Source: Brevundimonas subvibrioides
GTDB taxonomy: Bacteria; Pseudomonadota; Alphaproteobacteria; Caulobacterales; Caulobacteraceae
Reading direction: 5' to 3'
Assembly (NCBI RefSeq): GCF_002280785.1
Contig: NZ_NCEQ01000010.1
Location: 1 to 64,000, forward strand
DNA length: 64,000 nt
Shown: one piece after another, positions 1 to 64,000 of the stretch
Numbering within the stretch: position 1 is the stretch's first letter
Layout of the letters: every line of letters begins with the position of its first letter
Program-made: the position numbers and the translations under genes
Notes under the pieces: model-generated
Seen by the model: the letters and a program-made list of their open reading frames with translations, nothing else
The model's database searches: none
Told to the model about the DNA's origin: nothing

Positions 1-1350
1 CGCGAGGCCGAGCGCGCCAACCAGTACGAAGAGTTCAAGGACCGCGTCGGCGAGATCGTCAACGGCACCGTCAAGCGCGTCGAATACGGCAACACCATCG
101 TCGACCTGGGCCGGGGCGAGGGCATCATGCGCCGCGATCAGTCGATCCCGCGCGAGGTGTTCAACATCGGCGACCGGATCCGCACCTACATCTACGACGT
201 CCGCCCGGAGGCCAAGGGTCCGCAGATCATGCTGTCGCGCGCGCACCCGGGCTTCATGGCCAAGCTGTTCGCCCAGGAAGTGCCCGAGGTCTACGACGGC
301 GTGATCGAGATCCGCGCCGCGGCCCGCGACGCCGGTTCGCGCGCCAAGATGGCCGTGCTGTCGAACGACAGCTCAATCGACCCCGTCGGCGCCTGCGTCG
401 GCATGCGCGGCTCGCGGGTCCAGGCGGTCGTTGCCGAACTGCAGGGCGAGAAGATCGACATCATCCAGTGGAACCCGGACGAGCCGACCTTCATCGTGAA
501 CGCCCTCGCTCCCGCCGAAGTCTCCAAGGTCGTGCTCGACGAAGAAGCCGACCGCGTCGAGGTGGTTGTGCCCGACGAGCAGCTGTCGCTGGCCATCGGC
601 CGTCGCGGCCAGAACGTGCGCCTGGCCTCCCAGCTGACCGGCTGGCAGATCGACATCATCACCGAGTCGCAGGACTCAGAGCGTCGCCAGCGCGAGTTCT
701 CGGAACGCACCCTGCTGTTCCAGGAAGCCCTGGATGTCGACGAGGTCATCGCCCAGCTGCTGGTCACCGAAGGCTTCGCCACGGTCGAGGACCTGGCCTT
801 CGTCGAGAACTACGAAGTCGCCGAGATCGAAGGCTTCGACGAAGATACCGCCGAGGAACTGCAGGCTCGCGCCCGCGACTATCTCGAGAAGCAATCCGCC
901 ATTCTGGACGCCAAACGCGTCGCCCTGGGCGTGCTGGACGAGGTCATGGCCGTTCCGGGCGTGACCCTGCCGATCGCCGTCGCCCTGGGGGAAGGCGGCG
1001 TGAAGACGGTCGAGGACCTGGCCGATCTGGCCACCGACGAAATCCGCGGCGGCTACGAGATGAAGAACGGCGAGCGAACCAAGGTCGCCGGTGTTCTGGA
1101 GAGCTTCAACCTGGCCCAGGAAGACGCCGAACTGCTGATCCTTCAGGCCCGCGTGGCCGCCGGCTGGATCGACGCCTCGGAACTGCCGCAGCCGCCGGAG
1201 CCTGAATACGAGGAAGGCGGCGAGTACGCTGAAGGCGACTTCGACCCCGAAGCCGTGTTCGAGGCCGCCCCGGAGGGCGACGCCGAAGCCGAGGTCACCG
1301 CCGAAGACGCCGAGGTCGAAGACGACCTCGCGCCGACCCCAGACGCGTGA
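1..1350 (+). CDS. nusA: Transcription termination/antitermination factor NusA (5' end cut by window)
   Basis: NusA binds RNA polymerase and nascent RNA and modulates pausing, termination and antitermination. The frame is open from base 1, so the N-terminal polymerase-binding part lies outside the window. What remains is the end of that region, an S1 domain ([20 protein letters not shown], roughly window residues 18-37 onward), two KH modules with VGMRGSR and AIGRRGQN loops, then helix-hairpin-helix-like repeats ([14 protein letters not shown]) and a very acidic tail. ylxR begins 15 bases downstream and infB follows, the classical nusA-ylxR-infB order. The stop is TGA at 1348-1350. Confidence 0.96.
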
Positions 1351-1365
1351 TGAGGTGCGCCGTTC

Positions 1366-2046
1366 ATGAGCCTTCGCGACGCGACGATCGATAGAGAGCG
1401 CCGGGACCTGGTGACCCACCAGGCCATGGATGAATCTCGACTGATCCGTTTCGTCGCCGGCCCGGACGGCGCCGTCGCCCCCGACCTTGGAAGGAAACTT
1501 CCCGGTCGCGGCATGTGGGTGGAGGCCTCGCGGGCCTCGATCGACGCCGCCGTGAAGAAAAATTTGTTCTCACGCTCGGCCAAGGCCCAACTGAAGCCGT
1601 CGGCCGATCTCGCAGATACGGTTGAAACCCTGCTGATCCGGCGCTGTCTGGACCAGCTGGGTCTTGCCCGGCGCGAAGGCGTGCTTATCTCCGGCTTCGA
1701 GAAATCCGCCGCGGCGATTCGCTCGGGCAAGGCCGCGTGGCTGATCGAGGCCGCCGACGGATCGTCCGACGGGCGCGGAAAGCTCGTCGCCCTGGCACGA
1801 CATCAGACGACCAAGGTCTGCGGCGCTTTCAGTGCGGACGATTTGAGTTTGGCCCTCGGGCTGGAAAATGCGATACACGCCGTCCTGCTGCATGGCGGCA
1901 GAGCCGATCGCTGGACCATCGAGGTCGAACGACTGGCGGGATTTCGATCGCTTCGGCCTGCGGCCTGGGACACGGACCATCCGGGTTCCTCAAGCGGGAA
2001 CGGGTCGAACGAGGACCCGAAGGACGAGCCTGAACGGGCGGATTGA
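1366..2046 (+). CDS. YlxR/DUF448 family nucleic-acid-binding protein with L7Ae-like C-terminal region
   Basis: This 226-residue protein sits between nusA and infB, the conserved place of YlxR. The N-terminal 90 residues carry the YlxR core (ERRDLVTHQAMDESRLIRFV, then PGRGMWV). Residues about 90-190 resemble the ribosomal L7Ae-like fold often fused to it in alphaproteobacteria (LGLARREGVLISGFEK, AIRSGKAAWLIEAADGS). The cysteine common in the RRCI segment of other YlxR proteins is absent. It probably binds RNA and may modulate transcription or ribosome assembly. The family assignment rests on context plus the RFV and GRG motifs. Confidence 0.88.
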   Translation: MSLRDATIDRERRDLVTHQAMDESRLIRFVAGPDGAVAPDLGRKLPGRGMWVEASRASIDAAVKKNLFSRSAKAQLKPSADLADTVETLLIRRCLDQLGLARREGVLISGFEKSAAAIRSGKAAWLIEAADGSSDGRGKLVALARHQTTKVCGAFSADDLSLALGLENAIHAVLLHGGRADRWTIEVERLAGFRSLRPAAWDTDHPGSSSGNGSNEDPKDEPERAD

Positions 2047-2174
2047 CGGGCGGGGTCAGGCCTCTTTCGAGAGGCGGACGCCGCACGGCTTTTTGCGTTT
2101 CCAGGCTTTGGCGTGACGAGACGACTTTTGACTAAGACGCGGCGGAATTCTCCGCCCTCGAGTAAAGCGACCGG

Positions 2175-5100
2175 ATGAGCGACGAGAACGACAAGACCAA
2201 CGACGGCCAGACTCCGCAGGCCCCCACCGGAACCCCGTCGACGACGGGGCCACGGGCGCCTCTGAGCCTGAAGCCGCGTGCCGTGGGATCGGTCCCGACC
2301 GGCACCGTGCGCCAGAGCTTCAGCCATGGCCGCACCAAGACGGTGGCGGTCGAAATCAAACGTCGTCCGGGCGCTCCGGTCGGCGGACATCAGCGCCCGC
2401 AGGGCTTCGACGTCGCGCGTCCGCGTTCCGACGCTCCCGCTCCGCAGGCCTCCGCGCCGCGTCCCCAGATGCAACAGCCCGCTGGCGGCCGCCTGTCCAA
2501 CGAGGAACAGGAAGCCCGTCGTCGCGCCATCGAGACGGCCACCCAGGCCCAGGCCGATCGCGCCGCTGCGCAGGCCGCCGAACAGGCCCGTCGCGACGCC
2601 GCCGCTCGTGAGCAGGCCGCCGCTACGGCCGCCGCCGCCAGCGCCGCCCAGGCCGAAGCCGCCGCCGCCCGCGCCGCCGCCGAGGCCGCACGTGCCGAAG
2701 CCTCCAAGCTGACCGCCGCCGCACCCGCCCCGACCGGCAAGCCCGCCGCTCGTGCGCCGCTGGCTCCCAAGCCTGTCGCCGCGCCGCCGCCGCCGCCGCC
2801 GCCGGCCCCGGTGCCCGTCGTTCCGGTCGCTCCGGTCGCTACGGTCGCCGCCGCGCCCGAACCGGCTCCGGCTGCTCCCGCTCGCCCGGCCCCGCCGGCG
2901 CGTCCTGTGGTCAATTTCGGCCAGCGCGTACCCAAGGCCCCGAACCCGGCCCGAGCGCCCATCGACCGTCCCGCCTTCGGCGCTCGCTCGGCGCGCGAAG
3001 AAGCCATGGGTGGTGGTGAGAAATCCTACTCCGACCGTCCGGCCAACGCCCGTCCGACCGGCGCGCCCGCGCGTCCGGCCGAGCCCGTCCGCTATTCGGC
3101 GCTGAACCCGCGTCCTGCGGCCGGCGCGGCCCGTCCCGGCGGCGCGCGCACGGGTCCCGGCGGCCGTCCGGCCCCGAACGCCCCCCCCGCGACGCCCGAT
3201 GTCATGCGTCCAAGCCGCGCGCCCGGCGGCGGCTTCGCCAAACCGCTGAAGCCCGAGGACGATCGCGACAAGCGTTTCTCGGACGCTGGCAAGGCCGTCA
3301 GCCGCACGCGTGGCGAGCCCAAGCGCCGTGAAGGCCGTCTGACCATCCAGTCCGTGGCTGGCGACGGCGATACGGCCGAGCGCATGCGCTCGCTGGCGTC
3401 GGTCCGCCGCGCCCGTGAACGTGAGAAAGAGAAGCGCAAGGGCGGCTCCACCGACGCGCCGAACCGCCCGCGCGAAGTCATCATCCCTGACGTCATCACC
3501 GTACAGGAGCTGTCCAACCGGATGGCTGTGCGCGGCGTCGACATCATCAAGTTCCTGATGAAGCAGGGCCTGATGATGAAGATCAACGACGTCATCGATA
3601 CCGACACCGCCGAACTGGTGGCCGACGAATTCGGCATGACCGTGCGTCGCGTGTCCGAGTCGGACGTCGAGGCCGGCTTTCTGTCCGACGACATCGACGA
3701 CGAGGCGACGACGCCCCGCGCGCCGGTCGTGGCCATCATGGGCCACGTTGACCACGGCAAGACCTCGCTTCTGGACGCGCTCCGCGCCACCGACGTGGCG
3801 GCGGGCGAGGCCGGCGGCATCACCCAGCACATCGGCGCCTACCAGGTGAAGACGCCGAACGGCGACGCCGTGACCTTCCTGGACACCCCGGGCCACGCAG
3901 CGTTCAGCGCCATGCGTACGCGCGGCGCCAACGTCACCGACATCGTCATCCTTGTGGTGGCGGCCGATGACGGCGTCATGCCGCAGACGATCGAGAGCAT
4001 CCAGCACGCCAAGGCGGCGGGCGCTCCGATCATCGTGGCCGTCAACAAGATCGACAAGCCGGACGCCGATCCGCAGAAGGTCATCAACGAGCTGCTGCAG
4101 TATGAGATCATCGGCGAAGCTCTGGGCGGCGACACCCAGATCGTCGAGATCTCGGCCAAGGCGCGCACCAATCTGGACGGCCTGCTCGAGGCCATCCTGC
4201 TGCAGGCCGAGGTCATGGACCTGAAGGCTGATCCGGAACGCTCGGCCGAAGGCGTGGTCATCGAGGCCAAGCTGGACAAGGGTCGCGGCCCGGTCGCCAC
4301 CATCCTCGTCAAGCGCGGTACGCTGAGGAAGGGCGATCTGGTTGTCGCCGGTTCCAGCTTCGGTCGCGTCCGCGCCCTGCTGAACGAACGTGGCGAACAA
4401 CTGACCGAGGCCGGTCCGTCCGTGCCGGTCGAGATCCTGGGTCTGGACGAGGCCCCGAGCCCCGGCGAACCCCTGGCCGTGGTCGAGAACGAAGCCCGCG
4501 CTCGCGAACTGACCGAGTATCGCGCCCGCATCAAGCGCGAGAAGGCCACCGGCGGCATCAACCAGGTCAGCCTGGTCGACATGATGGCCAAGCTGGGCTC
4601 CAAGAAGATCTCGGAGCTGCCGGTCCTCATCAAGTCCGACGTCCAGGGCTCGGGCGAGGCCATTCAGGGCTCGCTTGAGAAGATGGGTAACGACGAAGTC
4701 CGCGCCCGGGTCATCTATTCCGGCGCCGGCGGCATCACCGAGTCGGACGTGCAGCTGGCCAAGTCGGCCGGCGCGCCGATCCTGGGCTTCAACGTCCGCG
4801 CCTCGAAACAGGCCAAGGATCTTGCCGAGCGTGAAGGCGTGGAGATCCGCTACTATGCGATCATCTACGACCTGCTGGACGACATGAAGGGCGTGCTCTC
4901 GGGCATGCTGGCCCCGCTGCAACGCGAAACCTTCCTGGGCAACGCAGCCGTGCTGCAGGTGTTCGACATCTCCAAGACCGGCAAGATCGCCGGTTGCCGG
5001 GTGTCCGAGGGCGTCGTCCGCAAGGGCGCCAAGGTCCGGATCATCCGCGACGACATCGTCGTGCTGGAACTGGGCACGCTCGCCACGCTCAAGCGCTTCA

Positions 5101-5225
5101 AGGATGAGGTCAACGAGGTGCCGTCGGGCCAGGAGTGCGGCATGCATTTCCAGGGCTTCCACGACATCAAGGTCGGCGACTACATCGAGTGCTTCACCGT
5201 CGAAGAGATCCAGCGCACTCTCTAG
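2175..5225 (+). CDS. infB: Translation initiation factor IF-2
   Basis: IF-2 is the GTPase that places initiator fMet-tRNA on the 30S subunit and promotes subunit joining. The protein has 1016 residues. It has a long Ala/Pro/Arg-rich low-complexity N-terminal arm (about residues 90-400), an IF2 N-terminal domain near residues 435-490, then the G domain with GHVDHGKT (residues 523-530), DTPGH and NKID motifs. Domains II to IV follow and end in [12 protein letters not shown]. The extended, disordered N-arm is typical of Caulobacterales. It is transcribed with nusA and ylxR, with 128 bases between ylxR and its ATG. Confidence 0.98.
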
Positions 5226-5328
5226 CAGGGCGCTCCTGCTCGACGCGCGGCGTCTCCTCCCTGTCGCGCAGCGGCGGGGAGGGGCCGCGGCCTCCCTTCC
5301 GCCGCAAGTCGCGGTATGAAGTGACGCC

Positions 5329-5826
5329 ATGCTGCACCGTATGCTCGCCGTTCTGACGCTCGTCGCCATCGCCACGCCGGCGGCGGCAGATACTCGCTAT
5401 CTCGCTTTCGACCCGTCCGACCGGGTCACGACCGCCCTGACGCGCGGCGTGACGCTGGAGGTGGAGCGCGGCTGGTTCGGGGCGGTCAGCGTCCGGCGGA
5501 TCATCTCCACCACGGCGCGCGGTTCCGCGACCATCGCGCGCGGCGGCCCGGATGAGGCGCGACGAGTCCTGCCCGAGGGCGCCTCCGAGAGCACTGTCTA
5601 TTCGATCGCGCAGGAAGGCGACGGGCGAGGCCTGGCCCGCGCCCTGTGCCCTGGAGCCGACGCCGCCTTCCTGGTGCTCGGGCGGGTGCGCGCCGGGCGG
5701 CCGATCGTCATGCACGGCGCAGGACGCTGGCCGGACGGGGCGTTCCGGCACTGCGTGACCCTGTCCTACGACTACCGGGGAGAATGGAGCCTGCCGCCCC
5801 GCGCCTCGGCCGCCGAGACGGACTGA
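5329..5826 (+). CDS. Small exported protein of unknown function
   Basis: This 165-residue protein has an N-terminal signal peptide (hydrophobic MLHRMLAVLTLVAIATPAAA, cleavage likely after AAA-DTR). I recognise no domain in the mature part. It has a single notable Cys (ALCPGADAA) and a second near the C-terminus (HCVTLSYDYRGEW). Its TGA overlaps the ATG of the next gene (TGATG at 5824-5828), so the two are probably translationally coupled. It is probably periplasmic. Confidence 0.75.
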   Translation: MLHRMLAVLTLVAIATPAAADTRYLAFDPSDRVTTALTRGVTLEVERGWFGAVSVRRIISTTARGSATIARGGPDEARRVLPEGASESTVYSIAQEGDGRGLARALCPGADAAFLVLGRVRAGRPIVMHGAGRWPDGAFRHCVTLSYDYRGEWSLPPRASAAETD

Positions 5827-6512
5827 TGCGGATCGTTGGGGCGATGCTGCTGGCCGGAGTGCTGGGACTGGCCTGCGCCCTGTGGACCTGGACCCGTCCG
5901 GGTGATCCGGCCTTGCTCTCCCATGCCGAAGCCGGCGTCACCGTCCACCTCCTCAACAATGGGTTCCACACCGATCTCGCCGTGCCCCGGGCGGCGCTGG
6001 AGGCCGGCGGCGGGCCCCTGGCCGAGGCGTCCCGCTCGATCGGACGGGGCGACTGGATCCTGATCGGCTGGGGCGACGCGAAATTCTTCGTCGACACATC
6101 TCCGATGGAAGGGCGGATCCCCGACGGCCTGCGGGCCTTTTTCCGGCCTGGCAATGCCTCGGTCGTCATGCTGGACCCGGAGACGGGCAACCCCGCAGGG
6201 CGCTTCACGCCCGACAGCCGCCGCACGCTTGTCCTGTCGCCAGAGGCCTTCGCCGGATTGCGCGGGCGGGTCCAGGATTCCCTGACGCTCGTCGAGGGCC
6301 GCCCCCGCCTGTCCACGGCGCGGGACGGCGACGGCGCGCATTTCTTCGCCAGCCGGGAGCATTTCTCGATCGGCTATCTTTGCAACAACTGGATGGCGCG
6401 GGTGTTGAATGCGGCGGGACTGCCCGTCCGTCCATTGCGCTCAGTGACTGCGGGAGAGGTCATCGCCGCCGTGGATCGCGCCGAATTGGACACCGGCGCC
6501 AGACGGGACTAG
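5826..6512 (+). CDS. DUF2459 / TIGR02117-family membrane-anchored protein
   Basis: The open frame extends upstream to 5646, but the credible start is the ATG at 5826. It overlaps the previous stop and gives a 228-residue protein with a hydrophobic N-terminal anchor (MLLAGVLGLACALWTW). The body has the family-type segments LLNNGFHTDLAVP, WILIGWGDAKFF and GYLCNNWMA. Proteins of this type are small envelope proteins of unknown function. The FHTD and LCNNW segments suggest an enzyme-like fold, but no activity should be assumed. It is coupled to the preceding exported protein and precedes rbfA. Confidence 0.8.
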   Translation: MRIVGAMLLAGVLGLACALWTWTRPGDPALLSHAEAGVTVHLLNNGFHTDLAVPRAALEAGGGPLAEASRSIGRGDWILIGWGDAKFFVDTSPMEGRIPDGLRAFFRPGNASVVMLDPETGNPAGRFTPDSRRTLVLSPEAFAGLRGRVQDSLTLVEGRPRLSTARDGDGAHFFASREHFSIGYLCNNWMARVLNAAGLPVRPLRSVTAGEVIAAVDRAELDTGARRD

Positions 6513-6608
6513 ACCGCGCCTCTTTTTGTTTCGCCGCTGTCAGAAGGCTCCGACGCGGCGTCGCTTCCCGGCCGGGTCCGATCCCCGGCGGCGAACAGGA
6601 CGAACGCC

Positions 6609-7067
6609 ATGAGCAACCGAAAATCCTCCAAACCCGCCGCCAAGGCCGGAACCGTGAGCCAGCGCCAGCTGCGCGCCTCGGAGATGATCCGCCACGCCCT
6701 CGTCGAGGTGATGCGTGAGAACGAGATCCGCGACCCTGCCCTGATCGGAGTCTCCGTGACGGTCACCGAGGTGCGTCTGTCGCCGGACCTGAAGCACGCC
6801 ACCTGTTTCGTCGAGCCGCTGGGGGCCGGGATCGAGACATCGGACACCGCCGGCCACATCGACGAGATCATCAAGGCCTTGAACGAACACGCTAAGTTCC
6901 TGCGCGGCGCCCTGGGCCGCCATATCGACATGCGCTTCACGCCGGACCTGCGCTTCCGCCACGACGAGAGCTTCGCCGCCGCTGAACGCCTGAACCGGCT
7001 GCTGGACGACCCCCGCGTCCGCGCCGACTCCTTCGTGCCGCCCGTTGAAGACGAGGAGGAGGATTGA
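6609..7067 (+). CDS. rbfA: Ribosome-binding factor A
   Basis: RbfA is a 30S maturation factor that acts on the 5' end of 16S rRNA and is important at low temperature. The 152 residues match the family in length and motifs: [17 protein letters not shown] at the N-terminus, [19 protein letters not shown] in the centre and [18 protein letters not shown] near the end, the type-II KH-like core. The C-terminus is acidic. It lies directly before truB, the conserved arrangement. Confidence 0.95.
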
Positions 7068-7110
7068 TGGTCCGGCATCAGGCAGTGCAAAGCGCGGCAG
7101 TCCAAGCCTG

Positions 7111-8040
7111 ATGGGGCGCCGCAAAAAGGGCCTCGTCGTCAACGGCTGGGTGTGCCTGGACAAACCGTTCGAGATGGGCTCGACCGACGCCGTGTCGAAG
7201 GTCCGCCGTCTGTTCGACGCCCAGAAGGCCGGGCATGCCGGAACGCTGGACCCCCTTGCCAGCGGTATCCTGCCGATCGCCCTGGGTGAGGCGACCAAGA
7301 CAGTGCCCTTCATGATGGAGGCCGAGAAGGTCTATCGCTTCACCATCAACTGGGGCGTCTCGACCGATAGTGTGGACCGCGAGGGCGAGATCATTGCCCG
7401 GTCCGATGTGCGCCCGACAGCCGAGGCGGTCCGCGCGGTTTTGCCGACCTTCGTCGGCGAGATCGACCAGACCCCGCCCCGGTTCAGCGCGATCAAGGTC
7501 GATGGCCAGCGGGCCTATGACCTGGCCCGCGAGGGCGCGGACTTCGAGCTGGAGAGCCGCCGGGTCACCATCTACGAGGCCGAGGTCACTGATGCGCCCG
7601 ACGCTGACCATGTCGAACTGACCATTCGCACCGGCAAGGGCGTCTACGTCCGCTCGCTGGCCCGCGATCTGGCGGTGATGCTGGGCGCCGAGGGGCATGT
7701 CTCGGCCCTGCGGCGCGAGCGGGTGGGGCCGTTTTCTGTCGAGAACGCCGTCACGCTGGATTTCCTGACCGATCTGGTGCATAGGGACGCCGCCTTGGAA
7801 GGCCTGCTGCCCGTTGCGACCGCCCTGGACGACATCCCGGAGCTGGCCGTGACGGAACAGGACGCCTTCTCGCTTCGTCAGGGACGACCGATCGTTCTGC
7901 TCCCCCGACAGGTCGAGACGCTCAAGAGCCGCCTTCGGGACGGCTCCAGAACCGTTTCAGCCTTTCAGGGTCAGACCCTCGTCGCTCTCGGTCAGATGCG
8001 GGCCGGCCGGCTAGAACCCGACCGCGTATTCAATCTCTAA
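7111..8040 (+). CDS. truB: tRNA pseudouridine(55) synthase TruB
   Basis: TruB makes pseudouridine 55 in the T-loop of tRNAs. The frame opens at 7045, but the ATG at 7111 starts the conserved [13 protein letters not shown] segment after a short basic head, so I prefer it (309 residues). The catalytic aspartate is D47 in [28 protein letters not shown] and [12 protein letters not shown] are further family motifs, and a short PUA-like C-terminal domain follows. It lies between rbfA and rpsO. Confidence 0.95.
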
Positions 8041-8055
8041 TTCTGGAGAAACACG

Positions 8056-8325
8056 ATGTCGATTACGCCAGAGCGTAAGAACGAAGTCATCGCCGAGAAC
8101 GCCCGCACCGCAGGCGACACCGGTTCGGCCGAGGTCCAGGTCGCGATCCTTTCGGAACGCATCGCCAACCTCACCGAGCACTTCAAGACGCACAAGAAGG
8201 ACAACCACTCGCGCCGCGGCCTGCTCAAGATGGTCTCGCAGCGTCGTCGCCTTCTGGACCACCTGACCAAGGTCGATAAGGAGCGTTACACCGCCCTGAT
8301 CACCAAGCTGAACCTGCGCCGCTAA
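8056..8325 (+). CDS. rpsO: 30S ribosomal protein S15
   Basis: S15 is a primary 16S rRNA-binding protein of the small subunit. Length (89 residues) and sequence are canonical: [15 protein letters not shown], the [15 protein letters not shown] rRNA-contact segment, and RRRLLDHL. A ggag-type ribosome-binding site (ctggag) precedes the ATG. A strong hairpin with a short T run follows the stop (8349-8376), before pnp. Confidence 0.98.
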
Positions 8326-8348
8326 GCGCAGTTCTGCGGAACAGTTTC

Positions 8349-8376
8349 GAGGCGCGGGCCACGTCCGCGCCTCTTT
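8349..8376 (+). terminator. Rho-independent-type terminator or processing hairpin after rpsO
   Basis: A perfect nine-pair GC-rich stem (GAGGCGCGG / CCGCGCCTC) with a seven-base loop is followed by TTT. The T run is short, so partial read-through into pnp, or an RNA-processing role, is possible. Confidence 0.7.
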
Positions 8377-8570
8377 CCGCATCCAGAGACCTGCCGCGCA
8401 CCACGGTTTTTACTGGTGCAGACGCGAGGGCCAGAGCGGTCCTCTTTAACTCCCGGATCGATCGCGATGGCGCGGCGGTCCATGGATCGAAGGACTGAAC
8501 GCCCGACGCATCCAAGCCCACTGATGGGATCCCGCGCGGAATACGCCGCCCGGGCTACGAAAGACGAAAC

Positions 8571-10808
8571 ATGTTCGATATCAAACGCAAGACGATCGAC
8601 TGGGCCGGCCGCCCGCTGACGCTGGAAACGGGCCGCATCGCCCGCCAGGCCGACGGCGCCGTTCTGGCCACCTATGGCGAGACCATCGTCCTGGCCACCG
8701 TCGTCTACGGTCGCGCGCCCAAGCCGGGCCTGGATTTCTTCCCGCTGACCGTCAATTACCAGGAAAAGACCTTCGCCGCCGGCAAGATCCCGGGCGGCTA
8801 TTTCAAGCGTGAAGGCCGTCCGACCGAGAAGGAGACCCTGGTCTCCCGCCTGATCGACCGTCCGATCCGCCCGCTGTTCGTCAAGGGCTTCAAGAACGAG
8901 ACCCAGGTCGTCATCACCGTGCTGCAGCACGACCTCGAGAACGATCCCGACATCGTCGGCATGGTCGCCACCTCCGCCGCCCTGACCCTGTCGGGCGTGC
9001 CCTTCATGGGCCCGATCGGCGCTGCGCGCGTCGGCTATATCGACGGCGAGTTCGTGCTGAACCCGACGCTGGACCAACTGCCTGAGTCGCAGCTGGACCT
9101 GGTCGTCGCCGGCACCAAGGACGCCCTGATGATGGTCGAGTCCGAGGCCAAGGAACTGTCCGAGCAGGTCATGCTCGACGCCCTGATGTTCGCCCACCGC
9201 GGCATGCAGCCGGTCATCGACGCCATCATTGAAATGGCCGAACACGCCGCCAAGGATCCGTTCGACTTCTCGCCTGAGGATCACTCGGGCGTCGTCACCC
9301 AGATCCAGTCGCTGGTCGGCGAGGACATCAAGGCCGCCTACACCCACCCCGGCAAGCATGCCCGTCATGAAGCCGTCGGCGCCGCCAAGAAGAAGGCCTC
9401 GGCCGCCCTGGTGAAGACCGACGAGAACCCGGACGGCGTCGATTCCGCCAAGTTCGGCGTCGCCTGGAAGGAATGCGAGGCCCACGTCCTGCGTCGCGAC
9501 ATCATCGACAACGCTCACCGCGTCGACGGGCGTGCGCTCGACAAGGTCCGCGACATCGTCTCCGAAGTCGGCATCTTCCCGCGCACCCACGGTTCGGCCC
9601 TGTTCACCCGTGGTGAGACCCAGGCCATCGTGGTCGCCACCCTGGGCACCGGCGAAGACGAGCAATACGTCGACTCGCTGGCCGGCACGTATAAGGAGAA
9701 GTTCCTCCTGCACTACAACTTCCCTCCCTATTCGGTCGGCGAGACCGGTCGGATGGGCGGCGCGGGCCGTCGGGAAATCGGCCACGGCAAGCTGGCCTGG
9801 CGGGCGATCCGTCCGATGCTGCCGACGGCGGAAGAGTTCCCCTATACGATCCGCATCGTATCGGAGATCACCGAGTCCAACGGTTCGTCCTCCATGGCTT
9901 CGGTCTGCGGCGCCTCGCTGGCGCTGATGGACGCGGGCGTGCCCCTGAAGAAGCCCGTCTCGGGCATCGCCATGGGCCTGATCCTCGAGCCGTCGGGCGA
10001 GTTCGCCATTCTGTCGGACATCCTGGGTGACGAAGATCACCTGGGCGACATGGACTTCAAGGTCGCCGGCACCCGTGACGGCATCACCTCGCTGCAGATG
10101 GACATCAAGGTCGCCGGCATCACCGAAGAGATCATGAAGAAGGCCATCGCCCAGGCGTCGGCCGGCCGTCTTCACATCCTCGACGAGATGGACAAGGCCA
10201 TCGACGGCGCCCGCACCGAGCTGGGTGAGTACGCGCCGAAGATCGAATCCATCAAGGTCCCGGTCGACAAGATCCGCGACATCATCGGCACCGGCGGCAA
10301 GATCATCCGCGAGATCGTCGAAAAGACCGGCGCCAAGATCAACATCGAGGACGACGGCACGGTGAAGATCGCTGCCTCGGATCAAGAGAAGATCGACGCC
10401 GCCAAGAACTGGATCTCGTCGATCGTGTCCGAGCCCGAGCCCGGCATGATCTACTCCGGCAAGGTCGTGAAGGTCGTCGACTTCGGCGCCTTCGTGAACT
10501 TCTTCGGCGCCAAGGACGGCCTGGTCCACGTGTCCCAGATCTCTCTGGAACGCGTCGCCAACCCGGCCGACGTTCTGTCGGAAGGCCAGGAGGTCAAGGT
10601 CAAGTTCCTCGGCTTCGACGATCGCGGCAAGACCAAGCTGTCGATGAAGGTGGTCGATCAGTCGACGGGTGAAGACCTGACGGACAAGATCAACGCCGAA
10701 CGCGCCGAGCGCGGCGAGCCTGCCCTGACCGAAGACACCGGCGGCGGCGGCAAGAAGCGTGAAGGCGGCGGAGGCGATCGCGGTCGCAGCCGTCCGCGTC
10801 GCGACTAG
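8571..10808 (+). CDS. pnp: Polyribonucleotide nucleotidyltransferase (PNPase)
   Basis: PNPase is the phosphorolytic 3'-5' exoribonuclease of the degradosome. The 745 residues contain two RNase PH domains separated by the alpha-helical linker (first PH about 1-230, second about 310-550). The second has the GEGE-type TRGETQ and [14 protein letters not shown] segments. A KH domain ([17 protein letters not shown], about residues 565-581) and an S1 domain ([20 protein letters not shown]) follow. The C-terminal tail ends in Gly/Arg-rich [14 protein letters not shown], a possible partner-binding tail. It is downstream of rpsO, as in most proteobacteria. Confidence 0.98.
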
Positions 10809-10836
10809 ACGTCGGCGTTAGCGCTGAAATGAACGA

Positions 10837-10865
10837 GGCCCCGCTGGCAACGGCGGGGCCTTTTT
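10837..10865 (+). terminator. Rho-independent terminator of pnp
   Basis: The stem GGCCCCGC / GCGGGGCC has an eight-base loop (tggcaacg) followed directly by TTTTT. It separates pnp from the convergent lipoprotein gene. A nearly identical stem-loop design recurs at 34892-34923. Confidence 0.92.
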
Positions 10866-10873
10866 CTATGGGA

Positions 10874-11260
10874 TCAGGCCGAGCACTCGGCAGGCCGGGC
10901 CTCGCCCGGACCGTACTGGCCGCAGGAGCGGTCGATCTCGTCCTGGATCAGGGCGCAGGCGTTGGCGGGATTGCACGGCGGGTGGCTGGCCGGGCTGACC
11001 ATGGTGCAGCGCTCCGCCAGCCTGACGGCGGCGGCCGCGCCGATGGAGTCGGTGCAGGTGCGGTCAGCGGCGCCCAGCAGTTCGCCCTCGGGCGCCGAGG
11101 CTTCTTCCTGTGGCGGCGCGTCGTCAGGCATGACCGGCGTCTGTTCGACGGCGGGCTCGGTGGTCGCGGCCTGTTCGGCGGCGGGCGTTGTCTCGGGCGA
11201 ACCGCAGGCGGCGAGCGACAGGCTGAACGCAAGGGCGAGGGCGGCGGGCACACGAACCAT
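10874..11260 (-). CDS. Small lipoprotein, unknown function
   Basis: I chose the ATG at 11260, which gives 128 residues with a lipoprotein signal: MVRVPAALALAFSLSLAAC with lipobox LAAC. Upstream in-frame codons give an implausible head. After the lipidated Cys there is a Pro/Glu/Ala-rich spacer. A small domain with five cysteines follows (TCTDS, RCTMV, PPCNP, NACAL, RSCGQY) and is probably disulfide-bonded in the periplasm. I do not recognise the family. It is convergent with pnp. Confidence 0.75.
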   Translation of the reverse strand: MVRVPAALALAFSLSLAACGSPETTPAAEQAATTEPAVEQTPVMPDDAPPQEEASAPEGELLGAADRTCTDSIGAAAAVRLAERCTMVSPASHPPCNPANACALIQDEIDRSCGQYGPGEARPAECSA

Positions 11261-11348
11261 AGCGGCGTCTCCGGGCGATCTGGAAGGCGCGACGATGACG
11301 CTGTTCTCCGTCGCTGGAAAGCCCGTTTTCGTCCGCGAAAAACACCCT

Positions 11349-11460
11349 GACGAAACGGACAAAACGGACGAAACCTTTGGTCTTTCTGAACAAAATCAAA
11401 AGGTTGCTGTTTCTAGCCCTGTCGCTTCCCGGAGGGCTGTCCGACAGGGCGGACGAAACG
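11349..11460. repeat. Cluster of 9-mer GACGAAACG repeats with a hairpin
   Basis: Three tandem 9-mers (GACGAAACG, GACAAAACG, GACGAAACC) occupy 11349-11375. A fourth exact copy lies at 11452-11460, and an inverted partial copy (gttttcgtc) at 11324-11332. Between them an eight-pair inverted repeat (CCCTGTCG / CGACAGGG) spans 11417-11449. The 297-base gap between rph and the lipoprotein gene otherwise shows no gene. It could hold the lipoprotein promoter and operator sites. Confidence 0.4.
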
Positions 11461-11557
11461 GCGCTGGATTGTCAAAGACCCCGACCTCTTAGATCTGGGA
11501 TGCGACCGCGCATCCGCAAGGCGCGGGCAAGAATAAATTCACACCCGGAGTGGAAAC

Positions 11558-12292
11558 TCAGCGCTGGCGGGCGAGGGCCTGGTCCACGGCGGCCTTCTGC
11601 AGCTTGAACAGGTCGTTGCAGCCCGCCTCGGCCAGTTCGAAAAGACGGTCGAATTCGGGGCGGGAGAAGCCGCGCTTCTCGCCGGTCGCCTGGATCTCGA
11701 CGATGGTTCCCGAGCCGGTCAGGACGAAGTTGCCGTCGGCCTCGGCGTTGGAATCCTCCTCGTAGTCGAGGTCGGCCACGGGCGTATCAGCGAAGATGCC
11801 GCAGGAAATGGCCGCGACCTGATCGAGGATCGGATCGGCCTTCAGCACGCCCTCGGCCCGCAGGTAGCCGAGCGCCGAGGCCATCGCGACCCAGGCGCCG
11901 GTGATCGAGGCGGTGCGGGTGCCGCCGTCGGCCTGGATGACGTCGCAGTCGATCAGCACCTGACGCTCGCCCAGCGCCTTGAGGTCGACGACGGCGCGCA
12001 GGGAGCGGCCGATCAGGCGCTGGATTTCCTGGGTGCGGCCCGACTGCTTGCCGGCGGCGGCCTCACGCTTGCCGCGCGTGTGGGTGGCGCGAGGCAGCAT
12101 GCCGTATTCGGCGGTGACCCAGCCCTGACCGGTGTTGCGCATCCAGCCGGGCACTTTTTCCTCGATCGAGGCGGTGACGAGGACCTTGGTATGGCCGAAC
12201 GAGACCAGGCAGGAGCCCTCGGCGTAGCGGTTGACGCCGGTCTCCAGCGTCACGGCGCGGAGCTGGTCTGGGGTGCGTTCGGAGGGGCGCAT
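11558..12292 (-). CDS. rph: Ribonuclease PH
   Basis: RNase PH trims tRNA 3' ends phosphorolytically. The 244-residue protein starts [14 protein letters not shown] and has the full RNase PH core: [25 protein letters not shown] split over the first strand-turns, the [17 protein letters not shown]-type helix, [15 protein letters not shown], and [17 protein letters not shown]. It is divergent from hrcA with a 110-base gap, a common alphaproteobacterial arrangement. Confidence 0.96.
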
Positions 12293-12402
12293 GACGGGTA
12301 TCCTGAAACTCGGTATTGCGTTGGCGTATCGAGCGGCGGTGCTTATCCTGAAAGGGTGAGCCTGTATCCCCCCAACCTCCCCGTGCGATCGGGTCGCCGC
12401 CC

Positions 12403-13491
12403 GTGAGGCCGCCGCTCAGCCCCCTGATGACGCCCCACTACGCCGGCTTGGCCGCGCTGGACCAGCGGGCGCGGGATATCTTCAGGAGCGTGGTCGAGAC
12501 CTATCTCGAGACCGGGGAGCCGGTGGGGTCGCGAACCGTGTCGAAAGGCGGGGTGCATCTGTCGCCCGCCTCGATCCGCAACACGATGCAGGATCTCACC
12601 CTGGCGGGGTTGCTGGCGGCGCCGCACACCTCGGCGGGGCGGATCCCGACCCATGCCGGCCTGCGCCTGTTCGTGGACGGACTGCTGGAGATCGGCGACG
12701 TCGGGACCGAGGAGCGACGCGAGATCGACGCCCGTCTGCTCGGGCGCGGCAAGGGCTTCGAGGAGGCGCTGAACGAGGCCACCGCCCTGCTGTCGGGTCT
12801 GGCGGGCGGGGCCGGCATCGTCGCCAGTCCGGTGCGGGACGCGGGCGTCAAGCACGTGGAGTTCGTGGCCCTGGGCTCGGGTCAGGCCCTGGCGGTGCTG
12901 GTCGCCGACGACGGGACGGTCGAGAACCGGCTCATGCCGCTGGCCGCCGGCGTGACGCCGTCGATCCTGCAAGAGGCGTCGAACTTCCTTTCAGCCCGTA
13001 TGAAGGGCCGGCTCCTGTCCGAGGCGCGGCTGGAGATGGGGGCGGAACTGGCCGCCGCGCGCAGCGAGCTGGACGCCGCCGCCGCCCGTCTGGTCGAGGA
13101 CGGGCTGGCGGCCTGGTCGGGCGGGGCGGATCGGGAGCGGTCGCTGATCGTGAGGGGGCGCGCCAACCTGTTGCAGGACGCCGGCGCCGCCGAGGATCTG
13201 GAAAAGGTCCGGATCCTGTTCGACGATCTGGAGCAGAAGGAACAGCTGATCGGCCTGCTCGACGGGGTCGATGCAGCGCAGGGGGTGCGGATTTTTATCG
13301 GGGCGGAAACGCGACTGTTTTCGCTTTCGGGTTCCGCCGTCGTCGCGGCGCCCTATATGACGGGCCGACAACGGGTTCTGGGCGCCATCGGCGTGATCGG
13401 ACCCGCAAGACTGAACTATGCCCGCATCATCCCGTTGGTGGACTACACCGCGCGGGTGCTGGGGCGCATCCTGGACGGACAAGACACGTGA
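12403..13491 (+). CDS. hrcA: Heat-inducible transcription repressor HrcA
   Basis: HrcA represses chaperonin operons by binding the CIRCE inverted repeat. The 362 residues include the N-terminal winged helix ([49 protein letters not shown]) and the C-terminal dimerisation core ending [20 protein letters not shown]. The frame starts at GTG 12403, and ATG 12427 is an alternative that removes eight residues. The stop overlaps the GTG of grpE (GTGA at 13488-13491), which indicates coupling. I see no CIRCE site in its own upstream region. Confidence 0.94.
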
Positions 13492-14117
13492 CCGATACCC
13501 AAGACCCGAACTACGATGCCGAGCTGGACGAAGCCCTGGCCAACGCCGAGGCAGGTCTGGACTCCGGCCCGGCGGATGATCTGGGCCCGCTGGACGCCAT
13601 GATCGCCGAGCGCGACCAGTGGAAGGACCGCGCCATGCGGGCGGCGGCCGAGGCGGACAACGTCAAGCGCCGCACCGAGACCCAGATGAACGACGCCCGG
13701 GCCTTCGCGATCCAGCGCTTCGCCAAGGACCTGCTGGGCGTGGCCGACAATCTGGAGCGCGCCCTGATGGCTGCGCCCAAGGACGCGGACGCCGGCGAGG
13801 CCGGTCTGGTGACCGGTCTGGAACTGACGCAGAAGTCCCTGCTGCAGGCCTTCGAGACCAATGGGCTGAAGCGCGTCGCGCCGGGGCCGGGCGAGACCTT
13901 CGACCCGCATCTGCACCAGGCCATGATGGAACAGCCCTCGGCCGAGGTTCCGGGCGGCAGCATCCTCGTGACCATGCAGGCCGGCTACGAACTGTTCGGC
14001 CGCACCGTGCGTCCGGCCATGGTCGTCGTCGCCGCCAAGGGCTCCGGCCCGCAGGGCGGCAACCCCTATGGCGCAGCGCCCGGCGGCATAGGCGGGTCCT
14101 TCGACGGCAAGGCGTAG
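13488..14117 (+). CDS. grpE: Nucleotide exchange factor GrpE
   Basis: GrpE releases ADP from DnaK. It has 209 residues and a GTG start overlapping the hrcA stop. The N-terminus is acidic, a coiled-coil helix follows ([20 protein letters not shown]), then the beta-wing head with [14 protein letters not shown] and [17 protein letters not shown]. dnaK and dnaJ are encoded about 2.4 kb downstream rather than adjacent. Confidence 0.95.
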
Positions 14118-14251
14118 TCCCGGTCCTCCCCCGATGGGGGAGGTGGCTCGAAGCGAAGCGTAGAGACGGAGGGGGCTCGGTCCAGACGCGGCGTCTGCGG
14201 CCGGCCCCCTCCACCGCTCCGCAGTCCCCCTCCCCCGATGGGGGAGGAGTT
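14118..14251. repeat. Intergenic palindromic repeat element
   Basis: The 134-base gap is filled by nested inverted repeats. Two copies of CCTCCCCC-gat-GGGGGAGG (at about 14126-14144 and 14228-14248) flank a larger imperfect inverted repeat built on ggagggggc / gccccctcc. Purine-rich linkers include gaagcgaagcg. The layout resembles dispersed REP-like intergenic elements. Only this copy is present here, apart from a loose hairpin match at 18486-18510. It could act as a bidirectional transcription stop between grpE and the convergent hydrolase gene. Confidence 0.6.
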
Positions 14252-15151
14252 CTACTTCAGCTTCGCCTCGAACAGCGCCAGCAGTCGGGCCCAGCCGTCG
14301 GCGGCCTCGGTCGCGCGATAGGAGGCTCGGTAGTCGGCGTGGAAGCCGTGTGGGGCGTCGGGATAGAGTTTGATGCCGCTCTCGGTCGCGCCCGCGGCCT
14401 CCAGCGCCGCCTGCATGGCGGCGACGGTGTCGTTGGGGATGCCCTGGTCCTGGCCGCCGTAGTTGCCGATGACGACGCCCTTCAGGTCGTCGGCCAGATC
14501 GACCGGGAAGGGCTGGCCCGCGGCGACCTGTTCCGGCGTGGCGGTCGGCGAGGGGGCCAGGCGGCCGTACCAGGCGACGCCGGCGTCGATCGCGGCGAAG
14601 CGGGCGGCGGCCTGCCATACGACCTTGCCGCCCCAGCAGAAGCCGGTGATCCCGACCTTGTCGACATTCGCCCATAGCTGGCCCGAGGCCCACTCAAGTG
14701 TGGCGTTGATGTCGCCCATGACCTGTTCGTAGCCGGCGGCGCCGACGATGGCCTGGATGCGCTGCATATCGGCGAGCGGGGCCGGGTCCTCGACGCGGAC
14801 GAAGAAGGCCGGGGCGATGGCGACGTAACCGGCCTTGGCCAGGCGGCGGCAGACGTCCTGGATATAGGCGTGCAGGCCGAAGATCTCCGACACCACGATC
14901 ACAACGGGGAAGGGGCCGTCGCCTTCGGGGCGGGCGACATAGGCCGGCAGGTCGAAGGCGTCGGCCGAGGGATAGGAGACCATCCCGGTCGCCAGGCCCT
15001 CGGAGTCGGTCGTGATCGGCTGGGCCTCCTGGGCCAGGGCGGCGACCGCATAGCCGGTGAACATGGCTCCCGCCGTCAGCCCGCCCAGGGATCGGCGCGA
15101 GAACCGGAAATCGTCGGCGGTCTGGCCTTCGGGGCGGATCAGGACGGTCAT
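14252..15151 (-). CDS. Dienelactone hydrolase family protein with Tat signal
   Basis: An alpha/beta hydrolase of the dienelactone hydrolase family. I chose ATG 15151, which has a ggagg ribosome-binding site just upstream and gives 299 residues. The N-terminus has a twin-arginine export motif (SRRSLGG, arginines 19-20) followed by a hydrophobic stretch, so it is probably exported folded. The nucleophile is C172 in GFCWGGK, the family glutamate E89 is in VSEIFG, and an acidic residue in GNYGGQDQG and a His in PHGFHADYR complete the triad. Substrate is unknown. It is separated from grpE by a palindromic element. Confidence 0.88.
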   Translation of the reverse strand: MTVLIRPEGQTADDFRFSRRSLGGLTAGAMFTGYAVAALAQEAQPITTDSEGLATGMVSYPSADAFDLPAYVARPEGDGPFPVVIVVSEIFGLHAYIQDVCRRLAKAGYVAIAPAFFVRVEDPAPLADMQRIQAIVGAAGYEQVMGDINATLEWASGQLWANVDKVGITGFCWGGKVVWQAAARFAAIDAGVAWYGRLAPSPTATPEQVAAGQPFPVDLADDLKGVVIGNYGGQDQGIPNDTVAAMQAALEAAGATESGIKLYPDAPHGFHADYRASYRATEAADGWARLLALFEAKLK

Positions 15152-15226
15152 GGGCGCTTCCTCCGGGATTTTGGTCGCCGACTGTGACGAGACCGCGCGG
15201 TTCCGTCGAGTCACCGCCCTGTGACC

Positions 15227-15832
15227 TTACGCCGCCTGGCGAAGGGTCAGGTTGATCCGCCCGCCGCCGGGCATCAGCCGCGACGATCCCGCCAGCAGCC
15301 GATCGATCCCGTGGCGCGCCAGTCGAGCGGGGCCGGTCAGGGCGCAGACGTCGCCTGACGCCAGTTTCAGTGATCGCGTCGGCCCCTTGCCCGCCGGGCC
15401 GATGCGGAAGACGGCGGTGTCCCCCAGCGACACCGACAGGACCGGGGCGCAGAGATCGGCCTCGTCCCTGTCCTGATGCAGCCCCATGCGGGCGTCCTCG
15501 CGGTAGAGGTTGATCAGGCAGGCGTCGGGCGGCCGGGGCCAGCCGGTCAGCTCGGCCCACAGGTTCAGAAGAACGGGCGGGATCGGCGGCCAGGGCGCGC
15601 CGGTCCCGGGATGGGTCGGCTGGTAGCGGTAGCCGGCACGGTCCGAGACCCAGCCGAGCGCGCCAAAATTGCTCATCCTGACCGAGAACGGCTTCCCGCC
15701 CGGGGTCACCGGTCGATAGAGGGGCGCCATGGCCAGGGCGGTGTCGATTTCGGCCAGCAGGGAGGCCTGCGCGGCCTCGTGCAATCGGCCGGGCCAGTAG
15801 TGAAATCCGGGGAGGTCGGGGAAGGGCTCCAT
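15227..15832 (-). CDS. alkB: AlkB-family alpha-ketoglutarate-dependent dioxygenase (DNA/RNA demethylase)
   Basis: AlkB oxidatively removes N-alkyl lesions from bases. The 201 residues carry NLYREDARMGLHQDRDE with iron ligands H119 and D121, the distal H174 (ARHGIDR), and the 2-oxoglutarate-binding arginines R192 and R198 (RINLTLR). MSNFG and WAELTGWP are also family segments. The length is typical of bacterial AlkB. It is divergent from nothing nearby and reads in the same direction as the hydrolase beyond it. Confidence 0.93.
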   Translation of the reverse strand: MEPFPDLPGFHYWPGRLHEAAQASLLAEIDTALAMAPLYRPVTPGGKPFSVRMSNFGALGWVSDRAGYRYQPTHPGTGAPWPPIPPVLLNLWAELTGWPRPPDACLINLYREDARMGLHQDRDEADLCAPVLSVSLGDTAVFRIGPAGKGPTRSLKLASGDVCALTGPARLARHGIDRLLAGSSRLMPGGGRINLTLRQAA

Positions 15833-15841
15833 CGCCCTCGT

Positions 15842-16258
15842 CTAGCGCGTGAAGTAATAGTCCGCGACCTGGCAGGCGTTGATGCCGCTGCGTTGCAGGC
15901 TCTGGCCGTTGTCGAACTCTGCGCGCAGCGAATAGCGGCAGGCGCCGGAGCCGTCGTCGATGGTCACCACCACGCTCTGGCCCGGCGACAGGGTGCCCGA
16001 GCCCAGGAGGTCGTCGCCCCAGTCCCCGCCGCTCGAGGCGTAGAGATAGGTCATCGACCAGCCGGTCTGGTTATGGATGCGGACATCGCGATTGTAGGCG
16101 TCCTGCGATGGACGCGCCGGAGCAACCGCATGGACCATCGCGACCCGCTTCGACGCCGATTCCGCCGTCGCCTGGGCGCCCGACAGGCCAAGCAGTGTCA
16201 GGCCCAGGATCAGGGCAGGTGTGAACCGGCGGGGCTTGAGAGGCGGGGAGCGCATCAT
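15842..16258 (-). CDS. Small secreted protein, paralogue of the 21457-21822 protein
   Basis: I chose ATG 16258 (138 residues) because it begins a signal peptide (RRFTPALILGLTLLGLSGAQ, cleavage near ATA-ES). The mature part holds an IHNQTGWSMTYLYASSG strand, GTLSPGQSVVVTIDDGSG and a Cys-Tyr pair (ACRYSLRAEFDNGQ). The same pattern of NxTG/NGTPW, Gly-rich turn, Asp-rich DD, C-x-Y and ending Cys occurs in the protein at 21457-21822, so the two are paralogues of one small beta-rich exported family. Function is unknown. Confidence 0.75.
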   Translation of the reverse strand: MMRSPPLKPRRFTPALILGLTLLGLSGAQATAESASKRVAMVHAVAPARPSQDAYNRDVRIHNQTGWSMTYLYASSGGDWGDDLLGSGTLSPGQSVVVTIDDGSGACRYSLRAEFDNGQSLQRSGINACQVADYYFTR

Positions 16259-16379
16259 CGGGACCTGCAACTGGCGGGCCCGTGACCCGCAATCAGGCCC
16301 AACAGTGCCCGAACGGGAGCCTGAACGCACCTGATGACCCCTGACTCCGCCTGATTCGGGCCTCGTCCTCAAACAAGGC

Positions 16380-16407
16380 CTTGCGGGGCATGACGACTTT
16401 CCCATAT
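16380..16407 (+). promoter_or_regulatory. Sigma-32 (RpoH)-type promoter of dnaK
   Basis: A -35 CTTGCGG (16380-16386) and -10 CCCATAT (16401-16407) are separated by 14 bases, matching the heat-shock consensus CTTGAAA-N13-15-CCCATNT. Transcription would start near 16415, leaving a leader of about 160 bases before the dnaK ATG at 16575. Confidence 0.75.
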
Positions 16408-16574
16408 CCCGACCAGCCCGAGAGACCCCGCAATCCGTGGGGTTTCACGGAAAAACACACAACCTGCCGCGCTCTCGCCCCCGAGAGGCGGCGCAAACAA
16501 AACGGGGGCGGTCACGCGCGGCGCTTTCTGATAAGGCCGCCGCATCGCCCGCCAGACGGAGAAAAGACAGGCTC

Positions 16575-18476
<1,902 letters not shown>

Positions 18477-18527
18477 GCGTCGTGGTCCTCCCCTGCGATC
18501 CAGGGGGGGACCGTGACTTTCATGAAA

Positions 18528-18555
18528 CTTGCATCACCGCACCCGGCGCCCATGT
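18528..18555 (+). promoter_or_regulatory. Sigma-32 (RpoH)-type promoter of dnaJ
   Basis: CTTGCAT (18528-18534) and CCCATGT (18549-18555) have a 14-base spacer, the same spacing as the dnaK promoter. They sit 84 bases before the dnaJ ATG. A GC-rich hairpin (TCCCCT / AGGGGGGA) at 18486-18510, after the dnaK stop, may reduce read-through. Confidence 0.65.
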
Positions 18556-18638
18556 CTTGCGTGGGCCGCCATTCCGCTTGCACGCTCTGAAAAGAGACGT
18601 GATCGGATTGTCAGGGGTTGGTTTGAGGACGTCTGCGC

Positions 18639-19832
18639 ATGGCGCGTGATTATTATGAGGTGCTGTCGGTCGAGCGGACCATCGACGCCGCCGGCCTGAA
18701 GTCCGCCTATCGCAAGCTGGCGATGGAGCACCACCCGGACCGCAACGGCGGTTCCGAAGAGTCCATGGCCAGGTTCAAGGAGGTCTCCGAGGCCTATACG
18801 GTCCTGTCGGACGACCAGAAGCGCGCCGCCTATGACCGGTTCGGCCATGCGGGCGTGAACGGCGGAAGCGGCGGGGGCCAGCAGGGCTTCCACGACGTCA
18901 ACGACATCTTTTCCCAGGTCTTCGGCGACGCGTTCGGCGACGTCTTCGGCGGTGGCGGGCGGCGCCAGTCGAACGGCCCGCGTCGCGGTTCGGACCTGCG
19001 CTACGACCTCGAGATCACCCTGGAGCAGGCCTATCAGGGCGCCGAGGTGGAAATCTCCGTGCCGACGACCGCGGCGTGCGAGACCTGCGAGGGTTCGGGC
19101 GCCAGGAACGGCGCCAAGCCGACGACCTGCTCGACCTGCCAGGGTGTGGGACGCGTGCGTCAGGCCAACGGCTTTTTCCAGGTCGAACGCACCTGCCCCT
19201 CCTGCGGCGGTCAGGGCCAGCGGCTGTCGGCGGCCGACACCTGCGGGACCTGCCACGGCCACGGCCAGGTGCGGAAGACGCGCAAACTGTCGCTGAAGGT
19301 TCCGGCCGGCGTGGATGACGGCTCGCGCATCCGGCTGTCGGGCGAGGGTGACGCCGGAACGCGCGGCGGCCCGCGCGGCGACCTCTATGTCTTCCTGTCG
19401 GTGACCCCGCACGATCTGTTCGAGCGCGACAACCTGGATCTGCTGTGCACCGTGCCGGTGTCGATGACGGTCGCGGCCCTGGGCGGCGAGATCGATGCCC
19501 CCTGCCTGGTGTCCGAGGCCTGCGACGGCCAGTGCAAGGCTCCGGTCAGCGTTCCCGCCGGCGCCCAGACCGGCAAGACGGTCCGCATCCGCGGCAAGGG
19601 CATGCCCCATCTGAACGGCCGCCAGCGCGGCGACCTGGTGGTCGAGCTGTTCGTCGAGACGCCGACCGACCTGACGCCCCGCCAGAAGGAGTTGATGCAG
19701 GAACTGGCCGCCTCGTTCGGCGACAGCCAGAATCCTCGAAACTCGTCCTTCGCCGGCAAGGCCAAGCGATTCTGGGCCGACATCCTCGGCTCGGAAGAAG
19801 ACGCGAAGTCGGCGCGCGAGAACGCCCAGTGA
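18639..19832 (+). CDS. dnaJ: Chaperone protein DnaJ (Hsp40, type I)
   Basis: Co-chaperone that stimulates DnaK ATP hydrolysis and delivers substrates. It has 397 residues. The J-domain has the HPD motif (MEHHPDRNGG, about residue 33). A Gly/Phe-rich linker (GGSGGGQQGFHDVNDIFSQV) comes next. The four zinc-finger repeats (CETCEGSG, CSTCQGVG, CPSCGGQG, CGTCHGHG) follow, then the two client-binding beta domains. dapB starts 22 bases after the stop. Confidence 0.97.
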   Translation: MARDYYEVLSVERTIDAAGLKSAYRKLAMEHHPDRNGGSEESMARFKEVSEAYTVLSDDQKRAAYDRFGHAGVNGGSGGGQQGFHDVNDIFSQVFGDAFGDVFGGGGRRQSNGPRRGSDLRYDLEITLEQAYQGAEVEISVPTTAACETCEGSGARNGAKPTTCSTCQGVGRVRQANGFFQVERTCPSCGGQGQRLSAADTCGTCHGHGQVRKTRKLSLKVPAGVDDGSRIRLSGEGDAGTRGGPRGDLYVFLSVTPHDLFERDNLDLLCTVPVSMTVAALGGEIDAPCLVSEACDGQCKAPVSVPAGAQTGKTVRIRGKGMPHLNGRQRGDLVVELFVETPTDLTPRQKELMQELAASFGDSQNPRNSSFAGKAKRFWADILGSEEDAKSARENAQ

Positions 19833-19854
19833 ATTTCGCCGGAGGGGCCTCGTC

Positions 19855-20604
19855 TTGAGCGAACTGTTTCACGTCGGGATTTCCGGCGCGCGCGGCCGGA
19901 TGGGTCGGGCCGTGTCCCAGGCCCTGGACGCGCGCGAGGACGTCATGGTTTCGGTCCGTTTCGACTGGGGCGAGACGCCCGACCTGAGCCTTTGCGACGT
20001 GGTCATCGACTTCTCCACCGCCGAGGCCTCGGTCGCCCTGGCGCAGACCTGCGCCGAGCGCGGCGGTCCAGCCCTCGTCATCGGCTCGACCGGCTTCACT
20101 CCAGAGCAGGACGCGGCCCTGCAGGCTGCGGCTGAGAAATTCGCCATCGTGCGCAGCGGCAACTTCTCGCTCGGCGTCAACATCCTGATCGGCCTGGTCG
20201 AGCATGCGGCCTTGCGGCTGGACGCCCGCGACTGGGACATCGAGATCACCGAGGCCCATCACCGGAAGAAGATCGACGCCCCGTCCGGCACCGCCCTGAT
20301 GCTGGGCGAGGCTGCCGCGCGCGGTCGCGGTCATGACCTGTCGGAGTTGCGCAACGCGCCCTACGACGGCATCTCCGAGGAACGGAAGACCGGGACCATC
20401 GGCTTCTCCTCGATCCGCGCGGGCGGCCTCGTCGGGGAACACACGGTGCTGTTCGCCTCGGACGACGAGGTCCTGACCCTGAGCCACTCGGCCATCGACC
20501 GGTCCCTGTTCGCCAAGGGCGCGGTCGCTGCCGCCGCCTGGGTGCGGACGCGCGGGCCGGGACTCTACGACATGCAGGATGTGTTGGGCTTCAGGCAGGC
20601 ATGA
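19855..20604 (+). CDS. dapB: 4-hydroxy-tetrahydrodipicolinate reductase
   Basis: DapB reduces hydroxy-tetrahydrodipicolinate in the diaminopimelate/lysine pathway. The best start is TTG at 19855 with a ggagggg ribosome-binding site. The 249 residues show the dinucleotide motif GISGARGRMGRAV, VVIDFSTAEAS, IGSTGF, the SGNFSLGVNIL segment, catalytic EAHHRKKIDAPSGTAL and GEHTVLFAS. It is close behind dnaJ and may be cotranscribed. Confidence 0.96.
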   Translation: MSELFHVGISGARGRMGRAVSQALDAREDVMVSVRFDWGETPDLSLCDVVIDFSTAEASVALAQTCAERGGPALVIGSTGFTPEQDAALQAAAEKFAIVRSGNFSLGVNILIGLVEHAALRLDARDWDIEITEAHHRKKIDAPSGTALMLGEAAARGRGHDLSELRNAPYDGISEERKTGTIGFSSIRAGGLVGEHTVLFASDDEVLTLSHSAIDRSLFAKGAVAAAAWVRTRGPGLYDMQDVLGFRQA

Positions 20605-20708
20605 TTTAGGGCGCTACCGCTCGGCTCGCCTCCCGGTCCGATCTTTGATCGGCCGTAGGACAGGCCCCGCCTCGCTGCTTGAGCGCGGTCGGTGCGCGGC
20701 CGGGCGGG

Positions 20709-21410
20709 TCAGACCCGCTCGAATTCCAGGAACAGAGGGTCGGTGTCGCCGAGCCGTTTTTCCTCATAGCGGGTCACGACGTGATCCTCCGGCGCGACCT
20801 TCCAGTCCGCCGTCTCGTCGGCCAGCCAGACCAGGCCTGGCGTGGCCAGGAACCGCTCCAGCGCCCAGCCGGCGTAGTCCTTCCAGTCCGTGACGAAGCG
20901 CAGGCGGCCGCCGGGGTTGAGCTTGCGCGCGAGTTCGGCGGCGAAGGCCGGCTGGATCAGGCGGCGCTTGTTGTGGCGCGCCTTGTGCCAGGGATCGGGG
21001 AACAGGATCATGATCCGGTCCAGCGATCCGTCCGGCAAGGCCTGGACCACGGCTCGCGCGTCATCGGCATGCAGGCGAACGTTCTTGAGGTCCCCTTCCT
21101 CGATATGCCGCAGCGCCGAGGCGACGCCGTTGAGGAAGGGCTCGCAGCCGATCATCAGGGCGGACGGGTTGCGCGCGGCCTGGACGGCGAGGTGCTCGCC
21201 ACCGCCGAACCCGATCTCAAGCCAAACCTCCTGGGCGCCCGGCATCAGGGCGGAAACGTCGATCGGTCCCGCCGCCGGATCCGGGAGCTTCACCAAGGGC
21301 ATCAATGTATCGAACAGAGCCGCCTGGCGCGGCTTGATCGCCCGCGACTTGATGCGTCCGAAGGAACGGAGCGGGGCGTCCGGCGAGCGGGCGGAAGGAT
21401 CGGTCGTCAT
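20709..21410 (-). CDS. trmB: tRNA (guanine(46)-N7)-methyltransferase
   Basis: TrmB makes m7G46 in tRNA using SAM. ATG 21410 gives 233 residues and avoids an untypical 26-residue head. The SAM-binding site is LEIGFGGGEHL, the acidic C-EPF motif is IGCEPFLNG, and the catalytic FPDPWHKARHNKRRL is intact, as is RFVTDWKDYAGWAL. It lies downstream of metK and a small secreted-protein gene on the same strand, all three possibly one transcript. It is convergent with dapB. Confidence 0.95.
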   Translation of the reverse strand: MTTDPSARSPDAPLRSFGRIKSRAIKPRQAALFDTLMPLVKLPDPAAGPIDVSALMPGAQEVWLEIGFGGGEHLAVQAARNPSALMIGCEPFLNGVASALRHIEEGDLKNVRLHADDARAVVQALPDGSLDRIMILFPDPWHKARHNKRRLIQPAFAAELARKLNPGGRLRFVTDWKDYAGWALERFLATPGLVWLADETADWKVAPEDHVVTRYEEKRLGDTDPLFLEFERV

Positions 21411-21456
21411 CGCGCGCCTGTAGCCCGCGACGACGACCGTTGAAAGGCGCGGAGGC

Positions 21457-21822
21457 CTATTCGATGCCTTCGATGGTGCCGTCTTCATTGACCACGACGT
21501 ATTCCAGCTCGCAGAAATTCAGCTTCTGCTGCCAGGCGTCGCCGTCCTCGAAGACGATCTTGACGTAGTATTCACAGGCGTCATCGGAATCGTAGAAGCG
21601 CATGGCGACGGTGCCGCCCGCCTCAAGAATGCGTTGCGGCATCCAGTCCCGGCTGTAGGTGCCGTTCGGCTCGCCGGTCTGGAAGGTCAGGATGGTCCAG
21701 GGCGTGCCGTTGACCAGGTCGAAGGTGTAGTAGTCGCCGTCCTGAACCGGCGCGGCCGAGGCCGGAGCGGCGCCGCACAGCAGAGCGAGGGCGGCGAACG
21801 CGCCCATCATCATGGATTTCAT
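21457..21822 (-). CDS. Small secreted protein, paralogue of the 15842-16258 protein
   Basis: I chose the ATG at 21822 because the gggga ribosome-binding site is seven bases upstream, whereas for the ATG at 21828 it would be too close. The 121-residue product has a signal peptide (MMMGAFAALALLCGAAPASA) and a short mature domain with NGTPWTILTFQTG, DSDDACEYYVKIVF and NFCELEYVVV. It shares the spacing of NGT/NQTG, DD and C-x-Y with the protein at 15842-16258. Function is unknown. It is located between metK and trmB. Confidence 0.75.
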   Translation of the reverse strand: MKSMMMGAFAALALLCGAAPASAAPVQDGDYYTFDLVNGTPWTILTFQTGEPNGTYSRDWMPQRILEAGGTVAMRFYDSDDACEYYVKIVFEDGDAWQQKLNFCELEYVVVNEDGTIEGIE

Positions 21823-21921
21823 AGTCATTCCCCCGACCTGGCGGACATCGCCGGGCCGTGCGCGACATGCGTGCAAGGCCCGGACCACGTCAACATCCCC
21901 AAAGGGGTCGGTCAGATAGGA

Positions 21922-23121
21922 TCAGGCCAGGGCCTTCAACTGGTCGATCAGGTCGGTCTTTTCCCAGCTGAAGCCGCCGTCCGCGTCCGGCGTGCGGCCG
22001 AAGTGGCCGTAGGCGGAGGTGCGGGCGTAGATCGGCTTGTTCAGGCCCAGGTGCTCGCGGATCGCGCGCGGGGTGGCGCCGCCGATCAGACCCAGGATCT
22101 TGTCTTCCAGCACGGCCTCGGTGATCGCGCCCTTGCCGGTGCCGTGCAGGTCCACGTGAATCGACTGGGGCTTGGCCACGCCGATGGCGTAGGAGATCTG
22201 GATGGTGCAGCGGTCGGCGAGGCCGGCGGCCACGACGTTCTTGGCCAGGTAGCGGCAGGCGTAGGCGGCCGAACGGTCGACCTTGGTCGGGTCCTTGCCG
22301 GAGAAGGCGCCGCCGCCGTGGGGGGCCGCGCCGCCGTAGGTGTCGACGATGATCTTGCGGCCGGTCACGCCGGCGTCGCCGTCCGGTCCGCCGATCTCGA
22401 AGATGCCGGTCGGATTGATGTGCCAGACGGTGCTCTCGTCGGTGAAGCCTTCCGGCAGCACTTCGAGGATGTAGGGTTTCACAATCTCGGCCACCTGTTC
22501 CGACGACAGGCCGGCGGCGTGCTGGGTCGACAGGACGATGGAGGTGGCGCGGACGGGCTTGCCGTCCACGTACTGGATGGTGACCTGGGACTTGGCGTCG
22601 GGTTCCAGGCGGGCGTCACCCCCGTGGCGAACCTCGGCCAGGCGCTTCAGGATGTTGTGGCTGTACTGCAGGGTGGCCGGCATCAATTCCGGCGTCTCGT
22701 TCGAGGCGTAGCCGAACATGATGCCCTGGTCGCCCGCGCCCTCGTCCTTGTTGCCGGCGGCGTCGACGCCGACGGCGATGTCGGCCGACTGGCCGTGCAG
22801 GCGGTTGATGAACTCGAACCTGTCCCAGTGGAAGCCGTCCTGCTCATAGCCGATGTCCTTGACGGCGGCGCGCACGGCGGCCTCGATCTCGGCCTCGACG
22901 CCGGGGGCCCAGTTCCCGTCGGTGTCCATGATTCCCTGGCCCCGGATCTCGCCGGCCAGCACCACCAGGTTCGTCGTCGTCAGGGTCTCGCACGCCACGC
23001 GGGCATAGGGGTCCTTGGACAGGAACAGGTCCACGACCGTGTCCGAGATACGGTCGGCGACCTTGTCGGGGTGGCCCTCGGAAACGCTTTCCGAGGTGAA
23101 GAGGAAGGAAGAACGGGACAA
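21922..23121 (-). CDS. metK: S-adenosylmethionine synthetase
   Basis: MetK makes SAM from methionine and ATP. The 399-residue protein begins [20 protein letters not shown], the canonical ATP-binding start. It has DQGIMFGYA, the [18 protein letters not shown] segment, the metal/phosphate loop [19 protein letters not shown] and a normal C-terminus. A 22-base palindrome lies 47 bases upstream of the start. trmB, a SAM-dependent enzyme, follows on the same strand. Confidence 0.98.
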
Positions 23122-23167
23122 AGGGGATCGCTCCGAGCAGCCCTGTGCGGGCGGGGTTGGCCGGAGA

Positions 23168-23189
23168 CATATAAAGATATGCTTATATG
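23168..23189 (-). promoter_or_regulatory. Palindromic operator upstream of metK (putative SAM/SAH-responsive ArsR-type site)
   Basis: Half-sites CATATAA and TTATATG form a perfect seven-base inverted repeat around an eight-base centre with a palindromic ATAT core. It is the only strongly AT-rich stretch in the region and lies 46-68 bases before the metK start. The arrangement resembles the operators of ArsR-family SamR/SahR regulators that control methionine-cycle genes in alphaproteobacteria. The regulator itself is not in the window. The palindrome is observed, and the regulator identity is inference. Confidence 0.55.
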
Positions 23190-23220
23190 ATCAAGTGAGG
23201 ACGGCTGGCGGTCGCGTGGC

Positions 23221-23958
23221 TCAGTGTCCGGACCGCAGCAGGAACCGGCGGTACAGCGGCTGGACCGGGCGGGTATTGCCAGGATGCAGCCGCTCGAAGG
23301 CTTCGATCTGGTCTTGCGACACGGTGATGGGGTCGCTCAGCACGACCCAGTCCACCGTCTCGCTGCACGGCGGGGTGGTGAGTGAGCCTTCATATCGCAA
23401 GAAGTCGCGGCCGGCGGGCAGGAAGCCGTTCGGGTCCAGCGCGGGTCCGGCCGTCGGGGCGCCCAGGCTGTCGATCACGGCCTGAAGCGGGGCGCTGCTC
23501 GCGCCGACCCCGGCGAAGACGCCCAGCACGCCCAGAACGCCGTCCGGTCCGGCGTGCACGAAATGGATCTCCAGCGGGAAGCGCTGACCGTCCAGCAGGT
23601 GCTCCGCCGGCTGGTGCACATGGAACTGCAACAGGCGATAGGTCTGTCCGCCCACCGCCATGGTCGAACCCTCCGGGGCGTCCAGCTGGATCGCGTGGCC
23701 GGTATCGCGAGCGGCGGCGGGCATGGGCGACCAGTCGATGTCCAGCACGCCCAGATCCGCGGCGATGGCGCCCGTCAGATCGATCGGGCTTTCCTGTTGT
23801 CCCACGGCGCAGGCGGCGTTGGCCGGCTCCAGGTCGGACCAGCGCTCGGGACCGGTCGCCCCGCCATAGGTCCAGGTCCCGGCATGGGGCGGGTGTTCCT
23901 GCGCCGAGACCGGAACGGCGAGCGTGAGCGCCGCCGCCAGGATGATGTGAAACCGCAT
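23221..23958 (-). CDS. Periplasmic alpha-class carbonic anhydrase
   Basis: It interconverts CO2 and bicarbonate. ATG 23958 starts a signal peptide (MRFHIILAAALTLAVPVSAQ) and gives 245 residues. The alpha-class core is intact: WTYGGATGPERWSDL, QQESPIDL, zinc ligands in QFHVHQPAEH and EIHFVHA, and GSLTTPPCSETVDWVV. The paired cysteines (NAACAVG and TPPCSE) probably form the usual disulfide. It lies next to the left boundary of the accessory region. Confidence 0.95.
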   Translation of the reverse strand: MRFHIILAAALTLAVPVSAQEHPPHAGTWTYGGATGPERWSDLEPANAACAVGQQESPIDLTGAIAADLGVLDIDWSPMPAAARDTGHAIQLDAPEGSTMAVGGQTYRLLQFHVHQPAEHLLDGQRFPLEIHFVHAGPDGVLGVLGVFAGVGASSAPLQAVIDSLGAPTAGPALDPNGFLPAGRDFLRYEGSLTTPPCSETVDWVVLSDPITVSQDQIEAFERLHPGNTRPVQPLYRRFLLRSGH

Positions 23959-24017
23959 GATCAAGCCCCCGCTGTTCGCGCCGACCCTACAGGGCGAACG
24001 GCGATACAGCGAGAGAA

Positions 24018-24062
24018 TGGTGCGCCCAGGTGACTCGAACACCTGACCCCCGGCATTTGCGA
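24018..24062 (-). repeat. Diverged tRNA 3'-half fragment (old attachment site, left edge of accessory region)
   Basis: Read on the minus strand, the end is a T-arm (AGGTG-TTCGAGT-CACCT) plus acceptor and CCA, like the 3' half of a tRNA, with no 5' half. The T-arm and variable loop match the tRNA-Thr at 48008-48083 and the fragment at 32645-32689 exactly over 23 bases, but the acceptor strand differs (GGGCGC). The flanking sequence to the right resembles that right of 32689. I read it as an old att site. Confidence 0.6.
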
Positions 24063-24419
24063 AATCCATTCAAGCCGACCGGTCAAACCAGAGTGGCGGC
24101 ATGGGTTGGCGGGCTTGTCGCCCTCGGACCGACGGCCCACCCCTCCTCGTGCCGGTCTGGACGATGAGGGTGGATGCAAAGTTCCGGTGTTGTGGCATCC
24201 TTCGGATGGGAGCGCCGACAATTCCGACCTGCGCCATACCTGCCAGGACGGGACGAAGTCGCTCGGCCAGGTCGCGTTCTAGCGCGGCGCCCTGTGTCTG
24301 CGACGCGCCAGGATCGGCGAGGGGATCGGTCGCAACTAGACCATGCTTGAGATCATGGCGGGGCGACTTTCACCATCGGTCCGGTGCAACGCCGACGGCT
24401 GGGAAGCGGCTGGTCCTGG
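24063..24419. other. Gene-free island end, homologous to 32690-32910
   Basis: I see no convincing gene in these 357 bases. Several blocks recur in order at the other island end: aagccgaccggtcaaacc, ggcatgggtt, gggagcg and aattccgacctgcgccatac (near 24222-24241 and 32849-32868). This marks a shared, decayed element terminus. Confidence 0.55.
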
Positions 24420-25454
24420 TCAAGGCGACGACTGATAGACGCGAAAATCGCCCATCCCGAGGTAGCCGGATGTTCTGATCAGGCGAATGTAGAGCATGGT
24501 CGCGCCGCCAAGACTGATGGATGTGTAAGCGCCGTCCACGACCCCGCTGACCGTGCCGGCGGACGTCCAGTTGACCCCGTCGTTGGAGTACTCGACAGCG
24601 GCGCCGTTGGTGTAATAGGCGCCCCATCCTCCCGGCGCGCTCGCGTCGGCGGAAGCGATCTCGATTCGGCTGACGGCCTGGCTGGTTCCGAGGTTCGCCT
24701 GAATGATCTCAGTGGTTCCCCAGTTCGTGCCATGAATGGAAGACGGGCTGTTGAAATTGCCGTCCCTCATGCCCCCCGACGTCGTCAGACCCGTGTAGCC
24801 CCCGTAGTTCGACGTGGTGGAGAAGCTGACCGGGACAACCTCCGTGCCTCCGCCCCCACACGATGTTCCAGTCGCCCAGCGGGGTACGCCGCCCGTGCTG
24901 TAAACGACGAGATTGCCGTCGTTCTGGACCTGCAAGAACGCGCCGGTAAATCCATAGGCGCCGTTCCACCAGACCGGTGTGTAGTTGGGGCCGTAGAGAA
25001 CCAGGTGGCCGTCGCCTTGCAGGACGAGAAACTGAGCCTGGGCCCCGGCTGTCCCCGAAGACCACTTCACCGCCGTTCCGCACCTCAGGACCAGATCGCC
25101 GTCCGCTTGAAGGGCCAGGGTGACGTTGTTGTTAGGCGAGTAGATCGTCTGCTGGAGCGTGATCGACTCGTTTTCCAGCAGGCGCGACGGAGTACTCGGG
25201 AATGCGACGGCCGCGATCGACCTGGCCGAAATATTGTCTGCTGGATCGATGCTGTAGCCGGACCAGCCCGCAACGCCAGCGGCGTTCACGTCGGTGGTAC
25301 CGGTCAGCCGCCCGTGGACGTCGTAGATGAAGGTCTCGGCGACCTGGGCCAGGCTCGGCTGGACGCTTGCCAGTGACGCAAACGCGCTTGCGACGCCAAA
25401 CCAATGACCAAGTCCTCGCCGCTGACGAACGACATCGCTACCCATCGATCGCAT
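24420..25454 (-). CDS. Secreted YD-repeat / B-lectin / discoidin-domain protein
   Basis: ATG 25454 is preceded by ggggga and gives 344 residues. An N-terminal signal-like segment (WFGVASAFASLASVQPSLAQ) is followed by one RHS/YD-type repeat (FIYDVHGRLTGTTD, YSIDPADNISAR). Residues about 85-200 form a bulb-lectin-like domain with three repeated motifs (LQADGDLVLR, LQGDGHLVLY, VQNDGNLVVY). The C-terminal 140 residues look like an F5/8-type-C carbohydrate-binding domain (GGMRDGNFNSPSSIHGTNWG to YLGMGDFRVYQ). It is divergent from the RHS gene and probably secreted to bind glycans. The domain mix is unusual. Confidence 0.8.
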   Translation of the reverse strand: MRSMGSDVVRQRRGLGHWFGVASAFASLASVQPSLAQVAETFIYDVHGRLTGTTDVNAAGVAGWSGYSIDPADNISARSIAAVAFPSTPSRLLENESITLQQTIYSPNNNVTLALQADGDLVLRCGTAVKWSSGTAGAQAQFLVLQGDGHLVLYGPNYTPVWWNGAYGFTGAFLQVQNDGNLVVYSTGGVPRWATGTSCGGGGTEVVPVSFSTTSNYGGYTGLTTSGGMRDGNFNSPSSIHGTNWGTTEIIQANLGTSQAVSRIEIASADASAPGGWGAYYTNGAAVEYSNDGVNWTSAGTVSGVVDGAYTSISLGGATMLYIRLIRTSGYLGMGDFRVYQSSP

Positions 25455-25599
25455 CACTTCCCCCTAACCCTGCTCAAACTTTCGACGACAAGCTTGACCG
25501 CAGACGCTCTTTCGAACAACCCTGTGGTGTGAAAATATCGCGAAGGTTGCAGATTGCTCCACTCTCGGAGCACATTCGTTTGAGGCAAAGGGGGATCGT

Positions 25600-28500
25600 G
25601 TGCAGTCCAGGTCGCTGCCTTCCGGCATCATGAACGTCTCGCAGGGCCACGGCGCCGTACCTCTGGTGGTTTGCGCAATGCTCGTGGTCTCATGGACCAG
25701 CGCTGCCAGCGCCCAGAGCGCGCTCGTGCCGCCATCTCCCGTCGAAGCGGTCGATCAATTCGGCGTCGAGCTGTCATCGGGCTCAGTCCAGGTCTCTTCG
25801 CCGACCATCAGTGTCGGAGACCCCGCAAATGGCGGGCTGAGTTTCACCGCGAACTGGGACTCAAGCGTCCGAGACTGGCGCTACAGCAGCTGGGGCGCGA
25901 TCAACAAGCCGGTCGGCTCAGACCCCAACTGCTACAATTACTTAACCCTTGTTTACATGGGCCAATCCAACCTCTTTCAGCGCGACACGTGCGCTGGCGG
26001 ATATGAGCTGATCGATGGGCTCGGCACGCTGACGGAGGCGTCGGGGACCTGGACCTACACAGCGCCAGACGCAAGTGTGGCCGTCTATCAGGGCACGTCG
26101 CGGGTCGTAGTGAACGGCGCGCTGGTCGATCAGACCCGCATTCAGACCATCACGAAGCCTAATGGCGAAATCATCAGCTACGCCTACGGCGGTGTGAGCC
26201 CGGCCTCGGTCACCAACAATTACGGCTATCAAATTCACTTCGATTACACGGGCGGCGGTCTCTACAAAGTCACTGCGCTGAACAATGCGGTGGATCCTTG
26301 CGCTCCGACCGCCGCGACCTGCTCCTTCACGCAAACCTGGCCGAGCCTGACGTTCACGACCGGTGCATCCGGGCTGGAGCGGCATGTCACGGACTCGCTG
26401 AACCGAACGACGCGGATCATCTTCGACAATGCCGATCCGCTCCTGGCCAATGTCGTTGGAGTTGCGCGTCCGACGACCACCTCGGGGTCTTCGGTGACGT
26501 ACGTGAACGAACGGATATTCCCGTTCGGTTTGAGAGTAACCGGGGCCTCTGACGGCGCAGGTACCTGGACGTACGCGTATCAACCGCGCCCTTGCGGTTT
26601 TACTCCAAGCCCGGATCCCGCTGATTGCCCGCCGCCCGGCTACGACTACGACCTGACGACGACGATCACTTCGCCGGCGGTCGCCCCATCAACGCCACGC
26701 GCTACAACGGTCTACAAATTCAGCTGGTACGAAAGGCCGTTCAGCAACGGACACATGATGTCCGAGCTCGTGTCCGTGACCAATGCGCTCAGCCAGACGA
26801 CGGGCGTGGGGATCACGGGGGCGGGCTTTCAAGGAGCCACCTATCCGGACAACAACGGCGTTACGATCACGCGAAACTATCTGACCGGCGTCGTCGAATC
26901 CGTGACGGAGTTTGGCAAGTCGGGGCCGAGCGGTCCACTTGCCGCGACCGAGTACACATACCCCGCCTGCACGTCGAACCCTGTGGTTTGCCGTCGCGCG
27001 ACGGTCGTTACCGACCCGCGTCTTAATGCGACAACCTACACCTATGATGCCGCCGGCAATGTGCTGACAGCAACGTCACCGGTTCCGGTCACGGGCGCCG
27101 TCCGTCCTCAAACCCGGTTCAGCTATCAGCAGCAGAACGCCTGGTATCACCAGAACGGCTCGACCTCGATCACCCAGAATCCCAACCCGATCTGGGTTCA
27201 GGTCACCCAGTCGCAATGCGCCACGCTCGCGGGCCAGACAGGCTCGACTCCAGCGGCCTGTATTGGAACGGCCGATGAAATCCGTACGACCGCGACCTAC
27301 CAGATCGGCAGTAGTACGGCAGCGTCCAATCTCCTGCCTGTCTCGATGTCGACCCAAGCAGGTGACAACAGCCTGGTCGCCACCGTCACGACAACCTACG
27401 ACCCTGTCGGCAATCCTCTTACGGTCGATGGCCCGCTGCCAGGCCCGGCGGACACGACTCGCCATGTCTACGACGCCATGCGTCAACAGGTCGGCGTTAT
27501 AGGTCCGGATCCTGATGCCGGCGGCGCGCGCCTGTTCCCTGCCAGCCGGACGACCTACAACCCGGACGGTCAAGTCACGGTCGTCGAGCGCGGCACGACC
27601 CTGGGTCAATCCAACCTGGACTGGGCCGCCTTCTCGGCGCTGCAGACATCGACTTCCGCCTACAACGCCCAGGGACGTCTCTTCCGGGAGCAGTTGGCTC
27701 CGGGAACGCCAGCCGCCAGTCTGACCGACTATGCCTATGACGCCATGGGTCGTCTGACGTGCACGGCCCAGCGGATGAATCCCGACAACTTCGCATCGCC
27801 GCCGACGAACGCGTGTGCTCAAACGACCGTCGGCCGCTTCGGTCCGGACCGTATCAGCCTCAACAGCTACGATCTGGCCAGCCGTCTAGTCCAGGTCCAG
27901 ACCGGCTACGGCACTTCGGCCGCTCTCCCTGAGCGGGTGCAAGGCTGGACAGCGAACGGCAAGGTTGACTGGATCGAGGACGGAGCCGGCAACCGCTCGG
28001 ACTATGTCTATGACGACATGGACCGTCTCTACCGCCTCTACTTCCCGGTCACGACGGTCGGCTCTCATACCGCCAACAGCGTCGATTTTGAGGAATACGG
28101 CTACGACGCCAACGACAATCCAACCACCAAGCGTACGCGGTCGGGCCTTGTGTTCACGACGGCGTTCGACACCCTCAACCGCATCACCTCCATCGATGCG
28201 CCGTCCGGCTCCAACGACGTCTGGTACAGCTACGACAATCTCGGCCGCCGCCTGTCCGCGTCGCACGCCCCGGGCGCGCCGGGTTGCTCGACGACGGCTG
28301 TCTGCTCGACCTGGGATGCGCTGAGCCGGCAGACGACCGAGACGACGGCGCTGGGCACGATGACCAGCGCCTGGGACATCGCCGGGCGGCGCATTGAGCT
28401 GAAATGGCCCGATCTGTTCTCCGTGACCTATGCCTATGACCTCGACGACCAGATGCGGTCGATCAGGCAGGCCGGGGTCACGACGATCGTCGCCTATGCC

Positions 28501-29259
28501 TACGACGACCTGGGTCGACGGACGGCCGTGGGACGCGGAAACGCCGTGGCCACGACCTATGGCTATGACGCCGCCTCGCGCCTGACGAGCCTCAGCCACG
28601 ATCTCGGCGGCACGGCCTCGGACGTGACGTTCAGCTACGGCTACACCCCGGCCAGTCAGATCCAGACTCTGCGGCGGTCGAACGCGACCTATTTCTACTC
28701 ACCGCCGCCGGTCACGGTGGGCTATGGCGTCAACGGCCTGAACCAGTCGATCTCGGCGGGCGGCGCCACCCTGACCTGGAGCGCGCAGGGCAATCTGACC
28801 GGAGACGGGACGCGCAGCTACAGCTACGACGCCGCCAACCGCCTGACCGGCGCGGGGTCGTCCACCCTGGCCTACGACCCGCTGGACCGGCTGGCCGAGA
28901 TGACCGGCACGCTCGGCGCCCGTTATCAATACGATGGAGTTGGCGTGGCGGCCGTCTATGCGACGGGGTCCGGCACGATCAGCAATCGATTGATCCGGGG
29001 CCCCTGGCCGGACGAGCTGGCGGTCTCCTACGCCGGCACGCGGCGCCCTACACCCTGGCCTACGACGATTACGGCGCGCCCCGGCCCGGCAACGCAGGGC
29101 GGTTCATGTACACGGGCCAGATGTGGATGCCGGACTTCGGGGCCTACCACTACAAGGCCCGCGCCTACCGGCCGGATCTCGGACGGTTCCTGCAGGCCGA
29201 CCCCGTGGGGTATGCGCAGGGGCTCAATCTGTATGCCTATGTCGGGAATGATCCGGTGA
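25600..29259 (+). CDS. Secreted RHS/YD-repeat protein, core of a polymorphic toxin (frame broken near 29040)
   Basis: The GTG start at 25600 follows ggggga; ATG 25630 is an alternative. A signal peptide (VPLVVCAMLVVSWTSAASAQ) precedes a long shell of YD repeats, for example TYTYDAAGNVLTATS, YAYDAMGRLTCTAQ, YVYDDMDRLYRLY, YDNLGRRLSAS and YSYDAANRLTGAG. The RHS cage normally ends in a conserved core leading to a variable toxic tip. Here the frame is good to SNRLIRGPWPDELAVSYAG (about 29030) and then shifts. The last roughly 70 residues of this frame are therefore out of register, and the true core end (YTGQMWMPDFGAYHYKARAY) continues in the frame of 29106-29795. The usual HADHLG segment is missing. 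Confidence 0.85.
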   Translation: MQSRSLPSGIMNVSQGHGAVPLVVCAMLVVSWTSAASAQSALVPPSPVEAVDQFGVELSSGSVQVSSPTISVGDPANGGLSFTANWDSSVRDWRYSSWGAINKPVGSDPNCYNYLTLVYMGQSNLFQRDTCAGGYELIDGLGTLTEASGTWTYTAPDASVAVYQGTSRVVVNGALVDQTRIQTITKPNGEIISYAYGGVSPASVTNNYGYQIHFDYTGGGLYKVTALNNAVDPCAPTAATCSFTQTWPSLTFTTGASGLERHVTDSLNRTTRIIFDNADPLLANVVGVARPTTTSGSSVTYVNERIFPFGLRVTGASDGAGTWTYAYQPRPCGFTPSPDPADCPPPGYDYDLTTTITSPAVAPSTPRATTVYKFSWYERPFSNGHMMSELVSVTNALSQTTGVGITGAGFQGATYPDNNGVTITRNYLTGVVESVTEFGKSGPSGPLAATEYTYPACTSNPVVCRRATVVTDPRLNATTYTYDAAGNVLTATSPVPVTGAVRPQTRFSYQQQNAWYHQNGSTSITQNPNPIWVQVTQSQCATLAGQTGSTPAACIGTADEIRTTATYQIGSSTAASNLLPVSMSTQAGDNSLVATVTTTYDPVGNPLTVDGPLPGPADTTRHVYDAMRQQVGVIGPDPDAGGARLFPASRTTYNPDGQVTVVERGTTLGQSNLDWAAFSALQTSTSAYNAQGRLFREQLAPGTPAASLTDYAYDAMGRLTCTAQRMNPDNFASPPTNACAQTTVGRFGPDRISLNSYDLASRLVQVQTGYGTSAALPERVQGWTANGKVDWIEDGAGNRSDYVYDDMDRLYRLYFPVTTVGSHTANSVDFEEYGYDANDNPTTKRTRSGLVFTTAFDTLNRITSIDAPSGSNDVWYSYDNLGRRLSASHAPGAPGCSTTAVCSTWDALSRQTTETTALGTMTSAWDIAGRRIELKWPDLFSVTYAYDLDDQMRSIRQAGVTTIVAYAYDDLGRRTAVGRGNAVATTYGYDAASRLTSLSHDLGGTASDVTFSYGYTPASQIQTLRRSNATYFYSPPPVTVGYGVNGLNQSISAGGATLTWSAQGNLTGDGTRSYSYDAANRLTGAGSSTLAYDPLDRLAEMTGTLGARYQYDGVGVAAVYATGSGTISNRLIRGPWPDELAVSYAGTRRPTPWPTTITARPGPATQGGSCTRARCGCRTSGPTTTRPAPTGRISDGSCRPTPWGMRRGSICMPMSGMIR

Positions 29260-29273
29260 ACCAGACGGATCCG
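28918..29273 (+). repeat. RHS core-end repeat, copy 1
   Basis: This 356-base segment, from gcccgttatcaata to gacggatccg, recurs almost exactly as copy 2 at 30716-31059. The copies differ by one 12-base length difference at the frame-break point and scattered substitutions. It encodes the conserved RHS core end that precedes the variable tip, and is the natural crossover region for tip exchange. Confidence 0.9.
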
Positions 29274-29795
29274 GATGGTAGACAGATCCAAGGTGCGGCT
29301 TGCTTGGCCGGGGCGCCATTTGGTGGTCCGGTAGGCTGTGGGGTTGGCGTAGCCGTAAGCGCCGTCGCAACCGTTGCGGTAGGCGCTTGTACGCAGTCGC
29401 AGAGCTGCCGCGATACGGCCGGTGCTGTTTGGGATTGGCTGACCGCACCACTTCATAACGACGCAGATGCGCCGGGAGAGCCTCGCCCGGCCCCTCCTGC
29501 CAATGATGGTGTTTCCCGACCCCATGGCGCTCCAGACCACGATCAGGCCATCGATGACCGGGCGGACGAAGTTCGGGGTCAGGGCGCTGATGACATTCGA
29601 AAGAATCAAACCCAGGTCGACGCTCAAGGAAACCGGGTTGGTGACAACAGACCCGACCTCGGATACACGGACTCTAACGGCGTTCGACACAACGAGGAAT
29701 GGGGGCGCAATCAAGGTCGAGTGGAAGCCCAAGGGGATCGCGCCCGGCAGAACGATCCTAGCTGCGTAACCACAGGAACGTGCTTGCCACGATGA
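29106..29795 (+). CDS. RHS core end plus restriction-endonuclease-fold-like tip toxin (tip 1)
   Basis: The frame continues the RHS core in register (MYTGQMWMPDFGAYHYKARAY, RPDLGRFLQADPVGYAQGLN, YAYVGNDPV) to the variable junction near residue 60. A Gly/Ala-rich segment and a hydrophilic linker come next. The C-terminal 90 residues (HGAPDHDQAIDDRADEV, IRKNQTQVDAQGN, NRPDLGYTDSNG, then an EEW) have the spacing of a PD-(D/E)xK nuclease tip. No good start is apparent; it should be read as the C-terminus of the RHS gene after the frame break. 229 residues from its first ATG. Nuclease assignment is by pattern only. Confidence 0.7.
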   Translation: MYTGQMWMPDFGAYHYKARAYRPDLGRFLQADPVGYAQGLNLYAYVGNDPVNQTDPDGRQIQGAACLAGAPFGGPVGCGVGVAVSAVATVAVGACTQSQSCRDTAGAVWDWLTAPLHNDADAPGEPRPAPPANDGVSRPHGAPDHDQAIDDRADEVRGQGADDIRKNQTQVDAQGNRVGDNRPDLGYTDSNGVRHNEEWGRNQGRVEAQGDRARQNDPSCVTTGTCLPR

Positions 29796-30472
29796 CTATA
29801 CTATCGCTTTACGAACGCTTTTCCTTCTCAATACTTCCTTGCTCTCTGGGGGTTGCCCGCGAAGCGATTCTCGCTCAATCGGCAGCTTGGGGGAAACCTC
29901 TTGCAGTCGATCGCGCAACGGTGCGGGATGTTCGACCGATTTTTGACTCACCGGACGGCCCGGCTCACCCACCGGCGGTGCGAAAAGCCATTTTGTTAAG
30001 CGAGGTGGTCGGGCCCGAGGGAGTGAAAACGCTCTTTGTTAGCAGCGTAGCCGACGGCTATTCATCAATGGTCTATACGATCTCGGGAAATCTGCCTGGC
30101 CTCCATCTGGCAGTACAGATTTCCAGATTGTCTATCGAGTATCCCCGCAATGCACTGACGGCTATTAAAAGCCAGGAAGCTGTCAGGGTTATTTACTCGA
30201 TGAAAGATGCAAGTTCTTGGGAATTCTTCGAAAGAGGACGAATTTTACCATTCGAGCAGATCGATTTTTACAAGGCGCGGAGAAAGCGAGATCGCCTTAC
30301 GCCTGATATAATCGACCGATACATATCCAAGCTTGGATATGGAACATTGGACGAGGTGTTCTGGACTTCAAACGAAGCAGCTCATTTAATTTGTGACGCC
30401 TCGTTTAGGCTCGCTGAGGGTTGTAAACCTGACATGGGATCGTCGGAGGTCAACATAAAAGGGGTGTCGTAA
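29792..30472 (+). CDS. Putative immunity protein for tip 1
   Basis: ATG 29792 overlaps the tip-1 stop (ATGA at 29792-29795), the coupling usual for toxin/immunity pairs, and gives 226 residues. The frame can open at GTG 29780, but that start is less likely. Base composition is clearly AT-richer than the RHS core. I do not recognise a family. Visible segments include AVRKAILLSEVVGPEG and SISRLSIEYP-like strands (AVQISRLSIEYPRNALTAI). Its role is inferred from position only. Confidence 0.65.
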   Translation: MTILSLYERFSFSILPCSLGVAREAILAQSAAWGKPLAVDRATVRDVRPIFDSPDGPAHPPAVRKAILLSEVVGPEGVKTLFVSSVADGYSSMVYTISGNLPGLHLAVQISRLSIEYPRNALTAIKSQEAVRVIYSMKDASSWEFFERGRILPFEQIDFYKARRKRDRLTPDIIDRYISKLGYGTLDEVFWTSNEAAHLICDASFRLAEGCKPDMGSSEVNIKGVS

Positions 30473-30715
30473 CCTCTTGCTTCGCCATCGATTTTAGCGC
30501 CCCAACGACTTGCCCCGAGTTGCCCGCTCTTACTGCCGTGGTGCCCGAGGGCAGGATAGGCGTCGCGCCGGCATTGTCTGACAGCCTTGGCCGTGGTGGT
30601 CCGAGCGGGTGTCGTCGGTGCCCGCCGGCGTGATCAGGGCTTGAGGTCTTCCTGGCGCTGCGCCCGGCGGCGATCGCGCAGGCAGGGGCGGGCTCCAGCC
30701 ACCTTCCGATGCCGG
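30473..30715. other. Gene-free spacer between immunity gene 1 and RHS copy 2
   Basis: The first 50 bases or so (cgtaacctcttgcttcgcc, then aacgacttgccccgagttg) match the sequence after immunity gene 2 (32129-32190). The remainder is GC-rich and carries no gene I can support. Confidence 0.6.
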
Positions 30716-31059
30716 GCCCGTTATCAATATGATGGTGCTGGCGTGGCGGCCGTCTATGCGACGGGGTCCGGCACGATCAGCAATCGATTGATCCGGGGCC
30801 CCTGGCCGGACGAGCTGGCGGTCTCCTACGCCGGCACACCCTGGCCTACGACGACTACGGCGCGCCCCGCCCCGGCAACGCAGGCCGGTTCATGTACACG
30901 GGCCAAATGTGGATGCCGGACTTCGCGGCCTACCACTACAAGGCCCGCGCCTACCGGCCGGACCTCGGACGGTTCCTGCAGACCGACCCGGTCGGGTATG
31001 GGCAGGGGCTCAATCTGTATGCCTATGTCGGGAATGATCCGGTGAATGGGACGGATCCG
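30716..31059 (+). repeat. RHS core-end repeat, copy 2 (orphan, 5'-truncated)
   Basis: This near-identical copy of 28918-29273 is not attached to an RHS shell. The same frame break occurs between the YAG and LAYDDYG-like codons (near 30830-30842), with 12 fewer bases than copy 1. It links an alternative tip (31060-31605) to homology that would permit recombination into the RHS gene. Confidence 0.9.
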
Positions 31060-31605
31060 ACCGGGATGGCGCAGGATCGCTTCGATCAGCAGTCGAGACG
31101 TCGAGATATTGGTAACGCAGCGGCCGATGCCCAGAACCGAGAATCGGCGGAACGGTTGATTGACGGCGTCCGCGCGATCATCAACGACATCAGGAACGAC
31201 CCGCTGGGAGCGTTGGCTGACGGTGCCATGATCGTCTTCGACGGGGCCACGATTCCCAGTGGAGAAGCGGCTGTTGGCATAGGGCTTCGTCGGGGAGCGC
31301 GGGAGGGAGCTGAAGATATTGCCGAGGGCGTTGTATACAGGCGCAATAATACTGAAACTGGCAGGTGTTACATTGGCCGCTGCAATAGCGACCAGCTATA
31401 CTCCACGCGCCAAAGGGCACACGACAGAGCGCGGGGCACTCGCCACGAGTATGAACTGTTGGAGCGATCACAACCTGGTCGGGCTCTACGAGAAGCAGAG
31501 CAGCGACACATCGATGCAAATGGCGGCCCGACAAATCTATCCAATCCCAATGGCGGACTGGAGAACCGCCGGAATGAGATTGATCCGAGGCGCCGAAGAG
31601 AATGA
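30892..31605 (+). CDS. Orphan RHS C-terminal module with GIY-YIG-like tip toxin (tip 2)
   Basis: The first 55 residues are the RHS core end (YTGQMWMPDFAAYHYKARAY to YAYVGNDPVNGTDPTG). After the junction comes a helical linker, then a C-terminal domain with VVYRRNNTETGRCYIGRCN, a HDRARGTRHEYELL segment, and a Glu helix (ALREAEQRHIDANGG). This is the order expected for a GIY-YIG/URI-type nuclease. 237 residues from the ATG at 30892, which is probably not a natural start. Without a shell or start it is probably silent until recombined. Confidence 0.72.
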   Translation: MYTGQMWMPDFAAYHYKARAYRPDLGRFLQTDPVGYGQGLNLYAYVGNDPVNGTDPTGMAQDRFDQQSRRRDIGNAAADAQNRESAERLIDGVRAIINDIRNDPLGALADGAMIVFDGATIPSGEAAVGIGLRRGAREGAEDIAEGVVYRRNNTETGRCYIGRCNSDQLYSTRQRAHDRARGTRHEYELLERSQPGRALREAEQRHIDANGGPTNLSNPNGGLENRRNEIDPRRRRE

Positions 31606-32096
31606 ATAAGCTACCCAAAAATACTGCCAAAATTAATAAGGGAACGCTGGTCGCGATACCTGCGAGCAATGAAAAATTCTCGCTATCACACGTCTATTTC
31701 CCAGGAATAAACTTTTACATTGTTTTGTATGAAGGTCTTTGGGATCTAAACGAATTACCTTACGCTCCTAAGAGTAAGCCGATACTGGCGTCATGGACTA
31801 ACGACGCCGAGATATATCGAGGTAGATGGATTATAATTGGAGAGGCGCCTTTTGAGGCGTCAGTGACTGAGCCTGAGTACAAGGTAATCGTAGGCGGTGA
31901 AGAAATGGTCGAATCATTTGATGGAAAATTTCGACGATCTCCAAGATCTCTAGATAGACTATTGCAAAATCGAAAAAGCCGCTCCCCTCTCTTATTGGAA
32001 GACGCAGCGCGAGCATTCTACGGTCTTGGCGATCGTCCGGCGAGTTACGATGATATGTTGGTGGCGCGCCCATTAACCCAAACGGGTGGGAATTAA
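31602..32096 (+). CDS. Putative immunity protein for tip 2 (Imm26-like)
   Basis: The ATG overlaps the tip-2 stop (ATGA at 31602-31605), as with pair 1. The 164-residue product starts with a beta-rich segment (KGTLVAIPASNEKFSLSHVYFPG) and a central WDLNELPYAPKSKPILAS / WIIIGEAPF pattern. This pattern, a barrel followed by WxxIG, resembles the Imm26 family. Composition is AT-rich. Function is inferred from position and this weak resemblance. Confidence 0.68.
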   Translation: MNKLPKNTAKINKGTLVAIPASNEKFSLSHVYFPGINFYIVLYEGLWDLNELPYAPKSKPILASWTNDAEIYRGRWIIIGEAPFEASVTEPEYKVIVGGEEMVESFDGKFRRSPRSLDRLLQNRKSRSPLLLEDAARAFYGLGDRPASYDDMLVARPLTQTGGN

Positions 32097-32134
32097 TGCT
32101 ATGGGTCGGAAGGCAAGATAAAAGGGCGTCGTAA

Positions 32135-32158
32135 CTTCTTGCTTCGCAAGAGGTTTTT
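32135..32158 (+). terminator. Rho-independent terminator after immunity gene 2
   Basis: An eight-pair stem CTTCTTGC / GCAAGAGG with a three-base loop is followed by TTTTT. The homologous place after immunity gene 1 (from 30475) has the left arm but a broken right arm. Confidence 0.75.
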
Positions 32159-32225
32159 GCCACTCCGACGACCTGCGCTGAGTTGGGACTTGGAGGATCA
32201 CTGACCGGCGCAGATTGTGATGTGA

Positions 32226-32438
32226 TTACAAGTTCGTAGCCTCGGCTGGGCCAAAAAGCGCCCCACTAAGCCGGATCGAAGGCTGTCGGGCTTTCAGGCG
32301 GACGCCGAGACCGCTTTGGACGTCGGCGCCGACGAACATGACGCCCGCTTGCTCCAGCACCTGCTGAACGCGGTCGAGGGTCCGGGAATGCATGTCGCCT
32401 GGACCGGACTTGAACCACTGCACGGTCGAGGGCTCCAC
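32226..32438 (-). pseudogene. Remnant of an XRE/HTH-type regulator
   Basis: The 70-codon frame opens at GTG 32438. Translation upstream of it stays in register (AVGLGVREPAAKVEPSTVQWF) with no start. The pattern of STVQWFKSGPG, MHSRTLDRVQQVLEQAGVMFV and GLGVRLK is that of small single-HTH regulators that end in a short beta segment. It is probably a 5'-degraded regulator gene near the end of the left island. Confidence 0.5.
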
Positions 32439-33035
32439 CTTGGCCGCCGGTTCCCGGACGCCCAGACCGACGGCTGTGCGCGCGGGCTGCCGCTCAAGGC
32501 GCCCTTGGCCTCAAGGCCTTATCCAAAGCGTTCTAGTCGCAAGGTACGCCGCGCGCAGGGGAATGAACCCCACTTTGGCCGCCACTCCTGTCCCAACGGG
32601 AAGGCCCGTCCGCCTGAGGCGATGTCCATGTCCTATGGGAAAGGTGGTGCCGCTTAGGTGACTCGAACACCTGACCCCCGCATTACGAAATCCAAGGAAG
32701 CCGACCGGTCAAACCCAGTGCCGGCATGGGTTTGAAGGGCCCCCGGCGGCCTCGAAAGTTGGCCGACCCAACCCCTTCCCAGTCCGGGCGAAGCGGGTGG
32801 AATCGACGTTCCCAAGTTAAGGCGCCTTCCGGTGGGAGCGACCGGAATTCCGACCTGCGCCATACCTGCAAACGTGACCGAAGGCGGGGCTTCCAGGTGG
32901 CGTATCGGCGGGGTGTCCAGGCGGGTCTCGAAAACCCCGACACCCAACGACCAGCTGTTCTGAGCGGTGGCTGAGCGTCTGTCTCAATGACGAATTCTGG
33001 CGTATCAACACCACTCGTTCCCACCGGAGGCCCGC
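32439..33035. other. Junction region between the two islands
   Basis: This stretch holds the right end of the left island (about 32439-32631), the tRNA-Thr fragment (32645-32689) and the left end of the right island (32690-32910), which resembles 24063-24280. No intact gene is seen before the MucR-like gene at 33036. Confidence 0.6.
32645..32689 (-). repeat. Exact 45-base copy of the tRNA-Thr(CGT) 3' half (att site between the islands)
   Basis: From TGG to cattacgaa it is identical to 48008-48052, covering anticodon loop to CCA on the minus strand. The match extends leftward to 32632 (58 bases, two mismatches) against 47995-48052. The tRNA 5' half is absent, as expected for the distal att copy of an element inserted in the tRNA 3' end. 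Confidence 0.9.
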
Positions 33036-33503
33036 ATGGCTGACACCGATCAATCCGCACTTCTGGCCATTACCACCGGCATCATCGCCAACTTCGTGGC
33101 CAACAACCGGGTGAGCCCGGATGAACTGCCCGGATTGGTCACGATGGTGCACGGATCGCTCAGCCGCCTCGGTGGCGATCCAGAGCCAGTTGAAGCGGAA
33201 GCGCCGGCGCGACTGACGACTTCCGCGATCCGGAAGCTCATCCAACCCGATGGCGTTGTCAGCCTGATCGACGGACGGAAGTTCAAGTCGATGAAGCGAC
33301 ACCTCTCCATCCAGGGCTTCACCCCGGAAAGCTATCGGGAGCATTTTTCCTTGCCGAAGGACTTCCCGATGGTGAGTCCCGAATATGCGGCCCAACGGTC
33401 GGCGTTGGCCAAGTCGATGGGCTTGGGAGTAGGCGGGCGTCAGCCGAAGAAAGCTGAGATGGCGACGAAACCGGCGCGGAAGGCCAAGACCCCAAAGTCG
33501 TGA
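33036..33503 (+). CDS. MucR/Ros-family regulator lacking most zinc ligands
   Basis: 155 residues. The N-terminal oligomerisation part (LAITTGIIANFVANNRVSPDELPGL) and the C-terminal DNA-binding core (SMKRHLSIQGFTPESYREHF, PKDFPMVSPEYAAQRSALAK) are clearly MucR/Ros. In the C2H2-type centre, the usual CxxC..H..H pattern is reduced to SLIDG at the cysteine pair, and only the KRHL histidine is plain. The basic Lys-rich tail is typical. It may be a zinc-independent DNA-binding protein or a silencing decoy for the island. Confidence 0.9.
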   Translation: MADTDQSALLAITTGIIANFVANNRVSPDELPGLVTMVHGSLSRLGGDPEPVEAEAPARLTTSAIRKLIQPDGVVSLIDGRKFKSMKRHLSIQGFTPESYREHFSLPKDFPMVSPEYAAQRSALAKSMGLGVGGRQPKKAEMATKPARKAKTPKS

Positions 33504-33748
33504 CGACGTCTAAATCGTACTGGCTGCCAGAGGGTGCCTCGCGGTCCTCTCCGTCGTGTTGACTGCGTTGGCGAACGTCCGCTTCTCGGCCGGGGGTCAA
33601 TGACGTATGTCGACCCATTGCAGACGTTGACGGCGTCCGCTTTTCGGCTTTGGTGATCCAGCGGCGGCCACCGGTCTGATCGCAGCCGCGACGATCACGC
33701 GACGGACCGGGGCGTGGACAGTCCGTTTCCCGGTAGGGGAAGCGTTTA
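33504..33748. other. Intergenic 245 bases before the YVTN gene
   Basis: No gene is supported here. It presumably contains the promoter of the YVTN-repeat gene, but I cannot fix the -35 and -10 elements. Confidence 0.3.
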
Positions 33749-34867
33749 ATGTCGATCATCCAGTCCTCCGACCCTGCGCGGTCGGTGCGAACCCTGTTGG
33801 CTGCCGTCACGGCCGGTGTCATGGCCCTGGTCTGGTCCGGGGCCGCCACGGCCCAGAACGCCTACATCACCAATCAAGGCGACGGCACCGTCTCGGTGAT
33901 CAACACAGCCACCAATACCGTCACCGCCATCGTGACGGTGGGGAGCAATCCTTACGGCGTGGCCGTGAGCCCCAATGGAACACGCGCCTATGTCGCGAAC
34001 TACAGCTCCAACACCGTCTCGGTGATCGACACCGCCACCAATACTGTCATCGCCAACGTGCCCGTGGGCAACGTTCCCTACGGCGTGGCCGTGAGCCCCG
34101 ACGGGACCCGCGTCTATGTCGTGAACTCCAACTCCAACAGCGTCTCGGTGATCAACACCGCCACCAACACCGTCGTCGGCCCAGCCATTGCCGTGGGGAG
34201 CACTCCCACGGGCGTGGCTGTGACCCCCGACGGCGCCCGGGCCTATGTTGCGAACACCAGCTCCAACACCGTCTCGGTGATCAACACCGCCACCAATACC
34301 GTCATCGCCAACGTGACCGTGGGCAGCAGTCCCTACGGCGTGGCCGTGAGCCCCGACGGGACCCGCGCCTATGTCGCGAACCAGAACTCCAACAGCGTCT
34401 CGGTGATCAACACCGCCACCAATACCGTCGTCGGCTCAGCCATCGCCGTAGGCAGCGCTCCTGTCGGCGTGGCCGTGACCCCCGACGGAACCCGTGCCTA
34501 TACCGCAAACCTCGCCTCCAACACCGTCTCGGTGATCAACACCGCCACCAATACCGTCATCGCCAACGTGACCGTGGGGAACAATCCTTTCGGCGTGGCC
34601 GTGAGCCCTGACGGCGCCCGCGCCTATGTCGCGAACTTAAGTTCCAACACCGTCTCGGTGATCAACACCGCCACCAACACCGTCGTCGGCTCAGCCATTG
34701 CCGTAGGCAGCGGTCCCGCCGCCTTCGGCCAGTTCATCCGGCCGGCCGCTGCCGCGCCCGTTCCCGTTCCCGTTCCGACCCTGTCGGAATGGGCGATGAT
34801 CCTGTTCGGCCTTGGCCTGGCGGGTGGGGCGGCGGTGCTGGTCCAGCGGCGGCGGCAGTTCGGCTGA
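33749..34867 (+). CDS. Exported seven-repeat YVTN beta-propeller protein with IPTL-CTERM-type tail
   Basis: 372 residues with a signal peptide (LLAAVTAGVMALVWSGAATA). The body is seven near-identical repeats of about 42 residues with the signatures NTVSVINTATNTV, VGVAVTPDG / YGVAVSPDG and RAYVAN, enough for one closed propeller. The C-terminus has a VPTLSEWA motif, one transmembrane helix (MILFGLGLAGGAAVLV) and RRRQFG. This is an IPTL-CTERM-like sorting signal that a dedicated exosortase-type enzyme would process. No such enzyme is in the window. The DNA repeats (about 126 bases) invite blade-number change. Confidence 0.9.
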   Translation: MSIIQSSDPARSVRTLLAAVTAGVMALVWSGAATAQNAYITNQGDGTVSVINTATNTVTAIVTVGSNPYGVAVSPNGTRAYVANYSSNTVSVIDTATNTVIANVPVGNVPYGVAVSPDGTRVYVVNSNSNSVSVINTATNTVVGPAIAVGSTPTGVAVTPDGARAYVANTSSNTVSVINTATNTVIANVTVGSSPYGVAVSPDGTRAYVANQNSNSVSVINTATNTVVGSAIAVGSAPVGVAVTPDGTRAYTANLASNTVSVINTATNTVIANVTVGNNPFGVAVSPDGARAYVANLSSNTVSVINTATNTVVGSAIAVGSGPAAFGQFIRPAAAAPVPVPVPTLSEWAMILFGLGLAGGAAVLVQRRRQFG

Positions 34868-34891
34868 TCCGACGGCACCACACGCAACGAA

Positions 34892-34923
34892 GCTGCCCCG
34901 CTGGCGACGGCGGGGCTGTTTTC
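34892..34923 (+). terminator. Rho-independent terminator of the YVTN gene
   Basis: GCCCCGC / GCGGGGC with an eight-base loop (tggcgacg) is followed by tgttttc. Stem and loop are nearly the same as the pnp terminator at 10837-10865. Confidence 0.8.
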
Positions 34924-35060
34924 ATGTCTGCTAACCACCCGCAGGAGACATTGACACGGTCCGCTTGTGGACGGCTTGCTCGAGTCTGCGACCTTCGCTT
35001 CCATCGACCAGTTCACCAACGTGAGGGAAGCAACACGGTGCTCTATGCGGAAGGGCTCAA

Positions 35061-35675
35061 ATGCCGATCTCATCCACGCGCTGGCAGGCCGATCCCTGGA
35101 AGAACGAGCTAGCCGTGCAGGCCGAACGCGCCGTCGCTCATGGTCGGGAAGTTGTCGACGAGGACTTCCGAGGGAGCCATAGTCCACTAGACATGCTCGA
35201 GAGAGCTATCGTCATTGGCGGCTTCTGCATCCGCCGCCTGATCGAGAAGAAGCTGGTCACGGATGCGTTCGCCAAGTCAAAGCGGGCCGTGCTGTCCTTC
35301 CCGGCGCGAACCGGTGAAGCCTTTCGTCCGCCGTTCCGCAGCTCGTCAGGCGGCACCGCCTATGGAAACTACGACTTCGACGCCCCAGCGATCCTCGAGA
35401 TGACGGCCGAAGATTTGGCGAATGAGCTCATCCACTCGTCGCAGTTGATGGTGCTCGACGGGGAGGAGTTCGCGGGTGACGGATTTTTGATCGCGTCCGA
35501 TCGGCACTTAAAGAAGCGAGTCCTGCATATGTCGTTTGACGAGTTCACCGCATTCACAGCGTCTGTTCTCGACGACCAGGTTTATCTCACCCGCGACCAG
35601 TGGGACCCAGAGACTGGGAAAATTAGCCACGAGCGGCTTGGTCCAGAGCATTTCCGGGCGAAGCTCGTGACGTGA
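35061..35675 (+). CDS. Hypothetical protein (204 aa)
   Basis: No recognised domain. The 204-residue product is soluble, with an N-terminal helical part (DMLERAIVIGGFCIRRLIEKK), a glycine-containing middle (RSSSGGTAYGNYDF), and a C-terminus ending in GPEHFRAKLVT. Coding character is good and no overlapping gene competes. The start is not firmly fixed; ATG 35061 is used. Cargo of the right island. Confidence 0.6.
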   Translation: MPISSTRWQADPWKNELAVQAERAVAHGREVVDEDFRGSHSPLDMLERAIVIGGFCIRRLIEKKLVTDAFAKSKRAVLSFPARTGEAFRPPFRSSSGGTAYGNYDFDAPAILEMTAEDLANELIHSSQLMVLDGEEFAGDGFLIASDRHLKKRVLHMSFDEFTAFTASVLDDQVYLTRDQWDPETGKISHERLGPEHFRAKLVT

Positions 35676-35732
35676 ACCCCTGAAACTCCTCCAGGAATAG
35701 CCGCAGCCCGTCGTCGAACCTGCCTAACCCGC

Positions 35733-36377
35733 TTAAGCCTCATTTGGGCGCAAAGCCCGGGCTGCCTCGGCCCATACGTCGGGAATGCGTGCCCAGTCGG
35801 CCGGCCTGGAGGCACGAACCAAAGGTGAGCTATGAAGCGAGCGGAAGATCGCCACGCCCGTCCTTGAGAGCAACGGTGCCGCTTTTGCAGCCTTCTTTCC
35901 GACGAGCACGACGACCTCGATGTCGGGTAGCAGGGCCATCAGGTTGCGCACCTCGGCAGCCCCCTCGGCCAACTCCTGTCTCGTGATCTTTCGCGTGCCG
36001 TTCCACCCGGGCACCACGTTCCACATCAGCGTGTCTTGTCTAGGAATCCCGGCCGCCTCCATGAAACGGAAGGTCGACTCCGCTGTAGGGTCGTCATTGT
36101 CCCGGCTGATGAACCCCGACCCTGCACGCCCGGAGCGGGATGCCGAGGTCATCGGTCCAGGTTTTTCCTTGAGGAACAGCATTCGCGCATGGACTCCGCC
36201 ATCCATCGGATCGAAGTCTGGCACCTCGACGCCGTGGCGAACGCGAAGGTCGGCGGCAAACGTCGCGAGCGTCGCGATGTGCGGAAGCGCCAGCATCGCC
36301 CGTCTTTCGGCCCGGACCTGCTCGGATTTCATCGATCGGGGAGCCGTTGGGGCTTCCGTGCGGTGATGACGTTCCAT
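35733..36377 (-). CDS. Uracil-DNA glycosylase-superfamily protein
   Basis: The protein (214 residues, ATG at 36377 with ggagga upstream) has the pattern of the UDG superfamily: MLFLKEKPGP near the N-terminus, a SGFISRDNDDPTAESTFRF segment, TLMWNVVPGWNG, VVVLVGKKAAKAA, and the late IFRSLHSSPLVRAS. The catalytic details differ from family-1 UDG, so substrate is uncertain. Such proteins remove damaged or modified bases. In a mobile island it could also target modified phage DNA, which is inference. Confidence 0.8.
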   Translation of the reverse strand: MERHHRTEAPTAPRSMKSEQVRAERRAMLALPHIATLATFAADLRVRHGVEVPDFDPMDGGVHARMLFLKEKPGPMTSASRSGRAGSGFISRDNDDPTAESTFRFMEAAGIPRQDTLMWNVVPGWNGTRKITRQELAEGAAEVRNLMALLPDIEVVVLVGKKAAKAAPLLSRTGVAIFRSLHSSPLVRASRPADWARIPDVWAEAARALRPNEA

Positions 36378-36538
36378 TCGAAGGTCCTCCCGGGTGGTAA
36401 CGCGACCAAACCCAGCCGTGGGTAGACGGGGCTGCTTCGCCGCGCTGGCTCCAGGCTGCAGGAACGCAAACCGCTTGTGCCGTTAACTTGTTTCGACCAA
36501 AGGTTGATGCGTCGCCAGAGGGGCGAATTGGAGGGGCA

Positions 36539-36889
36539 ATGGTTGATCAATCAAGCGCTTCGTCGCGCATAAAATTATTGCTGGACCGGGTTCCAATGCG
36601 GCTTCGCAAAATCCTAGCATTGGCTTCTGTGGTCTACTTTGTGGGATTCTTATGGATCTTCTCTCAAGGCAGCATTGCGAGACTGTTTATTCCCTTTCAG
36701 TGGCAGAATTTTTTCGAGCTTAGAACGATTGCAACGGTGTTGTACGGTAAGTGGTATTTCTATGGGGATAGTCTCGTAGACTTGTTCCTAAACTGGTTAT
36801 TCACCGTTGGGCTGATCGCGGGCATCTATCTTGGCCTCGTTTGGATTGTTGGAAAACAGAAAGCGGTTTCGACTCCGCAACAAGACTAA
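36539..36889 (+). CDS. Small two-helix membrane protein
   Basis: ATG 36539 is preceded by ggagggg and gives 116 residues. The frame opens at 36488 but that start has no such site. It has two transmembrane helices (ILALASVVYFVGFLWIF and LFTVGLIAGIYLGLVWIV) with a loop containing FIPFQWQNFFELR between them. No family is recognised. AT-rich relative to neighbours. Confidence 0.6.
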   Translation: MVDQSSASSRIKLLLDRVPMRLRKILALASVVYFVGFLWIFSQGSIARLFIPFQWQNFFELRTIATVLYGKWYFYGDSLVDLFLNWLFTVGLIAGIYLGLVWIVGKQKAVSTPQQD

Positions 36890-36951
36890 ATTGAAGGACA
36901 ACGACGTCCGTCCGCGCACTGGATAATTCCGGCGCGCGGACGGGTTAGGTT

Positions 36952-38103
36952 TCAGGCGGCTGCCTGCTTCGCCGCACCGGCCTCGACGGCCGCCAGCAGG
37001 GTGTCGTTGGCGAGGTGGGCGTAGCGCTGGGTCGACTGGTAACTGGCGTGACCCAGCACCTTGCCGACGGCGAACAGGTCGACGCCGCTGTTGACCATGA
37101 ACGACGCCGCCGAGTGCCTCAGGTCGTGGATCCTCAGGCCGGGCAGACGCGCCACCCGGATCGCCCGCTGCCACCCGTGCTTGATCGACACGAACGGAAG
37201 GCCGGTCGCCGGGTTAGGCACCAACAAAGGAACGTCATCGAACCGGGGTAGGTCCGCGATGACGGCCAACGCCGCCGACGACAAAGGCACGTGGCGCGGC
37301 TTGCCCGTCTTGCTGGTCGGGATCAGCCAGGACTTACGTTCGACGTTAACGTCCGACCATTTGGCATCGAGCAACTCGCGCAGCCGAGCGCCCGTCAGGA
37401 GAAGCAGGCCGACGATGTGGCGAAGCTGCGTGTTGTTGGACACCGCCACGGCTTCACGCAGTCGGCTGGATTCCTCCTGACTGAGAAACCTCTCGCGATT
37501 GTTGTTCAGCGGCTTCCTGACCACACCACGCGTCGGGTTCTTGTCGGCACCCATGATCTCCCAGCGAGCGCCCAAGACGAACGATCGACCCAGGATCACG
37601 CGCATCTTCTCGACCGTCGCCGGAGCCGAGCCGGCGGCACGCTTTTCGGCGAGCCACAGGCTGACACCACGCGGGGTGATCTCGGTGATCCGCACCTTGC
37701 CCCACTTCGGCAGGATGTGGTTCCGCATGCAGGCCTCCAAGGTCGTGTAGGACTTCAGGTGCAGCTTCGCGTCGGCGAGGTGCATGGCCGCGAGTTCACG
37801 GTAGAGCGGGATAGCCTTTGCATCGGCTTTCGCCGCGCCGGGGTCGCCTCCCATGACGACCTCCGACCGCAGTTGCTGCGCCCGCTTCTTGGCCGCCGCG
37901 AACGTCAGGTCGTCCACTTTTCCGATCTTGAACTGGCGTTGGCGGCCAGCGGCATCGGCGTAGCGAAGGTAGTAGGTCTTGCCGCCGGTGGAGCGGCATT
38001 CCAGCACGAAGCCGGTGACGGTCTCGTCGTAGTAGTCGGTCTTCGCCCTGCCGGGTGCGCAGTAGGCAAGAGTCACGTATGTTTGGTCGAGCCGTGCCTT
38101 CAT
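36952..38103 (-). CDS. Tyrosine recombinase / phage-type integrase
   Basis: 383 residues with an N-terminal DUF4102-type arm-binding domain (TYYLRYADAAGRQRQFKIGK), a core-binding SAM-like domain (about 95-195), and a catalytic domain with R240 (TGARLREL), K265 (SKTGKPR), H326 and R329 (HDLRHSAAS), H352 (GHASYQ) and nucleophile Y361. This is the prime candidate for insertion at tRNA-Thr. It is convergent with the small membrane protein gene and heads a minus-strand module. Confidence 0.95.
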   Translation of the reverse strand: MKARLDQTYVTLAYCAPGRAKTDYYDETVTGFVLECRSTGGKTYYLRYADAAGRQRQFKIGKVDDLTFAAAKKRAQQLRSEVVMGGDPGAAKADAKAIPLYRELAAMHLADAKLHLKSYTTLEACMRNHILPKWGKVRITEITPRGVSLWLAEKRAAGSAPATVEKMRVILGRSFVLGARWEIMGADKNPTRGVVRKPLNNNRERFLSQEESSRLREAVAVSNNTQLRHIVGLLLLTGARLRELLDAKWSDVNVERKSWLIPTSKTGKPRHVPLSSAALAVIADLPRFDDVPLLVPNPATGLPFVSIKHGWQRAIRVARLPGLRIHDLRHSAASFMVNSGVDLFAVGKVLGHASYQSTQRYAHLANDTLLAAVEAGAAKQAAA

Positions 38104-38383
38104 GGCGGGTCTCCTTGGATTGATGGTTGATCGGCGCGAACGCCGGGTGTGCGGGGGTCGGAGCAGATCGGCTGGCCCGCGGGCCGGGTCCGGGGCGGCC
38201 GCGTTTGCCCCACGGTCGGCCGCCAGACGGCCCCGCCGGGCGCGGGTGGGGTCCCGCCATCGTCGGGGGCCGGGGGTGCCCAGCGGCCCGCGTTATCGGC
38301 CGGAAAGGTCGGGGCAGCCGGCGTCCAAGGGGAAAGCCCCTCAGGACAGCCGACCGCCTCAACCGAGCTGGCGTCCGCCGGCC

Positions 38384-38716
38384 TTAGCCGGGTATCAGCC
38401 GGTACAGTCTCCGGCGTTGATTGCCCTCGCCGGCGCTCCAGTAATGGTCGCCGAACTTGGGTCCGGTGTAGCGATCGAGGACGGCAAGCGCGCACTCGAC
38501 CGAGACCCTGCTGTCCAGCGCTGCCGTCACGGCGAGAGCGATCCTTCCACCGTCGAACTCGCCGCCAATGAGGCTGAGCAGCGTGGCGAAGACCCGGGTC
38601 TCGTCATCCGGCTCGGTGCGGACGTCGAGATCCGCCAGAGCATCGTGGAAGTCCGCAGCCGAGGGCATCGCCTCACGTCCGGCAGGGGTGGGCGTGTCCA
38701 TTGTCAGTTTCGACAT
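38384..38716 (-). CDS. Hypothetical protein (110 aa) in integrase module
   Basis: ATG 38716 has ggagacacc upstream and gives 110 residues. Upstream in-frame sequence has poor coding character. It has the segments FHDALADLDVRTEPDDETRV and FGDHYWSAGEGNQRRR. No domain recognised. Lies between integrase and VirE genes, where small accessory proteins are common. Confidence 0.55.
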   Translation of the reverse strand: MSKLTMDTPTPAGREAMPSAADFHDALADLDVRTEPDDETRVFATLLSLIGGEFDGGRIALAVTAALDSRVSVECALAVLDRYTGPKFGDHYWSAGEGNQRRRLYRLIPG

Positions 38717-39162
38717 GGTGTCTCCTGGATTTGATGATTGATGGGAGGACCAGGGCGACGCCGCCCGCCAAATCGGCGGCGTGGCCTGATCGGTCACGGC
38801 GCGAAACGCCGTGATGAGGGCTTGAAGCCCCCTAACTGGGCCCAGCGCGACTTGTGCGTCGCGGCCGGGCCGGTTCATCGGGTTCGCCGGAAAGTGGCGA
38901 AAGGTGCGACCCTTTTCAGACGCTCCCAATGCCCTTCGAGCCCGGGATGGGCCGAGGTGCTGCAGCGTCGCCCTTGGGACGGCGCGGCGGAGGTCCGGAT
39001 GGTCAGGTCATCGGCGGGGCTGGGGGCGCTCGCCGGGCGGCAGCCAGAAGGTGGTGGGGGGTAGGGGGTTCGCCGTCTTGATCGCCCCTATTCAGGGTTC
39101 GTCATCTCAAGCCTTTTTGCACCCCCTCCCCCCACCTCCCGGTGCCCCGACCGGGCGGCGGT
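38717..39162. other. Structured gene-free region with consecutive hairpins
   Basis: No gene is supported in 446 bases. At 38794-38814 TCACGGCG / CGCCGTGA flanks cgaaa, and at 38818-38830 GGGC / GCCC flanks ttgaa. A CTGGGCCCAG palindrome and GCGAC / GTCGC follow up to about 38862. On the minus strand this cluster lies upstream of the 110-residue gene, so it could be a leader or attenuator. Confidence 0.4.
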
Positions 39163-40392
39163 TCAGTACGGTTTCCCCCACTGCTTAGGAGGGCTGAACC
39201 CGTCGTCGGCGCGGACCGGCACCCGCCATTTCATCGTACCGTTGATCTTCTTCGGCTCGCCTAAAAGGTTCCTGAGAGCCGCCCCAGCTTCGCGCGCCAT
39301 CGGGTTGGTTAGGGGGAAACCGAGCCATTCGAGAACTTCGGTGGCCGACATTGCGTCAAGACCTTTGGCACCGATGCGGTCGATATCGACCCTCTCCGCC
39401 AGTTGTTCAGCAACTGGGCTGGCGGTGCTGTGACGCGAGTTCAGTTCGTGGAGCAGACGCTCCTCGTCGTCCGCCAACCACCATGTCTCGCCGTCCTCAA
39501 CTTCCTCAGCGAGCTGGGCAAACACCTGCTGCATGTCGATCCGGTGTCGCCAGTTCAGGGAGGCGACCGGGATGGTCCAGAAGCGTGTGTTCCCGGTCGG
39601 GTCCTGAAGGAATTGGTGCTCGTTTACGGTTGCAGCGAACACCGTCCGTCTGGGGTAGCTCGACTCCCGACGATCGTATGGCCGACGAACCCGGTCAGTA
39701 TCGTCCGTCAAGAAGCCCTTTAGCCGAGCGATGTCCTTCTTGAACGAGCTGTCGAGTTCGCCGATCTCTGTGATCGCAAACCCGATCGCGCCGATAAGGG
39801 AATCCTTATTCGACGGATCCATGTGGTGACCGAGCTTGATCATGCGATCGGCCAGGTCCGCGTCGGAGATCAGGGCTTTGATCCAGCTGGATTTCCCTGC
39901 TCCCTGTGCACCTTGAAGGGTCAGGACGCCTCGGCTCCGAAAGTTGCTTCGGGTTGCCGCCGCTGCGACGCTGCGGAGCCACTTCCGCAGGATGACCTCC
40001 TTCAGACTATCGGGATACCCTTCCGCGTGAACGACGGTCCCGTAGACGTCAGGTAGCCGGTCTGTGCCGTCCCATGATCGACTGCGTATCCAGTCTCTGA
40101 CCGGGTTGTAGGCATTCTTGTTGGCGATCGCTTCCACAAAACCCGGGACATTGCCGGTAGGTATGTGGTGCTCAGCGGCCAAACTGATGATGTAGGTGAG
40201 GGTGACGTTGTCGACGTTGTCTCGTGATCCCGGTTTGTCCGGGATCACGATTTCGTCGCGCTTGCTGACCTCGTTGTAGCGCACCTCGATGCCGGCATAG
40301 TTCAGTAGGTGCTCGATGTTGGCGATCGTGGCAGGCGGGCGATCTGACCTTGGGGGCGGACGGTCCGGGAATGGCCCGATCTCGTTTCCCAT
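39163..40392 (-). CDS. VirE/virulence-associated E-type DNA-dependent ATPase
   Basis: 409 residues. The middle has a Walker A (LQGAQGAGKSSW), a family-type DPSNKDSLIGAIG followed by ITEIGELDSSF, DTDRVRRPYDRRE, RRTVFAATVNEH, and a GNTRFWTIPV segment, all typical of VapE/VirE helicase-like proteins of P4-type satellites and islands. There is no primase domain in front, unlike long versions. It starts two bases after the 102-residue gene ends, so they are likely coupled. Probably serves island replication. Confidence 0.88.
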   Translation of the reverse strand: MGNEIGPFPDRPPPRSDRPPATIANIEHLLNYAGIEVRYNEVSKRDEIVIPDKPGSRDNVDNVTLTYIISLAAEHHIPTGNVPGFVEAIANKNAYNPVRDWIRSRSWDGTDRLPDVYGTVVHAEGYPDSLKEVILRKWLRSVAAAATRSNFRSRGVLTLQGAQGAGKSSWIKALISDADLADRMIKLGHHMDPSNKDSLIGAIGFAITEIGELDSSFKKDIARLKGFLTDDTDRVRRPYDRRESSYPRRTVFAATVNEHQFLQDPTGNTRFWTIPVASLNWRHRIDMQQVFAQLAEEVEDGETWWLADDEERLLHELNSRHSTASPVAEQLAERVDIDRIGAKGLDAMSATEVLEWLGFPLTNPMAREAGAALRNLLGEPKKINGTMKWRVPVRADDGFSPPKQWGKPY

Positions 40393-40394
40393 GT

Positions 40395-40703
40395 TCAGTT
40401 CTCGCTGCCTGACACGTTCTGGCGACCCGTCAGCTCGTTGGGCTGTGAGATCGTTATGCCTCGACCGTCCTTCTGAACGAGCCAGCCGATGCTTTTGAAG
40501 TACAGAGCGGTACCGACCAGCACCTTCCTCCTCTGTTCGAGAGTGAGGGGCGATGAGCCCGGCGACATGTTTATGCTGAGCTTGGCGGACATGGCCCTGG
40601 CTGGTGGGTCGGAACGTAGCATCGAACTGGACGCTGGATCGTCAGGCGTGCCTTCCGAGGGTTCGGAAAGCTTCCGCTTTTGGTCTTTTGGTGGATGGAT
40701 CAT
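40395..40703 (-). CDS. Hypothetical protein (102 aa) upstream of the VirE-type gene
   Basis: No recognised domain. The N-terminal half is polar and Pro/Ser-rich; the C-terminal half (TLEQRRKVLVGTALYFKSIGWLVQ) looks helical and may contact DNA or the adjacent ATPase. It ends two bases before the ATPase start. ATG at 40703. Confidence 0.5.
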   Translation of the reverse strand: MIHPPKDQKRKLSEPSEGTPDDPASSSMLRSDPPARAMSAKLSINMSPGSSPLTLEQRRKVLVGTALYFKSIGWLVQKDGRGITISQPNELTGRQNVSGSEN

Positions 40704-40828
40704 GTGACCTCGCAGACCTATCCCCGCCCGATGCGGAGTAGGGTTAAGTCAACGGGTTTGCAGTGTTGGACCGAAAGTCGCTTATTATCCGCAGGTTAGG
40801 GCCTGGACGGGCTAAGGCGGGGACGACC

Positions 40829-41257
40829 TCAAATTTGGTCGAAATCGTCCCCATTCCGCTCGCCAGAAGCGCGTCCTCGAACTTGACGAGCCGGCTGTCC
40901 GGGCGGGTCTCGATCTAGCCGGCCGCCTGCCTGAGAGTCGTGTTCACTCTCGTCAGTCAGAAGTGGCCGGCACCTTGACCTCTGCAACGCACCGGCCACG
41001 ACCACCGCCAAGGCGACGGTCGCGATGGCGATGATGCAAGCGATGGGCTGGGCGCTCACCAGACCGAAAAGCGTGAGGGTGCCGAGGAACACGAGTGTCT
41101 CACGCGGCCGGGTGATGGACGAGTAGAGCAGCATAAGCGCCAACCCTACCAGCAGCGCCACTAGTATCGCCCGGATGATGGCCAGGACGATCACTACCGT
41201 TAGGAAGGTGAGGAGGCCCTTCAAGCCCGGCGCTCGTCTGCGTCGGTCCAGAAGCAA
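40829..41257 (-). CDS. Small membrane protein, start uncertain
   Basis: The frame opens at TTG 41257, overlapping the end of the 122-residue gene by 37 bases. It encodes two long hydrophobic blocks (LLTFLTVVIVLAIIRAILVA and FGLVSAQPIACIIAIATVAL), then a basic/Asp-rich hydrophilic tail. No family is recognised and the start may lie elsewhere. Confidence 0.4.
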   Translation of the reverse strand: MLLDRRRRAPGLKGLLTFLTVVIVLAIIRAILVALLVGLALMLLYSSITRPRETLVFLGTLTLFGLVSAQPIACIIAIATVALAVVVAGALQRSRCRPLLTDESEHDSQAGGRLDRDPPGQPARQVRGRASGERNGDDFDQI

Positions 41258-41589
41258 CTAAGGCAGGCGTAATGCAGGCCAAGCTCCGTCCCCGGGCCGT
41301 TCTCGACGAAGATGCGGGTGTGTCCGTAGGCGATCTCAAACCAGAAGCCATGGTCCTGAATCCAGTCGCAGCTGGCGGGTTCGGCGTGGTCGCCGGTGAG
41401 GTTGAAGCCCAAGGCGTCGTTGATGACCTCCGGCGTGTCTCCACCCTGGATGACGAAGAACCACGGGTGGCTTTTCAACCCGGCGTGAAGCTGGCGAGCC
41501 CGAAGCCGGAGCAGGTCGCGCAGACCGCGATCGAGGGTGGTGTCGTGGAGCGCGTCCGCCACGGCGGCGCAGGTTTTCAGTGAAAGCAC
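41221..41589 (-). CDS. Small protein, tandem paralogue A
   Basis: 122 residues starting MLSLKTCAAVADALHDTTLD. It shares with the protein at 41667-42062 the order DTT-D-LR-L-LRA-QL, then GDTPEVINDALGF, CDWIQDHGFWFEIAY. I do not recognise the family. It is separated from its paralogue by a minus-strand terminator, so the two may be expressed separately. Confidence 0.65.
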   Translation of the reverse strand: MLSLKTCAAVADALHDTTLDRGLRDLLRLRARQLHAGLKSHPWFFVIQGGDTPEVINDALGFNLTGDHAEPASCDWIQDHGFWFEIAYGHTRIFVENGPGTELGLHYACLSCFWTDADERRA

Positions 41590-41610
41590 GAGGGGTCTCC
41601 TTCAGACATG

Positions 41611-41639
41611 AAAAAAGCCCCGCACGGGCGTGAGGGGCT
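41611..41639 (-). terminator. Rho-independent terminator (minus strand) between the paralogues
   Basis: On the minus strand AGCCCC and GGGGCT pair around a twelve-base loop, followed by TTTTT. It ends transcription of the 131-residue gene at 41667-42062. Confidence 0.75.
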
Positions 41640-41666
41640 GGATGGCGGCTGGTGTTGTCGGTGGTG

Positions 41667-42062
41667 CTAGGCGCTGGTCGGCGGGGCCGGCCGGTCGGCG
41701 ACGGCGAGGCAGTTGAAGCGGAGGGTGTGATGGACGCCCGGATCGTCAGCGACGAAGGCCACCAAACCCAGATCATCATTGAGGACGTAGGCGAGCTCGA
41801 ACCACCGGCCGTGGTCCTCCATCCACTCCCAGCCGGGTTGGTCGGCCTGATCCCAGCAGATGGGGAAGCCGACGGCCTCGTGGATTTCGGTGACGGAATC
41901 GCCCGGCTGCACGACGACGAACTGGACGGTCTCGCCGAGGGGTTGGTGTCGCACGTCGTCGAGTTGCCACGCGCGAAGGCCGATCAGGGCGCGTAGTTCT
42001 GGATCGATCGTGGTGTCCGTTAGAGCGGCCGTGACGGCGGCTCGGTCGGTGAGTTTGAGCAT
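41667..42062 (-). CDS. Small protein, tandem paralogue B
   Basis: 131 residues starting MLKLTDRAAVTAALTDTTID. Shared pattern with paralogue A: DTT-D-ELRALIGLRAWQL, QPGDSVTEIHEAVGF, WEWMEDHGRWFELAYV. Unlike A, it has an insertion of acidic residues before its end. Function unknown. Confidence 0.65.
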   Translation of the reverse strand: MLKLTDRAAVTAALTDTTIDPELRALIGLRAWQLDDVRHQPLGETVQFVVVQPGDSVTEIHEAVGFPICWDQADQPGWEWMEDHGRWFELAYVLNDDLGLVAFVADDPGVHHTLRFNCLAVADRPAPPTSA

Positions 42063-42334
42063 GGGGGAGGGTCCTTTCTGGGCAAACGAAAGAGGCCCCC
42101 GCGACGGTGGTCACGAGGGCTTCGGTTGGGTTGGTGATGGAGGGTCGGCGGGTGCCGGCGGTGGTCGAGACGAAGGTTCAGAGTTTCTTGGAAGATCTCT
42201 TCGTCCGCTGGCCGGGCGGGCTAGCTTCCGAGCGCTACCGTGCACCCGAGTTGAAGGTCGGGCTCGTTAGCCGTTCTTCATATAAGATACCGAGAATTGC
42301 GCGGTGTTGTGGCAGCCGGCCGGTGCCGTGATCG

Positions 42335-43825
42335 TCAGCTTGCAAGCTCTCGGATGCCGTCCAAAAGCACTCGGGTCGCCCTGCAGTCGTCCTCGTTGTA
42401 GTCAAGGATTCGGGCCTTCACGGCGGGGTCTCGTTCCCGCACCCATCGATCGAACCACTCTATCGAGGCCGCCCCCGAGGGGTTGTTGTCGCGCCACGAG
42501 AACCCGAGGTACTTGGCCAGCGTCTTGATTGACTGATCGTTGGTCGGCCATTCGGTCGCGCGGGTCACGACATCATTGTAGAGGTCGATCGCCCGGGCCG
42601 GATTGAAAAGCCGTTCAATTTCGTCTGCCGAACAGACCTCGGGATACCGCTCCTGCAGCTTCCGATAGATGGTCCGCTCGTACTTGGAATAGTACCAGAT
42701 CGTGGCGTCAGGCACGCTGTTTAGGAACGAGATCGCGTCTGCGAATGCGGAGCGCTCAGACGCTGGACTTTCGTCTTCCGTGAAGAACGCAACGAACCGC
42801 TCAGTCGCATTGTCGCCGCCACGCCGCTCGACGATCCCGTGCAGGTAGGTGAAGTCCCTGAGGGGGTCGACCTCGATGTCGAAGAAGAACTCGACCTCCG
42901 AACTCGGGAGGGCGATGGGGGCTTTCAGATAGGGTTTGGCGTTCGGATCAGAGAGCAGGCGAGCCCGCGCATGGAAGGTTTTCAGCCGCTCGGCTCCGAC
43001 GCCTTTGAAGACCGTCTTTCCCTTCTGAATGAATGCTTCCGGGTCGATCGCCGCCAGTGCCGAGACGCTGTCGATAGTGTCGAACATGGCGTCCCGGATC
43101 GCCCGTCCCAGGACGGGTATGAGGGTCAGGTCGTCGTCGGCTCGCAAGCCGGCAACACACGGTGAGTACCAATGACAAAGCTTGCAGGAACTGGCCAACG
43201 CACCCTTGGGGGTGATGGTCTTCGAGACGATCGCTTGCGCCGTTGTGAGGGCGGTTTTGTACTCCTCCCACAGGGTCAGCCGCGTCTTCGGGCCGCGCGC
43301 GGTGGTTAGATCGTACCGCACCTCACGGCCTCGGACATCCAGGATGAAACCATACCGGCCGGCCGATAAACCCTGCTGCTCCAAGATATCGACATAGAGG
43401 GCCAGCTGGACGGCGTAGTGGAGCTTCGGCTTGCCGTCGTGATCGTCCTCACCGCCCTCTTCGGCTCGGCCGGACTTGATATCGACTGGGACGTAGGAGC
43501 CGTTCTCGAAGCGCAGCAGGTCTTGAATGCCCACGAGGCCGCCTGCCTGAATCCGGCCTGCATAGATGAGGGGTTCGCCGCGTCGCATGGCCTCCAGCGT
43601 CAGCCGCTCGTGCTCGGCGGCGTCCTTCACAGAGGAGAGATCAAGGACGGTGAGTCGGCAGCTGGCCAGGACTTCGGCCTCGTATAGCGTCCCTCGCTGC
43701 CAAAGCATGGTGACGAAGGGGCTCACCGCGTCGCGCTCGGCGGGGTCCCCGAAGAGGTCGCGCTCGACCCGCTTGGGGCACTGGACGAGGTTGTAGAGCA
43801 GCGAAGCGGTGATGGCTGGCGTCAT
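42335..43825 (-). CDS. TM0106-family RecB-like nuclease with C-terminal RNase H-like domain
   Basis: ATG 43825 gives the usual MTPAITASLLYNLVQC start (496 residues); a GTG at 43843 is possible. A Cas4/RecB-like N-terminal half has C16, the PVDIKSGR nuclease motif and a Cys cluster SSCKLCHWYSPC, likely binding iron-sulfur. The C-terminal half is a DnaQ/RNase H-like fold with FFDIEVDP and DYNEDDC. Family members are linked to repair or defence. It reads on the minus strand, divergent from the AT-rich genes to its right. Confidence 0.85.
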   Translation of the reverse strand: MTPAITASLLYNLVQCPKRVERDLFGDPAERDAVSPFVTMLWQRGTLYEAEVLASCRLTVLDLSSVKDAAEHERLTLEAMRRGEPLIYAGRIQAGGLVGIQDLLRFENGSYVPVDIKSGRAEEGGEDDHDGKPKLHYAVQLALYVDILEQQGLSAGRYGFILDVRGREVRYDLTTARGPKTRLTLWEEYKTALTTAQAIVSKTITPKGALASSCKLCHWYSPCVAGLRADDDLTLIPVLGRAIRDAMFDTIDSVSALAAIDPEAFIQKGKTVFKGVGAERLKTFHARARLLSDPNAKPYLKAPIALPSSEVEFFFDIEVDPLRDFTYLHGIVERRGGDNATERFVAFFTEDESPASERSAFADAISFLNSVPDATIWYYSKYERTIYRKLQERYPEVCSADEIERLFNPARAIDLYNDVVTRATEWPTNDQSIKTLAKYLGFSWRDNNPSGAASIEWFDRWVRERDPAVKARILDYNEDDCRATRVLLDGIRELAS

Positions 43826-44177
43826 GGCTTCAGCATATTTCACGACGCGTGGAGCGGAAGCTTACAAGGTCGAAACAAAAATACGCCCACTCGGCGACAA
43901 TGAACTTATCCACTTAACCAGCTATTCAGCCTCGGCATTTGGTGGACCGGGTTGACGACGAAGCGGTGTGGTTCTGCCACCCAGAATTTGACGACCTATC
44001 CGTAGGGCGCGAGGCCACTCAGGAGCTTGAGCCACCGCACTCGCCGATTCGGTGCTCTTCTGACTAAGCGTCCTGACCACAGGGTACTGGCCGCTGCCTT
44101 GACGAAAATCACTGACCGGGCTTTGCTGAGCAACAGACTTGTCGAACCATTATGTCGACGCATCGGGAGACGCTGCT
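43826..44177. other. Intergenic region between TM0106-type gene and AT-rich cluster
   Basis: No gene is supported. Composition drops toward AT-rich on the right, and the region must hold divergent promoters. I cannot place them reliably. Confidence 0.3.
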
Positions 44178-44723
44178 ATGTCCATCCAAAATGCTATCGA
44201 GAACGCAGTCTCAGAGTTTCGGGCTGACCGTTCCATTTACGCGATTACAAATCTTTTCTACGAAGAAGGAGCAGACGATGCGGCGCAGATAATACATGAT
44301 GCGTTTAAAGACGAAATTCCTGAGATCGACCCCGCAGAAAAGATAAGCCTTGTTCGATTTTTCGTTAAAAACGGCATTATTGTCGACCCAACAAAAGATA
44401 TTCGAGAAATTTTAAACGCAGTAAGGTCAGACGCTACAGCGCTTTGCGACCTGGCCAGCTTAGCGTCGTCAACGGGCTACCCGGAGGACGCAAAAAATAA
44501 ACCCGATCTACCAAATTTGAGAGATGAAATAGTATCTACCGCTGAAGAAGCGATAGGCGATATTTACGACGCAAAACAATTGGTCGAGTTAATGGCGGGA
44601 AAATATTCAGGACTACATCTTAATGACGTCGCTTGGGCTGAGAGCTTCATTGGACGCATTGAACAAAAATTCTCACCGAAAGAAATTAAGATGCTGAGAA
44701 AGACGCTTTCAGACGTCTCATAA
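44178..44723 (+). CDS. Hypothetical helical protein of the AT-rich cluster
   Basis: ATG 44178 has gggaga upstream and gives 181 residues; TTG 44139 is a longer alternative. The product is predicted mostly helical and acidic (FYEEGADDAAQIIHDAF, PNLRDEIVSTAEEAIGDIYD). No family recognised. The base composition is much lower in GC than the chromosome, pointing to a foreign source. Confidence 0.6.
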   Translation: MSIQNAIENAVSEFRADRSIYAITNLFYEEGADDAAQIIHDAFKDEIPEIDPAEKISLVRFFVKNGIIVDPTKDIREILNAVRSDATALCDLASLASSTGYPEDAKNKPDLPNLRDEIVSTAEEAIGDIYDAKQLVELMAGKYSGLHLNDVAWAESFIGRIEQKFSPKEIKMLRKTLSDVS

Positions 44724-44742
44724 TTCGAATTTCCTATGACAG

Positions 44743-45159
44743 GTGAGATACATCGGATTTTTATCTTATACGGGAGCCAGTTTGGACCGGTCAGTCGAAA
44801 ATGCTGCTGCGCCTTCTGTCAATGAAGCGATATGCCGTGAAATTAGCGATGATCTCCAAGATATAGAAGATAAGTTATATGAAAACGGCTTGATCGCGAC
44901 GGCAACGAGTGATCCAGACGCTGAAGTGACAATATCGTTTGGCGACTATTGTTGCGACGGCGAGGCTGGCCCGTACTGGATTGTCGCGATCTCCTCAAGC
45001 GGTGCGCCCCAAAGATCCGACTCCAAGTTCGAAGATATTGCAGACTTCGTGGCCGAGAAAATTTCTGAATGCAGCGCGTTTTGGCTATCTGAGGTACGCA
45101 GTGTAACTGACAGTTCATGGGGAAACTTGGTTTTCCTTAACGGTCGCATCGTCTACTAA
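44743..45159 (+). CDS. Hypothetical protein of the AT-rich cluster (138 aa)
   Basis: The frame starts GTG 44743. Product: 138 residues, acidic, with ITATATSDPD-like strand segments (TATSDPDAEVTISFGDYCC) and an aromatic centre (GPYWIVAISS). No family. Position between the helical protein and the GIY-YIG gene suggests one operon; an immunity-like role for the neighbour is only a guess. Confidence 0.5.
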   Translation: MRYIGFLSYTGASLDRSVENAAAPSVNEAICREISDDLQDIEDKLYENGLIATATSDPDAEVTISFGDYCCDGEAGPYWIVAISSSGAPQRSDSKFEDIADFVAEKISECSAFWLSEVRSVTDSSWGNLVFLNGRIVY

Positions 45160-45185
45160 AGTCATATTCAGGTTAAGTTTGCAGA

Positions 45186-45944
45186 ATGGATAGTTTCCCG
45201 CCAGAGGTACAGCAACGGCTGGGCTGGTATGTCTATAGACTAATCGACCCCCGTACGGGGGTCACTTTTTATGTTGGAAAAGGTAGGGGTAACCGCGTTT
45301 TTTCGCACGCGCGCGGACTATTATCGGAATTAATCCAAGAAGATGATATAAATCTTGAAGTCACAGACGGCCTAAAAATTCAAACAATACGTGACATTCA
45401 GAAGAGTAGACTTTGTCCTATTCATTTAATTCATCGTCATGGCATTGAGAGCGAGGAAATTGCTTATCAAATCGAGGCCGCCCTAATTGATGCTTATCCT
45501 GGCTTGTCGAACGTATCGGGCGGACATGGGAGTAGTGAGTTTGGCTGCCGACATGTTGAAGAGATAGTTAGAATATATAGCGCCGAGCCAATGTACGCGT
45601 ACGAAGATCTTATTCTTATTTATATAGGCCGACCCTTTCGCGACGACCTTGAAGTTTTTGACTCCGTTCGCGCCGCATGGAGAATGTCGAAATCAGAGGC
45701 GCAGAGGCGGCGGCTGGTTCTTGCGTATGATGGCGGGATTATCTGCGGTGCCTATCGCCCGAAAGAGTGGCTTGAAGCAACGAAAGAAAACTTTCCGCAC
45801 TTAAAGCATGACTTGCCAGGGCGTATTGGTTTCAAAGGTGAACCTGCACATGATGTTTGGGATTTGTATGTAAATAGGCGCGCGCCAACGCGAAAGCGCG
45901 GTGCTCAAACACAATTCTCATACATTGCCAAAATGACTGATTGA
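45186..45944 (+). CDS. GIY-YIG nuclease-domain protein (LEM-3-like)
   Basis: 252 residues. Residues 14-45 carry a GIY-YIG core (WYVYRLIDPRTGVTFYVGKG) then RGNRVFSHARG, followed by a EEIAYQIEAALIDAYPGLSNVSGGHG segment, as in the COG3680 / LEM-3-type group. The C-terminal half (SVRAAWRMSKSEAQRRRLVLAY) is of unknown role. Last of a three-gene AT-rich cluster. Confidence 0.78.
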   Translation: MDSFPPEVQQRLGWYVYRLIDPRTGVTFYVGKGRGNRVFSHARGLLSELIQEDDINLEVTDGLKIQTIRDIQKSRLCPIHLIHRHGIESEEIAYQIEAALIDAYPGLSNVSGGHGSSEFGCRHVEEIVRIYSAEPMYAYEDLILIYIGRPFRDDLEVFDSVRAAWRMSKSEAQRRRLVLAYDGGIICGAYRPKEWLEATKENFPHLKHDLPGRIGFKGEPAHDVWDLYVNRRAPTRKRGAQTQFSYIAKMTD

Positions 45945-46131
45945 CCGATGTTGATTACGAAAAAGATCGACAACCAGATTTCCTGTGCTGCAGATATAGG
46001 CCTTGTTGTCGTGACATCAGCACTGGTTATGCCTTCGTGAGCCAAAGGATGTGCTCATTGACTTGCCTGACTGACGATCGGTCCAGCGGCCATAACCGCG
46101 ATCCCCGAACAGCTGGGGCAGGCGCTTGGGC

Positions 46132-46579
46132 TAGGCTCTGGACCCGTTGATGTGAGACGCTCGATCTGATTCAGGCTCCGCAAGGAGTCTGGAGTTGAGC
46201 GATCTGTAGTGGCTGACGGACCATCAGCCTGTTCATGACGGCGGGCCAGGTCAGCGACTACACCGGTGCCGCCGCCCTTCTGAAAAGCCTGCCCAGGGCG
46301 CAATGGCTCTTGGGTGACCGGGGCTATGACGCGGACTAGTTCAGGGAGGCCTTGCAGGCCGAGGGCATCACGCCCTGTATCCCGGGCCGGAAGTCCCGCA
46401 CCGAACCCGTCAAATACGACAAGCGCCGGTACAAAAGCCGAAACCGCATAGAGATCATGTTCGGCAGGCTCAAAGACTGGCGGCGCGTCGCCACCCGCTA
46501 CGATCGATGCCCGACCGTCTTCCTGTCCGCCATCGCCCTCGCGGCGACCGTGCTCTTCTGGCTATGAGTCCTGAGCCTA
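46132..46579 (+). mobile_element. Internally deleted IS5-family element with both terminal repeats
   Basis: The ends taggctctggac (46132-46143) and gtcctgagccta (46568-46579) are inverted repeats with 11 of 12 bases matching. Length is 448 bases, about half of a usual IS5-group element. Inside are the first codons of a transposase (L-S-D-L-stop-W-L-T-D at 46195-46218) and then its C-terminal third, so the middle is deleted. It is a MITE-like, non-autonomous derivative. Confidence 0.75.
46223..46567 (+). pseudogene. C-terminal fragment of an IS5-family transposase with in-frame stop
   Basis: In-frame translation reads ISLFMTAGQVSDYTGAAALL, then LPRAQWLLGDRGYDAD, a TAG (where Trp is usual), then FREALQAEGITPC and YKSRNRIEIMFGRLKDWRRV to the stop. 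DDE elements are incomplete. Nonfunctional. Confidence 0.85.
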
Positions 46580-47148
46580 ACGGCAGAGCGCTATGCTGTC
46601 AGTGGTCGGGCTTCGCCGCATCGGCGAAGGGGTGGCGGCCATAGTACTGGTTGACATTTTTCTAAACATTCACAAACTGGAGTTAGGTCAGCGAATATGG
46701 ACTGGTGCAAGAAATAAGTTGGATAACGAAAACATGGAAGATCGGATTTTCAGTTCAGACGATTTCAATGTCGATTTCCTGAGCGACGTGTCGGAGCAGT
46801 GAGGCATATCACTGCGGTTCGAAAGCTATGGAAAGCAAAACCGTATGTTCTCATATGAAGATTTCATCATATCTCCAGAAAACCTTGATAAAATCAATGA
46901 CCTTGTGGCGCGTAACGCCGCCAAGTTTGAGGCGTTAGGAGAAACGATGGACGGGATATCGATTTCTTTCGGTTTTGGCCCCTATGGCCGAACGATCTCT
47001 ATGAGTTACAGTGGAGGTCCTGCAGTCAATATATGTTAAGCGGTATATTTTTCGTAGTATGAATTGAGGACCTTGGTGTGTTTGAGCAGACTCCAAAAAG
47101 ACCTGCATTTTGTATTATCTCTGGCCGCATTTATCATTAGCGAAAGGC
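46580..47148. other. Low-GC region with weak small reading frames
   Basis: Two short plus-strand frames (46593-46802, 69 codons, and 46845-47039, 64 codons: MFSYEDFIISPENLDKINDL) are the only candidates. The second has a plausible protein character and could be real. I do not call either as secure. No RNA gene or repeat was recognised. Confidence 0.35.
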
Positions 47149-47559
47149 ATGAATGAGCAAATGGCCAACTGGATAAAAAGAACGACTAAAAAAAGCGGTC
47201 CGTCCTCACAAAGATCGATCACCAAGAGTAGTAGAGGGTCGGTCACATATTCATCAAGCAATAAGGTTGGGCGCGGTCCTAGATTAACTGTGTCGAATAC
47301 AGTCAGGCCGGATGGTAGCGTTTCAATCAAGAAACGTTTGACCGAGCACAATAGCTACCTGGGCTCGAAGAGCACAACACTGAGCGCCCTCAATATAAAG
47401 GGAAGCAGTGGTAAGGCAGCGCGCCAAAGTTCTCACCAGCAGAAGTCTTTTAGATCGCGCCGATCCACGAATCGTCGACGGGGTAAATTAATTCCGTTTT
47501 CATGGCTCATTGTTCTTTCAGCTTTAGCCCTGCTATTTTTGCTGATCATTAGAGCCTAG
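47149..47559 (+). CDS. Basic Ser-rich protein with one C-terminal transmembrane helix
   Basis: ATG 47149 has gaaagg just upstream, and gives 136 residues. The body is rich in Ser/Lys/Arg/Thr and lacks a recognised domain. A single C-terminal helix (FSWLIVLSALALLFLLII) suggests tail anchoring. AT-rich. Function unknown. Confidence 0.45.
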   Translation: MNEQMANWIKRTTKKSGPSSQRSITKSSRGSVTYSSSNKVGRGPRLTVSNTVRPDGSVSIKKRLTEHNSYLGSKSTTLSALNIKGSSGKAARQSSHQQKSFRSRRSTNRRRGKLIPFSWLIVLSALALLFLLIIRA

Positions 47560-47663
47560 CCAATATACCTCTGAAAAAGCGGGATAGCGCCATCTTTTCG
47601 AAAGCTGGGAACGACACTGACGACCTAGGTCGCCGAGCCGAAGACATCTCTCTCCTTCCCGCT

Positions 47664-47820
47664 TCAGGCGGCCCGGATCGCCGCCGCCCAGGCGTCGGTT
47701 GACTTCGCCGGCAAGGTGCGGAGTCCAGGGCGGGAAATCAAATGGCGCTGCAGATTGAAGGTGCTGTAGATCGAGCAGTGGCTGGAAAGGAACCGCTGAG
47801 CTTTTGGCTCGACACATTTC
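47664..47820 (-). pseudogene. C-terminal remnant of an IS6-type transposase
   Basis: Minus-strand translation gives AQRFLSSHCSIYSTFNLQRH, LISRPGLRTLP, DAWAAAIRAA and stop. This matches the end of IS6-family (DDE) transposases (RFLSxHxxxYNTFNxQRHL). No catalytic part remains. Confidence 0.6.
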
Positions 47821-48007
47821 CCAAAGCTTACGTCGCCAAACGCCGCAAAGGGTCGAGAAGCGTCATTGGCCTCCGGCCGACTTTCGGACTTTGGACGAGG
47901 CGCAGCTAGAGCCAGACCTTGCGGACGGCATCCCACGTGGGACCCACCACCGCGCCCAGCCGGAAGGCACCTCCGCCTTACGTCGCGCCTAGGCCCTATG
48001 GGAAGGA

Positions 48008-48083
48008 TGGTGCCGCTTAGGTGACTCGAACACCTGACCCCCGCATTACGAATGCGATGCTCTACCAGCTGAGCTAAAGCGGC
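48008..48083 (-). tRNA. tRNA-Thr (anticodon CGT)
   Basis: On the minus strand: acceptor GCCGCTT pairs with AAGCGGC, D-arm GCTC-AGCTGGTA-GAGC, anticodon stem TCGCA / TGCGG with loop TTCGTAA (anticodon CGT, reads ACG), T-arm AGGTG-TTCGAGT-CACCT, discriminator A, encoded CCA. 76 bases. Its 3' half is the attachment core of the right island. Confidence 0.97.
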
Positions 48084-48123
48084 CTGTCGGCTGAGGCTGA
48101 GCCTCGGCGACGGAAGCGGCTCT

Positions 48124-48807
48124 TTATACGCTGACCCCCGGCTTGCCAAGCGCTGCGAGCAGGGCGTCTTCGGTGGGCGCGGCGGCGAAGCGGACTTCGG
48201 CGAAAGGCAGGCGCTCCAGCGAAGCGGCGGTGGCGGGCGAGATCGTGACGGCGACACGCCCCTCGGCCGCCTTCGGCGACAGGCTCGCAGCCAGGGCGCG
48301 GCCGGCGCGGGGGGAATGGATCAGGACGGCGTCCCAGGCCCCGGGCGCGGCCACGCCGGTTTCGCGCGCCTCATAGACAGGCAGGGTCCGGATTCGGGCG
48401 GCGTCGCCGACGGCGGCGCGCAGGTCTCCGGCGGGTTCGGCGGCGCAGGCGTGCACGATCGTCAGGTCTCGCGCCTCGGCGCGGATCATGGCCGCGAGGT
48501 CGGCGAGGTCGCCGTCGGCGGAGCTGATGATCGCGAAACCGGCGTCTCTCGCCGCGCGGGCGGTGGCCTCGCCGACGGCCAGGACGGGCAGGGTCCGCGT
48601 GCCGGACAGGGCGGCGAAGGCGGCGACGCCGTTCACGCTGGTGAAGGCCAGGGCCTGAACGCCGCTCAGGTCAAGCGCCGCGGGCAAGGCGTGGATCTCG
48701 AGAAGCGGCGCAACCAGGGGCTCAAATCCTTCCGCGGACAGTCGCCTGGCGGTGCGATCCGCGCCAGGGCGCGCGCGGGTCACCCAGACGCGGGCGATCG
48801 CGCTCAA
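48124..48807 (-). CDS. hemD: Uroporphyrinogen-III synthase
   Basis: HemD closes hydroxymethylbilane to uroporphyrinogen III. 227 residues; TTG start at 48807 overlaps the hemC stop (TTGA at 48804-48807). Family features are modest but visible: VWVTRARPGADRTARRL, ALAFTSVNGVAAFAAL, VLAVGEATARAARDAGF, DAVLIHSPRAGRAL and VTISPATAASLE. Context with hemC secures the call. Confidence 0.92.
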   Translation of the reverse strand: MSAIARVWVTRARPGADRTARRLSAEGFEPLVAPLLEIHALPAALDLSGVQALAFTSVNGVAAFAALSGTRTLPVLAVGEATARAARDAGFAIISSADGDLADLAAMIRAEARDLTIVHACAAEPAGDLRAAVGDAARIRTLPVYEARETGVAAPGAWDAVLIHSPRAGRALAASLSPKAAEGRVAVTISPATAASLERLPFAEVRFAAAPTEDALLAALGKPGVSV

Positions 48808-49745
48808 GGTTCGACCGGCAGGCTCTGATCGCCGGCGGCCATATGGACCTGATGCCCCAGGTGTTCGCCCATGGCCCGGGCCGCGACGGTCAGGTCGCCC
48901 TCTGTCACAGCCATCCCGCCCGCCCGGCGCCAGCGGGCCGTGCCGTCGGGGGCCAGCATCTCGGTGGTCAGGGTCAGATGGCCGTCAGCGATGACCGCGT
49001 GGGCGCCGACGGCCGTGCGGCAGGAGCCCTCCAGCGCCACCATGGCGCCGCGCTCGGCGGCGATGCAGAGAGCGGTGGGCCGGTGGTTCAGGTCGGAGAC
49101 CCAGGCATGGTCCGTGTCGTCCTCTCGGGTTTGCAGGGCGAGAGCGCCCTGGCCGGGAGCCGGCAGGAAGGCGTCGAGCGAGAGATAGTCCCGGACCGCC
49201 TCGGTCCGGCCCAGCCGGTTCAGCCCGGCGGCGGCCAGAAGGATGGCGTCGAACTCGCCCTCGGCCGCGCGACGCAGACGGGTGTCGATGTTTCCGCGCA
49301 GCATCTCGATCTGAAGGTCTGGGCGCAGGGACAGGGCCTGGGCCTGTCGGCGGAGCGAGGCGGTGCCGAGGCGGGCGGCGTGGGGCAGGGCGTCGAAGCG
49401 GTCGAAATCGCGGCTGATGAAGGCGTCGCGGGCGTCCTCACGCTCGGGGATGGCGGCGATCGTCAGTCCGGGCGGCTGTTCGGCGGGGACGTCCTTCATC
49501 GAATGGATGGCGATGTCGATGCGACCGTCGAGCAGGGCCTCCTCGATCTCCTTGGTGAACAGGGCCTTGCCCCCGACCTCCATCAGGCGGCGGTCCTGGA
49601 TGCGGTCGCCGGTGGTGACGATCTCGACCAGCACGACCTCGGTCAGCGGCAGGTCCATGGCGGCGGCGATGGCGCGCTGCATCATGCCGGACTGGGCCAG
49701 GGCCAGGGCGGAGCGACGGGTGCCGATGCGGATCAGGGGGGCCAT
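48804..49745 (-). CDS. hemC: Hydroxymethylbilane synthase (porphobilinogen deaminase)
   Basis: Makes the linear tetrapyrrole of haem synthesis. ATG 49745 gives 313 residues; longer upstream frame is not used. Motifs: IGTRRSALALAQSG, HSMKDVPAEQP, LGTASLRRQAQAL, LRGNIDTRL, LPAPGQGALALQ, and the dipyrromethane-cofactor Cys242 in LEGSCRTAVGA. Divergent from tsaD with 39 bases between starts. Confidence 0.97.
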   Translation of the reverse strand: MAPLIRIGTRRSALALAQSGMMQRAIAAAMDLPLTEVVLVEIVTTGDRIQDRRLMEVGGKALFTKEIEEALLDGRIDIAIHSMKDVPAEQPPGLTIAAIPEREDARDAFISRDFDRFDALPHAARLGTASLRRQAQALSLRPDLQIEMLRGNIDTRLRRAAEGEFDAILLAAAGLNRLGRTEAVRDYLSLDAFLPAPGQGALALQTREDDTDHAWVSDLNHRPTALCIAAERGAMVALEGSCRTAVGAHAVIADGHLTLTTEMLAPDGTARWRRAGGMAVTEGDLTVAARAMGEHLGHQVHMAAGDQSLPVEP

Positions 49746-49784
49746 TGAGTTGCGCGGGTCCGGCGGGGTCGCTACCTCGACCCG

Positions 49785-50924
49785 ATGAGTATGGGCGCGG
49801 ACTATAGCAGCGAGACCGGGGCGACAACCAATCCGGCGAAGGGCGGCGACCTGACGGTGCTGGGAATCGAGACCAGCTGCGACGAGACGGCGGCGTCGGT
49901 GGTACGATTGACGCCGGACGGGACCGCGACAGTGCTCTCCTCGGTGGTCCACTCCCAGATCGACGATCATGCGGCCTTCGGCGGCGTGGTGCCCGAGATC
50001 GCGGCCCGCAGCCATGTGGAGATGATCGACGGCGTCGTGCGTCGGGCCATGGCCGATGCCGGGCTGGGCTACGGCGAACTGGACGGGGTGGCGGCGACGG
50101 CAGGGCCGGGTCTGGTCGGCGGGGTCATGGTGGGGCTGGGGTTCGGCAAGGCCGTGGCCCTGGCGCGCGGCCTGCCGCTGGTGGCGGTCAATCACCTGGA
50201 GGGGCATGCGGTGTCGGCGAGGCTGGGGGCGAGGGTGGCCTATCCCTTCCTGCTGCTGCTGGTCTCAGGCGGTCATTGCCAGCTTCTGGAGGTGCGCGGC
50301 ATCGGCGACATGAGCCGGCTGGGCACCACTATTGACGACGCGGCCGGCGAGGCCTTCGACAAGATCGCCAAGGCCATGGGGCTCGGCTATCCCGGCGGTC
50401 CGGCGCTGGAGACCATGGCCGAGAGCGGGGACGGCGCGCGCTTCGACCTGCCGAGGGCCTTGCTGGGGCGGAAGGATTGCGACTTTTCCTTCTCGGGGCT
50501 GAAAACGGCGGCGTCGCGTCTGGCCCAGACCTGCGAGACCGACCAGGACCGGGCCGATCTGGCCGATGCGGTCCAGAACGCCATCGCCCGGCAACTCTCG
50601 GAGCGGTCGGATCGGGCCATGGCGGCTTACGCCGAGACGCACGATCACCGGCTTTTCGTCGTGGCCGGCGGGGTGGCGGCCAACAGGACCGTGCGGCGGG
50701 TGCTGGAGGCGACGGCGGCGAAGCGCGGGTTCGCCTTCCTTGCCCCGCCCCTGGCCTATTGCACCGACAACGCGGCGATGATCGCCCTGGCGGGGGCGGA
50801 ACGGCTCCAGCTGGGGCTGGTTTCGGATATCGATGCGCCCGCCCGGCCACGATGGCCGCTGGACGAGGCGCGCGCCCTGGCCGATCCTGTCCACCCGACC
50901 GGGCGCAAGGGCGCGAAGGCTTAG
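49785..50924 (+). CDS. tsaD: tRNA threonylcarbamoyladenosine synthesis protein TsaD
   Basis: TsaD transfers threonylcarbamoyl to A37 of ANN-reading tRNAs. The 379 residues contain [15 protein letters not shown], the metal-binding HLEGH motif ([15 protein letters not shown]), [29 protein letters not shown] and VAGGVAANR. The true start could be a little later than 49785, with ATG at 49791. Confidence 0.96.
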
Positions 50925-50991
50925 GCTGGTACGCCAGAACGGCCTCAAGAAGCCGAGCTCCGTGAGCGAGGCGTTAGGCCAAGGAGAATGT

Positions 50992-51990
50992 ATGCAGTTT
51001 CGCACCGCAGGGGTCATCGGCGCAGGGGCCTGGGGCACGGCCCTGGCCCTGGTCTGCGCTCGCGCCGGTCTGGACGTCATCCTGCAGGCGCGCGAGCCCG
51101 AGGTGGTGGAGAGCATCACCAACCGCCGGGTCAACGAGGCCTTCCTGCCGGGCGTGGTGCTGGACGACCGGATCTCGGTCACCGCGGAACTGGGAGCCCT
51201 CGGCGCCTGCGACCTGGTGCTGGCGGTGCCGCCCGCCCAATTCATGCGCTCGACGCTGGACGCCTATGCGCCGCACCACCGCGACCGCGCGCCCATCGTT
51301 CTGTGCTCCAAGGGGATCGAGCGCGGGTCGCTGAAACTGATGACCGAGGTGCTGGCGGAGACGATCCCCGATGCGCCCGCCGCCGTCCTGTCGGGACCGA
51401 GTTTTGCGGCCGATGTGTCGAAGGGGCTGCCGACTGCGGTAACCCTGGCCTGCGCGGACGTCGTGCTGGGTGAGGCGCTGATGGAGACCCTGTCGGGGCC
51501 CGCCTTCCGGCCCTATCTGGCGACCGACCTGATCGGCGCCGAGGTCGGCGGGGCGATCAAGAATGTCCTCGCCATCGCCTGCGGCCTGTCGGAGGGGCGT
51601 CGGCTCGGCAAGTCGGCGCACGCAGCCCTGATCACGCGCGGCTTCGCGGAGATGACGCGGCTGGGCGTGGCCCTGGGCGGCGAACCGGAGACGGTGGCGG
51701 GCCTGTGCGGGCTCGGTGACCTTGTCCTGACCTGCTCCAGTCCGCAGTCGCGCAACATGAGCCTGGGGCTGGCGCTCGGCGAAGGCCAGACCATCGAACA
51801 GGCCCTCGCCGGCAAGCGGTCGGTGGCCGAGGGCTACGAGAGCGCGCCAGCCGTGCGCGAACTGGCGCGCAAGATGGGCGTGGAAATGCCGATCTGCGAG
51901 GCGACGGCGGCTCTGCTGGCCGGGGAGACCACGGTCGATGCCATGATCGAGGGACTGCTTTCACGACCGCTCAAGGCCGAGCGGGAATGA
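50992..51990 (+). CDS. gpsA: Glycerol-3-phosphate dehydrogenase [NAD(P)+]
   Basis: GpsA makes sn-glycerol 3-phosphate for phospholipid synthesis. ATG 50992 has aaggaga upstream and gives 332 residues starting at the dinucleotide-binding [14 protein letters not shown]. Catalytic Lys lies in [13 protein letters not shown], and the C-terminal helical domain has [16 protein letters not shown]. The Rieske gene overlaps its stop by ATGA. Confidence 0.96.
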
Positions 51991-52373
51991 CCGACACGGC
52001 TCCAGCCGAGCGCAAACGGGTCTGGTCCACACCGCCGAACGTGGCCCTGTGTGCGCTTGAGGACATCAGGGAGCCCGGCTCGCGCGGCTTCGTGCTGCAG
52101 ATCGGCGAGGCCTATTTTCACGGCTTCGTGGTCAGGAAAGACGGCGCGGTCGCCGGCTGGGTCGATCGCTGCCCGCATCAGGGGTTTCCGATCGCCATCG
52201 AGATGGATCGCTATCTGACCCCGGACGGGTCGCTGATCCTGTGTGGCTGGCACGGGGCCGTGTTCGAGCCGCTGTCAGGCGCCTGCGTCGGCGGGCCGTG
52301 CGCGGGCGGCAGGCTGACTCCGTGGCCGGTGAAGGCCGAGGGCGGGATGATACGAACCGCCGCCCCCGACTGA
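51987..52373 (+). CDS. Rieske [2Fe-2S] ferredoxin-like protein
   Basis: 128 residues, start ATG overlapping the gpsA stop (51987-51990). The 2Fe-2S ligands are in [10 protein letters not shown] and LCGWHGAVF, the CxH..CxxH Rieske pattern, with Gly-rich GGPCAGG after. It has no transmembrane helix and is probably a soluble electron carrier. Physiological partner unknown. Confidence 0.88.
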
Positions 52374-52453
52374 GAGTTCAGCCCTTTTCGTCGCCGAAGA
52401 GCGGACCTGGAGGTCCGCGTTCCAAGGGCGCCGCAACTCACCCGTCGGACGGT

Positions 52454-52957
52454 CTAGCGCTTCAGGCGTTTCGCATTGGCCACGGCCGCCGAATGGATCG
52501 GCTTCAGCGCGTCGGCCTGCGCCTTCAGAAGTTCGGTGTTCAGGGTCAGCATCTGGCCCGCCGCCCGGCTCCACCAGGCGACCGCATAGTTGTAGTGGGC
52601 GGTCGCGGCGGCCTGGGGCGAACCGGCCCCGGCGATCGCCGAGGCGGCGCGCTGGGCGTGACCGACCTCGTCCATGGCGGACTTCGATACGCGGGCGGCG
52701 AGGTCGCCCAGATTGCCGGCGATGGCGGCGGCCGAGGCGCTCATGGCCTCGACCTTTTCCGAGCTCATCAGATGCATCTCGGCCATGTCGGCCTTCATCG
52801 GATTGGCCAGGCCTTCGGCCATGATGTTCAGCCGGGCGGCGATGACGTCGGAGGCCGCGCGCATCATCTCGCCGCTGTTGGCGGCGGCGGTCGCTGCCGA
52901 TTGGGCGTTTTTCACCGCGCGCTTGCCGTCGCGGATCGTCTTGTCGAGCATGGTCAT
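52454..52957 (-). CDS. Phasin-family protein
   Basis: 167 residues, entirely helical, with the phasin pattern (AVKNAQSAATAAANSGEMM, PMKADMAEMHLMSSEKVEAM, AMDEVGHAQRAAS, GQMLTLNTELLKAQADALKP). Phasins coat polyhydroxyalkanoate granules. No PHA genes are in the window. Confidence 0.8.
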   Translation of the reverse strand: MTMLDKTIRDGKRAVKNAQSAATAAANSGEMMRAASDVIAARLNIMAEGLANPMKADMAEMHLMSSEKVEAMSASAAAIAGNLGDLAARVSKSAMDEVGHAQRAASAIAGAGSPQAAATAHYNYAVAWWSRAAGQMLTLNTELLKAQADALKPIHSAAVANAKRLKR

Positions 52958-52980
52958 GCGACGGGCTTGGGCCGGTTTCT

Positions 52981-53736
52981 TCAGCCGGGCAAGACTTCAT
53001 CGGCGAAGGCGGCCACGTCGCGGATCAGGGCGGGCACGGCGGCGTCGATGATGCGCTGGCCTTTGTCCGGGCTGGCCTGTCCTGGATCGGAACCGATGCG
53101 GCCGTCGGGGAAGCGGGCGCGATAGTCCAGCGCGTCGCGGATCGGGCCGTTCGGCGCGATCTTTGGCGAGTATTCCGCCGTCTTGATCCGGTCGGGATAC
53201 GCCGCCTGGGTCACCGCGATCTCGGACGGTGTGGCGTGCATGCCGTGGCCGGTCGGAAAGATCTGGTTGCACAGGCTGTGGACGCCCGGCAGGTCCCACC
53301 AGTTCTTCAGCTTCAGGACATAGGGGCAGGGCTCCTCCAGGAAAGACCATTCGGCGTAGAGTTCGGAGAAGGTCGCCTCGATGGTGGCGACATTGCCGCC
53401 GTGGCCGTTGAGGAAATAGATCCGTTCGAACCCGTGGCGGCTCAGCGACGACACCCAGTCGGTGATCGCGGCCATGAAGGTCGAGGGGCGCAGGCTGATC
53501 GTGCCCGGGAAGGCCAGATGGTGCTGCGCCATGCCGATGTTGAAGGTCGGGGCGATCACCAGGCCGTCGTCGGCCTTCTCCGCCGCATGGGCGATGATCT
53601 CGGGACACATCCAGTCGGTGCCCAGAAGGCCGGTTGGGCCATGCTGTTCGTTCGAGCCGATGGGCACGATGACGGTGCGCGCGCCGCTCTTCAGGCGCGC
53701 GTCGATCTCGGGCCAGGAGGAACAGGCGATCAGCAT
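52981..53736 (-). CDS. Creatininase/creatinine amidohydrolase-family protein
   Basis: ATG 53736 gives 251 residues. Metal-binding pattern: VPIGSNEQHGP, LGTDWM, NIGMAQHHLAFPGTISL, LNGHGGN and the late GHGMHATPSE (Glu). Family members include creatininases and mycofactocin-type or GTP-derived-cofactor enzymes, so the substrate is open. Confidence 0.85.
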   Translation of the reverse strand: MLIACSSWPEIDARLKSGARTVIVPIGSNEQHGPTGLLGTDWMCPEIIAHAAEKADDGLVIAPTFNIGMAQHHLAFPGTISLRPSTFMAAITDWVSSLSRHGFERIYFLNGHGGNVATIEATFSELYAEWSFLEEPCPYVLKLKNWWDLPGVHSLCNQIFPTGHGMHATPSEIAVTQAAYPDRIKTAEYSPKIAPNGPIRDALDYRARFPDGRIGSDPGQASPDKGQRIIDAAVPALIRDVAAFADEVLPG

Positions 53737-53837
53737 GGCGGCACTCTCTGTTTTGGCGCTAGGCTTACGGCGCGGTCGGTCAATAATTGAGCGCGGCAAG
53801 CCGGAGCGGGAACTGCCCCGTCCTTACGCCCGGTCGG

Positions 53838-54431
53838 TCAGGGCGCGAAAGCCCGGACGAAGCGCTCGGCGGTCTCGCGGGCGCGGCGGCTCTGGTCGAT
53901 GTCGGGCTCGTCGACGCCGAGGATGCCGCGCAGATAGCCGTGGCCCATGGTCATGCCGGTGAACATCTCCGCCGCCGCGGCCGGATCGGGGACCCGTAGG
54001 GCGCCTTTGGCGTCCTGTTCGGCCAGCCACGTCGACAGCCGACGCAGGCTCTCGCCCGGCCCGGCGTGATAGACGGCCTGGGCCAGGTCCGGCGCCTGGG
54101 GCGAGATCAGGGCGACCCCGCGCATGGCCGAACGCCCCTCGGCTGTACACAGCTTGTCGAGCATGGCCTGGCCCAGGGCGGCCAGAACCTCGACCGGCTC
54201 CCCACCGGCCCGGAGTGGGGCGGTGATCGCCTCGGAGCGGCGCTCGGCCATGGCCCGGCCGATTTCCACCTTGGAGGCGTAGCGGTTGTAGAGAGTCTGT
54301 TTCGATACCCCGGCCCGGCGCGCGATCTGCGCCATCGAGGCCGCGGCGCCCTTCTCGGCGAACAGGGCCATGGCGGCGTCCAGGATGGCCTCCGACTTCT
54401 TTTCGTCGATCTGACCCATGACCCGGGGCAT
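53838..54431 (-). CDS. TetR/AcrR-family regulator of the efflux operon
   Basis: 197 residues; ATG 54431 overlaps the MFS stop (TGATG). HTH: SMAQIARRAGVSKQTLYNRY, after EAILDAAMALFAEKG. The C-terminal ligand domain is typical AcrR-like (TGMTMGHGYLRGIL). Last in emrA-emrB-tetR, so it probably represses this operon. Confidence 0.9.
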   Translation of the reverse strand: MPRVMGQIDEKKSEAILDAAMALFAEKGAAASMAQIARRAGVSKQTLYNRYASKVEIGRAMAERRSEAITAPLRAGGEPVEVLAALGQAMLDKLCTAEGRSAMRGVALISPQAPDLAQAVYHAGPGESLRRLSTWLAEQDAKGALRVPDPAAAAEMFTGMTMGHGYLRGILGVDEPDIDQSRRARETAERFVRAFAP

Positions 54432-56020
54432 CAGTGCGCATCCATGGGGGGCGGCGTTCCTGTGCCCGGCTTCACCGGTCGGGCCAGCAGGGTGACGAAG
54501 GCGGCGAAGGCGCAGCCGATGGCCAGCATCGCGAAGGCGTCGCCGAACGCGAGCGTCGTCGCCTGTCGCTGCAGCATCCCATAGACCGCCTTCATCGCCG
54601 CGCCCTGCGGATCGATCGAGCCGGACATCATCGCGGTCATGCCGGTCAGCATCTCCTGCATGCGGGCGTCGGTCTGGGGGATAGCCTGGGTCAGCTCGCT
54701 CATGTGCAGGGCGGTGTTGGTGGTCAGGGACGTGTTCAGGAAGGCGAGGCCGAAGGCGCCGCCGACATTGCGGAACAGATTCACCAGGCCCGAAGCGTTC
54801 TTCACCATGTGCGGCGGCAGGGTCGACATGGTCACCTGCTGGGCCGCGATCATGACCAGCATGACGCCGACGCCGCGCACGGCCTGGACCCCCGCGAACT
54901 CCCAGAAGCCCCATTCCGTGGTCACGGCGTGGGCGTCCCACATACCCCAGGCGCACAGCATGAAGCCGCCGAACATGAGGATCCGCAGGTCGAGAATGCG
55001 CACCAGCCGCCCGGCGAACGGGCCGGTGAGGAACATGGCGAGGCCGGAGACGACCATCGTCGTGCCGACCTCGGCCGGCGAATAGTCCCTGACCCGCGCC
55101 AGGAACAGCGGCATCAGGAATGTGCCTCCGAACAAGGCCGCGCCCACTGCGAAGGTCATGATGACCCCCACGAGGAAGTTACGATTGTTGAAGGCCCTCA
55201 GCTCGACCACCGGATTCCAGTAGACCAGGGAACGCCAGATGAAAGCCGGGCCGCAGATTCCGGCGATCACCGACAGCAGCAGGATCTGGTCATCGGCGAA
55301 CCAGTCGTTCTTCGACCCTTCCTCCAGCACGAACTGCATGCTCATCAGGAAGGCGGCCATCAAGCCCAGCCCCAGCCAGTCGAACCCCTTGGACAGCGAG
55401 GGGTCGCCCTTGTCGAAATTGGCGTAGCGCCAGACCAGGAAGAAGGACAGCAGGCCGAACGGCACATTGATGAAGAACAGCCAGCGCCAGCTCAGCATCT
55501 CGGTCAGGTGACCGCCCAGCGTCGGACCCACGGTCGGGGCCAGGGTGACTATCAGGCCGATGAAGACCGAGGCGGTCACCCGCTTCGACGGCGGGAACGC
55601 GGTGAAGGCCACGGCGAAGACGGTCGGGATCATGGCCCCGCCGACGAAACCCTGGATGGCCCGGAAGAAGATCATCACCTCGACCGAGGACGAAAGTCCC
55701 ACGGCGATGCTCATCAGGACGAAGCCGCCGCAGCTGAACAGGAACACCTTCTGTGTGCCCCACAGACGCGACAGATATCCCGACAGCGGGATCATCACGA
55801 CCTCTGGGATCAGATAGGCGGTCTGGATCCAGCTGATCTCGTCGGCCGAGGCGCCGATGCCGGACTGGATCTGGGGCAGGGAGGCGGCGACGATCTGGAT
55901 GTCGAGGATGGCCATGAACTGGCCGATGACCATCCCGGCGAAGCCGAGGATCAGGAAGGTCCAGTTGATCTTCGGCTCGGCGGCGGGAGTAACACTCCCG
56001 TCCATCGTGGCGGAGGTCAT
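54431..56020 (-). CDS. DHA2-family (EmrB/QacA) multidrug efflux transporter
   Basis: 529 residues with 14 hydrophobic helices. Motif A is the SGYLSRLWGTQKVF region, motif C GPTLGGHLTEMLSWRWLFFI, and the N-terminal motif D1 is MAILDIQIVAASLPQIQ. Overlaps the HlyD gene by four bases. Proton-driven drug export together with the membrane-fusion protein; drug unknown. Confidence 0.93.
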   Translation of the reverse strand: MTSATMDGSVTPAAEPKINWTFLILGFAGMVIGQFMAILDIQIVAASLPQIQSGIGASADEISWIQTAYLIPEVVMIPLSGYLSRLWGTQKVFLFSCGGFVLMSIAVGLSSSVEVMIFFRAIQGFVGGAMIPTVFAVAFTAFPPSKRVTASVFIGLIVTLAPTVGPTLGGHLTEMLSWRWLFFINVPFGLLSFFLVWRYANFDKGDPSLSKGFDWLGLGLMAAFLMSMQFVLEEGSKNDWFADDQILLLSVIAGICGPAFIWRSLVYWNPVVELRAFNNRNFLVGVIMTFAVGAALFGGTFLMPLFLARVRDYSPAEVGTTMVVSGLAMFLTGPFAGRLVRILDLRILMFGGFMLCAWGMWDAHAVTTEWGFWEFAGVQAVRGVGVMLVMIAAQQVTMSTLPPHMVKNASGLVNLFRNVGGAFGLAFLNTSLTTNTALHMSELTQAIPQTDARMQEMLTGMTAMMSGSIDPQGAAMKAVYGMLQRQATTLAFGDAFAMLAIGCAFAAFVTLLARPVKPGTGTPPPMDAH

Positions 56021-57129
56021 TGCGCGCTCGTGGTTCCGGCGTCGGCGAGGCGCGTCTGGCCCGTAGCGGCTTCGGCGAAGGAGGCGCCGCCTTCGCTCTT
56101 CAGGTCGACCCTGACCTCGACCGAAAGGCCGGGCCGCAGGGCCGCGCCGCCTTCGGCGCGATTAACCAGGATGCGCACGGGCACCCGCTGGGTGATCTTG
56201 GTGAAGTTGCCGGTGGCGTTCTCGATCGGGATCAGGGCGAACTCTGAGCCGGTGGCCGGGGCGAAACTGTCGATCCGGCCGGTCAGGTCCACGCCGGGGA
56301 AGGCGTCGGCCTCGATGTGCACGGTCTGGCCCAGACGCAGGCGACCCAGTTGGGTCTCCTTGAAGTTGGCGACGATATAGGTGTCGCCCAGGGGCACGAG
56401 CGACAGCAACTGGCCCCCGGGGCGGACATACTGACCGGCCCGGACGCCGCGCGCGCCGACGACGCCGGCGGCGGGGGCGCGGATCACGGTGCGGTCCAGA
56501 TTGATGCGGGCCTGCTCGACCGCCGAGCGGGCCTGATCGACGGCGGCCAGGCTCTGCTGGCGGGTTGAGCCGAGGACGCCGGCGGTGCGCTGTTCGGCGA
56601 CCAGGGCTGCCTGGGCCTGGGCGACGGAGGCGGCGGCGGTCTGGGCACCGGCCGTTTCGGTCTCGATACGTTGCTCGGAGACCCAGCCCTGACGCTGAAG
56701 GGCGGTGTAGCGATTGACCTGGGCCTGGGCGAGATTGGCCTGGGCGCGGGCCTGGGCGACCCCGGCGGCGCGCGAGGCGATCATCGCCTGCTCCTGGGCC
56801 GCGCGGGCGTCGACATTGTCCACGGCGGCCAGCAGGGCCGCGAGATTGGCCTCGGTCGCCGCGAGCTCGGCCCTGGCGTCGGCGTCATCGAGACGGACCA
56901 GGATCTGTCCCGCCTGGACCCGCTGGTTGTCGGTCACCAGAACTTCGGCGACATAGCCCTCAATCTGGGGACTGACCAGGGTGACGTCGGCCTGGACGAA
57001 GGCGTTGTCGGTGGTTTCCCACCGCTGCTTGTTCTGCCACCAGACGACGCCGCCGATGATCAGGCCGATAGCGACGACGCCTCCGACGATGAGCGGGAGG
57101 CGTTTCTTCAATCCGGGAGCGAGGGCCAT
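56017..57129 (-). CDS. HlyD/EmrA-family membrane-fusion protein
   Basis: 370 residues, first gene of the efflux operon. A single N-terminal helix (LPLIVGGVVAIGLIIGGVVW) anchors it; then a lipoyl half-motif (DVTLVSPQIEGYVAEVLVTD), a long coiled-coil hairpin (EANLAALLAAVDNVDARAA to AVEQARINLDRTVIRAPA) and the second half-motif with GVVGARGVRAGQYV. Links the MFS pump to an outer-membrane channel. Confidence 0.93.
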   Translation of the reverse strand: MALAPGLKKRLPLIVGGVVAIGLIIGGVVWWQNKQRWETTDNAFVQADVTLVSPQIEGYVAEVLVTDNQRVQAGQILVRLDDADARAELAATEANLAALLAAVDNVDARAAQEQAMIASRAAGVAQARAQANLAQAQVNRYTALQRQGWVSEQRIETETAGAQTAAASVAQAQAALVAEQRTAGVLGSTRQQSLAAVDQARSAVEQARINLDRTVIRAPAAGVVGARGVRAGQYVRPGGQLLSLVPLGDTYIVANFKETQLGRLRLGQTVHIEADAFPGVDLTGRIDSFAPATGSEFALIPIENATGNFTKITQRVPVRILVNRAEGGAALRPGLSVEVRVDLKSEGGASFAEAATGQTRLADAGTTSAQ

Positions 57130-57253
57130 ACGGTCGGGTCTCTAGGGATGGGCGTCTGGGAGGACGGCAATAAAATGGACTCAAACGTCCAGAAATCAAT
57201 CCCCTTGCGACGCGGCGGGAACACGTCATGTTTCGCGCTGTTCCCATGCCCCT

Positions 57254-58546
57254 TTGAGCCTGCCGATTTCCCTCCCCTCCTCCATCGATGTCGCCGTGAT
57301 CGGCGCCGGGTCCGCCGGACTTTCGGCCGCGCGTCGTCTCGCGAAGGCGGGTGTCGCTGTCGTGGTTCTGGAGGCCCGCGACCGGATCGGCGGGCGGGCG
57401 TTTACGGCGACCCACGAGGGGATGCCGGTCGACCTCGGCTGCGGCTGGCTGCACTCGGCCGACGTCAATGTGCTGGAAAAGATCGGGCGCGAGGTCGGAT
57501 TCACAATCGACGAGACCCCGCCGCCGTGGCGTCAGCAGGCCTTCAACCTCGGCCTGACGCCGGCCGAACAGGCCGAGTTCGCAGAGGCCTTCAACGCCTT
57601 CGATGAGCGCGTGGCCAAGGCGGCCAAGGCGGGCGACGACTGCGCGGCTTCCAATCTGTTCATTCCGGGCGAGCGCTGGAACGAGCGGATGGACGCCATC
57701 TCCGGCGCCCTGAACGGGGCGAAATTCGCCGAGGTCTCGACCCTGGACTACGACGCCTATGAGGACACCGGCGTCAATTATCGGGTGGCCGAGGGTTACG
57801 GGTCCTTGATCGTTGCGCTGGGCGAAGACGTGCCGGTGGTGCTGAACTGCCCGGTCGAGCGGATCGACCGGTCGGGAGCCCGGCTGACGATCGAGACGGC
57901 GCGCGGGGTGATCGAGGCCAGGTCCGTGATCCTGACCCTGCCGACGTCGGTGCTGGCGTCAGAGGCCGTGCGGTTCGATCCGCCCCTGCCCGACCTGATC
58001 GAGGCGGCGGCCGGCGCGCCCCTGGGCCTGGCGTCCAAACTGCATATGGCGGTCGATGGAGCGGAGGAGTTCCCTGAGGACAGCCAGTTGTGGGGCCGCA
58101 CCGACACGGCCCAGACCGGCGGCTATCACCTGCGTCCGTTCGGGCGGCCGCTCATCGAGGGCTATTTCGGCGGCGATCTCGCCTGGGGACTGGAGGCCGA
58201 AGGCGAGGGCGCCTTTTTCGATTTCGCCGAGAGCGAACTGTCGAACCTGCTGGGGTCGAGTTTCCGCAAACGCATCCGCCCTCTGTCGACCTCGATGTGG
58301 GGCGCCGAGCCCTGGTCGATGGGCGCCTATTCCCACGTCCTGCCGGGGCTGGGCGACCGCGAGACCGGCGCGCGGGCGCGTCTGGCGCGGCCGATCGAGG
58401 ACCGTATCTTCATCGCCGGCGAGGCGACGTCGCACGGCTTCTACGGCACGGCCCACGGCGCCTGGATGGAGGGTGAGCGTGCGGCCATCGAGGCGATCAC
58501 GGCCCTGGGGCTGGACCCGCGCCTGTCCGATCCCGGGGCGCGCTGA
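57254..58546 (+). CDS. Flavin-containing amine oxidase family protein
   Basis: 430 residues, TTG start. FAD-binding signature VAVIGAGSAGLSAARRLAKAGV, VVLEARDRIGGRAF, LGCGWLHSADVN, and the C-terminal RIFIAGEATSHGFYGTAHGAWMEG. No signal peptide. Substrate amine is unknown. Divergent from the efflux operon with a 124-base gap; nth follows two bases after its stop. Confidence 0.9.
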   Translation: MSLPISLPSSIDVAVIGAGSAGLSAARRLAKAGVAVVVLEARDRIGGRAFTATHEGMPVDLGCGWLHSADVNVLEKIGREVGFTIDETPPPWRQQAFNLGLTPAEQAEFAEAFNAFDERVAKAAKAGDDCAASNLFIPGERWNERMDAISGALNGAKFAEVSTLDYDAYEDTGVNYRVAEGYGSLIVALGEDVPVVLNCPVERIDRSGARLTIETARGVIEARSVILTLPTSVLASEAVRFDPPLPDLIEAAAGAPLGLASKLHMAVDGAEEFPEDSQLWGRTDTAQTGGYHLRPFGRPLIEGYFGGDLAWGLEAEGEGAFFDFAESELSNLLGSSFRKRIRPLSTSMWGAEPWSMGAYSHVLPGLGDRETGARARLARPIEDRIFIAGEATSHGFYGTAHGAWMEGERAAIEAITALGLDPRLSDPGAR

Positions 58547-58548
58547 GA

Positions 58549-59307
58549 TTGGCGAAGCGGACAAAGGTCACCGGCAAGCCGACCGGTCTCGCCCGCAAGC
58601 CCGGCAGCGTCATGACCGGCGCGCCGATCCCGATCTTCGCCTTTCCGCCGGACGAGGATCGGGTCGAGGACATCTTCACCCGCCTGGCCCGCGTCATGCC
58701 GGAACCGAAGACCGAGCTGAATTTCACCGATCCCTTCACCCTGGTCGTCGCGGTCGCCCTGTCGGCCCAGGCGACCGACGTCGCGGTCAACAAGGCCACC
58801 GACCGACTGTTCGCCGTCGCCGATACCCCGTCGACGATGCTGGAACTGGGCGAGGAGGGGCTGGTCCCCTTCATCGCCTCGATCGGCCTCTATCGGAACA
58901 AGGCGAGAAACGTCATCGCCCTGAGCCGGATCGTCCTGGAACAGCACGGCGGCGTCGTGCCGCTCAACCGCGCGGACCTTCAGGCCTTGCCCGGGGTGGG
59001 TCGAAAGACGGCCAGCGTGGTCCTGAACGAACTGGGCATCGAGCCGGCCATCGCCGTCGACACCCACGTCTTCCGCGTCTCGCACCGGCTGGGCCTCGCC
59101 AATGCCGCGACGCCGGACAAGGTCGAGGACCAGCTTCACCGCATCGTCCCCGAGGCCTTTCTGTCCAAGGCCCACCACTGGCTGATCCTGCACGGCCGCT
59201 ACACCTGTACGGCGCGAAAGCCCAGGTGCGAGGGGTGTGTGATCAGCGACCTGTGTCCCTCGCGCGGGCTGATGGCGGGGCTCCAGGTTCTGTTGACCGT
59301 TACCTGA
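58549..59307 (+). CDS. nth: Endonuclease III
   Basis: DNA glycosylase/AP-lyase removing oxidised pyrimidines. 252 residues from TTG 58549. Helix-hairpin-helix LPGVGRKTA with catalytic K153, D171 in VDTHVFRVSHR, and a [4Fe-4S] loop with C220, C227, C230 and C236. The C-terminus after the cluster is short. Confidence 0.96.
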   Translation: MAKRTKVTGKPTGLARKPGSVMTGAPIPIFAFPPDEDRVEDIFTRLARVMPEPKTELNFTDPFTLVVAVALSAQATDVAVNKATDRLFAVADTPSTMLELGEEGLVPFIASIGLYRNKARNVIALSRIVLEQHGGVVPLNRADLQALPGVGRKTASVVLNELGIEPAIAVDTHVFRVSHRLGLANAATPDKVEDQLHRIVPEAFLSKAHHWLILHGRYTCTARKPRCEGCVISDLCPSRGLMAGLQVLLTVT

Positions 59308-59686
59308 GCCATCTGACGCTGGCGGCGATCGGCTCCATGTCGAATTCCTCTGATGCCGGCGAGAGGGTGATCGCCCTGGTCTATCTGCTGGCGCGCCATG
59401 AGAGACCGACGCCAGTGCCGCGACCAGAACAGCTGGGGGGGGCCATGAAGATCCGGGACCTCCACACGCCGCCTGAGCCTGGCCTGCTGCTCCCAAGCGG
59501 AGGTCATGAAGCGCTGAGTTAAGTCAGAAGCTGTTGTTTGCGCCGTGCGACCGAAAGGTTCGCAGGTCTGGACCGGACATCAGGCCCTAACCTGCACGGC
59601 GACCTCCAGGTGAATGTCGGGGTCGTGGAAGGGCCTTTTGGCCGGCGCGCCTTGCCCGTGACGTCATCCCGCCTTATCCCCGGATC
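59308..59686. other. Gene-free gap between nth and rpe
   Basis: I see no credible gene, repeat or RNA in these 379 bases. An apparent minus-strand frame reaching through 59519-62047 is an antisense shadow of rpe and the heparinase-family gene. Confidence 0.4.
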
Positions 59687-60349
59687 ATGCCCAAGACGCC
59701 CCTGATCTGCCCGTCCATCCTGGCCTCGGACTTCGCCAAATTGGGCGAGGAAGTCAGAGCGCTGGAGGCCGCCGGCGCCGACTGGATCCATGTCGACGTG
59801 ATGGACGGCCATTTCGTGCCCAACATCACCCTCGGCCCGGATGTGGTGAAGGCGTTGAGGCCCCACACCACCCTGCCATTCGACGTGCACCTGATGGTCG
59901 CCCCGGTCGATCCGTGGCTGGAGGCCTACCGCGAGGCGGGCGCCGACATCCTGACCGTCCATCCCGAGAGCGGGCCGCACCTGCACCGGACCCTGGGGCG
60001 GATCCGGCAGCTGGGCGCCAGGGCCGGCGTGGTGCTGAACCCCGGCACGCCGTTGTCGGTGCTGGAGGATGTGATCGATCTGGTCGATCTGGTGCTGCTG
60101 ATGTCGGTCAATCCGGGCTTCGGCGGACAGTCCTTCATTTCGTCGACGCTGAAGAAGATCGAACGGACCCGGGCCATGCTCGATGCGGCGGGCTCTAAGG
60201 CCCACCTGCAGATCGACGGAGGGGTGACGGCCGCCAACGCCGGGGCCTGTATCGCCGCCGGGGCGGATGCCCTCGTGGCCGGGACCGCCGTGTTCAAGGG
60301 CGGGCCAGACGCCTATGCGGCCAATATCGCCGCCCTCAAGGCCGCCTAG
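59687..60349 (+). CDS. rpe: Ribulose-phosphate 3-epimerase
   Basis: Interconverts ribulose 5-phosphate and xylulose 5-phosphate. 220 residues, TIM barrel with [50 protein letters not shown] and DGGVTAANA (metal and catalytic His/Asp). The heparinase-family gene starts at the base after its stop. Confidence 0.97.
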
Positions 60350-62170
60350 GTGAACCTGATCGGGCCCTTCGCCGACCGTAGTCCGTCCACGCCGAACGTC
60401 GGCGAGGGCGCCATTCCGGGCCTGCGCGGGGCGCCGGTCAGGACGCCGGTACGGTCCAGCGGGGTGACCACCGGTCCAGCCCTGTGGCCCGCCGTCGCCG
60501 GACGGGTGCTGACCCGCCAGATGTGGATCGAGCTGTATGGCCTGCCCGGCTATGCGATGACTCTGTCGGCGGGCAAGGCCACGGCCTTCGCCGCCACGGC
60601 GCGCGATTTCCGACCCGCCGACATCAACCTTGGCAAGGCCGTGATGGGCGGGCGTTTCCCCCTGGCCGGATCGAACCTGGAGGCCGAGGCGCCCGCCGAT
60701 CCCTGGAACCGGCCGAGCCCGTCGAAGGCCTTCGCCGTCGACCTGCACGCCTTCGCCTGGATGCCCGGGCTGATGCTTCAGGGCGAACGCGGGGCGCGCG
60801 AGGCGCTGCGGCTGACCCTGGCCTGGGCCGACACCTTTTCGCGCTGGTCGCCCTTCGCCTGGGAACCGCGAATCCTGGCGCGCCGGGTCTACAACCTGGC
60901 CTGCGCCGCCCGGAAGATGGGCGCTGTGGCGTCCGAGGCCGACAGGCTGAGGCTGGCCGATACCCTGGGGCGTCAGGCGCGGCAGTTGCTGCGGCCGCCG
61001 GGCGGACTGGCGGGCAAGGCCGAACGGCTGGTCGCGGCGGCCGTGGCCGGATGCGTGCTGGCGGGGCAGGCAGGATCGCGGTTGAGGAAGGCGGCGCTGG
61101 GACGCCTGCCCGGGGCGCTGAGGGTCACGGTTGCGGGAGACGGCGGCCACGCCTCGCGTTCGCCCGAGGCCGGAATGGAGCTGTTGCTCGATCTTCTGAC
61201 CCTGGACGACGCCCTGTCGCAGCTGTCGGAAGCGGCGCCGGAGGCCATGGGCGGGGCGATGATCCGCCTGACCACGGCGATGCGGCTGCAGGTGCTGCCG
61301 GACGGCCGGCTGGCGGGCTTCCAGGGCGGCGGGCCGTCGACTGTGGCCCGGGTCGCGGCCGCGCGCGCGCATGACGAACATGCCGAGGCGACCGCGTCCG
61401 CAGTAGGCTCGGTCGGCGGGTTGACCCGTATCCGCTCGCCGCTGCTGACCATCGTCACGGACGCGGGAGCTCCGGGGAAAGGCGCCTGGTCCGAGGCGGC
61501 CTGCGCCCAGCCGCTGGCGCTGGAGATCGTCTGCGGCAAGGACCGGATCGTCACCGGGTGCGGCTGGACCCCTCGTGCGGCCGACCGCCAGGGCCTGCGT
61601 CTGACGCCCGGTCATTCGACGCTGACCCTGGGCGAACAGTCGTTCGCCGAACCGCTGGGCGGATGGAAGGGCGAGTTGCTGGGACCGCGCCTGTATGGGC
61701 GGCCCTATCACACGACGTCGGAACGCCGGGACGGCGACGGGGCAGTGTGGCTGGAGGTCGAGCACGACGCCTGGGCCCAGCCGTTCGGCCTGATGCATCA
61801 GCGCCGGCTGTATCTGGACCAGAGGCTGGACGAATTGCGGGCCGAGGAGCGGCTGCACCCCGCGGCTGGAAATCGCGACGTGGTCCGGATCATCGCCGCC
61901 CCCTACGCCGTGCGCTTCCATCTGGAGCCGGGAGTGCAGGCGTCTCTGGCGCGCGATCGCCGGTCGATCCTGCTGCGCGGACATTCCGGGCGGGGCTGGT
62001 GGTTCCGCACCGACGGTCCGGATGTCGCCATCGAACCGTCCGTGCACGTTGAGGAGGGGCTGACGCGACGCTCGTTGCAGGTCGTGGTTCGGGGCTCGGC
62101 GCGCACGGATGCTGAGACCAAGATCCGCTGGAAACTGAGCCCGGCGGGCGCGGCGGGCGACCCGAGCTAG
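60350..62170 (+). CDS. Heparinase II/III family protein
   Basis: 606 residues from GTG 60350, immediately after rpe. N-terminal alpha/alpha toroid of polysaccharide lyases (PWNRPSPSKAFAVDLHAFAW, LTLAWADTFSRWSPFAWEPRI) and C-terminal beta-sandwich (YHTTSERRDGDGAVWLEVEH, ERLHPAAGNRDVV). No signal peptide is obvious. Substrate not evident. Confidence 0.88.
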   Translation: MNLIGPFADRSPSTPNVGEGAIPGLRGAPVRTPVRSSGVTTGPALWPAVAGRVLTRQMWIELYGLPGYAMTLSAGKATAFAATARDFRPADINLGKAVMGGRFPLAGSNLEAEAPADPWNRPSPSKAFAVDLHAFAWMPGLMLQGERGAREALRLTLAWADTFSRWSPFAWEPRILARRVYNLACAARKMGAVASEADRLRLADTLGRQARQLLRPPGGLAGKAERLVAAAVAGCVLAGQAGSRLRKAALGRLPGALRVTVAGDGGHASRSPEAGMELLLDLLTLDDALSQLSEAAPEAMGGAMIRLTTAMRLQVLPDGRLAGFQGGGPSTVARVAAARAHDEHAEATASAVGSVGGLTRIRSPLLTIVTDAGAPGKGAWSEAACAQPLALEIVCGKDRIVTGCGWTPRAADRQGLRLTPGHSTLTLGEQSFAEPLGGWKGELLGPRLYGRPYHTTSERRDGDGAVWLEVEHDAWAQPFGLMHQRRLYLDQRLDELRAEERLHPAAGNRDVVRIIAAPYAVRFHLEPGVQASLARDRRSILLRGHSGRGWWFRTDGPDVAIEPSVHVEEGLTRRSLQVVVRGSARTDAETKIRWKLSPAGAAGDPS

Positions 62171-62176
62171 ACCGCT

Positions 62177-62785
62177 TCAGGCGACCGGTGCGACGGCCTT
62201 GGGCTTCTTCGGTTTCGGCGTCTTGGGGGCCTTCTTGGGTTTGGCCGCCTTCTCCGCCGCCTTGTCGGCCTTGCGGGCCTCCTTGGCGGCCTTCTTCAGG
62301 GCCTTGGCCTCGGCCTTCTCGGCATCGGGCGCGGCGTCGGCGGCAGCGGCGATCTCGGCCAGCATGTCGAGGAAACCGTCGCGCTTGGCCTTGGGCAAGA
62401 GGCCCATGATCCGCTTGTCGGCGGCCTCGACGCGAGGCCGGGCCTGATTCAGCAGGGCCTGTCCTTCTTCCGACAGTCGCACGGCCTTGGCGCGGGCGTC
62501 GATCGTCGAACGTTCCCGCGACAGCAGCCCCTTGGTGGTCATGCGGGCGACGAGGTCGGCCAGGGTCGAGCGGTCGATGCCTGTGGCGCGGACCAGGTCG
62601 GTCTGGGTCAGGCCTTCCTTGACGGACACGGCCTCCATGACGGCGAACTGACGCTGGGTCGGACCGCCCTCGCCGGCTTCTTCGGAATAGATATCGAGCG
62701 CGAGCTGGAGCGCTCGATGCATCAGATGACTCGGGGAATCGGCGAGCGTGCCGGACCGCCGCGCCTGTTTTCCGGATTTCACCAT
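62177..62785 (-). CDS. MarR-family regulator with basic Ala/Lys/Pro-rich tail
   Basis: ATG 62785 gives 202 residues. The winged helix shows TQRQFAVMEAVSVKEGLTQ, DLVRATGIDRSTLADLVARM and GLLSRERSTIDARAKAVRL. Residues beyond about 150 are an Ala/Lys/Pro tail (KALKKAAKEARKADKAAEKA, then PKKAPKTPKPKKPK), resembling histone-H1-like tails and probably binding DNA or RNA non-specifically. Confidence 0.88.
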   Translation of the reverse strand: MVKSGKQARRSGTLADSPSHLMHRALQLALDIYSEEAGEGGPTQRQFAVMEAVSVKEGLTQTDLVRATGIDRSTLADLVARMTTKGLLSRERSTIDARAKAVRLSEEGQALLNQARPRVEAADKRIMGLLPKAKRDGFLDMLAEIAAAADAAPDAEKAEAKALKKAAKEARKADKAAEKAAKPKKAPKTPKPKKPKAVAPVA

Positions 62786-62973
62786 GGCCGTATCCCTCTG
62801 CCGTATGCGGAGGGTTATCAGCGAGCCTTTACGATTTAACGACAATGCGGCCGAACCAGCGACGTTGTTTCTTTGGGCGCTATGCGCGGCGCGCGCAGCC
62901 TCGCGACCTGAGCACCGCCGACGCCTCTTTCACCGGGCCCCCAGGAGAAGGTCGGGATGCCCGGAGTATGAGC

Positions 62974-63657
62974 TCAAGGCGCCGTGTCGGGCCGTGCTGG
63001 GGCGGACGCGTCGACGGGCTCTTCCGAGACCAGGTTCTTCATGATCAGCGGCACCTGGCTGAGACCGAAGATGGATGAGGCGATCCACAGGACGCCGCGG
63101 AAACTGACCCAGACGTCTGCCGGATCGATGGTCGTGTGGCCGAGGCCGGCCGCAGCCCAGGCGACCAGGGCCTCGGACCGGACCCCTTCGTTGACCACGG
63201 CGACGGCCGCGAAATAGAGGCCGTAGCGGAAGGTCAGGGTGCGCCAGGCGGCGTCGTTGACCGGGATGACCGAGCCGAGCAGGGCCTTCAGCGGTTGTTT
63301 GCCGAGGTAGAGGCCGCCCAGCAGCGCGACGGCCAGCGAGGCGTTGAGCACCGTCACCTTCAGCTTCACGAACAGGTCGTCGTTGAAGACCAGGGTCAGG
63401 ACGCCGAAGACCAGGGCGAAACCGCCGACCAGTAGCGGCATCAGGGCCAGACGTTTCTCGACCATCAGGCCGACGGCCACGGCCACGCCCGAACCGGCCA
63501 CCAGGCCCCAGGTGGCGTGGACAAGGGCCTCGTCGCCCGGCAGGCCGCGCACGCGGAAGAAGATGAAGGTCGCGGCGAAGGCGGCGAGGGCGCCGAAATC
63601 GACGACCTGACGGATCCAGGTCGGCGGACCCCGCTTGGGCTCGGGCATGTCAGTCAT
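62974..63657 (-). CDS. YciB/IspZ-type inner-membrane septation protein
   Basis: 227 residues, about five helices, starting at ATG 63657. Segments such as QVVDFGALAAFAATFIFF, GGFALVFGVLTLVFNDDLFV, NEGVRSEALVAWA and ADVWVSFR are YciB-like. Acts at the envelope during division. Four bases separate its start from the ftsY stop. Confidence 0.88.
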   Translation of the reverse strand: MTDMPEPKRGPPTWIRQVVDFGALAAFAATFIFFRVRGLPGDEALVHATWGLVAGSGVAVAVGLMVEKRLALMPLLVGGFALVFGVLTLVFNDDLFVKLKVTVLNASLAVALLGGLYLGKQPLKALLGSVIPVNDAAWRTLTFRYGLYFAAVAVVNEGVRSEALVAWAAAGLGHTTIDPADVWVSFRGVLWIASSIFGLSQVPLIMKNLVSEEPVDASAPARPDTAP

Positions 63658-63660
63658 GGT

Positions 63661-64000
63661 CTAGTCCTCGAGGCCGACGAGTGAGCGGGAGAAGGCGCGG
63701 GCGTCGAAGGGCTGCAGGTCGTCGATCCCCTCGCCCACGCCGATCAGCTTGATGGGGGCGTCGGAGGCCTGGGCGACGGGGACCAGAACGCCGCCGCGCG
63801 CCGTGCCGTCCAGCTTGGTCATGACCAGGCCGGAGACGAAGGCGGTGCGGCCGAAGATCTGTTCCTGGGCCAGGGCGTTCCTGCCCACGGTGGCGTCCAG
63901 CACCAACAGGGTCTCGTGCGGGGCGTCCGGATCGATCTTCTTCAGAACGCGCACGATCTTGAGCAGTTCGTCCATCAGGGCGGACTTGTTCTGCAGCCGG
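63661..64000 (-). CDS. ftsY: Signal recognition particle receptor FtsY (C-terminal end; cut by window)
   Basis: FtsY docks ribosome-SRP complexes at the membrane. The frame runs open to base 64000. Seen: LLVLDATVGRNALAQEQIF (G3 region), TKLDGTARGGVLV (G4 TKLDG), and PIKLIGVGEGIDDLQPFD (G5 and the FtsY DLxPFD ending). The N-terminal parts are outside the window. Confidence 0.96.
   Translation of the reverse strand, partial: RLQNKSALMDELLKIVRVLKKIDPDAPHETLLVLDATVGRNALAQEQIFGRTAFVSGLVMTKLDGTARGGVLVPVAQASDAPIKLIGVGEGIDDLQPFDARAFSRSLVGLED

What the first reader, a model, noticed from the sequence alone, without database searches (positions are those of the whole stretch)
25600..32160. RHS polymorphic-toxin locus with two alternative tip/immunity cassettes
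A secreted YD-repeat protein is followed by tip 1 (PD-(D/E)xK-like) with an ATGA-overlapping immunity gene. A second, shell-less copy of the RHS core end then carries tip 2 (GIY-YIG-like) with its own ATGA-overlapping immunity gene. Identical core ends allow recombination to swap tips. Both shell and lectin neighbour have Sec-type signals rather than type VI or VII features.
Basis: partly seen in the sequence, partly recalled or inferred. Interest (0 to 1): 0.8.

Follow-up and report, generated by a model that had tools for sequence, protein, structure and literature searches.

The report
RHS toxin cassettes plus YD companion
A bacterial toxin locus with one main and one spare toxin/antidote cassette is of a known kind and looks frame-broken as assembled, but the secreted lectin gene beside it belongs to a small companion family found next to most related toxin genes examined here, for which no description turned up.

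Summary
The layout is real: a YD-repeat shell with a Sec-like signal, tip 1 plus immunity 1, then a second core end with tip 2 plus immunity 2; both immunity starts overlap the tip stop by ATGA. Corrections: the core ends are 94% identical, not identical; in both copies shell frame and tip frame differ at one spot, so as assembled neither tip is fused to upstream YD sequence; tip 2 fits the published Tox-URI1 (GIY-YIG) signature with an Imm26-like partner; tip 1 has no detectable family. Main-plus-orphan rhs cassettes are known. The unexpected part is the lectin neighbour. It belongs to a set of small secreted proteins with one YD unit and a variable adhesive domain or none. Such a gene lies within 2.5 kb upstream of 43 of 55 newly sampled shells of the order (34 of 36 genomes), against 0 of 77 control fragments. 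Five literature searches showed no description. I infer that it docks on the RHS cage as cap or targeting adaptor.

The parts
24420..25457 (-). companion: signal-like stretch, one (degenerate) YD unit, B_lectin, F5/8 type C domain
   Evidence: F5_F8_type_C_2 1.1e-10, B_lectin 3e-4, RHS_repeat 0.029; hydropathy; homologues beside relatives' shells
25600..29259 (+). RHS shell ORF; homology to relatives in this frame ends near 29037, the rest is read out of frame
28918..29273 (+). shell/core end, copy 1 (contains frame break at about 29031-29041)
29106..29795 (+). core end (Rhs_assc_core) plus linker and tip 1, in the tip frame
   Evidence: no family for the tip
29792..30472 (+). presumed immunity 1, ATGA overlap with tip 1
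   Evidence: position only, no family above cut-off
30458..30498 (+). cassette-end repeat 1
   Evidence: 80% to 32120-32160; similar stretch behind the first orphan cassette of G015
30716..31059 (+). shell/core end, copy 2 (contains frame break at about 30829-30836)
30892..31605 (+). core end plus pre-toxin and tip 2; GIY-YIG-like domain at about 31327-31602
31602..32096 (+). presumed immunity 2, Imm26-like, ATGA overlap with tip 2
   Evidence: Pfam Imm26 E 0.17, below cut-off; 22% over 93 aa to an Imm26 protein
32120..32160 (+). cassette-end repeat 2, hairpin followed by T-rich stretch
24018..24243 (.). left att-like repeat
   Evidence: 76% to the right repeat; diverged copy of the tRNA-Thr 3' end
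32640..32880 (.). right att-like repeat with a 49-50 nt copy of the tRNA-Thr 3' end (98%)

Best explanation
This is a Sec-signal RHS polymorphic-toxin locus with one main toxin/immunity cassette and one orphan cassette downstream, lying between att-like repeats in a tRNA-Thr island. In working relatives the shell should fold into a YD cage, the core end cleave off the C-terminal toxin, and orphan cassettes serve as a store that recombination in the shared core end can fuse to the shell. Tip 2 is most likely a GIY-YIG nuclease neutralised by an Imm26-like protein; tip 1 is an unclassified toxin. In this assembly both copies carry a frame break just upstream of the core, so neither tip is exported as a shell fusion: the cassettes are now silent or expressed on their own, and the immunity genes may be what is kept. 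The divergent secreted lectin gene is part of the system: a one-YD companion which I infer docks by its single YD unit on the cage and acts as cap, chaperone or target-binding adaptor. Shown: layout, repeat, frame break, recurrent gene association. Inferred: toxicity, nuclease activity, immunity, export route, docking.
For: Layout and repeat. Frame break in both copies, absent from the 13 full-length relatives read. Tip 2 signature, Hymenobacter relative and Imm26 neighbour. G015 array: shell plus four in-frame core ends with other tips. Known precedent in Salmonella (PMC3967940 passages; PMC7043789 passages). Companion beside 43 of 55 new shells, 0 of 77 control fragments, and beside both RHS genes of plasmid pASTEX02. 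No VipA match in the genome.
Against: Tip 1 and immunity 1 have no family, so their being toxin and antidote rests on position only. Tip 2 and immunity 2 score below Pfam cut-offs; one paper links Imm26 with RNase toxins rather than DNases (PMC11669294 passages). Both models are too poor to judge folds. Twelve of 55 new shells lack a counted companion, among them every one taken from G503 and G631; one companion is solitary. The window's own companion is the one of 55 without RHS_repeat at 0.01. Docking was not tested.
Confidence: 0.65

Rival explanations
1. The frame breaks are sequencing or assembly errors; the real gene is an intact shell plus tip 1 with an orphan tip 2, working like the Salmonella locus.
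For: The 13 full-length relatives read here, and five G015 copies, keep the segment; a draft genome of 36 contigs; tip frames keep mostly synonymous differences, 8 of 11 codons.
Against: Two copies that differ by an indel and by substitutions show the break at the same spot with the same frame shift. No reads were available.
Confidence: 0.25
2. The companions are YD debris left by rhs rearrangement, not working partners.
For: YD repeats recombine; one companion is solitary and one lies by an RHS remnant; the window's own YD unit is degenerate.
Against: In the 43 counted loci the HMM finds one YD unit per companion, right after a hydrophobic stretch, followed by diverse adhesive domains; four positions are invariant in 55 of 55; tandem and divergent forms recur over the order and on a named plasmid; 0 of 77 control fragments.
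Confidence: 0.15
3. The locus is dead: both cassettes are relics decaying after the frame break, kept by chance in an island.
For: Frame break in both copies; degenerate companion YD unit.
Against: Shell, both tips and both presumed immunity genes are otherwise long open frames with exact ATGA overlaps.
Confidence: 0.3

Closest known systems
Salmonella Typhimurium rhs-main / rhs-orphan locus (PMC3967940, PMC7043789; passages seen)
   Same: Main rhs with toxin/immunity pair, then a gene fragment sharing the core end (522 bp at 95% there; 134 plus 224 nt at 94% here) with its own toxin/immunity pair
   Different: Salmonella main gene is continuous; here both copies have a frame break. The shell here has a Sec-like signal and no VipA was found in the genome
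Tox-URI1 / Imm26 pairs (PMC3482391; passages seen)
   Same: Tip 2 carries the listed residues in order and its next gene resembles Imm26
   Different: Below Pfam cut-offs; activity untested
WapA of Gram-positive bacteria (PMC12704120; passages seen)
   Same: RHS toxin with Sec signal, truncated duplications with other toxin/immunity pairs, cognate partner genes upstream
   Different: [quoted passage not shown] here a secreted one-YD protein
Tc toxin TcB-TcC cocoon and RHS plug domains (PMC8765631; passages seen)
   Same: A YD cocoon can be built from two chains, and family-specific domains close its N-terminal end
   Different: No TcA partner was looked for; the companion has one YD unit only, and docking is inferred
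RHS toxins with embedded bulb-lectin or discoidin domains (PMC3482391; passages seen)
   Same: Same kinds of adhesive domain
   Different: Here on a separate secreted protein

Membership tests
RHS polymorphic toxin | YD/RHS repeats in a large shell | tested here: met
   RHS_repeat E 8.2e-24, eight stretches
RHS polymorphic toxin | Rhs_assc core with PxxxxDPxG motif before the variable tip | tested here: met
   TIGR03696 in both tip ORFs; PVNQTDPDG and PVNGTDPTG read; motif as given in PMC8765631
RHS polymorphic toxin | Shell, core and tip in one reading frame | tested here: not met
   Frame differs in both copies; met in G015
Orphan rhs-CT/immunity module | 3' fragment sharing the core end, another tip, own immunity gene | tested here: met
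Orphan rhs-CT/immunity module | Recombines with the main gene | not testable with these tools
   Shared 94% repeat only
Tox-URI1 (GIY-YIG) toxin | Y, YxG, R, [RK]xxE, N in order | tested here: met
   Tip 2 sequence against the signature in PMC3482391; that URI and GIY-YIG name one superfamily is recalled
Tox-URI1 (GIY-YIG) toxin | Profile or fold match | tested here: inconclusive
   SegE_GIY-YIG E 0.12, below cut-off; model pLDDT 47.6
Imm26 | Pfam Imm26 above cut-off | tested here: not met
   E 0.17, 12.6 bits against 23.3; the Hymenobacter neighbour meets it
PD-(D/E)xK toxin (tip 1) | Profile or fold match | tested here: inconclusive
   No family; model pLDDT 53.5
T6SS Rhs effector | PAAR domain and a T6SS in the genome | tested here: not met
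   Pfam reports only RHS_repeat in the shell; no VipA match, E. coli control positive
One-YD companion (set defined here) | Signal-like stretch, one YD unit, beside an RHS shell | tested here: met
   Window 24420-25457, 142 bp from the shell; YD unit degenerate, below Pfam 0.01. The window was a seed and an alignment row, so its profile score is by construction

The most novel reading that the evidence does not exclude
Sec-signal RHS toxins of this alphaproteobacterial order are two-protein machines that vary at both ends. The shell gene swaps toxin tips; a separate secreted companion with a single YD unit adds to the open edge of the YD cage and swaps target-binding domains (bulb lectin, discoidin, cadherin, Ig-like, Calx-beta, or none). 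It would be a T6SS-independent delivery scheme in which a small partner gene helps set the range of prey.
Probability: 0.35. Interest if true: 0.75.

Novelty: new variant of a known kind. Interest (0 to 1): 0.55.

Why it matters
How large RHS toxins leave a Gram-negative cell and reach a target without a type VI system is, to my knowledge, not settled. A small secreted partner gene that recurs next to the shell gives a direct handle: delete it and see whether export, stability or prey range changes. The cassette part is ordinary; its use is as a caution, since both tips are out of frame with the shell as assembled, so reading such loci from gene order alone can mislead.

Tried and rejected
Tip 1 relatives: none in plasmids, genome contigs, viral contigs or phages. 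Weak whole-genome hits (one, three) were read; none of the ORFs printed there looked like an RHS gene, and they were dropped. Tip 2 relatives: one plasmid; none in viral contigs, genome contigs or the other 384 of 385 class genomes. PDB sequence searches gave only chance-level matches. Single-sequence AlphaFold models of both tips were too poor, so no fold search was run. Rfam: two matches, both below gathering score. Plasmid search with a G016 shell N-terminus: none. A programmed frameshift was considered: I saw no slippery heptamer by eye at the junction and the relatives need none; unlikely, not excluded. The shell N-terminus as a single query found only our own genome among 337 class genomes; a 12-row profile was needed.

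Rows dropped before the count of 55: profile matches with E above 1e-20 or starting after model position 45, ten loci already in the first sample, and two at contig starts (G503:C6:253, G607:C52:287). L130 (an RHS piece) and L170 (YD unit at the far end) gave HMM hits but were counted as misses; L173 (453 bp) was kept as a miss. Some of the 55 are near-copies (G496 three, G458 two), hence the count by genome. The HMM seeds were 13 first-sample sequences including the window, so the first sample (15 of 16; G016:C25 untestable at a contig edge) is no independent test. Likewise most companions found were rows of its query, so that call tests for strays, not for detection.

A look for type II secretion genes in the loci did not run (database building failed). 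That hint stays at one named plasmid and two partial hits, GspE-like in L161 and GspG-like in L159.

Full report
WHAT IS THERE. The window lies on contig C29 of a 3.31 Mb, 36-contig genome. At 25600-29259(+) is a YD-repeat shell, RHS_repeat E 8.2e-24 with eight stretches, with a hydrophobic, signal-like start ending ASAQ. The A and Q of that site are invariant in the 12 aligned shell N-termini. At 29106-29795 lie the core end and tip 1, at 29792-30472 the presumed immunity 1, at 30716-31059 a second copy of the shell/core end, at 30892-31605 tip 2 with its core end, and at 31602-32096 the presumed immunity 2. Both immunity genes start with ATGA over the tip stop. The two copies match at 94% in two blocks, with a 12-nt indel between them, and are the only two places found in this genome.

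THE FRAME BREAK. Shell frame and tip frame differ in both copies, by the same amount. Against the G015 shell, DNA homology stops at window 29030 and resumes at 29041, with 83 bases in G015 where the window has 10; copy 2 is 12 bases shorter still. The 13 full-length relatives read here carry the segment in one open frame (L004 and L006, eleven). In G015 the main gene and four orphan copies keep it. So, as assembled, tip 1 is not fused to the shell and tip 2 is not fused to its own shell-end piece. After the break, 8 of 11 codon differences between the copies are synonymous in the tip frame, so that frame was under coding constraint at some time; this does not date the break. Mis-assembly cannot be excluded, but two copies that differ by an indel and substitutions share the break.

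THE TIPS. Tip 2, 31327-31602, is 48% identical over 92 aa to the C-terminus of an RHS protein on a Hymenobacter plasmid, whose next gene is annotated Imm26 and matches Pfam Imm26 at 2e-8. Immunity 2 matches that protein weakly (22% over 93 aa, pairwise E 7e-4) and Pfam Imm26 below cut-off. Passages of Zhang et al. 2012 (PMC3482391) give Tox-URI1 as Y, YxG, R, [RK]xxE, N, with Imm26 among its partners; that URI and GIY-YIG name one superfamily is recalled. Tip 2 has VVY, YIG, R, REAE and N in order. This supports a GIY-YIG nuclease short of proof: the Pfam GIY-YIG match is below cut-off, the model is poor, and one paper associates Imm26 with RNase toxins (PMC11669294, passages). Tip 1 has no relative of its toxin domain in any search and no family; the PD-(D/E)xK reading stays open. 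Core end and linker of tip 1 (residues 1-142) are 45% like an HNH cassette of G015, and the pre-toxin part of tip 2 is 48% over 52 columns like that of a G016 shell: linkers and toxin domains appear to be shuffled.

RELATIVES. G015, of the same genus, has an intact shell followed on the same strand by five further matches to the shell end. Four run in frame through the core end into different tips: one with a VHEGIHG stretch, an HNH tip with a DUF4265 stretch behind it, one unclassified, and one weakly like DUF4329 (below cut-off); the fifth is a shell-end fragment with a stop. Salmonella main/orphan rhs loci have the same build and recombine (PMC3967940, passages), and their tips can be expressed internally (PMC7043789, passages). 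The cassette part of the finding is therefore of a known kind.

THE COMPANION. The divergent lectin gene 24420-25457(-) has a signal-like start, a YD unit, a B_lectin and an F5/8-C domain. Its G015 homologue (RHS_repeat 1.1e-4, B_lectin 0.0041) lies just upstream of the shell on the same strand. In the first sample of relatives a gene with signal-like stretch and YD unit lies beside the shell in 15 of 16 testable loci; the sixteenth, G054, has one about 1.0 kb downstream on the other strand. I then built a profile of 12 shell N-termini, searched 368 genomes of the order (84 with a match) and took about 2.5 kb upstream of 55 further shells. An HMM of 13 YD units from the first sample found a companion in 43 of 55 fragments, in 34 of 36 genomes; by my count of the table, 27 have one on the shell's strand and 16 a divergent one only, some up to 1.8 kb away. 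The HMM finds one YD unit in each. The same scan of 77 control fragments of 2.7 kb, from the window and from relatives, gave none. G503 and G631 had none in any fragment taken. In 13 whole genomes searched with the companion profile, 12 had matches; of 20 companion-type matches (my count: short ORF, most of the model), 18 lie by a shell, one by an RHS remnant (G015:C3) and one is solitary in the 14 kb taken (G751). G009, without a shell match, had none. Of 55 companions scanned with Pfam, 54 match RHS_repeat (the window's own is the exception), 11 Big_9, 11 Cadherin_5, 6 B_lectin, 4 Calx-beta, 3 F5/8-C; several consist of little but signal and YD unit. On the named plasmid pASTEX02 of Asticcacaulis excentricus CB 48 both RHS genes have such a neighbour, one tandem and one divergent, annotated only as 'RHS repeat domain-containing protein', with type II secretion genes close by.

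HOW IT MAY WORK. Shown: the association, the single YD unit, the varied adhesive domains. Inferred: YD repeats build a spiral cage, so a lone YD unit could add to its open edge, and its tail could bind a target surface. That some companions lack a tail argues that the YD unit itself has a role, such as cap or chaperone. Precedents: Tc toxins build one cocoon from two chains, and RHS families differ in the plug that closes the cage (PMC8765631, passages); WapA of Streptococcus suis is coupled with cognate upstream partners for export (PMC12704120, passages); bulb-lectin and discoidin domains occur inside some RHS toxins (PMC3482391, passages), whereas here they are on a separate protein. The listings showed no paper on such a companion; only open-licence papers are held and I read few of those listed, so this is not proof of novelty.

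EXPORT AND SETTING. No VipA (T6SS sheath) match was found in this genome, with the E. coli control positive, and Pfam reports only RHS_repeat in the shell. The locus lies between two att-like repeats: the right one holds a copy (98%) of about 50 nt of the intact tRNA-Thr at 48008-48083, the left one a diverged copy. A tyrosine integrase is at 36952-38103(-). Partial copies near the intact tRNA in G002, G004, G009 and G019 suggest an island hotspot.

VERDICT. The companion set is the part worth following.

Noticed in passing
24018-24243, 32640-32880, 48008-48083, 36952-38103: The RHS locus is an 8.6 kb unit between two att-like repeats related to the 3' end of tRNA-Thr; a P4-type tyrosine integrase and a VapE-like gene (39163-40392) lie between it and the intact tRNA.
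   Followed up: partly
30458-30498 and 32120-32160: A repeat of about 40 nt, 80% alike, follows each immunity gene; a similar stretch follows the first orphan cassette of G015, and a 27-nt match lies elsewhere in this genome. The second copy folds as a hairpin.
   Followed up: partly
45186-45944: A second, unrelated GIY-YIG gene (LEM-3_GIY-YIG, E 5.2e-9) in the island.
   Followed up: no
L183 (Asticcacaulis excentricus pASTEX02), 10261-16221: Type II secretion genes lie directly downstream of an RHS/companion pair on a conjugative plasmid; partial Gsp-like hits also near shells in L159 and L161.
   Followed up: partly
L190 (G751:C1:414109-414942): A solitary one-YD companion with a cadherin-like tail and no RHS shell found in the 14 kb taken around it.
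   Followed up: no
33749-34867: A secreted YNCE-like beta-propeller protein with an IPTL-CTERM sorting motif next to the RHS unit.
   Followed up: no
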